Shown here: positions 1 through 35,892 of the stretch, piece after piece
Numbering within the stretch: position 1 is the first letter of the stretch
Layout of the letters: each line of letters begins with the position of its first letter
Source of the DNA: Desulfobacteraceae bacterium
GTDB taxonomy: Bacteria > Desulfobacterota > DSM-4660 > Desulfatiglandales > Desulfatiglandaceae
Assembly (NCBI GenBank): GCA_016783065.1
Contig: JADHXI010000012.1
Coordinates: 1-35,892 of the forward strand
Direction: 5' to 3'
DNA length: 35,892 nucleotides
Made by a program: the position numbers and the translations under genes
Notes under the pieces: model-generated
Told to the model about the DNA's origin: nothing
The model's input: only the letters and a program-made list of their open reading frames with translations
The model's database searches: none

Positions 1-198
1 TACATCGACCGGTTCGATCATCAAAGCCTCTTTTTGCCGGGCAACCTTTGTCTGCATCGCATGATCGTACACACAGGTGGAGCAGTCATAATTATTGTCA
101 CAAAGCTTGTACGAGACGACACCTGCTTCCATCCATACACACTTCTTTTTCCCTGGTGGCACAATCTTCATGGATGTCTTTTTCTCCCTGGTTTTCAT
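1..198 (-). CDS. Small Cys-motif protein, N-terminal fragment
   Basis: The minus-strand frame opens with ATG at 198-196 and stays open for 66 codons to the window edge, so only the N-terminus is seen. A strong Shine-Dalgarno (AAGGAGG) lies 5-11 nt upstream. The visible part is basic for about 19 residues and then has Cys20, Cys33, Cys39 and Cys42 in the pattern C-x12-C-x5-C-x2-C, with the readable core CVWMEAGVVSYKLCD. I recall similar Cys-rich N-termini in deltaproteobacterial proteins, some annotated as GcvH-like, but the part needed to decide is outside the window. The spacing suggests a metal or Fe-S site. Function is not assigned. Confidence 0.6.
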   Translation of the reverse strand, partial: MKTREKKTSMKIVPPGKKKCVWMEAGVVSYKLCDNNYDCSTCVYDHAMQTKVARQKEALMIEPVDV

Positions 199-301
199 TT
201 TTTCCTCCTTGTCTCGCAGGATTCATGTAATGCGTCGCTGCCTCTACAAAGCAAATTCGATGCCAACCGGCCCCCGAGTTGGTAGAAAAGGGGTTAACTT
301 G

Positions 302-319
302 TTTATATAACTATATAAA
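302..319. promoter_or_regulatory. AT-rich inverted repeat upstream of the small Cys-motif gene
   Basis: TTTATATA (302-309) and TATATAAA (312-319) are perfect inverted arms separated by 2 nt, about 105 bp upstream of the minus-strand start at 198. It could be an operator or part of a promoter. No clear -35/-10 pair was found around it. Confidence 0.25.
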
Positions 320-445
320 AACAAACTATTCTTGTTGGAAGGGACGAATGGCAGGATGGATCGAGTGTCTAAAGATTCGGCAAACCTCTTTGAATTCAGG
401 GGGGCAATCCAGGTAACTAGTTGATTTTTTACTGATAATTATGAT

Positions 446-484
446 TGCCGAAAATATCGGCATACTGTCGAAAATAGTGACAGT
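446..484. repeat. Two adjacent small hairpins after amzA
   Basis: TGCCGA (446-451) pairs with TCGGCA (457-462), and ACTGTC (464-469) pairs with GACAGT (479-484). Both loops contain AAAATA. They lie at the 3' end of the amzA gene. Neither has the U-run expected of an intrinsic terminator on the minus strand, so a role in mRNA 3'-end stability is only a guess. Confidence 0.4.
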
Positions 485-1041
485 CAGGGTGCAGCCTGCT
501 TGAGCGAGCGCAGGAGGTGCCATTCAAAGAGGGTGCGGCAGGTGGGACAAAAAAATGACTTCTTGAAGTCGGTGTCTGCAATTCGGGTGGATGCGTACAT
601 GGTGCACTTCTTATCTCTGCAATGAATCATGCCAAGGGTGTGCGCAAACTCGTGCAGGACCGTCTTTTCAATTCGAGACGCCAGAAGATCGGCATCCGGC
701 AACTCATCATAAAACTGAGGGAGGAGTCGGTGAAGTGAGATGATTGCGCATTGACCCTCGATCTGTGCTAAGCCATAGACGTATTTGAGGATGGGTACAA
801 AAAGATCGACGGAGGCAACCCCCACGATCCTAAAGGCGCTGGAGCGACGATGGCCTATCCGCTTCAAGATGAGGCTGGCGTTGTACTGACTCCGGTTTTT
901 GTCATGGGCGAAGTATGGCGTTTCAACCGTACTCAGGATTTCGCAGGGAACCTGGCACCACAACTGAATACGTTTTGCGACCAGCTCAATGATAGACTCT
1001 TCAACATGACCGATAGGGCAAATAAGGATACGTCGTGACAA
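484..1041 (-). CDS. amzA: Archaemetzincin-type zinc metalloprotease
   Basis: This 185-residue protein carries the archaemetzincin signature. His130-Glu131-x2-His134-x2-Gly-x2-His140 forms the catalytic zinc site, Cys141 and Cys146 follow at once with Met148 as the Met-turn residue, and Cys165-x2-Cys168 completes the second, structural zinc site of the family. There is no signal peptide, so it should be cytoplasmic. The start is TTG (1041-1039), 5 nt after the stop of the sigma-54 activator gene, which suggests translational coupling; the AAAGGGGG tract about 12 nt upstream is a weak ribosome site. It is the last gene of the kinase-activator operon. Archaemetzincins are aminopeptidase-like enzymes in the few members studied; the substrate here is unknown. 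Family assignment is firm. Confidence 0.9.
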   Translation of the reverse strand: MSRRILICPIGHVEESIIELVAKRIQLWCQVPCEILSTVETPYFAHDKNRSQYNASLILKRIGHRRSSAFRIVGVASVDLFVPILKYVYGLAQIEGQCAIISLHRLLPQFYDELPDADLLASRIEKTVLHEFAHTLGMIHCRDKKCTMYASTRIADTDFKKSFFCPTCRTLFEWHLLRSLKQAAP

Positions 1042-1046
1042 AGGGT

Positions 1047-2396
1047 CTAGGTTTCCCCCTTTCGGATGCCGTATCGCTGGATCTTGTTGTAGAGGGTCTG
1101 TCTGTCGATGGCCAGATCACGCGCGGCCCTGCTGATGTTCCAATTGTCATCTTCCAGGATCTTTTCAATATGCAGTTTTTCCATCATTTTGAGCGACTTT
1201 GGAAATCCCTCGGGCCTCACTTCCCTTTTTGAAAAAGGCAGGTCCTCCGCTGAAATCTCTTTTCCCTGGCCAACGACAAGGGCCCTTTCGATAATATTCT
1301 CCAGTTCACGGACATTTCCCGGCCAATCGTAATCCATGAGCAATTCAAGCGCGGAGGCAGCAATCCTTACCACCTCTTTGTTTATTTCGAGGCAACATTT
1401 ACGCACGGCCCCCTCTGCGAGCAAGGGGATATCTTCTTTTCGATCTCTCAAAGGCGGGACATGGATGGAGATCACGTTGAGGCGATAATAGAGATCTTCG
1501 CGGAAGCGGTTCTCACCGATGGCCTTTTTTAGATCACGATTGGTTGCGGCCAGTATGCGGACGTCCACCTGAATGGGTTCCTCTCCCCCCAGACGGTTGA
1601 ATTGCTTCTCCTGGAGGATCCTCAACAGGTCCACCTGGGTCTTCAGACTGATGTCTCCTATTTCATCCAGAAACAGGGTGCCTTCGTCCGCCATCTCGAA
1701 CCGGCCTCGCCGGGTATGGTCTGCCCCTGTGAAGGCGCCCTTTTCATACCCGAAGAGTTCGCTCTCCAGCAAGCTGTCCGGTAATGCGCCGCAACTTACG
1801 GCAATGAATGGCATATAGCACCGCTTGCTGTTGGCATGAATGGCCTGGGCGATCAGTTCCTTTCCCGTACCGCTCTCACCGGTGATAAGCACAGTGGAAT
1901 CGGTTGAGGCCACCCGTCTGATCAAGTCAAAGATCTCCTGCATGGCCTCGCTTTTTCCGATGATCTCGTCATAATGGTATTTTTCTTCAAGTTTTTTGCG
2001 AAGGAGGATATTTTCGAGGACGAGTTCCTTATGAGCCACTATTTTTTTTATCTGCATTTGTATTTCTTCTGGATCAAAGGGCTTTACCAGATAATCAAAT
2101 GCCCCCTCCTTCATCGCCTGAACAGCGGTATCAACGGTGGCATAGGCCGTCATCATGATTACTTCTGAGTCGGGACTGGCTTCCGTGAGGAGTCTCAGGG
2201 TTTCCAGGCCGTCCATTCCCGGCATTTTCAGGTCGAGCAATATGACTTGCCAGGACTCCTCACGGGCCATTGAAACGGCATCCTCTCCGCTTGCGGCCAG
2301 CCCCACCTCATACCCATCTTCACGAAGCCAGTCCTGGAGGGCCTCTCGCATAGCCAGTTCGTCATCCACAACAAGAATGGTTGGTTTCTTACCCAT
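1047..2396 (-). CDS. NtrC-family sigma-54-dependent response regulator
   Basis: Residues 1-120 are a receiver domain with the acidic pair Asp11-Asp12 and phospho-acceptor Asp55 in LLDLKMPG. The central AAA+ domain has a Walker A (GESGTGKE) and the GAFTGA loop that contacts sigma-54. The C-terminus is a Fis-type helix-turn-helix ([19 protein letters not shown]). At 449 residues it has the normal length for the family. The ATG at 2396 is chosen over one 24 nt upstream because GGAGG precedes it at 10 nt. It is the partner of the upstream sensor kinase and is followed by amzA. The divergent Hdr/Fdh cluster is a plausible target, but I found no clear GG-N10-GC promoter in the 4712-4913 gap, so the regulon is unknown. 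Confidence 0.95.
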
Positions 2397-2510
2397 TATG
2401 CCCTTACCTCCATGGTTCACGATGAAAGCGTCTTAGTTTGTAACTTCTCCGCAAAATGAGAAGATGGTTTCACCTAAAAGGCGGCAGTTTGGCAACGGCC
2501 AGCTTAGTTC

Positions 2511-2525
2511 GATGTCTTGAACATC
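2511..2525. repeat. Small inverted repeat in the kinase-regulator gap
   Basis: GATGT (2511-2515) and ACATC (2521-2525) flank CTTGA in the 224-bp gap between the kinase stop and the activator start. It is short and could be chance. Confidence 0.2.
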
Positions 2526-2588
2526 TGAACCTTTGAATTTCGGATTTATTGACAAACCTTTTCCATATTGCCGGGCATCTTAAATTGC

Positions 2589-2610
2589 CAAAATCGTGTA
2601 CACAATTTTG
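2589..2610. promoter_or_regulatory. 22-bp near-perfect palindrome behind the sensor kinase gene
   Basis: The half-sites CAAAATCGTGT (2589-2599) and ACACAATTTTG (2600-2610) are complementary except at one pair. It lies 10 bp after the kinase stop and about 190 bp upstream of the activator start. It has the size and symmetry of a dimer-binding operator. The low GC content and lack of a T-run argue against a terminator. Confidence 0.4.
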
Positions 2611-2620
2611 AGGCAGTGAC

Positions 2621-4711
2621 CTAGTCAGTGGGTAATTGAAGCCTGAAAATGCTTCCCTTCTCAGGCCGACTTTCCACCTCAAGTGTGCCTCCGTGCCGGG
2701 TAATGATCCCGTAGGCCACGGATAGACCGAGGCCTACCCCTTTCCCTTCTTCCTTGGTGGTGAAAAAGGGTTCAAAAATAGACTTCATATGTTCTTCAGG
2801 AATACCGCACCCGGTATCCGCGATCTCGATATCCAGGAAGTCCTCGCGTTGTGACCTGGTCAACCTTACGGTGAGGATTCCTCCTGAGGGCATTGCCTCA
2901 GACGCGTTACCCATGAGATTGAGAAGTGCCTGCTGAATCTGTTTGAAATCACCCTTTATCATAGGAAGGTCGGTATCCACCTGCTTTTGGACTTCAATTC
3001 CCTTCATCTGTAGATCGTGGTCAATGAGGACCAGGGTCCTGTCTATGATCTCTTGAATTCGATGGGCCTCTATGGTGATTTCTGATTTTCGAGAGAAGGT
3101 GAGAAGGTTTTTCACGATCGCTCCACACCGGGCCGTCTCCGATTCCATGGTGCCCAGATATCGGGCGATGTCATCAAACCTCTCCGGACTGAACTGGTCT
3201 TCATCCAAGATCTTCATCATCAACTTTATGTAAGTGAGAACAGCAGCAATGGGGTTGTTTATTTCATGGGCGATAATAGCCGCCAGTTTTCCCAGGGAAG
3301 CCAACTTTTCCGTTCGGATCACCTGCTCCTGAGCTTCCCTCAGCTCCCGATAGGCCTCTTTGGTGTTTTCATAGAGATTCGCGTTCCCAATGGCCACCCC
3401 GATCTGGTTGCCAATCGCGGTAAGAAACTCCACATACTCTTCCGAGAACCTGAACGCCGATCTGCTGGATACGCACATGACCCCCATGGGCCGGCCTTTG
3501 GAGATGAGAGGGATATAGATGGTTGACTTGAAACCCTGGTCCAGAAGAAATCCGAGATAGGGATCCTCGGAGTGGAGGAGGTTGTCAACGACCCGTACCT
3601 TTCCTGTCCGGACCGTTTTACCCAGAAATCCATCTCCCACTTCGCGTGACCTGACATGGGCCTTGGAGATAAATCCCTGAGAAAGACCCTTGTGAGCCGT
3701 CAGGTTGAGCATTTCTTGTTCATCATCCAGCAGATAGATCCTTACGCCTTCTGTTCCTAGGATCTCAAGGATCTTGTCAATGGTGCTGAGGAGGACCTCC
3801 TCCAGCTTGAGACTGCTACTGACGGTGGTGGAAACGGAATTGAGCGCGGCAAGCCGGATGTTTCTGATCTCAATCTGGGTCTGGGCGCGTTTCCGTTTGG
3901 TGATGTCCCTTACGATCACAACATAACCAGTAATTTCCCCATTTCTATCCAAGATAACGTTTGATGTAAGCAGGGCGTCAAAGACCCTGCCTTCCTTGTC
4001 CACAAGGCGGGTTTCGAACTCGTCAACAAAACCCTCCGTGAAGACTTCCTTTTGGAAGTTCCTGAGGGCTTCACGGTCTTTAAAGAGGCTCAAGGCAGAT
4101 CCAATATTCGGTACCTGCTCCTTTTTTGTATATCCCAGCATATGGAGCCCCGCCTGGTTGGCCTCCAGGATGTTTCCATCGGGATCAGTAAGGATGATGG
4201 CATCCCGGGAACGCTCGAAAATCGTTCGATATTTCTCTTCCGATTTCTGAAGGCCCCTCAGACGTTCCGTCAAGACCCCTTTAAAATTGCCTTCTATCTT
4301 ATCAAGTCCATGTTGGAATTGTTTTTTTTCCGTTATATCCGTGGCAGTCTCAAGGACATAAATTATCTCACCCTTTTCATTTTTTACAGGGGTGGATTTG
4401 GCATTTACCAATGCAGTTTTTCCATCTCCCATCACCACCGTCTCTTCACTCCAGTGGGACTGACCATCCTGAAATGATTTTTCCACCAGACAGTGCTCGC
4501 ATTTCTCATCGCGGTCTTTCAAGAGCCTAAAACAATTATCACCCGGGTGCATCCCGAACTTATTCTTGAAAAGATCGTTTGCCATAATGATTTGATAGTT
4601 CCTGTTGATGGCGATCACATAGTCGGTAACGCTCTGAAGGAGCGCCTGAAAAGTCTCATCATCCCTGAATGGATCTCTAATCTGCGCGCCTCTTGATTCC
4701 GTGGGGGACAT
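2621..4711 (-). CDS. PAS-PAS-GAF sensor histidine kinase
   Basis: This 696-residue soluble kinase has no membrane segments. In order it contains a PAS domain (about 20-128) with Cys60, Cys71 and Cys74, a second PAS domain (about 155-270, ending in the typical [11 protein letters not shown] linker), a GAF domain (about 300-450), a dimerisation/phospho-acceptor domain with His482 in [10 protein letters not shown], and a HATPase domain with the GVGLGLS G-box near the C-terminus. The ATG at 4711 has GAGGTGG 5-8 nt upstream. The Cys triad in the first PAS could hold a metal or sense redox state, which would fit a cytoplasmic sensor beside a redox cluster (inference). The NtrC-type activator lies downstream; the gene diverges from the HdrA cluster over a 202-bp gap. 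Confidence 0.93.
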
Positions 4712-4812
4712 AAAACCACCTCTATTTTTGGCAGCAAGATGAAAGGATTGGCCAAGTTCATTAGAACACAGAAGGATTGGAGGATCAAGCGGTTAAAGGG
4801 AAGAGAATTTCC

Positions 4813-4842
4813 TTGACTTGAAAAGGCCTTTTAGATAAAGCA
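4813..4842 (+). promoter_or_regulatory. Candidate promoter/operator of the HdrA-Fdh operon
   Basis: A -35-like TTGACT (4813-4818) is followed by the perfect 12-bp palindrome AAAAGGCCTTTT (4821-4832) and a -10-like TAGATAAAG tract (4832-4840). The spacing to any single -10 hexamer is not ideal (13-18 nt), so this is a weak promoter call. The palindrome in the spacer is a reasonable repressor or activator site. Confidence 0.35.
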
Positions 4843-4913
4843 TCTTTCTGAAATTCCCCCACACTCATCAGGGGTTTATGCGCGGGGGGATTCATCCTCA
4901 AAGGAGTATATCA

Positions 4914-7900
4914 ATGAAAGCAGAGACGTCAAAAACGAATCAGGGTGCGGTTATGGTCGTTGGAGGCGGCATTGCAGGAATGCAGGCTGCCCTTGATCTT
5001 GCTGATTCCGGTTTTTATGTCCACCTGGTTGAAAAATCCCCCGCCATTGGCGGGGTGATGTCACAGTTGGACAAGACCTTTCCCACAAATGACTGCGCCA
5101 TGTGAATCATCTCTCCGAAACTGGTCGAGGTCGGCCGGCATATCAACATTGAGCTTCATACCTGCTCAACTGTCCAGGGAATCGAAGGAGAACAAGGAAA
5201 TTTTGAGGTAACACTCAACAAGGTCCCGCGCTATATTGATCCCGATGCCTGTACTGCCTGCGCGGACTGCGCAGAGGCATGCCCGGTGGTGCGTCCCAGC
5301 GAGTATGACGTAGGGCTGATCGGGCGTAAAGCCACCTATAAACCTTATGCTCAGGCCATCCCCGGCGGGTTTGCCATTGAGAAACTGGATACCGCCCCCT
5401 GTCGAATGGCGTGCCCGGCAAATCTGAATGTGCAGGGCTACGTTCAGATGGTCAAGCAGGAAAAATACCGGGAGGCGGTTCAGATCATCATGCAGGATCT
5501 CCCATTCCCCGGAGTCCTTGGCCGCATCTGCCCCCACCGCTGTGAGAAAAGTTGCCGTCGCCTTGAAGTGGATGAGGCGGTCTCCATAAGGGAACTCAAG
5601 CGGGTCGCTGCGGATCACGTGGACCTCATGGAAATCCCTGTGCCTGAAATAGTTCCCAAAGATGAAAAGGTGGCTGTTGTCGGTTCAGGCCCCGCAAGCC
5701 TGACCGCTGCCTATTTCCTGGCCCTTGACGGTTACCAGGTGGCTATCTATGAAGCCATGCCGGAACCGGGGGGAATGATGCGTTATGGCATACCCGAACA
5801 CCGGCTGCCACGGAACGTGCTGGACCATGAGATCGAAAATCTCAAGCGGCTGGGCATAGAGATCCATACCGGTACAGAGGTCGGTAAGGATGTTACCCTC
5901 GAAGAACTCAAAAAACATGGGGCCAGGGCCATATTTGTGGGTACCGGCGCCTGGCGGGGCCTCAAGCTCAGGATTAAGGGCGAAGAGGCAGATGGCGTTA
6001 AGGATGTCACCTCGTTCCTCAGGGATGCGCATCTTGGTAACCTGAAAAAGATAAGGGGTAAGGCGTTGATTATCGGAGGGGGCCATTCGGCACTGGATGG
6101 CGCAAGATTGGCACTCCGGATGGGTGCGGATCAGGCCCATATCATTTACCGGCGATCGCGAACAGAGATGCTCGCCGAGCCAGAAGAGATCGAAGAGGCC
6201 GAAAGGGAAGGCGTAAAGATCCATTTCCTGGTTGCTCCAATGAGGGTTGCCGTGGAAAATGGGGACGTCCAGGGCATCGAATGTATCCGGACCCGCCTGA
6301 CCGAGCCGGACACCACAGGGAGGCGAAAGCCGATCCCGGTGGAAGGATCGGAGTTTTTTATCGAGGCCGACCACATCATACCTGCCGTCGGACAGGAACC
6401 TGACCTCCTTTTCATGGGAGATAATAGCCCGTTGGAGGTTTCCAAATGGAACCTCCTGGTAGTAAACCCGGAGACCCTTCAGACCAATATACCGGGAATT
6501 TTTGCCGGCGGAGATGTGATCACCGGTCCTGCAACAGTGATCGAGGCGGTTGAGGCAGGAAAGCGGGCGGCAAGATATATGGCCATGTACTTAAAGGGGG
6601 AAGAACTGCCCACCGAATGGATAGAGGAACCCCCAATGGGGAACAACTGGGTAGAGGTCCCGGATGATGAACCCACGAAGCATCGACTGAGAATTTCCAC
6701 ACTCCCGGTTGAAAAAAGGCTTTCCGGGTTTGAAGAGGTGAACCTCCTTGCCGATGAGACATCCGCCAAGGAAGAGGCCGGCCGGTGTCTCAACTGCGGT
6801 AGCTGCTGTGAATGTTACCAGTGCGTGGAGGCCTGTAAGGCCAATGCGATTACTCTGGAGACCCACGGACAAAAAAGGGAAAGCGTTGTCCTTCAGGTGG
6901 GCGCGGTGATCATGTCGCCAGGGTTTGAACCCTTTGATCCCAACAAATACGATACCTATCGTTACGCGATTTACCCCAATGTTGTAACCAGCATGGAGTT
7001 TGAGCGGATCCTGAGTTCGACGGGTCCCTATCAGGGTCACCTGCAGCGCCCTTCAGATGAAAAGGAGCCCAAAAAGATCGCATGGCTCCAGTGCGTCGGG
7101 TCAAGAGATATCAATCGGTGTGATCATTCCTACTGCTCCTCTGTGTGCTGTATGTACGCCACCAAAGAGGCCGTGATAGCAAAGGAGCATGCCGTCCACG
7201 AGCTGGACACCGCCATCTTCTTCATGGACATGAGGACCTATGGAAAGGATTTCGAAAAATATTACAACCGGGCCAAAGATGAAATGGGGGTGCGTTATAT
7301 TCGATCCCGTATCCATTCCATCGACGGAGACCCGGAAACCGATGATGTCTGCCTGCAGTATGCCGATGAAAACGGCGTTGTCCGGTCGGAGACATTCGAC
7401 ATGGTGGTCCTTTCAGTAGGGCTGGAGACCCCCGAACGCCTGGTGCAACTGGCAGAAGGCCTGGGAATCGAACTGGATCAGGACAACTTCGTCCAGACAG
7501 GGAGCTTCTCACCTGTGGAGACGTCTCGAAAGGGCATTTATGTGTGCGGGGCCTTTCAGGAACCCAAGGATATCCCCTATTCTGTGATGGAAGCCAGCGC
7601 CGCTGCTTGCGGGGCAATGGCCAATCTCTCCGGGGTCCGGGGAACCCTGGTACAGGAGAAGCGGTATCCCGCGGAACGTGATGTATCTCTGGAAGATCCC
7701 CAAATCGGTGTCTTTGTCTGCAATTGCGGGACCAACATCGGCGGAATAGTGGATGTCCCAAAAGTTGCAGCGTATGCACGCTCACTTCCCGGCGTTGCCT
7801 ATGTGGGAGAAAACCTGTTCACCTGTTCACAGGATTCCCAGGACAGGATGAAAGAAATTATCTTACAGGAGAACCTCAACCGGGTCGTTGTTGCGGCCTG

Positions 7901-9368
7901 CACCCCCAGGACCCATGAACCCTTGTTTCAGGAGACACTCAAGGATGCCGGTCTAAACAAATATCTATTTGAAATGGCCAACATCCGGAATCAATGCTCC
8001 TGGGTGCATACCGGCCAAAAAGAAGAAGCGACCGAGAAGGCCATGGACCTGGTGCGCATGGCGGTTTCCAGGGCCCAGCTCATCTGCCCCCTCCCACAGC
8101 CAACCATTTCAGTGGATGACAAGGCCCTTGTGGTGGGCGGAGGTGTCACGGGAATGACGGCAGCTCTGGGTCTTGCGGATCAGGGCTTCCGGACCTATTT
8201 GATCGAAAAATCGAGCGAACTGGGGGGTCACGCCCTGAGCCTCCTTACCACCTGGCGGGGGGAGGAGATCCATGGCCCTGTCAAAGATATGATAGACAAG
8301 GTCAGGGAGCATGCCTTGATCGAGGTTTATAAGGATTCAACCATCAGCGAGACCAAAGGATTTGTGGGGAATTTTGAGACTACCGTATCACAAATGGGTG
8401 AGGATGTGGTGTTGAAACACGGCGCCGTGGTCATGGCCGTTGGTGGGGATGAGTCCGAACCTTCGGAATATCTCTACGGGGATGATGACAGGGTCCTGAC
8501 TCACCTTGAACTGGATCACGCCTTTAATCAGGGGGATAAGAGATTAGAATCTTCAACTGCGGCCGTGTTTATACAATGTGTGGGATCGAGAGAACCTGAA
8601 AGGCCTTACTGTTCCAAGGTCTGTTGCACCCACACCATGAAGTCCGCCCTGAAGCTGAAGGAATTGAATCCCTCTATGGACGTCTTTGTCCTTTACCGGG
8701 ATATACGCACCTACGGACAGAGAGAGGAACTCTACAGAGAGGCAAGGCGCAACGGTGTTATCTTCATACGCTACAGTATGGAACAGAAACCCCAGGTCCA
8801 GAAAATGGATGAGGGGATATCCGTTACCGTAAGGGATCACGTGCTGGGGAGGGACATTGTGATCCAGACCGATTTAGTCGTGTTGGCCTCGGGTATTGTA
8901 CCCCATGATAACGCTTCGCTGGCACAGATGTTTAAGCTGTCCCTCAACGAGGATGGCTTTTTTATGGAGGCCCATGCCAAGCTGCGGCCCGTTGAATTTG
9001 CAACAGACGGCATATTCCTGGCCGGCATGGCCCATTACCCCAAGCCCATTGAAGAAAGTATTGCTCAGGCAAAGGCAGCAGCGTCCAGGGCATCGGTTGT
9101 CCTTTCCAAAGAACAGCTTACCGTGGAGGGAGTTGTCAGCCATGTGGATGAACTCATTTGCCGGGGCTGCGGGGAATGTGTCGAGGTCTGTCCTTACAGC
9201 GCCATTGAACTGGAGGAGCGGGAGGAAGGCAGGAAAGTGGCCGATGTTAGAGAGGCCCTCTGCAAAGGGTGCGGATCCTGTGCCGTTGCTTGCCCCACCG
9301 GAGCCGCGTCAATCTTCCACTATGATGATGAGGAAGTTCTGACCATGGTGGAGGCAGCCCTGGATTGA
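4914..9368 (+). CDS. hdrA: Long selenocysteine HdrA fusion with inserted GltD/NfnB domain (HdrL-type)
   Basis: Reading TGA at 5103-5105 as Sec64 gives 1484 residues. Layout: HdrA N-terminus with FAD motif GGGIAGM and Sec64 in PTNDCAM-U-IISPK; ferredoxin cysteines 113, 116, 119 and 123; an inserted glutamate-synthase-small-subunit/NfnB-like part (about 155-580) with Cys163/167, Cys206/210/214, GSGPAS (257-262) and [12 protein letters not shown] for NAD(P)H; a Cys-rich Fe-S segment (625-641); the HdrA cluster motif QCVGSRD...YCSSVCC (727-746); then a second HdrA-like unit from about 931 ([11 protein letters not shown]), with FAD motif near 1075, another QCVGSRE...YCSKVCC, and two C-terminal ferredoxin motifs (1416-1426, 1450-1460). 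AAGGAG lies 7 nt before the ATG. It is likely a cytoplasmic flavin-based bifurcating hub taking or giving NAD(P)H electrons. The split at UGA is recoding, not a broken gene, because homology continues unbroken. Confidence 0.92.
5121..5138 (+). promoter_or_regulatory. Bacterial SECIS hairpin for Sec64 of the long HdrA
   Basis: CTGGTC (5121-5126) pairs with GGCCGG (5133-5138), allowing G-U pairs, around the loop GAGGTC. The loop starts 21 nt after the UGA and shares GGUC with the E. coli fdhF SECIS loop. Confidence 0.7.
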
Positions 9369-9452
9369 CAATTGATAATTGACGATTGATGATTGGGAAC
9401 CCTCTTTTTTGTTGTTTTGCAACCAACAATAATCGATCAACAATCGACAATC
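9367..9452. repeat. Degenerate heptamer repeats in inverted arrangement
   Basis: Four tandem heptamers GACAATT, GATAATT, GACGATT and GATGATT fill 9367-9394, the first overlapping the stop of the long HdrA gene. Reverse-oriented heptamers AATAATC (9428-9434), AACAATC (9439-9445) and GACAATC (9446-9452) follow, with a 4-nt slip. The two arrays can pair partly into a long imperfect stem in the 99-bp gap before mvhD. A related run of three (TTCAATC, CTCAATT, TTCAATC) is at 13761-13781. Confidence 0.6.
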
Positions 9453-9467
9453 AGAACGGGAGTTTTT

Positions 9468-9887
9468 ATGTCTCAACAATTTAATCCAAAAATGATCGCG
9501 TTTGCATGCAACTGGTGTGCTTATTCTGCTGCGGATTTGGCGGGGGTCAGCCGTTTTCAGTATCCTCCCAATGTGCGAATTATCCGGGTTATGTGCTCCG
9601 GCAGAATAAACCCTAATTTTATTCTGAAGGCATTTGAAATGGGCGCAGACGGGGTGCTGGTGGCAGGGTGACACATTGGAGACTGTCATTACCAGGATGG
9701 TAATGTGAAAGCTGAGAAGATGTTCGACATGACCAGAGAACTGTCAACCCTGCTGGGCATGGAACCCTCACGCCTGCGTTTGGAATGGATCTCTTCATCT
9801 GAAGGCACCCGCTTTGCCGAGGTGGCCAGGGAATTTACCGAACAGCTCAGGACCCTGGGACCGTCTTCCTTTAAGGCCGCGGCTTGA
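9468..9887 (+). CDS. mvhD: MvhD-type [2Fe-2S] electron-transfer subunit, one selenocysteine
   Basis: Reading TGA at 9669-9671 as Sec68 gives 139 residues, the usual size for MvhD/FrhD-like delta subunits. The N-terminus has Cys14-x2-Cys17 in [15 protein letters not shown], Cys43 in VMCSGR, and the hallmark end of the domain with Sec at the normal Cys place (VAG-U-HIGDCHY). In methanogens MvhD passes electrons from hydrogenase to HdrA through a [2Fe-2S] cluster; here it should link the HdrA proteins to formate dehydrogenase or another donor (inference). The ATG at 9468 follows GGGAG by 6 nt. Stopping at the UGA would remove half the conserved domain and leave the downstream half without a start. 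It is a paralogue of the second MvhD at 13290. Confidence 0.92.
9687..9705 (+). promoter_or_regulatory. Bacterial SECIS hairpin for Sec68 of MvhD-1
   Basis: CATTACC (9687-9693) and GGTAATG (9699-9705) form a perfect 7-bp stem around loop AGGAT, which starts 22 nt after the UGA. The same place in the second MvhD gene holds a matching hairpin. Confidence 0.8.
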
Positions 9888-9917
9888 GTGCCAAACCTCA
9901 GTTGTCGGTGTTGCGTG

Positions 9918-9959
9918 GTCCATTGCACAGCTCATCCAGCGCGGCGACAGACAATGGAC
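9918..9959. repeat. Inverted repeat in the mvhD-hdrA gap
   Basis: GTCCATTG (9918-9925) and CAATGGAC (9952-9959) are perfect 8-bp inverted arms with a 26-nt loop, ending 9 nt before the hdrA ribosome site. It could shape translation of hdrA. The role is unknown. Confidence 0.3.
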
Positions 9960-9980
9960 AATAGAAATAGGAGAAAAACC

Positions 9981-11513
9981 GTGAACAAAGACATCCTTGT
10001 CATAGGTGGAGGAATCGCAGGTATCCAGTCTTCCTTGGACCTTGCAGAGATGGGATACAAGGTCTACATGGTTGAACGACTTCCCAGTATTGGCGGGAAG
10101 ATGGCCCAACTGGATAAAACATTTCCCACCAACGACTGTGCCATCTGAATTCTTTCGCCCAAGATGCTGGATGTCGGTCGACATCCCAACATTGAGCTCA
10201 TGGCTTACAGCCAGGTGGAGAGGGTCGAAGGACAGTCGGGTGATTTCTCAGTAACGGTTCGAAGAAAGGCCCGGTACGTTGAGGAAGATAAGTGTACCGG
10301 ATGCGGGGCGTGTGCTGAGAAGTGCCCCACCAAGGTATCTGACACCTTCAATGAAGGACTGGGCACCCGCAGAGCCATATACAGCTATTTTGCTCAGGGC
10401 ATACCCTCTACCCATACTATTGATCCGGAATATTGCCGACAGTTAAATGGCAAGAAGTGCGGTGTCTGCAAAAAGACCTGTCAGGCCGATGCCATAAACT
10501 TTGATCAGGAAGACAGGGTGGTAGAACTTCAAGTTGGAGCCATTATCGCTGCAACGGGATACGAGGTGTTTGATCCTTCCTGCATTCCTGAATACCAATA
10601 CAAAGAAATCGCCAACGTCGTGACGGCCGTGGAATTTGAAAGACTTCTGAGCGCGAGTGGGCCGACCGGCGGGCATCTGGATCGACCCGCAGATCTGGCC
10701 ATTGAAGCGGAAATCGAGGCGCTGGAGAAAAAGGCCCAGAAATCGCAGCGGGTCCTCGATAAATTTGAAAAAAAATATGGCGAGGCTTCCCCCAAGTTCT
10801 ACGAGAAATATCAAAAGGATGAGTTTGAGGACGACGAAGACCTAAAAAAGTGGGCGGACAAATATGATGCCCATATGGGTATCGCCGGTCCTCTCGACTC
10901 CCTGAAAAAGAAGGCCGAGGGGTTTGGTGTTGCAAAGCGGCTGGCCTTTATACAATGTGTCGGATCCAGGGATTTCAGATTTTACCCTTTCTGTTCGAGC
11001 TATTGCTGTATGCATTCCATAAAGGAGGCCATTATCGCCCAGGAGCATGAGTCTGAAACCACTTCGACAATCTTTGGCATGGATATTCGAGCAGTGGGGA
11101 AAGGGTTTGAGGAATACAAGATCAGGGGTGGCAACCAGTCTGGAATCACTTATGTTCGTGGACGGGTAGCGGAGATAACCCAAGGCCCCGATGACAATCC
11201 TGTGGTCTGGTATGAAGACACCTGCCAGAGGAGAGTCAGGAACCAGGAATTTGACATGGTGATTTTGGCCACTGCCTGTGCACCCAGCAATGGCATAAAA
11301 GAATTGGCCCAGGTCCTGGGGATTGAAATCAACGAGTTTGGATTTCTAAAGACCGATCCGTCGCAGCCTCTGGACACCACCAGGGCCGGCATTTTCACCT
11401 GCGGCTGTGCCTACGGACCCATGGATATCCCCGAATCGATTGTCCAGGCCAGCGGAGCAGCGGCCCGGGCTGCCCAGATTTTATCCGATTTTCAAATGCG
11501 CAAGGCATCGTAA
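9981..11513 (+). CDS. hdrA: HdrA, selenocysteine form, with an extra charged insertion
   Basis: The start chosen is GTG at 9981, with AGGAG 7 nt upstream and the product beginning [14 protein letters not shown] as HdrA proteins do. TGA at 10146-10148 is Sec56 in PTNDCAI-U-ILSPK, giving 510 residues. FAD-binding GGGIAG lies at 9-14, ferredoxin cysteines at 105/108/111/115 and 152/160/163/167, and the HdrA cluster motif QCVGSRD...FCSSYCC at 326-343. Between LDRP and [14 protein letters not shown] there is an unusual charged, Lys/Glu-rich, probably helical insertion (about residues 237-316) that HdrA normally lacks. HdrA carries the bifurcating FAD. It lies 14 nt upstream of a second HdrA-type gene with which it likely acts as a pair, mirroring the two halves of the fused protein upstream. 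Confidence 0.92.
10169..10186 (+). promoter_or_regulatory. Bacterial SECIS hairpin for Sec56 of HdrA
   Basis: GGATGTC (10169-10175) and GACATCC (10180-10186) form a perfect 7-bp stem with loop GGTC, which starts 27 nt after the UGA, within the range accepted for bacterial SECIS. Confidence 0.75.
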
Positions 11514-11527
11514 GGGAGTTTGCCAGG

Positions 11528-13216
11528 ATGAGCGAGAAGATTGATGGGAATGAACAGAAATCAGAAGAAACCCGGATCGGTGTATTCATTTGCGACTGCG
11601 GCTCCAATATTGCAGGACATCTAGACTGTAAGGCAGTGACAGAGTATGCAGCTAATCTGCCGGGTGTTGTCTATGCCAAAGAAAATTTATACACCTGTTC
11701 TGAGTCGGGAATTGGGGAGATCCAGGATGCTATCAAGACGCACAAGTTGAGTCGTGTGGTGGTGGCCTCCTGCTCCCCTCGAACACACCAGCCCCTATTC
11801 CAGAGTTCCTGCGGTCATGCAGGCATGAATCCCTATCTCTTTGAGATGGTCAATATCAGGGATCAGTGTTCATGGGTGCATATGGAAGAGAGGGATATGG
11901 CCACGCTGAAGGCCAAGGATCTGGTGCGAATGGGGGTAGCAAAGGCAAGGTCTCTGGAGCCCCAGCAGGATATGGAGTCCCCATTGACCCACCGTGTCCT
12001 CGTGATAGGGGGAGGGGTGGCAGGGCTTTCAGCCACTGAGGCCCTGGCAGACATGGGCCTGGATGTGGTTATCGTTGAAAAGGAACAGGCGTTTGGAGGG
12101 ATTTTAAAAGGGCTCCACCGGATTGGCCCTGAAGGAAAGAAGGCCGCCGAATGCCTGTCAGAACTTATTCAAAAGGCCACAACCAAATCCAATGTTACGG
12201 TCTATCACGGATCTGAGGTAGAGGCGGTTGGGGGATATATCGGAAATTATGATATTACCATTCGTTCTGCGGAGGAAGAAGCCGTTCAAGAAAAGGTAGG
12301 CTGCATTGTTGTTGCCACCGGAGCAGTCCCGTTTCAACCGGACGGGCTTTTTTGTTACGACGGCGAGGGCGTTATTACTCAAATGGAGCTTGAAGCGCAA
12401 CTGCTCAGCGGTCAAACGATTCCCAAGAGGGTGGTGATGATCCAGTGCGTTGGGGCGCGTTTTCCGGAAAGGGAATACTGCTCAAGGATATGCTGTATGA
12501 TCGCCGTCAAGAATGCCCTTTTTATCAAAAGACAGGATCCGGATGTTGAGATCGAAATCCTTTATCGTGACATGCAGATGTATGGGACCGAAAAGGAGCG
12601 TATGTTGAATGATGCCAGGGGCAGCGGCATCAGATTTGATGTATACGACCCTGACCAGCCCCCGGAGGTCGTTGATGGCCTGGTCCGCTTTTACCAGCCA
12701 TTGATGGGTCAAACACGGGAACTCCCGTGTGACCTCGTGGTTCTGTCCACCCCGCTGGTCGCTCGTGAAGATACGGTAAGGCTTTCACAACTCATGAGGA
12801 TACCGGTGGATAAGAATCAGTTTTTCCTGGAGGCTCATGCCAAGTTGAGACCTCTGGATTTTGCAACAGACGGGATCTTCGTGTGTGGTTCCGCACGGTA
12901 TCCCGCTACTGTGGTGGAGGCACAATCTCAAGGGTTAGGGGTAGCATCAAGGGTGGCCACGATCCTTTTTAAAGACAAATTGATAACAAGCGCCCTTGTT
13001 GCTGAAATCGATCCGGAGACCTGTGTAGGATGCCTGGGATGTCTCGATATGTGTCCTTACGGCGCCATAGACTATATCCCGGAGAAGGCAATCTGCCGAG
13101 TCAACACCATTTTGTGCAAGGGCTGCGGATGTTGTGCCGCCACATGCCCTTCGGAGAGTGCCTCGCTGAGAGGATTCAAGCCCCAACAACTCCTCGCCCA
13201 AATCAGGGCGGTGTAG
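11528..13216 (+). CDS. HdrA-type flavoprotein, C-terminal-half homologue (no Sec)
   Basis: The 562 residues align along their length with the second half of the fused HdrA upstream. They start with IGVFICDCGSNIAG and NLYTCSES, then a segment with CSPRTHQPLF, an FAD motif GGGVAG (161-166), QCVGAR...YCSRICC, and two C-terminal [4Fe-4S] ferredoxin motifs (Cys499/502/505/509 and 530/533/536/540). The PTNDC-(Sec/Cys) segment of true HdrA is missing: after the FAD fold the sequence reads GGILKGLHRIG. It follows hdrA by 14 nt with AAGGGAG about 10 nt before the ATG. The probable role is as electron wire and partner of the Sec-containing HdrA. The family is certain; the exact partner is inferred. Confidence 0.9.
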   Translation: MSEKIDGNEQKSEETRIGVFICDCGSNIAGHLDCKAVTEYAANLPGVVYAKENLYTCSESGIGEIQDAIKTHKLSRVVVASCSPRTHQPLFQSSCGHAGMNPYLFEMVNIRDQCSWVHMEERDMATLKAKDLVRMGVAKARSLEPQQDMESPLTHRVLVIGGGVAGLSATEALADMGLDVVIVEKEQAFGGILKGLHRIGPEGKKAAECLSELIQKATTKSNVTVYHGSEVEAVGGYIGNYDITIRSAEEEAVQEKVGCIVVATGAVPFQPDGLFCYDGEGVITQMELEAQLLSGQTIPKRVVMIQCVGARFPEREYCSRICCMIAVKNALFIKRQDPDVEIEILYRDMQMYGTEKERMLNDARGSGIRFDVYDPDQPPEVVDGLVRFYQPLMGQTRELPCDLVVLSTPLVAREDTVRLSQLMRIPVDKNQFFLEAHAKLRPLDFATDGIFVCGSARYPATVVEAQSQGLGVASRVATILFKDKLITSALVAEIDPETCVGCLGCLDMCPYGAIDYIPEKAICRVNTILCKGCGCCAATCPSESASLRGFKPQQLLAQIRAV

Positions 13217-13242
13217 TGGTTGAAACTGGATACATATTGACG

Positions 13243-13261
13243 GTAACCAGATACGGGTTAC
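13243..13261. repeat. Small hairpin before the second mvhD
   Basis: GTAACC (13243-13248) pairs with GGTTAC (13256-13261) across a 7-nt loop in the 73-bp gap upstream of the second mvhD. No T-run follows. Confidence 0.25.
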
Positions 13262-13289
13262 GTGATGTAGGATAATAGAAGGAGATCTT

Positions 13290-13730
13290 ATGAGTAACAG
13301 CGATTTTGAACCAAAGGTATTGTGCTTTCTGTGTACGTGGTGAGCTTATGCTGCTGCTGACCTGGCTGGGGTCAGTCGGTTGCAATACCCCCCGAACATC
13401 AGGGTTGTGCGGGTCATGTGTTCTGCAAGCGTGTCACCCCACCACATCCTTTTGGCCTTCCAGCAGGGGGTGGATGGCGTGTTTGTGGGGGGGTGACACC
13501 TCGGTGACTGCCATTACCTGTATGGTAATTACGCCACTGATAAACGGCTTCGTTTCCTCAAGCAACTACTCGCCTTTAGTGGCCTTGAAGAGGGGCGGTT
13601 ACGTTCCAAATGGATTTCCTCTGCCGAAGGCCCGGAATTTGCTTCAGAAATGCGAGAATTTATTGAGAATCTGAAGACCTTGGGCCCGTCTCGGCTCAGA
13701 AAAGCAAGATCGGAGAAAATTGCCGCATAG
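13290..13730 (+). CDS. mvhD: MvhD-type subunit with two selenocysteines
   Basis: Two in-frame TGA codons (13341-13343 and 13494-13496) are read as Sec18 and Sec69, giving 146 residues. Aligned with the first Mvh[19 protein letters not shown] becomes [19 protein letters not shown], so Sec18 replaces the second Cys of the N-terminal CxxC; Sec69 in VGG-U-HLGDCHY matches Sec68. Cys44 in VMCSA is kept. The sequence between and after both TGAs aligns without gaps, which argues against nonsense mutation. AAGGAG lies 7 nt before the ATG. The CxxC and later Cys positions are thought to bind the [2Fe-2S] cluster in this family, so this would be a cluster site with up to two selenium ligands (inference). 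It likely carries electrons between HdrA and the formate dehydrogenase genes just downstream. Confidence 0.9.
13357..13375 (+). promoter_or_regulatory. Bacterial SECIS hairpin for Sec18 of MvhD-2
   Basis: CTGACCT (13357-13363) pairs with GGGTCAG (13369-13375), including one U-G pair, around loop GGCTG. The loop starts 20 nt after the first UGA. Confidence 0.7.
13513..13529 (+). promoter_or_regulatory. Bacterial SECIS hairpin for Sec69 of MvhD-2
   Basis: ATTACC (13513-13518) and GGTAAT (13524-13529) form a perfect 6-bp stem with loop TGTAT, which starts 22 nt after the second UGA, the same geometry as in the first mvhD. The loop has only one G, so it is the weakest-looking of the six. Confidence 0.65.
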
Positions 13731-13760
13731 AAGATGGAAAGGCAAAAGGCCGCACCAGTC

Positions 13761-13807
13761 TTCAATCCTCAATTTTCAATCTTTATTTTCCGGTTTATCC
13801 GGGTTAG
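13761..13807. repeat. Intergenic repeat: heptamers plus CCGG palindrome
   Basis: Three heptamers (TTCAATC, CTCAATT, TTCAATC; 13761-13781) are followed by CCGGTTTATCCGGGTTAG (13790-13807). The second part recurs with one base missing at 23412-23428, and a reverse-oriented relative is at 20675-20697. It looks like a dispersed REP-type element. Confidence 0.5.
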
Positions 13808-13815
13808 GGTGCCAA

Positions 13816-14619
13816 ATGATCGATGAAGTAAAAAAAAGGGTCAAGGAGCTTTTGGATTCCGGTGAAATCAAAGGCTTTCTGGGCCTTAGAGATATGCACG
13901 GGCACGTGGGACCGCATCTTTTCCACGAGGAAAGCGATCTTGAAACCATGGTACTGGGTGACGGAAAGAGGCCGGGGGACAGCCGGTATCCGCTCAATAA
14001 ACAGTTGATCCACCTCGCCCGTTGTTATCCCGATGATACCATGGGTGTGCTGGTACGCGGGTGTGACGAACGGGGGCTCAAGACCCTTGCAACCTGGAAT
14101 CAAATCAATTCCGGGAAGGTTATTTCCGTGGGCATCCCCTGTCCCCAGGAACTGGCACGGGCCTGTGAATGCCTCCGGCCATACCCGGATGATTTTGTGG
14201 GTGGTGAAAAGGTGGAGGGGTGCGCACACGGTTCGGTAAGACAAGTTGATGACATGGACCTCGCTGCCCGTTTTGACCACTGGATGAAAGAGTTTGAAAA
14301 ATGCATAAAATGTTATGGCTGTAGGGATATCTGCCCCATGTGTTTCTGCAAGGAATGCAGCCTGGAGAGCAATGAGTTGATCCGTACGGGTGAAATCCCG
14401 CCTGAAATGCCGGTTTTTCATCTGACCCGGGCCGTTCATATGGCCGGCCGATGTATCGACTGCGGGCTGTGTAATGAAGCCTGCCCTGCCGATATACCAC
14501 TCAGGACGCTATACAAGAAGGTGGCCGATATCATAGATGAGGAATTTCATTATCGGCCGGGGTATGTTGCCGACCAGAAATCGCCCCTGAATATATTGAG
14601 TCACACCGGAGCGGAGTAA
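13816..14619 (+). CDS. Two-cluster ferredoxin-like electron-transfer protein beside FdhA
   Basis: This 267-residue protein has about 160 N-terminal residues of unrecognised fold, with scattered cysteines (70, 83, 109, 117, 119, 136), then two ferredoxin motifs: Cys163-x2-Cys166-x2-Cys169-x3-Cys173-Pro with extra Cys176, 178 and 181, and Cys213-x2-Cys216-x2-Cys219-x3-Cys223-Pro. It resembles FdhB/FrhB-type beta subunits and should move electrons between the formate dehydrogenase catalytic subunit, encoded 22 nt downstream, and MvhD/HdrA. The start chosen is ATG at 13816, which matches the end of the intergenic repeat; the frame is open further upstream, but that part is intergenic-like. The ribosome site is weak (TAGGG about 7 nt upstream). 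There is no signal peptide. Confidence 0.8.
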   Translation: MIDEVKKRVKELLDSGEIKGFLGLRDMHGHVGPHLFHEESDLETMVLGDGKRPGDSRYPLNKQLIHLARCYPDDTMGVLVRGCDERGLKTLATWNQINSGKVISVGIPCPQELARACECLRPYPDDFVGGEKVEGCAHGSVRQVDDMDLAARFDHWMKEFEKCIKCYGCRDICPMCFCKECSLESNELIRTGEIPPEMPVFHLTRAVHMAGRCIDCGLCNEACPADIPLRTLYKKVADIIDEEFHYRPGYVADQKSPLNILSHTGAE

Positions 14620-14641
14620 CAGAAGGAGGAGAACCCTATCC

Positions 14642-16678
14642 ATGGATTACCGAACTGCACTGACCACATGCACTTACTGCGGCTGTGGCTGCAATTTCTA
14701 TCTGGAAGTGCTGGACGGCCAGATTATTGATACGATCCCATGCAAGACCAGCCCCGTAAACGAGGGCAAGCTGTGTGTTAAGGGATGGAACGTCCACGAG
14801 TTTGTCCAGAGCCCCAATCGTCTGACCCGACCGCTCCTTCGCAAAAACGGTGCATTTGAGGAGGCCTCCTGGGATGAGGCATTGGACTTTACGGCCTCTA
14901 AACTCAGAGAAATCAAGGACAACTGTGGTGGCAATAGCGTCGGCTTCCTTAGCTCCGCCAAGGCAACCAACGAAGAAAATTACCTGTTTCAAAAATTGGC
15001 TCGAGCAGCCTTGGGCACCAACAATATTGATCACTGTGCCCGCCTCTGACACTCCTCCACGGTGGCAGGTCTTGCCGCCGCCTTTGGAAGTGGGGCCATG
15101 ACCAATTCGGTTGCGGAACTTGAAAACTCGGCGTGCATCTTTGTTATAGGCTCCAACACAACGTCCTCTCATCCCCTGGTGGCCACGCGAATTTTCAGGG
15201 CCAAACAAAAAGGGGCCAAATTGATCGTGGCGGACCCGCGCAAGATCCAGCTCGCCCTGATGGCGGATACCTATGTGCGACAAAACCTGGGGACCGATGT
15301 GGCCCTTATCAACGGTATTATGCACGTGATCCTGGACCGCGGGTGGCAGGATCAGGGTTTTATTGAAGAACGCACCGAGGGCTTCGAGACGGTGAAGGAG
15401 AAGGTTCGGTCATACACCCCGGAAAAGGTCTCAGGGATTACAGGCATCCCGGAGGAAGACATCGTCAAGATTGCCGAGGATTTCGGAACCGCCCAGACCG
15501 CCTCAATTGTCTACTGTATGGGAATTACCCAGCATGTCACCGGGGTAGACAATGTTAAATCACTGGCTAATCTGGCCATGCTGACAGGGAACGTTGGAAA
15601 GGAATCCACCGGGGTCAACCCCCTGAGAGGCCAGAACAATGTACAGGGTGCGTGCGATATGGGAGGGTTGCCCAATGTCTATCCCGGTTATCAGGCCGTC
15701 AACATGCTGGACAACCAGAAAAAATTTGAGTCAATCTGGGGAACCGACCTCTCCGATCAAGTTGGGCGTACGGTGTCGGATATGCTGGGAGGACTTTCGG
15801 ATGGGTCGCTGAAGGCCCTTTATGTTATGGGAGAAAACCCCATGTTAAGCGATCCTGATACCGCCCATGTGGAAAAGGCCCTCAAGGCCGCAGAGCTGCT
15901 TGTGGTTCAGGACATCTTTTTTACCCCAACCGCAGAACTGGCTCATGTGGTGCTGCCTGGCAGCTCCTTTGCCGAAAAGGATGGGACCTTCACAAATACA
16001 GAGAGACGGGTCATGAGGGTGAGAAAGGCGATTGAACCGGTGGGGGATTCGCGTCCGGACTGGCAGATCATTCAGGAGATTTCCAATCGTTTGGGTTATT
16101 CCATGGACTATGACTCGCCCGAGGCCATCCTGAAGGAAATTGCCGAGGTGACGCCCTCTTACAGCGGCATCACCTATGAGCGTCTGGAGGGGGAGGGACT
16201 CCAGTGGCCTTGTCCGGATGAGGGGCATCCAGGGACCAAGTTTCTTCACAAGGACGCCTTTGCCCGGGGCAAGGGCCTGTTTCATGCCATAGACTTCAAG
16301 CCTCCTGCAGAGAGCGTAGATGCAAACTATCCATTCTGGCTCACCACGGGCCGTATCCATGTGCATTACCACACAGGCACCATGACCCGAAATTCCCCGA
16401 CCCTCCATTCGGAGGTCCCGGAGGGCTCTCTGGAAATAAATCCGGGCGATGCCGGCCAACTGGGGATCAGGGAGGGTGATGAGGTAGAGGTTTCATCAAG
16501 GCGCGGCAAGATCAGAACGAAGACCGTTTTGACCGAAAGGGTGAAAGAGGGCCTTGTGTTCATGCCTTTCCATTTTGTTGAAAGCAATGCCAACGCCCTG
16601 ACAAATCCGGCCCTTGATCCCATTGCCAAGATACCCGAGTTAAAGGTCTGCGCCGTAAGGGTGGAAAAAGCTGCATAA
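14642..16678 (+). CDS. fdhA: Formate dehydrogenase catalytic subunit, selenocysteine form
   Basis: Reading TGA at 15047-15049 as Sec136 gives 678 residues. Cys10-x2-Cys13-x3-Cys17...Cys45 binds the [4Fe-4S] cluster. The active site reads HCARL-U-HSSTVAGL, where Sec136 coordinates Mo or W and the next His takes part in catalysis. The rest is a molybdopterin oxidoreductase domain (GSNTTSSHP, MGITQHVTGVDN, RGQNNVQGACDMG) and a C-terminal dinucleotide-binding domain (LTTGRIHVHYHTGTMTR). The protein has no Tat signal, so it is cytoplasmic, like other HdrA/MvhD-linked enzymes. AAGGAGGA lies about 11 nt before the ATG. It oxidises formate or reduces CO2 and is the substrate-level partner of the cluster. 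Confidence 0.95.
15060..15080 (+). promoter_or_regulatory. Bacterial SECIS hairpin for Sec136 of FdhA
   Basis: An 8-bp stem (15060-15067 with 15073-15080, one U-G pair) closes the loop GGTCT, which starts 18 nt after the UGA. The loop matches the AGGUCU loop of the E. coli fdhF SECIS. Confidence 0.85.
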
Positions 16679-16699
16679 TTATCTCACCGGGCTTCCATC

Positions 16700-17206
16700 G
16701 TGAAAGTACTCATAACTGAGAAACAGATAAAGAAAAGGGTGTCTGAACTGGCTGAAACAATCGCCAGGGAGTGCATTTCCGGACACCTCCATGCCATCTT
16801 TGTCCTGAAAGGCGCCTTTATCTTTTGTGCCGACCTGCTGCGGGCCCTCAGCAAGAATGATGTGGATGTGACCGTGGATTACACCATAGCCAAGAGTTAC
16901 GTCGGTACGGAGTCAAGTGGTGAGGTGAAATTCTCTATGAATGTGGATGTGGGCGGGAAAGAGGTCCTGCTCGTAGAGGATATTATCGACACCGGCAGGA
17001 CAATAAAGAGACTCAAGGAAGAACTGATGAAGCAGGATGCTAATAGTATCAAGGTTGCGTGCCTTCTTGATAAGCCCTCCAGGAGGGAAGTTGATATGAA
17101 AGCGGATTATGTGGGATTTGAGATCCCCGATAAATTCGTAGTGGGCTATGGCCTTGACTGTGATGAGAAATACAGGCATTTTCCCTGCGTAAAGATTATC
17201 GAATAA
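16700..17206 (+). CDS. hpt: Hypoxanthine phosphoribosyltransferase
   Basis: The 168-residue purine-salvage enzyme converts hypoxanthine or guanine plus PRPP to IMP or GMP. The PRPP loop VEDIIDTGRT and the FVLKGAFIF segment are diagnostic, and YVGFEIPDKFVVGYGLD forms the base-binding end. The start is GTG at 16700, 21 nt after fdhA, with no good Shine-Dalgarno. It may be read through from the redox operon, but its function belongs with the housekeeping genes that follow. Confidence 0.95.
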   Translation: MKVLITEKQIKKRVSELAETIARECISGHLHAIFVLKGAFIFCADLLRALSKNDVDVTVDYTIAKSYVGTESSGEVKFSMNVDVGGKEVLLVEDIIDTGRTIKRLKEELMKQDANSIKVACLLDKPSRREVDMKADYVGFEIPDKFVVGYGLDCDEKYRHFPCVKIIE

Positions 17207-17305
17207 GAGTGTTACGCTTTTCCCCTCCTTCTCGGTGCAAAGGATTCCTTCTTAGGCCAAAGTTCTCTTACACCCAGCATTCGAATCTCAGAAAAGATTA
17301 ATTTC

Positions 17306-17333
17306 TTGACAAAATAGAAGTGTCTTATATACT
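17306..17333 (+). promoter_or_regulatory. Sigma-70-type promoter for yceD-rpmF-fabG
   Basis: TTGACA (17306-17311), a 16-nt spacer and TATACT (17328-17333) lie about 58 bp upstream of yceD. This is the best consensus promoter in the window. The remainder of the 185-bp gap after hpt shows nothing else clear. Confidence 0.75.
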
Positions 17334-17391
17334 TACGGGCTTAATTATTGACAGGTCGGGCACTGGCTCTCTTGCTCTTTTATAAGGTCTG

Positions 17392-17931
17392 ATGGTGATG
17401 ATTGTTGATCTGAGATCCGTTTTACATGCCCCTCGCCACTTTAATTTTACCCTTGAAGGGGATTGGTGGCAGGGCAATGGAGAGGATGATCAGGTCCTGG
17501 GGCTTGATGGTCCCGTGGAGGCCACCTTAAGTATCTCCAAGGCTGGCGCGGAGTATGTGCTTGAGGGGCGTTTGAGCGGCACGATTCGCCTTAGATGCGA
17601 CCGGTGTCTTGAGCCTTACCCCCGCGATTTAAAATGTGATTTCAGACTGTGCCAAACCTCAGGTCCCTCCGAAAGCGAGCCAAGTGAAGTCGAACTGTCG
17701 GAGGAGGATCTCGCTGTTGATTTTGTCACAGAGGAGCAGATCGACCTGGATGGGATTTTTAGGGAACAGATCTATTTGTCGCTGCCCATGAAATCGCTTT
17801 GCCGGGAGGATTGCCTTGGTCTATGCCCTGTTTGTGGAGCAGACCTAAATAAGGTAAAATGCGAGTGCCAACCAGAAAAAGGACATCCCGGTTTTTCAAA
17901 ACTCCGGGACCTGAGATTCAAAGGAGTGTGA
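17392..17931 (+). CDS. yceD: YceD/DUF177 family protein
   Basis: This 179-residue protein lies directly upstream of rpmF, as YceD does in most bacteria. The LRCDRCLEPYPRDL segment and the C-terminal LCREDCLGLCPVCGADLNKVKC motif are typical. YceD proteins are linked to ribosome or rRNA biogenesis in bacteria and plastids; the mechanism is not settled. The Cys pairs may bind zinc. The ORF begins ATGGTGATG, so starts at codons 1, 2 or 3 are possible; no clear Shine-Dalgarno separates them. Confidence 0.88.
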   Translation: MVMIVDLRSVLHAPRHFNFTLEGDWWQGNGEDDQVLGLDGPVEATLSISKAGAEYVLEGRLSGTIRLRCDRCLEPYPRDLKCDFRLCQTSGPSESEPSEVELSEEDLAVDFVTEEQIDLDGIFREQIYLSLPMKSLCREDCLGLCPVCGADLNKVKCECQPEKGHPGFSKLRDLRFKGV

Positions 17932-17940
17932 ATTTATAGA

Positions 17941-18123
17941 ATGGCTGTACCAAGAAAGAAAAAATCAAAATCAAAACGGGATACCAGGCGTTCCCATCAT
18001 AGCCTAAAAATGCCCAATGTCGTCACTTGCCCCCAGTGTCACGAGCCTGTCCTACCCCATCACCTGTGCCCTGAGTGCGGGTCCTACAAGGGCAGAACAA
18101 TACTTAAGACAGAAGAGACCTGA
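17941..18123 (+). CDS. rpmF: Ribosomal protein bL32, zinc-binding form
   Basis: This 60-residue protein begins [20 protein letters not shown] as bL32 does. Cys30-x2-Cys33 and Cys43-x2-Cys46 make it the zinc-binding (C+) form. It lies 9 nt after yceD, with AAAGGAG reaching over the yceD stop as ribosome site. In most bacteria plsX follows; here only a plsX remnant does. Confidence 0.97.
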
Positions 18124-18124
18124 T

Positions 18125-18225
18125 AGGAAGATCGCCGTGGATGCCACATGGGGGATTGTGCTCCAAAAACGGTTGTTCAGGGCGCGGTTGAAACTGTTTT
18201 GGTTGCGGCCGAAGGCGTTCATTAG
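18125..18225 (+). pseudogene. plsX: Remnant of the plsX N-terminus, frameshifted
   Basis: The gap between rpmF and fabG still encodes the start of PlsX, but in two frames. 18128-18145 reads KIAVDA; after two extra bases (AC, 18146-18147) the reading continues from ATG 18148 as MGDCAPKTVVQGAVETVLV and AAEGVH before TAG at 18223-18225. Together this resembles the PlsX N-terminus (KIAVDAMGGD-x-AP-x3-V-x-GAV). The start ATG, one Gly of MGGD, and everything after about residue 30 are missing. The usual fabH and fabD are missing too, and fabG follows with its own AGGAAG ribosome site. This is best read as an internal deletion with a surviving stub. A very short peptide from 18148 is possible but unlikely to matter. 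Confidence 0.75.
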
Positions 18226-18234
18226 GAAGACAAC

Positions 18235-18984
18235 ATGAGCGACGAGAATTCCAGGGTGGTGGTTATTACTGGGGGATCAAAGGGCATCGGTCGTGCTGTG
18301 GCCTTGCAATTCGGAGGGGAAGGGGCAAAAATCATTATTGTCCATTATGATCCGGATGAATCTGCCGCACAGGAAACACTGAATGTCTTGGCTGAAATGG
18401 ATGTGGAGGGAGAGAGCCACAGGATTGACGTATCTTCCTTTGAGGCTGTGGAGGCGTTATTCAAGGAAACAATCTCCAGATTTGGGAGGATCGACGTCCT
18501 GGTCAATAACGCAGGCATAACCAGAGATACCCTTTTACTGAGAATGGGTGAGGATGCCTGGGACAGTGTCATACGGGTTAACCTGAAGAGTGTTTTTAAC
18601 TGCACCCAGGCCGTCATAAGATCGATGGTAAAGCAACGCGGGGGGCGTATCGTAAATATCTCTTCGGTGGTGGGCGTGATAGGGAATCCCGGCCAGTCCA
18701 ACTACGCTGCGTCCAAGGCGGGGATTATTGGTTTTAGTAAGAGTATTGCCAGGGAGGTGGCCGGAAGAGGGGTAACCGTCAATGTAGTTGCGCCCGGGTT
18801 TGTGGAGACAGACATGACGGCGGTGCTCTCCGAAAAGGTGAAGGAGGCTTTCCTGCAGCAGATACCACTGGGCAGGGCCGGCAAACCGGAAGATATTGCT
18901 GAAGCGGTCTATTGGCTCTGCTCCGAAGGAGCGAGCTATATTACCGGCCAAATCATCCATGTAAATGGAGGGATGTATATGTAG
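18235..18984 (+). CDS. fabG: 3-oxoacyl-ACP reductase
   Basis: A classical short-chain dehydrogenase of 249 residues with cofactor motif GGSKGIG (13-19), NNAG (91-94) and the catalytic set Ser143/Ser144, Tyr157 and Lys161 in SNYAASK. It reduces 3-oxoacyl-ACP with NADPH in fatty acid elongation. Placement before acpP and fabF supports FabG over other SDRs. AGGAAG is 5 nt upstream of the ATG. It directly follows the plsX remnant. Confidence 0.95.
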   Translation: MSDENSRVVVITGGSKGIGRAVALQFGGEGAKIIIVHYDPDESAAQETLNVLAEMDVEGESHRIDVSSFEAVEALFKETISRFGRIDVLVNNAGITRDTLLLRMGEDAWDSVIRVNLKSVFNCTQAVIRSMVKQRGGRIVNISSVVGVIGNPGQSNYAASKAGIIGFSKSIAREVAGRGVTVNVVAPGFVETDMTAVLSEKVKEAFLQQIPLGRAGKPEDIAEAVYWLCSEGASYITGQIIHVNGGMYM

Positions 18985-18994
18985 ACGTAATTAG

Positions 18995-19024
18995 CTTGAC
19001 CGAAAACCCCGCTTTTCGGTCAAG
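18995..19024 (+). terminator. Strong hairpin after fabG
   Basis: CTTGACCGAAAA (18995-19006) and TTTTCGGTCAAG (19013-19024) form a perfect 12-bp stem with loop CCCCGC, 10 bp after the fabG stop. There is no T-run directly after, so it is a terminator or attenuator or processing hairpin setting acpP apart from fabG. Confidence 0.6.
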
Positions 19025-19035
19025 AATTGGAAATC

Positions 19036-19075
19036 CCTCCGGGGCGGAGGCCTGAATATGACTTTTCGTTCAGGC
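19036..19075. repeat. Two further hairpins in the fabG-acpP gap
   Basis: CCTCCG/CGGAGG (19036-19050, 3-nt loop) and GCCTGAA/TTCAGGC (19050-19056 with 19069-19075) follow the main hairpin. They may strengthen termination or protect mRNA ends. Confidence 0.45.
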
Positions 19076-19093
19076 ATTAATTAACATGCTGTT

Positions 19094-19121
19094 TTGACAA
19101 ACCCGTTCAATCTGGTAAACA
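19094..19121 (+). promoter_or_regulatory. Candidate acpP promoter
   Basis: TTGACA (19094-19099), a 16-nt spacer and TAAACA (19116-19121) lie 28 bp before the acpP start. A separate promoter fits the very high demand for acyl carrier protein. Confidence 0.5.
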
Positions 19122-19148
19122 TGAAATTCAATCAGGAGGTAATAGTAA

Positions 19149-19388
<240 letters not shown>

Positions 19389-19431
19389 TGAGGTACGTGA
19401 ATGAACACTGGGTCAAAGCAGGAGTCATGAG

Positions 19432-20673
19432 ATGACCAGGAGGGTTGTGGTTACAGGCCTTGGGATGGCCACGCCTTTGGGCACCGGTGTAGAGAAAAAT
19501 TGGGAAGCCGCGTGTGCCGGTAAGTCAGGTATTGGACCCATTACAAAATTTGACTCATCCTCTTTTTCGGCCAGAATTGCCGGGGAGGTTAGCGATTTCA
19601 GATCCGAAGATTTTGTGGACAAGCAGCAGATTCGCCGGTTCGATATATTTATTCACTATGCTGTGGCCTCAGCCAGGATGGCTATGGAGGATTCAGGTCT
19701 GAAGATCACGCCTTCCAACGCCCACCGGGTGGGGAGCATAACCGGCTCGGGTCTCGGTGGGTTGGCCATGCTACTTCACAACCACAAAGTCCTTCTGGAA
19801 AAAGGGCCTCGTCGCATCAGCCCTTTCTTTATACCCGGTATTATTGCCAATATGGCCCCCGGCCAGATCGCTATTGAATTTGGGGCAAAAGGACCAAATA
19901 TATCCATTGAAACAGCCTGCGCTGCCAGCTGCCATGCAGTGGGGGAGGCATTCCGGATGATCAGGGAAGGTATTTCGGATGCCATTATCGCAGGGGGGGC
20001 AGAAGCAGTGGTGAATCCACTTTCCCTTGGCGGGTTTTGTTCCATGCGGGCCCTTTCCACCAGGAATGACGAACCCGAGAAGGCTTCACGCCCCTTTGAC
20101 CTGGACCGCGACGGTTTTGTGATGGGGGAGGGTGCGGGCATGCTCATTCTGGAAGAACTCGATCAGGCCCTTGAAAGGGGAACCAATATCTATGCGGAGG
20201 TGGTGGGCTATGGTTTGAGCGGGGATGCCTATCATGTATCTGCTCCGGATCCCGAAGGCGAAGGGGCCATTAACTGCATGAAGATGGCAATCGACTATGC
20301 GGGTCTGCGGCCTGATCAGATTGATTATATCAATGCCCATGGCACCTCTACCAAACTGAATGACCTGTCGGAAAACAAGGCTATAAAAGCCGTATTTGGA
20401 GAGCATGCCTACAAACTTGCCATTAGCTCCACCAAATCCATGACCGGACATCTCCTCGGGGGTGCGGGGGGAGTAGAAGCTATTTTTGCGGCACTCACAA
20501 TCAAACGTGGGATCATTCCTCCCACCATCAATTATGAGACCCTTGATCCTGAATGTGATCTGGACTATGTCCCCAATGTGGCGAGGCAGGCTAAGGTGGA
20601 AACCGCTATGTCGAATTCCTTTGGCTTTGGCGGAACAAACGCCTGTCTGATCTTAAAGGCCTTTGAGGCATAA
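19432..20673 (+). CDS. fabF: 3-oxoacyl-ACP synthase II
   Basis: The 413-residue condensing enzyme has the Cys-His-His triad: Cys163 in ETACAASCH, His303 in NAHGTSTKLND and His340 in KSMTGHLLGGAGG, with the C-terminal SNSFGFGGTN loop. It elongates acyl-ACP with malonyl-ACP. AGGAG lies 8 nt before the ATG, 43 nt after acpP. As no fabH is left at this locus, initiation of fatty acid synthesis must rely on a gene elsewhere. Confidence 0.97.
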   Translation: MTRRVVVTGLGMATPLGTGVEKNWEAACAGKSGIGPITKFDSSSFSARIAGEVSDFRSEDFVDKQQIRRFDIFIHYAVASARMAMEDSGLKITPSNAHRVGSITGSGLGGLAMLLHNHKVLLEKGPRRISPFFIPGIIANMAPGQIAIEFGAKGPNISIETACAASCHAVGEAFRMIREGISDAIIAGGAEAVVNPLSLGGFCSMRALSTRNDEPEKASRPFDLDRDGFVMGEGAGMLILEELDQALERGTNIYAEVVGYGLSGDAYHVSAPDPEGEGAINCMKMAIDYAGLRPDQIDYINAHGTSTKLNDLSENKAIKAVFGEHAYKLAISSTKSMTGHLLGGAGGVEAIFAALTIKRGIIPPTINYETLDPECDLDYVPNVARQAKVETAMSNSFGFGGTNACLILKAFEA

Positions 20674-20674
20674 G

Positions 20675-20697
20675 CCGGATAAACCCGGTAGATTGAA
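20675..20697 (-). repeat. Reverse-oriented copy of the CCGG intergenic repeat
   Basis: CCGGATAAACCCGG (20675-20688) followed by GATTGAA (20691-20697) is, on the minus strand, TTCAATC then CCGGGTTTATCCGG, closely like 13775-13803. It lies just after the fabF stop. Confidence 0.45.
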
Positions 20698-20804
20698 GCT
20701 TGGTGATTGCCGGTAGTCGCAATAAAATTCCTCAAATTGTAAATATTCATTAAACAATCCTTTGGGTCCAACATCTTTAAAATATGTCATGGAGAATAAA
20801 CCGT

Positions 20805-21233
20805 ATGGATATCGTGCTAGGGTCAGACCACGGGGGGGTTGACCTAAAAGAGGCCTGCAAGGCCCATTTGGAGGGCTCGCCCGATTACAGGGTCACGGAT
20901 TGGGGTGTATTCAGCGTGGATTCGGCCGATTACCCTGAGATAGCCCACCGGGTGGCCCAGGCTGTGGCCAAGGCTGAATTCGATCGGGGGATTTTGATCT
21001 GCGGCACGGGTCTTGGGATGAGTATGGTGGCCAATCGCTACAAGGGGATACGCGCAGCCCTTTGTCACAACCTCTTTACCGCCCGAATGAGCCGGCTCCA
21101 CAATGATGCCAACATATTGGTGATGGGCGGACGGGTCATAGGTGCGGGGCAGGCCTTGGAGATGGTAGATCTCTTTCTGAAGACCCCTTTTGAGGGAGGG
21201 CGTCATCAGCGCAGAGTGGAACAGATCGATTGA
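20805..21233 (+). CDS. rpiB: Ribose 5-phosphate isomerase B
   Basis: This 142-residue RpiB/LacA family protein begins MDIVLGSDHGGVDLKE, has GILICGTGLGMSMVANRYKGIRAALC (phosphate and sugar binding, catalytic region) and NDANILVMGGRVIG. It interconverts ribose 5-phosphate and ribulose 5-phosphate. The ATG at 20805 is preferred over one 21 nt upstream because GGAG lies 10 nt before it and the family starts here. Confidence 0.95.
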   Translation: MDIVLGSDHGGVDLKEACKAHLEGSPDYRVTDWGVFSVDSADYPEIAHRVAQAVAKAEFDRGILICGTGLGMSMVANRYKGIRAALCHNLFTARMSRLHNDANILVMGGRVIGAGQALEMVDLFLKTPFEGGRHQRRVEQID

Positions 21234-21293
21234 GAGCTTTATTGTGACCCGAAATCTTTTCGCTTTTGCCTCAACATTTCTTAGGAGCCATCG

Positions 21294-21740
21294 TTGACCA
21301 GACCCTCCTGGGCCGAATATTTTATGACCATTACCAAGATGGTGGCCAAGCGATCCACCTGTTTGCGGCGTCATGTGGGCGCCATTTTGGTAAAGGACAG
21401 GAGAATATTGGCTACAGGTTATAATGGGGCACCGGCGGGTCTGACCCATTGCCATGAGGCCGGCTGCCTGAGAGAGGACTCCTCTGTTCCTTCCGGTGAA
21501 AGGCATGAACTCTGCCGGGGACTCCATGCAGAGCAGAACGTCATTATACAGGCGGCGTATCACGGGATCCCCATCGCGGATTCTACCCTCTATTGTACCA
21601 ATAAACCCTGTGTAATATGTTCCAAGATGATCATCAACGCAGGGATAAAAAAGATCTGTTGTGACCAGGGCTATGATGACCCGTTGGCCGATCAGATGCT
21701 GGCGGAGGCAGATATTGAGATTGCGAGGTTTACGCCATGA
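21294..21740 (+). CDS. Deoxycytidylate (dCMP) deaminase, ComEB-type
   Basis: The 148-residue zinc deaminase makes dUMP from dCMP for dTMP synthesis. The zinc site is His78-Ala-Glu80 in LHAEQNVI and Cys106-x2-Cys109 in [11 protein letters not shown]; the N-terminal [28 protein letters not shown] is typical of dCMP deaminases rather than cytidine deaminases. The start is TTG at 21294 with AGGAG 7 nt upstream. It overlaps nrdR by 4 nt (ATGA), implying coupled translation of two deoxynucleotide-related genes. Confidence 0.95.
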
Positions 21741-22213
21741 AATGCCCCTATTGTGCGAAGATAGACAATAAGGTGATCGACTCGCGGCTGAGCAAAGACG
21801 GAAGAAGCATCAGAAGAAGACGGGAATGCCTGGGATGCGGGAGAAGATTTACCACTTATGAAAAGCTGGAAGATGTCCTCCCCATGGTGGTGAAGAAGGA
21901 TGGCCGGCGAGAGGCCTTTAACCGGGAGAAGATCACTTCCGGCATTCGCAAGGCCTGCCAGAAAAGACCCATCAGTGTGACGAGGATCGAAGAATTTACC
22001 GACGCCCTAGAGTTCCATTTTCAAGAACTCGGGGCAAGGGAGGTTGACAGTTCAGAAGTGGGGGAAAGAGTAATTAATGAGCTGCGGGCATGGGATGAAG
22101 TGGCCTATGTCCGGTTTGCTTCTGTCTATAGACAGTTTAGGGATATCAATGAATTCATGGCGGAACTGAAAGGAATTCTCAAGTCAAGGCAGGAAAAGGG
22201 GGGCGAGGATTGA
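21737..22213 (+). CDS. nrdR: Transcriptional repressor NrdR
   Basis: A 158-residue regulator with an N-terminal zinc ribbon (Cys3/6 and Cys31/34 in MKCPYC and CLGCGRRF) followed by an ATP-cone domain ([23 protein letters not shown]). NrdR senses ATP/dATP and represses ribonucleotide reductase genes through NrdR boxes. Its start overlaps the dCMP deaminase stop, and rib genes follow, a common arrangement. Confidence 0.97.
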
Positions 22214-22247
22214 TAGGTTTTTGAATTAAAGGGTTCGGGGGTCGGTC

Positions 22248-23354
22248 TTGAACAAAGTGGATTCAAAGTTCATGAGGGAGGCCTTACGACAGGCCAGAAA
22301 AGGCCTTGGGCGTACATCACCCAACCCCGCTGTGGGGGCTGTGATTGTGAGAGAAGGTGAGATTGTGGCCAGGGGATATCATCACAGGGCCGGGCACCCG
22401 CACGCAGAGGTGGAGGCCTTGCGAAAACTGGAGGGGAAGGCCCAAGGGTCTACCCTTTATGTGACTCTGGAGCCATGCAATCATTTTGGGAGAACACCGC
22501 CATGCACCGAGGCCATCCTAAAGAGCGGGATCCAGCGAGTGGTGGTTGGCATGAAGGATCCCAACCCCCAGGTCTCGGGGGGTGGGTGCGGGTTTCTGAA
22601 AAAAAATGGCGTCGAGGTGAGCACCAGTCTCCTGGAACCAGAATGCCGCCGGTTGAATGAAGGCTATTTAAAGTTTGTTGCCCATAAACGACCGTTTGTT
22701 ATGGTCAAATCTGCCCTCACACTGGACGGATGGACCGCCACATCCACAGGAGATTCCAAGTGGATCACCAATGAAAGGTCAAGACAGTTTGTCCATGGAC
22801 TGAGGAATAGGGTGGATGCCTTACTGGTCGGGGTTGGGACGGTGCTTGCAGATGACCCTTCTCTTACGACTCGCCTCAAAGGGGGGCAGGGCAAAGATCC
22901 CGTACGGATTGTCGTTGATACGAATGTAAGGACACCTTTGGATGCCAAGGTCCTGGGTCACAAATCCGATACTCAGACCCTCCTTGTCGCTGGTGCCTAC
23001 CCCCGCCCTGAAATCCGAAAAAAATTCCAAGAAAATGGGGTTTCGATCATTACCTGCCCTCTAAAAGATGGAAGGATTGACTTGGGGGCCTTGATGGATA
23101 TATTGGGAGAACGGTCCTTGACGACCCTCTTGGTGGAGGGGGGTGCCTCTATCATCGGTTCATTGTTGCGGGAGAGGCTGGTTGACAAGTTCCTAATCTT
23201 TACGGCCCCAAAGCTGCTGGGAGGAAACGACGGGGTTCCCATGGCGACGGGTCCTGGAGCGAGGCAAATGGATGATTGCCTTTGCTTGAGGGACCTTGAA
23301 GTGAGGCGCTTTGGTGAAGACATCCTCACTGTTGGGTATCCTGATTATGGGTAG
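22248..23354 (+). CDS. ribD: Bifunctional riboflavin deaminase/reductase
   Basis: The 368-residue protein has an N-terminal deaminase domain with zinc ligands His52 (HAE), Cys77 and Cys86 (EPCNHFGRTPPC), then a reductase domain from about 145 (FVMVKSALTLDGWTA, and LLVEGGASIIGSLL near the end). It performs the second and third steps of riboflavin synthesis. The TTG at 22248 aligns with the normal N-terminus; an ATG at 22272 is the alternative, and neither has a convincing Shine-Dalgarno. No FMN riboswitch was recognised before the gene. Confidence 0.94.
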   Translation: MNKVDSKFMREALRQARKGLGRTSPNPAVGAVIVREGEIVARGYHHRAGHPHAEVEALRKLEGKAQGSTLYVTLEPCNHFGRTPPCTEAILKSGIQRVVVGMKDPNPQVSGGGCGFLKKNGVEVSTSLLEPECRRLNEGYLKFVAHKRPFVMVKSALTLDGWTATSTGDSKWITNERSRQFVHGLRNRVDALLVGVGTVLADDPSLTTRLKGGQGKDPVRIVVDTNVRTPLDAKVLGHKSDTQTLLVAGAYPRPEIRKKFQENGVSIITCPLKDGRIDLGALMDILGERSLTTLLVEGGASIIGSLLRERLVDKFLIFTAPKLLGGNDGVPMATGPGARQMDDCLCLRDLEVRRFGEDILTVGYPDYG

Positions 23355-23411
23355 AGCAGGTATTATTAAATACTATTACGTGATTCGAACTTTGGCTCAT
23401 TTCTAGTTTTT

Positions 23412-23428
23412 CCGGTTATCCGGGTTAG
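23412..23428 (+). repeat. Copy of the CCGG intergenic repeat
   Basis: CCGGTTATCCGGGTTAG repeats the sequence at 13790-13807 with one T missing, in the 89-bp gap between ribD and ribE. The rest of the gap shows no other signal. Confidence 0.45.
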
Positions 23429-23443
23429 CACGAGCAATAACAG

Positions 23444-24106
23444 ATGTTCACCGGTCTGGTCGAAGGGGTTGGCAAAATAAAAAACATCCGTCGCACTCAA
23501 GACGTTATGAGAGTGACCGTTATCCCCCCTTATCAGTTCGAAGACTGCCGACTTGGGGATAGTCTTTGTGTTGATGGTGTGTGTCTGACAGTGACAGATA
23601 TCAAAGAAGGGGCCTATACCATGGACGTTTCCCATGAGTCCATGTTGCGAAGTACCTTGGGGCATCTTCGAGAGGGCAACGAAGTGAATCTGGAGCGGGC
23701 TTTGCGCCCAACGGATCGATTGGGGGGACACTTGGTCTCCGGCCATGTAGACGGGACCGGGAAGATATTGAAAAAAGAGGCAAAACGAGGGTTCTGGTTT
23801 TTGAGGATAGGAATTGACCAACAACTCTCACGATATACCATCGAAAAGGGATCAATAGCAGCGGACGGCATTAGCTTAACCATCAACCGCTGTGAGGATA
23901 GATTTTTTGAAGTGAACATCATACCTCAGACAGTCAAGGAGACCACCCTTTTGAAAAAAAGAGTCGGAGACCTGGTCAACCTGGAGACGGACCTGATTGG
24001 AAAATATGTGGAAAAATTCTTTCTGAGAGACAGGCAAAAACCACAAGAAGACACCAATTCGCGTATCAGTCTTGAGATGCTCTTAGAACAGGGATTTGGT
24101 GATTAA
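23444..24106 (+). CDS. ribE: Riboflavin synthase, alpha chain
   Basis: The 220-residue protein starts MFTGLVEGVGKI as the family does and has two lumazine-binding repeats; VDGVCLTV in the first is echoed by AADGISLTI in the second. It dismutates two lumazines to riboflavin. It follows ribD by 89 nt; ribBA starts 1 nt after its stop. Confidence 0.96.
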   Translation: MFTGLVEGVGKIKNIRRTQDVMRVTVIPPYQFEDCRLGDSLCVDGVCLTVTDIKEGAYTMDVSHESMLRSTLGHLREGNEVNLERALRPTDRLGGHLVSGHVDGTGKILKKEAKRGFWFLRIGIDQQLSRYTIEKGSIAADGISLTINRCEDRFFEVNIIPQTVKETTLLKKRVGDLVNLETDLIGKYVEKFFLRDRQKPQEDTNSRISLEMLLEQGFGD

Positions 24107-24107
24107 T

Positions 24108-25316
24108 ATGGGTATCGCAAGCATTGAAGAAATATTGGAAGATCTGAGAGATGGGAAAATGACAATCCTCGTGGATGATGAGGACCGGGAAAACGAAGGG
24201 GATCTTACCATTGCTGCAGAAAAGGTCACTCCTGAGGCCATCAATTTCATGACCAAATACGGTCGCGGGCTTGTCTGCCTGGCCTTGAGCCCCGAAATCG
24301 TTGAAAGGCTAAAGCTACCGCCGATGGTCTATGATAATCGTTCGCCCTATAAGACCGCCTTTACCACCTCCATTGAGGCACGGAACGGGGTGACAACGGG
24401 TGTATCGGCAGCCGACCGGGCGCATACCGTCTTGACGGCCGTGGCGGACGATGCCAGACCGGAAGACCTTGTTCAGCCTGGGTTCGTTTTTCCATTGCGG
24501 GCCAGAAGGGGCGGGGTCTTATTCAGGACGGGTCAGACCGAGGGCTCTGTTGATCTGGCTCGTCTTGCGGGTTTGAAGCAAGCGGCTGTGATCTGCGGGA
24601 TCATGAAGGAGGACGGCACCATGGCCAGGATGCCGGACCTTGAAAAGTTTAGCGAAAAACATGGACTTAAAATCGCCACCGTGGCCGATGTCATTGCCTA
24701 TCGCATGCGTACGGAGTCCTTTGTTCACAAGGCTGCGGAGACGGTTTTGCCCACCCCATTTGGGGAGTTTACCGCCGTTGCCTTTGCAAACGATATTGAC
24801 GATTATGAACATCTGGCGTTGGTCAAGGGCAAAATTGATTCCAAAAAAGAAATCCTGGTGCGGGTCCATTCCGGGTGTTTGACGGGAGATGTCTTTGGCT
24901 CCCATCGGTGCGATTGCGGTGAACAGCTTAAGAAGGCCATGGCAATTATTACTGAGGAAGGTCTTGGGGTAATTCTTTACTTACAGCAGGAAGGCAGGGG
25001 AATCGGCCTCGCAAACAAATTAAAGGCTTACGCACTGCAGGACAAGGGTCTGGATACGGTTGAGGCGAACGTGGAGTTGGGATTTGGGGCCGATTTGAGG
25101 GATTACGGCGTTGGGGCACAGATTCTGGCTGCCCTGGGTATCAAGAAGATGCGACTGATCACGAACAACCCCAAAAAGATTATCGGCCTTGAAGGTTACG
25201 GGCTCCAGGTGACAGGTAGGGTCCCCCTTGAGTGCGAGCCCAAGCCTGAAAACCGGGAATATCTGTTGACCAAGTGTCAAAAACTGGGGCACCTGATGAA
25301 ACAACTTGAGGGGTAG
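24108..25316 (+). CDS. ribBA: DHBP synthase / GTP cyclohydrolase II fusion
   Basis: This 402-residue bifunctional enzyme feeds both branches of riboflavin synthesis. The N-terminal half is 3,4-dihydroxy-2-butanone-4-phosphate synthase (DDEDRENEGDL acidic loop, TGVSAADRAHTV). The C-terminal half is GTP cyclohydrolase II with the zinc site in CLTGDVFGSHRCDCGEQL and QEGRGIGLANKL. The ATG at 24108, one base after the ribE stop, is preferred to an upstream TTG overlapping ribE. Confidence 0.96.
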   Translation: MGIASIEEILEDLRDGKMTILVDDEDRENEGDLTIAAEKVTPEAINFMTKYGRGLVCLALSPEIVERLKLPPMVYDNRSPYKTAFTTSIEARNGVTTGVSAADRAHTVLTAVADDARPEDLVQPGFVFPLRARRGGVLFRTGQTEGSVDLARLAGLKQAAVICGIMKEDGTMARMPDLEKFSEKHGLKIATVADVIAYRMRTESFVHKAAETVLPTPFGEFTAVAFANDIDDYEHLALVKGKIDSKKEILVRVHSGCLTGDVFGSHRCDCGEQLKKAMAIITEEGLGVILYLQQEGRGIGLANKLKAYALQDKGLDTVEANVELGFGADLRDYGVGAQILAALGIKKMRLITNNPKKIIGLEGYGLQVTGRVPLECEPKPENREYLLTKCQKLGHLMKQLEG

Positions 25317-25382
25317 AGACAGGAATTTGAAACAGGCGAATGCCGTATGGACAATTCAGGTATTTTTTAAAGGGGGGTGCAA

Positions 25383-25850
25383 ATGCCCAATATAGTAGAA
25401 GGACAGCTATCGGCTGAAGGTTTTCGATTTGCGATCATCGTGAGCAGGTTTAATGATTTCATCTGTTCCAGGCTGGCGGAAGGGGCCATGGATGCCCTGA
25501 TGAGGAACGGTGCTGATGACGAAAAACTCTTGCTCGTAAAGGTCCCGGGGGCCTTCGAGATCCCAATCGTGGCAAAGAGGCTTTCCCAGAGCGGTCATTA
25601 CGATGCAATCATCTGTCTGGGTGCCGTTATAAGGGGAGCCACATCACATTTTGAATACGTGGCTGCTGAAGTATCAAAGGGAATCGCCAATGTCGCCCTG
25701 GAGAGCAATATTCCCATAACCTTTGGTATCTTGACCACAGATAACCTGGAGCAGGCCATAGAGAGGGCCGGGTCAAAATCGGGCAACAAGGGTTTTGAGG
25801 CTGCCATGGTAGCCATTGAGATGGTCAATCTCCTAAAGGGATTGGAATAA
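25383..25850 (+). CDS. ribH: 6,7-dimethyl-8-ribityllumazine synthase
   Basis: The 155-residue protein makes the lumazine used by Rib[46 protein letters not shown] (with the catalytic His) and [11 protein letters not shown] are family motifs. AGGGGGG sits 5 nt before the ATG. With ribD, ribE and ribBA it completes riboflavin synthesis apart from the phosphatase step. Confidence 0.97.
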
Positions 25851-25895
25851 CCCGGCCTGGTCCTCAAAAGGTGGGAGTTGTTTGACCTTGCGGAT

Positions 25896-25911
25896 GGAAA
25901 CATAGGTTTCC
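25896..25911. repeat. Small hairpin before nusB
   Basis: GGAAAC (25896-25901) pairs with GTTTCC (25906-25911) over a 4-nt loop, in the 89-bp gap between ribH and nusB. No T-run. Confidence 0.3.
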
Positions 25912-25939
25912 CCAATAATTTATAGATTTAATTAAACGA

Positions 25940-26374
25940 ATGGGCAGAAGACGAAGGGCCCGAGAACTTGCTATTCAGGTTCTTTTTCATTTGGAAGTGA
26001 ACCCCGCCGTCCCGGAGGAGGCGTTTGGTCAGGTCTGTGAAAACTTTGGTGCCAGAAAGTCGATCAGGCCGTTCTCAAGGGAGTTGGTCATGGGTGTCTG
26101 TGAAAAGAGACAGGATCTGGATAGTTTGATCATAAGTGCATCCAAGAACTGGCGTCTGGAACGTATGCCATATGTGGATCGGTCCATACTGAGAATGGCC
26201 ACATTCGAAATCTTGTTCAGGGAAGATATTCCGCCCAAGGTCTCCATCGACGAGGCCGTGGAGATCGGAAAGAGGTTCGGGGCGGAAGACTCCGGCAGTT
26301 TTATAAATGGGATTTTGGACAATATATACAATGCCCTGGTTCAGGATGGCCGGGCAGGGAAGATGGAAGAATAA
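25940..26374 (+). CDS. nusB: Transcription antitermination factor NusB
   Basis: This 144-residue all-helical protein begins MGRRRRARELAIQVLFHLE (RNA-binding arginine-rich start) and has the conserved IDEAVEIGKRFGAEDSGSFINGILDNI segment. NusB binds boxA RNA with S10 for rRNA antitermination. The ribH-nusB order is the common one. No clear Shine-Dalgarno precedes the ATG. Confidence 0.96.
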   Translation: MGRRRRARELAIQVLFHLEVNPAVPEEAFGQVCENFGARKSIRPFSRELVMGVCEKRQDLDSLIISASKNWRLERMPYVDRSILRMATFEILFREDIPPKVSIDEAVEIGKRFGAEDSGSFINGILDNIYNALVQDGRAGKMEE

Positions 26375-26395
26375 TGCGTGGGAGAGTTTCGGACG

Positions 26396-28972
26396 ATGAA
26401 GTATGATCCTCAGATATTGGAATCTAAGTGGCAGGCCTTTTGGGAAAAAGAAGGTTTGTTTAAATCTACTGAAGACCCCTCCAAAGAAAAATACTACCTC
26501 CTGGAGATGTTTCCTTACCCTTCCGGGAGAATCCATATAGGTCACGTGCGCAATTATACCATCGGGGATGTGGTAGCCAGATACATGAGGATGCGCGGAA
26601 AAAATGTTTTGCACCCCATGGGATGGGATGCCTTTGGAATGCCCGCAGAAAACGCGGCCATAGAAAATAACACCCATCCTGCCAAATGGACTTTCGATAA
26701 CATAGCGGCCATGAAGAAACAGCTCAAGAGAATGGGTTTCAGTTACGATTGGGACCGCGAGCTGGCCACATGTGACCCGGCGTATTATCGTTGGGAACAG
26801 CTGGTGTTCCTGAAGATGTATGAGAAGGGCCTGGCCTACAAGAAAAAGACCCACGTCAACTGGTGTGAAAGCTGCCAGAGCGTCCTTGCCAATGAACAGG
26901 TAGAGGATGGCTGCTGCTGGCGCCATACGGACAGAGAAGTGACCATCAAGGAGATGGACAGCTGGTTCTTGAAGATAACGGAGTATGCCGATGAGATCCT
27001 TGATTACTGCCAAAGGCTTCCGGGGTGGCCTGAGCGGGTCCTGACCATGCAAAAAAACTGGATCGGAAAAAGTTATGGCGCGATCATCCGATTCCCCATG
27101 GACGGTTCCGATGAGGTCATCGACACATTCACCACGCGGCAGGATACGGTCTTTGGCGCCACCTTTCTCTGCTTCGCCCCGGAACATCCCCTGGTCAAGG
27201 AGATTGTGAAGGGGTTGCCCCAGGAAAAAAAAGTCACCGACTTTGTCGAGCGGACCCTCAAGATGGACAGTTACATGCGCACGGCGGATTTTACCGCAAA
27301 GGAAGGGGTCTTTAGCGGAAGATACTGCATAAATCCCGTAACAGAGGAGAAGATCCCCATATTTGTGGCCAATTTTGTCCTGTTTGAATATGGAACCGGG
27401 GCGATTATGGCCGTCCCCACCCATGATCAAAGGGATTTTGAATTTGCCAAAAAATATGGTCTCAAACTTCGGGTCGTTATTCAAAATCCGGATGGGAATT
27501 TGGACGAAGAGACAATGGCGGAGGCCTATGTGGGTGAGGGGACCCTGGTCAATTCCGGACCATTCAATGGCCAGCAGAACTTGGCAGCCCTGGATAATAT
27601 CGCCGAATACCTGGAATCGAAAGGCATGGGCCACAAGACCGAGAACTTCAGGATCAGGGACTGGGGTATCTCACGACAGCGTTACTGGGGGGCCCCCATC
27701 CCGGTTATCTACTGTGACAGGTGCGGAACGGTCCCTGTACCTCAAGATGATCTTCCTGTGGTCCTCCCCCTGGATCTGGATATGAGACCCAATGGCGGGT
27801 CTCCGCTCCCATTTGAGCCGTCCTTTTACAAAACCACCTGCCCCGAGTGCAAGGGAGACGCCAGACGGGAAACCGATACCATGGATACCTTTGTGGAATC
27901 CTCCTGGTATTTTGACCGCTACACCTGCCCCGATTATCATGAAGGGCCATTGGATCCAGAGAGGGTGGATTACTGGATGCCCGTGGATCAATACATAGGG
28001 GGGATTGAACACGCTATCCTTCATCTCCTCTATTCCCGTTTTTATACCAGGGTATTGAAAGACTTCGGCTATCTCAAGGTCAGGGAACCCTTTACCAAGC
28101 TGCTGACACAGGGAATGGTCTGTAAAGAGACCCAGGAATGTGAGACGCACGGACTTCTCTACCCCTATGAAGTCAAAGAAGGCCTCTGTGTTCACTGTCA
28201 GACCCCGGTGAAGACCGGGAACACCGTCAAGATGTCCAAGTCCAAGAGAAATGTGGTGGACCCGCAGGACCTGATCGATCAATATGGTGCGGATACGCTC
28301 CGCATGTTCTGCCTGTTCGCCTCTCCGCCTGACAGGGATCTGGAGTGGAGCGACCAGGGGGTTGAGGGTTCATACCGCTTTGTTAATCGACTCTGGCGGT
28401 TGGTCGTTGACCATCTGGAGGGACTGCAGGCGGTTGGTTCCTATGAAGGGGAAGGGGGCTTGTCAGAGCCCCTTGAGGCCCTCCACAGAAAGACCCACCA
28501 GACCATCAAGAAAGTAACCAGTGATATTGAAAATCGCTTTCATTTTAATACGGCCATTGCGGCGATCATGGAACTGGTTAATGAAATCAATCAGTTCTTA
28601 AACAGCAATGAAGAAAAGGATCAAATCGCATGGTCGGTGATTCGGGAGGCGGTGACGTCCGTGGTGGTCTTGCTTTTTCCGGTGGTGCCTCATATTACCG
28701 AGGAGTTGCAGAGCATGCTTGGCCTTGATCAGAGCCTTGTTGAGACCCCGTGGCCTGAGCACAGTGAAGAGGCGTTGAAGGAGCAGAAAAGACTGGTTGT
28801 CCTGCAGGTGAATGGTAAGTTGAGAAGCAAAATAGAGGTCCCTGCTTCCTATGGCAAAGATGAAATCGAGGCCGAGGCCCTGGCAGATGAAAGAATTCAG
28901 CGCTTCACCGAGGGAAAGGCAATAAAGAAAGTCATTGTGGTGCAGAAAAAGTTGGTCAATGTGGTGGTATAA
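26396..28972 (+). CDS. leuS: Leucyl-tRNA synthetase
   Basis: The 858-residue class I synthetase has HIGH at 47-50 (RIHIGHVRN), KMSKS at 612-616, the CP1 editing domain ([14 protein letters not shown] and [20 protein letters not shown]) and zinc-knuckle-like Cys pairs. The ATG at 26396 gives the standard MKYDPQ-x3-KWQ-x2-W start; a GTG 18 nt upstream is the alternative. It follows nusB closely and precedes lptE by one base. Confidence 0.98.
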
Positions 28973-28973
28973 A

Positions 28974-29570
28974 ATGGTCAAAAAAATATCATTCAAATGG
29001 TCAAGAAAAAGACATAACCAAACGATATTAATTGGTTTATCCATTATCATGTGGTTGATTGCCGCAACGGGTTGCGGTTATCATCCCCAGGCCACGGACA
29101 AACCAATGGGTGGTCTCCGGATAGATAGCCTTGCCATCCCTCTTATGGCCAGCCCCTCTTCATCATTGGGTTTTGAAGGTTACTTCACGGAGGTGATCCG
29201 TAAGGAGTTTCTGACCCAGTCAAAAATCCCATTTGCCCCAAAGGGTGAGGCTGCTGCGGTCTTGGTGGGGCATGTCAATAAGATTTGGACTGAACCCATC
29301 GGCTATAGGACCACCTCTGAGACTATCCAGGGGAAGACCTATAATTATGAGATTACCAATTCCCGTTGGCTTATCATCGAACTGGATGCCAAACTGATGG
29401 ACAGGAAAACAGGAAAGATTGTCTGGTCAGTAAACAATATGCGAGAGAAGGCTACCTATAGCGTCAGTTCGGATCCCCTCAAGACCCAATATAACCAAAG
29501 AAGGGCCACAGAAAAAATTGCTAAACTCTTGGCCCAGAGGTTCTATCTGAAGACGATGGAAAGGTTTTAA
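28974..29570 (+). CDS. lptE: LPS assembly lipoprotein LptE
   Basis: This 198-residue protein has a long basic N-terminus, a hydrophobic segment (about 17-31) and a lipoprotein cysteine at 34 in AATGCGYHP, the typical LptE GCGY start. With LptD it inserts lipopolysaccharide in the outer membrane, so the host is a diderm. It starts 1 nt after the leuS stop and overlaps holA by one base, the conserved leuS-lptE-holA order. Confidence 0.9.
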   Translation: MVKKISFKWSRKRHNQTILIGLSIIMWLIAATGCGYHPQATDKPMGGLRIDSLAIPLMASPSSSLGFEGYFTEVIRKEFLTQSKIPFAPKGEAAAVLVGHVNKIWTEPIGYRTTSETIQGKTYNYEITNSRWLIIELDAKLMDRKTGKIVWSVNNMREKATYSVSSDPLKTQYNQRRATEKIAKLLAQRFYLKTMERF

Positions 29571-30580
29571 TGCCGGGGGATCTGCAACCTGAAAAAGTCC
29601 TGGAACAACTTGAAAAGGGGCAATTGTTCCCGTTTTATCTCTTCTATGGGGAGAATGAATTCTTACTTGAAAAACTGTTAAACGCGGTTCGTCAAGACCT
29701 TATCCCGGAGGAGGCAAGGGATTTTAACCTCCAGGTTTATTATGGGGGAAAAGAAGAAAAAGTTCACCCGGCGGAGATTATTGATACAGCAAGAACCCTT
29801 CCCTTTATGACCCACAAAAGGCTCGTTATCGTTCGAAGGACTGACAATATCCCCACTGCAGCCCTTGAGAGTTTTATCCCATATCTTGAAGACCCGGTAG
29901 AATCCACCTGTTTATTGTTTGTCTCTTCCAAGACAGATTTCAGAAAGGCCTTTTACAAAAAGATCAGGGAGTTGGGAAGGAGCGTCAATTTCAAGAAGCT
30001 ATATGACAAGCAGGTGTTGCCATGGATTCTCAAAATGGCAAAGGACCTGGGGTTGACCATAGAAAAAGAGGCCTGTGCCTACCTCCAGCAGATTGTAGGA
30101 AACCGGCTCATGGATCTTTCCAACGAATTGGAAAAACTCTATGTCCGTTATGGAGAAACCCCTGTGGGTCTTGAAGAAACAAAGGCCCTGGCGATCCACA
30201 GCCGTACCTATACCATCTTCGAACTGATAGATCAGATATCATTCAAGCAGTGTGCCGAGTCAATATCCGTGCTGGAAAGATATCTGGAAATGGGAGACGC
30301 CCAGTCATCCTTGGGGCTCATGGGAATGATTATTCGCCAGATGCGCATATTGTGGCAGACCAAATCTGTCGTGGAGGGGGGTGGACATGTCTCCCAGGTG
30401 GCAGGAAAGGCCGGGGTGCCAAATTTTCTGGTGAATAAGCTAGTCCGACAGGCAAGGACTTGGAGCGTGAATGACCTTGAACGGGCGTTTGACACACTAT
30501 ACCGGGCTGATGGTCTTCTAAAATCCGGTTCTCAGCCGCACCTGGTCCTTGAGAACGTGGTGATATCCCTCTGCAGATGA
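29570..30580 (+). CDS. holA: DNA polymerase III delta subunit
   Basis: The 336-residue clamp-loader subunit has the N-terminal FPFYLFYGENEFLLEKLL and ARTLPFMTHKRLVIVRR segments and a C-terminal collar region (GLMGMIIRQMRILWQ). It opens the sliding clamp in the clamp-loader complex. It shares a base with the lptE stop (TAATG) and converges on rpsT. Confidence 0.95.
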   Translation: MPGDLQPEKVLEQLEKGQLFPFYLFYGENEFLLEKLLNAVRQDLIPEEARDFNLQVYYGGKEEKVHPAEIIDTARTLPFMTHKRLVIVRRTDNIPTAALESFIPYLEDPVESTCLLFVSSKTDFRKAFYKKIRELGRSVNFKKLYDKQVLPWILKMAKDLGLTIEKEACAYLQQIVGNRLMDLSNELEKLYVRYGETPVGLEETKALAIHSRTYTIFELIDQISFKQCAESISVLERYLEMGDAQSSLGLMGMIIRQMRILWQTKSVVEGGGHVSQVAGKAGVPNFLVNKLVRQARTWSVNDLERAFDTLYRADGLLKSGSQPHLVLENVVISLCR

Positions 30581-30587
30581 TAGGTTT

Positions 30588-30857
30588 TCAGGATGTCCTG
30601 AGCCCGTTGATTTGGCGTGCTAAGCGGGAAATTCTTCGAGAGGCTTGTCTTTTGTGGATTGCGCCTTTGGATACCGTCTTCTGGATCAAAGAGGTAGCGT
30701 CTGAAAGTTTTTTTTCGGCCTGATCCGGCGAGTTGTCGGCAATAGCAGCTCTGACTTCCTTTATAGCTTTTTTGACTCTGCTCTTATAGGACTTATTTCT
30801 TATTCTCTTGACTTCGTCTTGTTTCGCCCTCTTGAGGGCTGATTTATGGGTCGCCAA
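30588..30857 (-). CDS. rpsT: Ribosomal protein bS20
   Basis: This 89-residue basic helical protein begins MATHKSALKRAKQDEVKRIRN, as bS20 does. The start codon is TTG (30857-30855) with an AGGAGG ribosome site 7 nt upstream. E. coli rpsT also uses UUG, where it matters for translational autoregulation by S20; the same may hold here. The gene is convergent with holA (7-bp gap), and its promoter region is taken up by the inverted-repeat element at 30887-31028. Confidence 0.97.
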   Translation of the reverse strand: MATHKSALKRAKQDEVKRIRNKSYKSRVKKAIKEVRAAIADNSPDQAEKKLSDATSLIQKTVSKGAIHKRQASRRISRLARQINGLRTS

Positions 30858-30886
30858 ACTTAGACCTCCTTAAAAGATTTATTTAG

Positions 30887-31028
30887 GAGGCTGTCCGAGA
30901 ATGAGAGATTTTTTGCAAGGTCAAGGAAGGCGAAGATTTTAACCGCAAGAATACATTGAAGTATTTTGAGGATTCAAATCTGAGCCTGACGCGGAGATTG
31001 CGGAAAATAGCCATTCTCGGACAGCCTC
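30887..31028. mobile_element. MITE-like element with 17-bp terminal inverted repeats
   Basis: GAGGCTGTCCGAGAATG (30887-30903) and its perfect complement (31012-31028) bound a 142-bp segment with no ORF. Short non-coding length and perfect ends fit a non-autonomous transposon (MITE). No clear target duplication was seen in the flanks. It lies 29 bp upstream of rpsT and about 95 bp upstream of murJ, so it may supply or disturb promoters of either gene. Confidence 0.65.
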
Positions 31029-31123
31029 ATAGGCTCCGCAAGACTCAAAAACGGAAGTTCCTGCGTTGTTAGCATGGAACCGTGTCTTTTACATAGATTG
31101 CTTCTGCATGTCAAGAGTTTTCT

Positions 31124-32740
31124 GTGCCGCGTTCGATATCAGCGAAATCCGAGCATAATAATGTCAGCCGTGCAGCAGGGGTGGTTGGTTTTTTCACCCT
31201 TATCAGCCGTGTCCTGGGTCTTGTCCGTGACATGGTTTTGGCCCGTTTTTTTGGGACAGGCATGGCGGCGGATGCCTTTTTCGTGGCATTTCGCATCCCT
31301 AATCTCCTAAGACGCCTTTTTGCAGAAGGCTCTCTCACCATTGCCTTTATTCCAGTCTTTACGGAGTATTTGACCCAAAAGAGCAGAAGAGAGGCGTTTG
31401 AGCTGGCACGGACCATCCTGACGCTTCTTGCCCTGACCGTTGCCGTGGTGGCCCTCCTTGGGGTTCTTTTCTCGCCATGGATCGTGAGGATACAGGCCTT
31501 TGGGTTTGGGGGATCGGGAGATAAATACCAATTAACCGTCCTCCTGACGCGTATTACCTTTCCTTATATCTTCTTTATAAGTCTGGTGGCCTTTTTTATG
31601 GGGGTCCTGAACTCCCTGCGTCGTTTCGGAGCACCCGCGGCCGCCCCCATTTTTCTAAACGTCGGGATCATCGGAGCTGCCTATTTCATCTCACCTTACT
31701 TTCCCGAGCCCATCGTAGGGATCGCCCTTGGTGTTCTGATCGGGGGGATCCTCCAGGTTGGCCTTCAGATCCCCTGGGTTCTCAAGGAAGGGCTCAAGGT
31801 GTTCCCCCTCTGGCAGCCGCACCACCCGGCGGTGAGGAGGATCGGGCTCCTCATGCTCCCCGCCATTGTGGGCTCCGCGGTCTATCAGTTTAACCAATTC
31901 ATGGGGACGCTTCTGGCCACGTTTCTTGTTGAGGGGAGTGTCTCATGGCTTTACTATGCGGACCGTCTTGTCCAATTCCCCCTGGGAATTTTTGCCATAG
32001 CCATTAGCACGGCAGCCCTTCCTTCCCTTTCTACCCAGGCCGCAAAAAAAGACCTGGGTGAGTTTCAAGACACCCTGAGCTACAGCCTTCGTCTGGTTTT
32101 CTTTATCACCTTACCCTGTGCGGTGGGATTGATTGTCTTGGGGGCACCCATCCTAAGAGTGCTTTTTGAAAGGGGTGCTTTCGATATGCACTCCACCCTG
32201 ATGACAAATAAGGCCCTATTTTTCTATTCCCTCGGCCTCCTTGCCTTTTCCGGAATCCGGGTGATGGTGGCTGCCTTTTATGCGCTTCAGGACACCAAGA
32301 CACCCGTAAAGGTGGCGATAGTTGCCGTCGCGGCCAATCTGATCTTTAGTCTGGCCCTCATGGGTCCTTTGAAACATGCCGGGCTTGCGCTTGCCTTGTC
32401 TCTGGCGTCATCTCTGCAATTTTGTCTCTTGATCATTTTCTTGAACAGAAAGATTAACACAGGAGAGTTGAGGCCGGTCCTTGTCTCGGCATCAAAGTCT
32501 GCCTTGTCTGCGGCTGTTATGGGGGCAGGAATCTATTGTCTGCAGTCCAGTTTGCTGACCACCCATCCGGGTGGGGGATTCTGGGGAGTGACAATAAATC
32601 TGGGTGGCCTGATCCTGAGCGGCATTGCCATTTATTTTCTGGTTGCCAGACTGATCGGGTGCCGTGAATTGAATTCGCTCCGGGATATGTTTCACCCCCG
32701 ATCCAAGACAGCGAAAAAACAGATTTCCTCCCGGGAGTAG
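31124..32740 (+). CDS. murJ: Lipid II flippase MurJ
   Basis: The 538-residue polytopic membrane protein (about 14 hydrophobic segments) is of the MOP superfamily. The N-terminal motif SRAAGVVGFFTLISRVLGLVRDMVLARFFG and LRRLFAEGSLTIAFIPVF are diagnostic. It flips lipid II across the inner membrane for peptidoglycan synthesis. The GTG start at 31124 has only AAGAG upstream; the true start could be a little downstream, as conserved sequence begins at about residue 14. Confidence 0.95.
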   Translation: MPRSISAKSEHNNVSRAAGVVGFFTLISRVLGLVRDMVLARFFGTGMAADAFFVAFRIPNLLRRLFAEGSLTIAFIPVFTEYLTQKSRREAFELARTILTLLALTVAVVALLGVLFSPWIVRIQAFGFGGSGDKYQLTVLLTRITFPYIFFISLVAFFMGVLNSLRRFGAPAAAPIFLNVGIIGAAYFISPYFPEPIVGIALGVLIGGILQVGLQIPWVLKEGLKVFPLWQPHHPAVRRIGLLMLPAIVGSAVYQFNQFMGTLLATFLVEGSVSWLYYADRLVQFPLGIFAIAISTAALPSLSTQAAKKDLGEFQDTLSYSLRLVFFITLPCAVGLIVLGAPILRVLFERGAFDMHSTLMTNKALFFYSLGLLAFSGIRVMVAAFYALQDTKTPVKVAIVAVAANLIFSLALMGPLKHAGLALALSLASSLQFCLLIIFLNRKINTGELRPVLVSASKSALSAAVMGAGIYCLQSSLLTTHPGGGFWGVTINLGGLILSGIAIYFLVARLIGCRELNSLRDMFHPRSKTAKKQISSRE

Positions 32741-32927
32741 GGTAGGGGGCAGACCTCCATAACGCTTTTCAGATTTCCCTGATAGAACTAAGGAAATACC
32801 TCTCGACATTTGCCTGAAAAACCGTTCCCTCCATTTTCAGTTTATAAGGAACTCCGGCTCAATCCCTCGGTGGAAACCGGTGGTACCCATTTTCGGGAAT
32901 CAATTGGAATATAAGTCAATAAATGAT

Positions 32928-32949
32928 GTGTCTAAATTGAATTAGACAC
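32928..32949. promoter_or_regulatory. Operator-like inverted repeat
   Basis: GTGTCTAA (32928-32935) and TTAGACAC (32942-32949) are perfect 8-bp arms with a 6-nt spacer, directly abutting a TATAAT (32950-32955). Confidence 0.5.
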
Positions 32950-32963
32950 TATAATATATTGAA

Positions 32964-32992
32964 TTAACAATTAAAAAAATGTAATGTATAAT
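32964..32992 (+). promoter_or_regulatory. Promoter of the HTH regulator gene
   Basis: TTAACA (32964-32969), a 17-nt spacer and TATAAT (32987-32992) form a near-consensus sigma-70 promoter about 60 bp before the ATG at 33060. Confidence 0.65.
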
Positions 32993-33006
32993 TAACCATC
33001 GCAAAT

Positions 33007-33024
33007 TTAGACAATATATTTGTC
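33007..33024. promoter_or_regulatory. Second operator-like site downstream of the promoter
   Basis: TTAGACA (33007-33013) repeats the half-site at 32942, and GACAA/TTGTC (33010-33024) is an inverted repeat with a 5-nt spacer. It lies close after the predicted transcription start, a typical place for repression. Confidence 0.4.
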
Positions 33025-33059
33025 AACCAACCTCATAGTGTCCAAATAATTCTTTTACC

Positions 33060-33884
33060 ATGCCAAATCCTGTTGCTGAAAATTTTATTGATACAAAAGA
33101 AGTCCTTTTAAACCCAGGTATTTCAAGGGCAACGCTTAATAATTACATCAAAATGGAAATTATTCCGCGGCCTATTGTCCAAAAGCCAATGACTCCTGGG
33201 AGCGGGGCAAAAAAAATCGGGTGCTTCCCCCAGGCTGTAATAGCGCGGATAGAACAGGTCATGCTCTTAAAACGAGAAGGCCATTCTATGGAAAACATTG
33301 TCAATCGACTGAGGGGGGTGCCAGTTGATGAGCAACCGGCCGAAAGCGGACTGGAGACAACCCTGCATCCCGGAGATGGTTGGGTAGTTGAACAAAAAAG
33401 GATCGGAGTCAAGGACGAGAGCTTAAAGTTTACCATTGAGAATGTGAATTTGCCGGCCTATTTGCTGGATTATAGTTTTCGGGTGCAATGGATAAACGAC
33501 CGGGCGGATGATGAAGTATTTGGCAAAACAATCAATTTGGCAAAAAAGGGGTTTTCGGGGAATGTTTTTGAGCTGTTTTTCCAGTGGGAATTCCATAAAC
33601 GGGTAAGGAATTGGAAGGATATGATTGCCTTTCATCTCTCCGTTGCCAAGATAAAATACGCCAAAAGCTGGATGGAGAATCTTTATCCGGGGATTTCAAG
33701 AGATGAAATCGCCGTGCTGCAGGAAATTTATGACAATGTCGCGCCTTTTGAGAGACAAACAATTAATGACATTCCCATCAGCCTTTTGACGGGTGATGGA
33801 AGCACAAAGGGGTACAAGGTCTACACACTTTTCGCCAGAGAAGGAATCCTTTTTATGTATCGCCGCGTGGACTTTCTTGGATGA
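33060..33884 (+). CDS. HTH regulator with PAS-like sensor region
   Basis: A 274-residue protein of unassigned family. Residues 8-75 look like a MerR-type winged helix (DTKEVLLNPGISRATLNNYIK then FPQAVIARIEQVMLLKREGHSMENI). A linker follows, then a segment that looks like PAS or MmyB-type ligand binding (LPAYLLDYSFRVQWINDRADDEVFG, about 130-155) running to an alpha-rich C-terminus. No Shine-Dalgarno is visible, so the message may be nearly leaderless or the start may differ. The boxes upstream suggest autoregulation. It may control the downstream PilZ gene (130-bp gap). Role and ligand are unknown. Confidence 0.7.
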   Translation: MPNPVAENFIDTKEVLLNPGISRATLNNYIKMEIIPRPIVQKPMTPGSGAKKIGCFPQAVIARIEQVMLLKREGHSMENIVNRLRGVPVDEQPAESGLETTLHPGDGWVVEQKRIGVKDESLKFTIENVNLPAYLLDYSFRVQWINDRADDEVFGKTINLAKKGFSGNVFELFFQWEFHKRVRNWKDMIAFHLSVAKIKYAKSWMENLYPGISRDEIAVLQEIYDNVAPFERQTINDIPISLLTGDGSTKGYKVYTLFAREGILFMYRRVDFLG

Positions 33885-34014
33885 GAATCCAATCGCCCTG
33901 CCAAAACTCACAAATAAGGCGGTTCTCGTATCACGATAAGTCCATACAAAGTTTATGTGAATTAAGTCAAGTGGGAGGAATAGTTAAAGGAAAAGGTGAG
34001 ATAAAGGGGTTCAA

Positions 34015-35892
34015 ATGAACAGAATGATGCCGGTGGAGGTTCCATCAAACGACTGGGTGAGTGGCACCATCTTATCCTGGAAAGAGAGAGGGCTCCAATC
34101 TCGTTTTTCCAGCCATCGTGATTTTACCGTCGATCTTGAGGATTCAAAGCGTATTGACCGGGAAACCCTCGTCAATATCCTTAACCATCTCCACTTTACA
34201 AATGGATCCGTCAGGGCGATTCTATGGAATGCCTCCGGCAGAGACAGGGTTTTTGTGAACGCGAAACCACAACCCTGTCTTGGAAAAAAACTGGCTTGCC
34301 GTTTTTTTGATGGAACGGGGCTGGATTTTGAGAGGACGAATTATCAATTTCTCCATCTCTTGATCGATGATGGAAGACGTATGATCGTGACGTCACCCAG
34401 CCTGAAAACGCAAGACAGCGAATCCTTTACCGTTGAGTTGCCTGAAATTGGCCATGTGGTGGGGGAAAGATGGACAAGACGATATGCCCCCCGGGAGGTG
34501 ACCGTTGAAGTAGACCAGGGTGCCTTTGAAGCAACCGGAGAGTTGTTGGATTTCAGCCCCATGGGGTTTTGTATCAGGGTAACGGCAAAGGATCACTCAT
34601 CCCGTTATTGGTTCAGTTCAGAAGGACTTGTCACTGTTCGCATCAGAAATCAGGAAGAGGTTCTCTTTTCGGGTGGTTGTCGGTGCATTCGAGAAGGGGA
34701 TGGACCTCAAGAAGGGGAGATTGTGGTGGTCCCAGCCCGTGAAGACCTCAGAGTCTTCCCTAGAAGAAAGATCCGTAATCCTAGGCAGCGATTGCTGCCT
34801 CCGCCATATGTCGTCTTTGATCATCCATTTTGTAATAAAAGAGTCAAATTAGATGTTTCGGACATCTCCACATCCGGTTTTTCGGTGCATGAAAAGGCAC
34901 GGGAAGGATACTTGATCCAAGGCATGGTCATTCCGAAATTGAAAATCAATTTTTCGGGTGGCTTGGAGATCGAATGTATTGCCCAAGTGCTTTATCGCGC
35001 AAAAGAGGATGAAAAGACCGACCGTTACGGTCTCTCTATTCTGGATATGGACGTCAATTCATACAGCCGGTTGGCACACATCTTAACCAACGCCTTGGAT
35101 CCGCATTTGTTTGTTTCATGCGATGTTGATATGGATGCGCTGTTGGAGTTCTTTTTTAAGACAGGATTTATCTATCCCAAAAAATATGATCTCATTTGTT
35201 CCCAGCGCGAGGGGTTTGAGGAAACTTACAGAAAACTCTATCAGGAGAGTCCGGAGATTGCCAAGCATTTTACCTATGAGAAAAACGGTGAAATCTATGG
35301 ACATATCTCAATGATCAGGGCCTATGAAAAGGCGTGGCTGATACAGCACCACGCCGCCACAACCATTGAAAACAGGCGGGCCGGCTTTATTGTACTCAAA
35401 GGAATCATGCACTACCTGAATGACATGCATCGGCTTCCATCTGCAAAAATGGACTATGTGATGAGTTATTTTCGCCCGGACAACAGGTTTCCAAACAGGG
35501 TTTTTGGAGAATTTTCAAGAGTTCAAGAAAACCCCCGGATTTGTTCCATGGACCTCTTCTCATATCTGCCTTATACAAGCCTCTCTGTAAGTGCCGGGTT
35601 GCCGGATGGGTGGTCACTGGGCATATGTTCCGCACGGGATATGCGGGGATTAAACGGCTTCTACGGTGATCGCTCTGGGGGCCTGTTTCTTGATGTTCTG
35701 AGCCTCGGGCCCAAAAAACACGTATCCGAATCCCTTGAGGATACCTGTGCAAAGCTGGGTTTTTTTCGAAAATCCAGAATCTATTCCTTAACCAATCAGG
35801 GGAAACTGAATGCCGTTTTGATCGTTGATCAGTCAGATCTGGGTTTGAATCTCTCGGAACTGTTGAACTCTATCAAGGTCATGATCACCAAT
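34015..35892 (+). CDS. Double-PilZ protein with acyltransferase-like C-terminus (partial)
   Basis: The frame is open from ATG 34015 (AAGGGG 6 nt upstream) to the window end, 626 codons with no stop. Two PilZ-type motif pairs are visible: Arg156-x3-Arg160 with Asp179-x-Ser-x2-Gly, and Arg250-x3-Arg254 with Asp283-x-Ser285-x2-Gly288, so it probably binds cyclic di-GMP. From about 365 to 560 the sequence (EIYGHISMIRAYEKAWLIQH and onward) resembles GNAT or N-acyltransferase-type folds. No signal peptide or membrane helix is visible. The N-terminal 150 residues may be a further degenerate domain. Function is unassigned; cyclic-di-GMP-controlled acyl transfer is an inference. Confidence 0.7.
   Translation, partial: MNRMMPVEVPSNDWVSGTILSWKERGLQSRFSSHRDFTVDLEDSKRIDRETLVNILNHLHFTNGSVRAILWNASGRDRVFVNAKPQPCLGKKLACRFFDGTGLDFERTNYQFLHLLIDDGRRMIVTSPSLKTQDSESFTVELPEIGHVVGERWTRRYAPREVTVEVDQGAFEATGELLDFSPMGFCIRVTAKDHSSRYWFSSEGLVTVRIRNQEEVLFSGGCRCIREGDGPQEGEIVVVPAREDLRVFPRRKIRNPRQRLLPPPYVVFDHPFCNKRVKLDVSDISTSGFSVHEKAREGYLIQGMVIPKLKINFSGGLEIECIAQVLYRAKEDEKTDRYGLSILDMDVNSYSRLAHILTNALDPHLFVSCDVDMDALLEFFFKTGFIYPKKYDLICSQREGFEETYRKLYQESPEIAKHFTYEKNGEIYGHISMIRAYEKAWLIQHHAATTIENRRAGFIVLKGIMHYLNDMHRLPSAKMDYVMSYFRPDNRFPNRVFGEFSRVQENPRICSMDLFSYLPYTSLSVSAGLPDGWSLGICSARDMRGLNGFYGDRSGGLFLDVLSLGPKKHVSESLEDTCAKLGFFRKSRIYSLTNQGKLNAVLIVDQSDLGLNLSELLNSIKVMITN

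Follow-up and report, generated by a model that had tools for sequence, protein, structure and literature searches.

A plsX pseudogene between rpmF and fabG, and recurrent plsX loss probably tolerated through PlsB

Results

The window, the whole stretch of 35,892 nucleotides analysed here, carries between rpmF and fabG a true plsX pseudogene scar, which lies in the syntenic position, is disabled and has no intact copy in the assembly (Table 1). We consider it likely (probability about 0.8) that plsX eroded in place and that this was tolerated because PlsB makes the PlsX/PlsY route redundant, the gene having been lost repeatedly among relatives.

Table 1. Features of the yceD–fabF locus in the window.
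Feature	Position	Strand	Evidence and remarks
yceD	17392..17931	+	PF02620, E 1.2e-30; upstream locus marker, in the same place in relatives
rpmF, ribosomal protein L32	17941..18123	+	PF01783, E 1.4e-25
plsX pseudogene remnant	18125..18222	+	blastn against relatives' intact plsX; shuffle and window-tile controls
fabG, 3-oxoacyl-ACP reductase, intact	18235..18984	+	PF13561, E 8.6e-68; PF00106, E 6.4e-62
acpP, acyl carrier protein	19149..19388	+	PF00550, E 1.9e-16
fabF, 3-oxoacyl-ACP synthase II	19432..20673	+	PF00109/PF02801

The window's genome, G000, is a draft metagenome-assembled genome (MAG) of 3.69 Mb in 208 contigs, 71.75% complete; we compared it with two congeners, G001 and G002 (completeness 72, 83 and 69% for G000, G001 and G002, respectively), and with further relatives. 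Its rpmF–fabG spacer of approximately 111–114 bp holds an N-terminal remnant of plsX, truncated, frameshifted and stripped of its start codon, in which some 30 of about 335 codons are left; fabG follows directly on the 3′ side, a synteny shared with relatives. The remnant matched the start of relatives' intact plsX at 75–78% identity over 64–81 bp (blastn, best E 3e-10) and lies at the same distance from rpmF as the intact genes do. The controls were far weaker, with the best of 1000 dinucleotide shuffles reaching only 3e-4 and no window tile outside the plsX locus doing better than 0.003. Homology to PlsX was clear over positions 18125–18199 or so (approximately 26 codons) and had gone by 18222. 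The codon at the start position is AGG, where relatives have ATG and G002 has GTG, and past codon 6 the remnant is one base short overall. Translated in two frames, it yields first RKIAVDA and next MGDCAPKTVVQGAVETVLVAAEGVH, ending at a stop codon. When the window was searched with a PlsX protein profile, the remnant gave only a weak match (E 0.08), because the frameshift splits it, and the DNA comparison is decisive. No PlsX match was found when the whole G000 assembly (3.69 Mb, 72% complete) was searched with PF02504, nor was PlsX found in the G001 and G002 assemblies. Thus, the earlier note was right to see in this spacer a frameshifted stub of plsX, whose likeness to PlsX the alignment confirms, and to regard plsX itself as gone.

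The same note had proposed that a whole plsX–fabH–fabD segment was deleted, and this was not borne out. That segment belongs to the E. coli-type cluster, which runs plsX–fabH–fabD–fabG–acpP–fabF, and is absent from the window's order, where the genes run yceD–rpmF–plsX–fabG–acpP–fabF, with rpiB, glyA, a deaminase gene and nrdR as the usual downstream neighbours. The two arrangements share rpmF upstream and fabG–acpP–fabF downstream, but in the window's order fabH and fabD lie outside the cluster and the rpmF–fabG gap once held plsX only. In genomes with intact plsX and a junction readable on one contig, the distance from rpmF to fabG was 956–1480 bp, space for plsX and little more. In relatives whose locus was read, fabH and fabD were on contigs other than that of plsX (in G005, for example, plsX is on C1, fabH on C3 and fabD on C5). 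As this gap is filled by plsX only, plsX alone was lost, and we rejected a joint loss of fabH and fabD. FabD (TIGR00128) gave no match in G000, G001 or G002, all three of which are incomplete, and most relatives searched have one.

The three congeners carry different scars at this junction, with rpmF–fabG gaps of 114 bp (G000), 343 bp (G001) and 335 bp (G002). The G001 scar consists of pieces matching PlsX profile positions 1–16, 39–70 and 310–325 in different frames, and that of G002 matches positions 2–23; judged by their sequences, the three have the look of one pseudogene eroding separately in three species. They bear directly on whether the organism's own plsX was merely collapsed out of the contig during assembly or binning, which we regard as very unlikely. 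The fragmented, incomplete state of G000 would suit such an artefact, as would contig breaks in or beside plsX in G003, G018 and G025, but a collapse would give neither a mutated start codon nor a frameshift, and three congeneric assemblies with three different scars make it improbable. Moreover, the missing part of plsX has no fragment elsewhere in G000, and a further 12 genomes have short or partial junctions of various lengths. The assembly collapse that the earlier note had allowed for is thus made unlikely by the junctions of close relatives. Beside the plsX scars, yceD is frameshifted in G001 (L061 1635-2163) and internally shortened in G036 (L076 2694-2947).

In those 12 further relatives, rpmF adjoins fabG with plsX absent or reduced to a fragment. 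No plsX was recognisable at the junction in G008, G019, G029, G037, G041, G044, G051 and G053, whose gaps span 5–270 bp, the 5-bp spacer being that of G041. Three members of one genus (G048, G054 and G060) share a common internal deletion that leaves approximately 37–40 N-terminal and 40–59 C-terminal codons in gaps of 295–296 bp, and the fourth member, G061, has plsX intact on one contig. G036 retains codons 1–178 in a gap of 587 bp. This tally of in-place losses leaves out G018 and G025, which had no plsX match but have contig breaks near the junction, and it does not cover G063, G067 or G068; G003 was rejected as a loss, its plsX being merely split over two contigs. On a tree of the neighbouring YceD, RpmF and FabG from 50 genomes (G036 had too little sequence to be placed), plsX presence required 9 changes, 8–10 over bootstraps, at least four of them forced by well supported branches. 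With about nine changes on the tree, the loss of plsX is recurrent. G048 also has a second plsX, divergent and full-length, on another contig (L248 2495-3490, G048:C3), adjoining polyprenyl synthase-like and PF01553 acyltransferase genes; this copy is possibly a binning contaminant.

PlsX normally helps to start membrane-lipid synthesis by converting acyl-ACP to acyl-phosphate, from which PlsY makes lysophosphatidate. PlsB is a one-step glycerol-3-phosphate acyltransferase that takes acyl-ACP or acyl-CoA directly. We propose that plsX decayed within the yceD–rpmF–plsX–fabG–acpP–fabF row with fabG left undisturbed, in an order where PlsB would offer another way to carry out the first step, the acylation of glycerol-3-phosphate. 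Because PlsB uses acyl-ACP or acyl-CoA directly, the PlsX/PlsY route would have become redundant and would then have disappeared time and again. The window's genus has seemingly lost both PlsX and PlsY and would be left with PlsB; judging from gene content, this enzyme probably carries the flux, and a putative PlsC-type enzyme, presumably present, would perform the second acylation.

Judged by the GPAT_C domain, 50 of 61 genomes have PlsB, as do 46 of the 48 relatives that were at least 90% complete. Among these 48, PlsX was absent from 10 and PlsY from 14, and all ten genomes without PlsX carry PlsB. Such agreement is expected by chance because PlsB is so common (approximately 0.4 exceptions would be expected among the 48), so it is consistent with redundancy and does not prove it. 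PlsY was kept despite the lack of PlsX in G008, G019, G037 and G060; G051, G053 and G068 have neither PlsX nor PlsY, with PlsB present. Absence of PlsX or PlsY from any single genome is weak evidence, since almost all are draft MAGs. PlsX was kept with no PlsY match in many relatives (G015, G020, G030, G049, G057, G059, G038 and G043); of these, G015 (97% complete) has no PlsB match either and is left with no known glycerol-3-phosphate acyltransferase.

PlsB is full-length in both congeners, whose copies share 83% identity, carry acyltransferase and GPAT_C domains and resemble solved GPATs. Four acyltransferase motifs are conserved in PlsB across the window's order, and in G001 they read HKSHVD, GAFFIRR and EGGRSRSGK, plus a fourth block with a proline. 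The HX4D motif of the G002 PlsB (L246 2949-5615, G002:C168) has alanine where aspartate is expected (HKSHIAY), perhaps through a mistake in sequencing or assembly. PlsB proteins of the order score 427–470 bits, below the NCBIfam PlsB equivalog cut-off of 610. No PlsB match was found in G000 (72% complete), where the DUF151-like gene that neighbours plsB in both congeners is also missing; this fits an assembly gap, and the G000 PlsB likely sits in the unassembled part. PlsY was found in none of G000, G001 and G002 (72, 83 and 69% complete). The earlier note had offered two ways of living without these genes, namely that their functions reside elsewhere or that lipid synthesis is started differently; of these, the latter is favoured, with PlsB in both congeners and nearly all relatives.

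Two other readings accept the scar and explain it differently. In the first, acyl-phosphate would come from a relocated or unrelated enzyme, such as a phosphotransacylase or fatty acid kinase, in place of PlsX, and PlsX/PlsY chemistry would continue; this would account for the four relatives that retain PlsY without PlsX, PlsY can take acyl-phosphate made by the fatty acid kinase FakAB (PMC13400652), and the divergent plsX of G048 could be such a relocated copy. That copy may itself be contamination, however, and nothing known would consume acyl-phosphate in the window's genus, none of whose three genomes yielded PlsY, so we think replacement unlikely. It is scarcely credible that the remnant persists because it regulates fabG, whether as a leader or as a small ORF. 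From its position it is probably co-transcribed with fabG and holds the fabG ribosome-binding region, but its sequence, length and reading frames differ among the three congeners, hardly any spacer is left in other relatives (5 bp in G041), and the window has no Rfam match. Redundancy of the PlsX/PlsY route beside PlsB remains our preferred explanation.

Elsewhere in the window, in-frame TGA codons occur in two HdrA-like genes (5103-5105, NDCAM-U-IISPK; 10146-10148, NDCAI-U-ILSPK), an MvhD-like gene (9669-9671, GVLVAG-U-HIGDCHY) and a formate dehydrogenase-like gene (15047-15049, HCARL-U-HSSTV). All four look like selenocysteine sites, and the genes are probably a selenoprotein cluster; an Rfam scan of the window returned no element at gathering score. 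Among named genomes, the window's FabF had only distant relatives (at best 61–63% identity), and its best matches included MAGs of Deltaproteobacteria and Desulfobulbaceae alongside Nitrospirota. Together with the HdrA-, MvhD- and formate dehydrogenase-like genes, these matches make a Desulfobacterota-like bacterium likely.

Discussion

A single plsX scar is ordinary, and the patchy dismantling of PlsX and PlsY outside Gammaproteobacteria is moderately interesting. Whether the pattern extends to the whole order is evenly balanced in our judgement: PlsX and PlsY would each be separately dispensable and plsX lost many times, leaving some members with PlsY but no PlsX, some with PlsX but no PlsY and several, including the window's genus, with PlsB alone. 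In the literature we searched on PlsX and PlsB in Deltaproteobacteria, sulfate-reducing bacteria and Desulfobacterota, which took in few subscription papers, this pattern was unreported. In a second, unrelated group that loses the route repeatedly, these genomes would mirror in nature the plsX, plsY and plsXY mutants of E. coli, and could reveal which changes are needed before PlsX becomes dispensable, such as in PlsB level or regulation or in acyl-ACP control.

As in the E. coli mutants, the lineage that loses plsX here is Gram-negative and has PlsB. E. coli tolerates the loss of plsX or plsY singly, PlsB being essential and the main route, but dies when both are missing unless it has more PlsB or glycerol-3-phosphate (PMC1950310, PMC11633183). 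The PlsB-alone state is thus synthetically lethal in E. coli (PMC1950310, PMC11633183), whereas the window's genus and G051, G053 and G068 appear to be naturally without both enzymes.

PlsX and PlsY are nearly universal in bacteria (PMC11633183, PMC13400652); PlsY is described as ubiquitous except in Xanthomonadales (PMC13400652), the only bacteria known to have PlsB/PlsC alone (PMC11633183). The window's genus resembles Xanthomonadales in the apparent absence of both PlsX and PlsY and in the PlsB found in two congeners. Xanthomonadales, however, are Gammaproteobacteria and the window's group is a deltaproteobacterial-like order, in which PlsB is related to, but divergent from, the gammaproteobacterial enzyme and PlsB-only synthesis is predicted from gene content. 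The order also differs in showing recurrent, patchy loss with visible plsX scars, and looks like a new, repeated example, outside Xanthomonadales, of doing without PlsX and PlsY.

Follow-up and report, generated by a model that had tools for sequence, protein, structure and literature searches.

The studied stretch of DNA (hereafter the window) comprises 35,892 nucleotides of a Desulfobacteraceae bacterium. Its last gene encodes a protein in which two PilZ domains are followed by a predicted double GNAT region (Table 1). We call it the PilZ-GNAT protein. The window is the exact extent of the contig and the reading frame stays open to base 35892, the last one of the contig, which truncates the gene. 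In relatives with a closed gene the frame mostly spans 675 to 770 residues (and 977 in a kinase fusion described below), therefore approximately 70 residues are missing from the window protein. The anatomy of the protein was worked out on a complete relative, L032, which is 57% identical to the window protein according to tblastn and 54% identical in the alignment. The residue numbers coincide with those of the window protein at the features that were read back.

The upstream neighbour is a MerR-like gene. The gap between it and the PilZ-GNAT gene is 130 bp, and no terminator-like match was found there on the + strand. The window copy of the MerR-like gene has no Pfam match, and its family was assigned through relatives. 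The conserved C-terminal domain of the MerR-like protein has no sequence matches in PDB at E up to 10; it may resemble a fatty-acid-binding PAS-like domain. Elsewhere, the window includes a separate pair of a PAS-GAF histidine kinase and a sigma-54 response regulator (1047–4711, minus strand). Ordinary chromosomal genes occupy positions 19432–32740: ketoacyl synthase, RibD, RibBA, leucyl-tRNA synthetase, DNA polymerase III delta, S20 (minus strand), and MurJ.

Table 1. Features of the PilZ-GNAT gene and its upstream region, in window coordinates
Feature	Positions	Strand	Residues	Basis and remarks
Sigma-70-like promoter match upstream of the MerR-like gene	32964..32992	+		Consensus scan only, 11/12 positions
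MerR-like upstream neighbour	33060..33884	+		Relatives match MerR helix-turn-helix models; same neighbour in 8/52 loci, window included
PilZ-PilZ-double-GNAT gene	34015..35892	+	626 of ~700	One open frame, 626 codons, stop absent
YcgR-N-like domain	34147..34455	+	45–147	Structural comparison; pairs with PilZ-1, VCA0042/YcgR-type
PilZ-1	34456..34743	+	148–243	Fold matches; Pfam PilZ on fused relative
RxxxR of PilZ-1 (RWTRR)	34468..34482	+	R152, R156	Kept in 61/61 relatives
DxSxxG of PilZ-1 (DFSPMG)	34549..34566	+		Sequence read-back
RRKIRNPR at the start of PilZ-2	34762..34785	+		RRKIR at 34762–34776; the conserved part is RNPR at 34774–34785, not RxxxR
PilZ-2	34765..35100	+	251–362	Pfam PilZ; fold match 4xrn_B
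DxSxxG of PilZ-2 (DISTSG)	34861..34878	+		Motif in 43/61 relatives, G288 in 61/61
First GNAT half	35104..35574	+	364–520	Fold and conservation; RRAGF (35374–35388) and YFRPDNRFPNRVFGEF (35467–35514) inside
Second GNAT half	35575..35892	+		Fold and conservation; conserved GLNLSELLN inside; cut by contig end

The domain order was determined using structure prediction, comparison with PDB folds, and Pfam. It includes a YcgR-N-like domain (approximately residues 45–147), PilZ-1 (approximately 149–243), PilZ-2 (approximately 251–365), and a double GNAT from residue 364 to the end. The full-length model of L032 was obtained with AlphaFold2 from 18 sequences and has a mean pLDDT of 67. In this model PilZ-1 matches PA0012 (8u0i; residues 149..242, Z 10.1, rmsd 2.4, 82 aligned) and 5xly_B (153..243, Z 10.1), and PilZ-2 matches 4xrn_B (251..359, Z 12.7, rmsd 2.3, 100 aligned). 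The structure prediction thus bears out the two PilZ barrels that had been proposed in the initial annotation, with Z of about 10 for PilZ-1 and 12.7 for PilZ-2 to solved PilZ domains. Pfam agrees: PF07238 matches residues 257–357 of the window protein, i.e., PilZ-2, with E 1.4e-7 (32.2 bits against a cut-off of 22.5), and residues 151–231 of the fused relative, i.e., PilZ-1, with E 1.6e-9. At E up to 1, the PilZ model is found in 17 of the 18 aligned members.

The N-terminal module, consisting of the YcgR-N-like domain and PilZ-1, is similar to VCA0042 (1yln; residues 43..243, Z 9.7, rmsd 9.7, 187 aligned) and to 3kyg_A (43..242, Z 9.7, rmsd 12.4, 188 aligned). As the high rmsd indicates, the two domains differ in their relative position from those in 1yln and 3kyg_A. 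Receptors of the YcgR / VCA0042 / MrkH type have one PilZ domain and are not known to carry an enzyme. They likewise carry a YcgR-N-like plus PilZ module at the N-terminus, whereas the PilZ-GNAT protein adds a second PilZ domain and then the double GNAT.

Both RxxxR/DxSxxG pairs that the initial annotation reported in one chain are literally present in the window protein, as the read-back confirmed. Their conservation was assessed in 61 non-redundant relatives that span both PilZ domains (five of 66 were dropped since they did not span both). The RxxxR motif of PilZ-1 is family-wide, and the full motif set of this domain is present in 24/61 relatives by a strict definition and in 41/61 by a relaxed one. 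The second pair is intact in the window protein only as far as its own letters go: the first arginine of RxxxR, R250, is found in 13/61 relatives, against 58/61 for R254 and 54/61 for R257, and the full motif set of PilZ-2 occurs in 11/61. Hence two canonical c-di-GMP sites are rejected as a trait of the family, and PilZ-1, with its RxxxR found throughout, is the likelier c-di-GMP site, while PilZ-2 is non-canonical. Motif and fold together make PilZ-1 the putative site of c-di-GMP binding. As the DxSxxG motif of PilZ-1 is often degenerate and the first arginine of PilZ-2 is mostly missing, some members may not bind c-di-GMP.

Taken alone, such motifs are weak evidence for PilZ domains, because shuffled sequences of the window protein yield them as well: at least one motif pair appeared in 1335 of 20000 shuffles and two pairs with distinct DxSxxG sites in 46 of 20000. 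A chance match can nevertheless be discarded, since fold and Pfam evidence concur on PilZ.

The region downstream of the PilZ domains, which the initial annotation compared with an N-acyltransferase, has a GNAT-like fold according to structure prediction, and more exactly it is a double GNAT. The C-terminal 335 residues were modelled alone, and the best model (pLDDT 71, pTM 0.76) matches HisAT (9emd) with Z 13.2, rmsd 4.5, and 252 of 335 residues aligned. It also matches VipF (7wx7; Z 12.0, rmsd 5.0, 246 aligned) and N-myristoyltransferases (NMT1; Z about 9.8, rmsd about 7). The top rows of a Foldseek search are likewise double GNATs: VipF 6wqb (E 7.4e-9), 2wpw, 7q3a, and 5kgh. The second GNAT half is also recovered in the full-length model of L032 (residues 505–691 against 7wx7, Z 8.5, rmsd 4.7, 134 aligned). 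The mean pLDDT of the five models of the C-terminal part is 71, 63, 52, 51, and 50; the block of the first half has pLDDT 53–76 in the part model and falls below 50 over much of residues 381–479 in the full-length model. The first GNAT half is therefore the least secure part of the anatomy, as a single best model exceeds pLDDT 70 and the confidence in this half is moderate.

The same double-GNAT arrangement over approximately 320 residues is seen in HisAT/NAT16, N-myristoyltransferase, VipF, the tandem GNAT of the clavulanate pathway (2wpw), and MAB_4324. The identity between these enzymes and the C-terminal part of the PilZ-GNAT protein is approximately 7–13% in the aligned rows, and a common family model was not found. 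Pfam GNAT models have no matches at E up to 1 either in the window protein or in its relatives, and no NCBIfam model matches members of the family; consequently, an assignment to any of the named GNAT or N-acyltransferase families is unsupported. The same applies to a homologue of solved structure identified by sequence, for which the only candidates were sorting nexins with E 1.4 and 1.6.

Within the protein, the first GNAT half is conserved most strongly. Its mean majority-residue share is 0.66, compared with 0.58 for PilZ-2, 0.53 for the second half, 0.47 for PilZ-1, and 0.45 for the YcgR-N-like domain, and 31 of its 157 columns are conserved at 90% or more. Conserved stretches of the GNAT part include GFIYPxKY, W441/H445, RxG457, and YFRPENxFPxRVFGGF, where W441 (60/60 relatives), H445 (59/60), and G457 (56/60) are nearly invariant. 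The acyl-CoA loop motif of GNAT enzymes is Q/R-x-x-G-x-G/A. A partial likeness to it is visible in the first half, with K/R at position 454 in 44/60 relatives, R455 in 39/60, and G457 as above. No such motif was seen in the second half, and no catalytic residue could be identified in the GNAT part.

Matches to the PilZ-GNAT protein were found in 29 of 61 near genomes, its own included. Of the 297 genomes in the phylum sample, 32 have matches to the C-terminal part, a number that includes the genome of the window, two remote matches, and one remnant of 26 residues. The remnant (G187:C5:8045-8122) corresponds to the C-terminus of the PilZ-GNAT protein and lies just before a kinase gene; it may be what is left of a gene that decayed next to a kinase gene that stayed intact. 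Relatives on 17 contigs belong to MAGs labelled as Desulfobacteraceae, Syntrophaceae, Smithella, and other Delta- or Proteobacteria. Two remote relatives, L099 (966 aa; 5216–8116; 139 bits) and L100 (792 aa; 5955–8333; 128 bits), have the same double GNAT and RxxxR/DxSxxG pairs separated by approximately 220 residues; L099 bears a further Pfam PilZ domain at residues 23–129.

Next to the PilZ-GNAT gene, relatives commonly encode a hybrid histidine kinase. Fifty-two neighbourhoods were collected and 51 were counted; L116 was left out, as the simple gene picker had lost its central ORF. At least 900 bp of DNA downstream of the PilZ-GNAT gene is available in 44 of the 51 loci. The kinase is near in 34 of these 44 and lies downstream on the same strand within 1.3 kb in 31. 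The kinase count is a lower bound, because one of the ten loci that lack a kinase according to the gene picker (G337) has it according to a separate kinase search. Gaps in 32 gene pairs range from -7 to 1181 bp; they do not exceed 70 bp in 14 pairs and are negative, i.e., the genes overlap, in eight. The true gaps may be larger because the first possible start codon was taken.

The two genes also occur together across the phylum sample: both were found in 25 genomes, the PilZ-GNAT gene without the kinase in four, the kinase without the PilZ-GNAT gene in seven, and neither in 261 (Fisher p 5e-26, with no correction for descent). Only strong matches were counted here; the remote PilZ-GNAT matches of G061 and G135, the remnant of G187, and kinase-sensor matches above approximately E 1e-60 were left out. 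Distances between PilZ-GNAT proteins correlate with distances between kinases (Mantel r 0.85, reached in 0 of 2000 permutations), a correlation that shared descent alone could give.

The N-terminal domain of the kinase has weak matches to V4R in 15 of 17 members and to Arabinose_bd in 14 of 17, both below the curated cut-offs in the member shown in full. In sequence it also weakly resembles H-NOX proteins (E 0.013 to 0.07). In the alignment this domain is followed by two hydrophobic stretches, and its position ahead of them suggests that the sensor is probably cytoplasmic. In the only kinase scanned in full (L063), GAF, PAS, HisKA, HATPase, and receiver domains were identified. Residues C145, H168, and C171 of the sensor are invariant in this kinase (L063:11218-14121) and its relatives, and a further cysteine at about position 179 is mostly present. 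The spacing of these residues may resemble that of the zinc site of Shewanella H-NOX.

The initial annotation had directed attention to the neighbourhood beyond the window. The relatives repaid this with the downstream kinase described above; in the window the contig stops before such a gene could be seen, and its own genome (72% complete) gave no match to the sensor domain. A genome of the same genus, G001, has the kinase 188 bp downstream (L050).

A class I SAM methyltransferase, identified with Pfam, is present nearby in 24 of the 35 loci whose downstream DNA extends for at least 5 kb, and in 26 of 51 overall. It is often on the opposite strand and may be on either side of the PilZ-GNAT gene. 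According to clustering, with part of the neighbours annotated, those other than the kinase, the methyltransferase, and the MerR-like gene vary between lineages, and envelope genes may be among them.

In one relative the PilZ-GNAT protein and a kinase are a single chain. The protein L067:8604-11468 (the same locus as L031) has the order PilZ-PilZ-double GNAT-HisKA-HATPase. Only about 35 residues separate the GNAT end (691) from HisKA (726), so the fusion is without the kinase's own sensor. At 12 of 35 conserved GNAT positions its residue is changed. The median share of these positions kept in the family is 97%, and only the remote L098 and L100 fall below L067 in this respect. The fold can thus serve without the conserved GNAT residues in this protein. 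The fusion is a single case from a draft genome, and the same genome also holds a normal PilZ-GNAT copy (L013). Judging from sequence, L067 is the strongest hint that the PilZ-GNAT protein and the kinase may act on each other. It also hints, more strongly than any other observation, that a non-enzymatic GNAT may act with the kinase.

The closest published parallel is PixB (MXAN_2604) of Myxococcus xanthus. According to its description, an acetyltransferase (AT) domain of the GNAT family follows two PilZ domains in PixB, c-di-GMP binding was shown in vitro, and development requires the PilZ and AT domains alike; the gene may share an operon with two downstream genes (PMC8316039). The domain order described for PixB is therefore the same as in the window protein. 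The initial annotation regarded this order as uncommon, which is only partly right, because PixB shares it and matches were found in 29/61 near and 32/297 phylum-sample genomes. The spacing of PilZ motifs differs: in the described PixB it is approximately 210 residues (mutated R121 and R331) and in the window protein it is 98 (R152–R250). Both PilZ domains of PixB are described as having RXXXR and lacking the serine of the second motif, which is present in the window protein. The spacing of approximately 220 residues in L099 and L100 is nearer to that reported for PixB, and in our reading these proteins bridge to the PixB layout.

Another c-di-GMP effector with a related enzyme part is HfsK of Caulobacter crescentus, a member of the double-GNAT (FemX-like) N-acyltransferase family involved in holdfast biogenesis. 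Its c-di-GMP binding is attributed to the C-terminal tail and R112 and not to a PilZ domain (PMC5362036). HfsK and the PilZ-GNAT family thus both tie a double GNAT to c-di-GMP, and HfsK, as described, does so without PilZ. PixB and HfsK were the couplings of c-di-GMP with GNAT found by our search, to which most subscription journals were closed; within that scope no paper on the PilZ-GNAT family was found. A partner kinase sets this family apart from both, as far as seen in these sources. The PilZ-PilZ-GNAT order and its c-di-GMP binding are already known from the cited description of PixB. The compact layout in many relatives, the linked hybrid histidine kinase, the frequent methyltransferase, and the one kinase fusion are new.

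Control of acyl transfer by c-di-GMP, for which PixB is a published parallel, is the most likely reading of the PilZ-GNAT protein. The product of the window gene is probably a c-di-GMP sensor that uses its PilZ domains to steer an attached acyl-transferring enzyme. The interpretation given in the initial annotation is thus likely to be right in outline, judging from the motifs and models.

In a more specific form, we lean, with some reserve, towards a PixB-type cytoplasmic c-di-GMP effector enzyme: a PilZ-gated double-GNAT acyltransferase that feeds the phosphorelay of the downstream hybrid kinase. The second messenger would dock on PilZ-1, where both motif and fold are observed, and the signal would be relayed via the non-canonical PilZ-2 to the acyltransferase. 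The first GNAT half probably binds acyl-CoA and contains the active site, as it does in HisAT and N-myristoyltransferase, and the second half may aid acceptor binding. The enzyme would work with the hybrid histidine kinase whose gene follows immediately in most relatives for which enough DNA is available. Given the observed linkage of the two genes, c-di-GMP-controlled acylation would feed the phosphorelay, if the flow runs in this direction, whether its acceptor is the kinase or a small molecule sensed by it.

The GNAT part could alternatively be no longer an enzyme. It would then act as a c-di-GMP-dependent interaction or ligand-binding module that switches the partner kinase, with acyl-CoA perhaps sensed and not used. 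The tight pairing of the two genes, a GNAT signature that is unrecognisable by sequence, and the direct fusion to HisKA-HATPase with its decayed GNAT positions are all consistent with such a module. We nevertheless consider it rather unlikely, since most free-standing members keep the very positions that are lost in the fusion, and the first GNAT half is conserved better than any other part of the protein. Moreover, G457, in the stretch that faces the usual CoA loop, is retained in nearly all relatives, and the genome with the fusion has a normal copy too.

A special form of the preferred acyltransferase reading is that the protein is a c-di-GMP-gated signal synthase. The GNAT would make an N-acylated small molecule, which the linked methyltransferase may complete and the V4R/H-NOX-like sensor of the kinase would receive, much as synthase and receptor genes are paired in quorum sensing. 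The methyltransferase is near in most loci with sufficient downstream DNA, the matches of the kinase N-terminal domain fit a sensor of this kind, and the nearest folds, HisAT and NMT, can accept long acyl chains (PMC12219266). On the other hand, the methyltransferase has no fixed side relative to the gene and is frequently encoded on the other strand, the kinase sensor shows only weak matches (in the member shown in full, V4R and Arabinose_bd are below the curated cut-offs), and the sensor domain is probably cytoplasmic; we therefore regard this form as improbable. The corresponding three-part unit, in which an acylated and possibly methylated molecule made by the double-GNAT synthase is read by the linked kinase, so that a chemical signal would carry the c-di-GMP level on to a phosphorelay, is likewise a speculation to which we give little credence. 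In such a unit, the L067 fusion would be a shortcut, with the enzyme turned into the input domain of the kinase. A PilZ-linked enzyme that serves ordinary metabolism or the building of the envelope, with a kinase that only regulates transcription of the locus, has a precedent in the holdfast role described for HfsK, but it is very improbable given how the remaining neighbours, annotated in part, differ among lineages.

Under the preferred reading of a PilZ-gated acyltransferase, the PilZ-GNAT family has a PixB-like coupling in a compact form together with a dedicated sensor kinase, which would provide a concrete lead to the substrate and the output. If it is true that the kinase reads the product of the enzyme, this would be a new route from c-di-GMP to two-component signalling.
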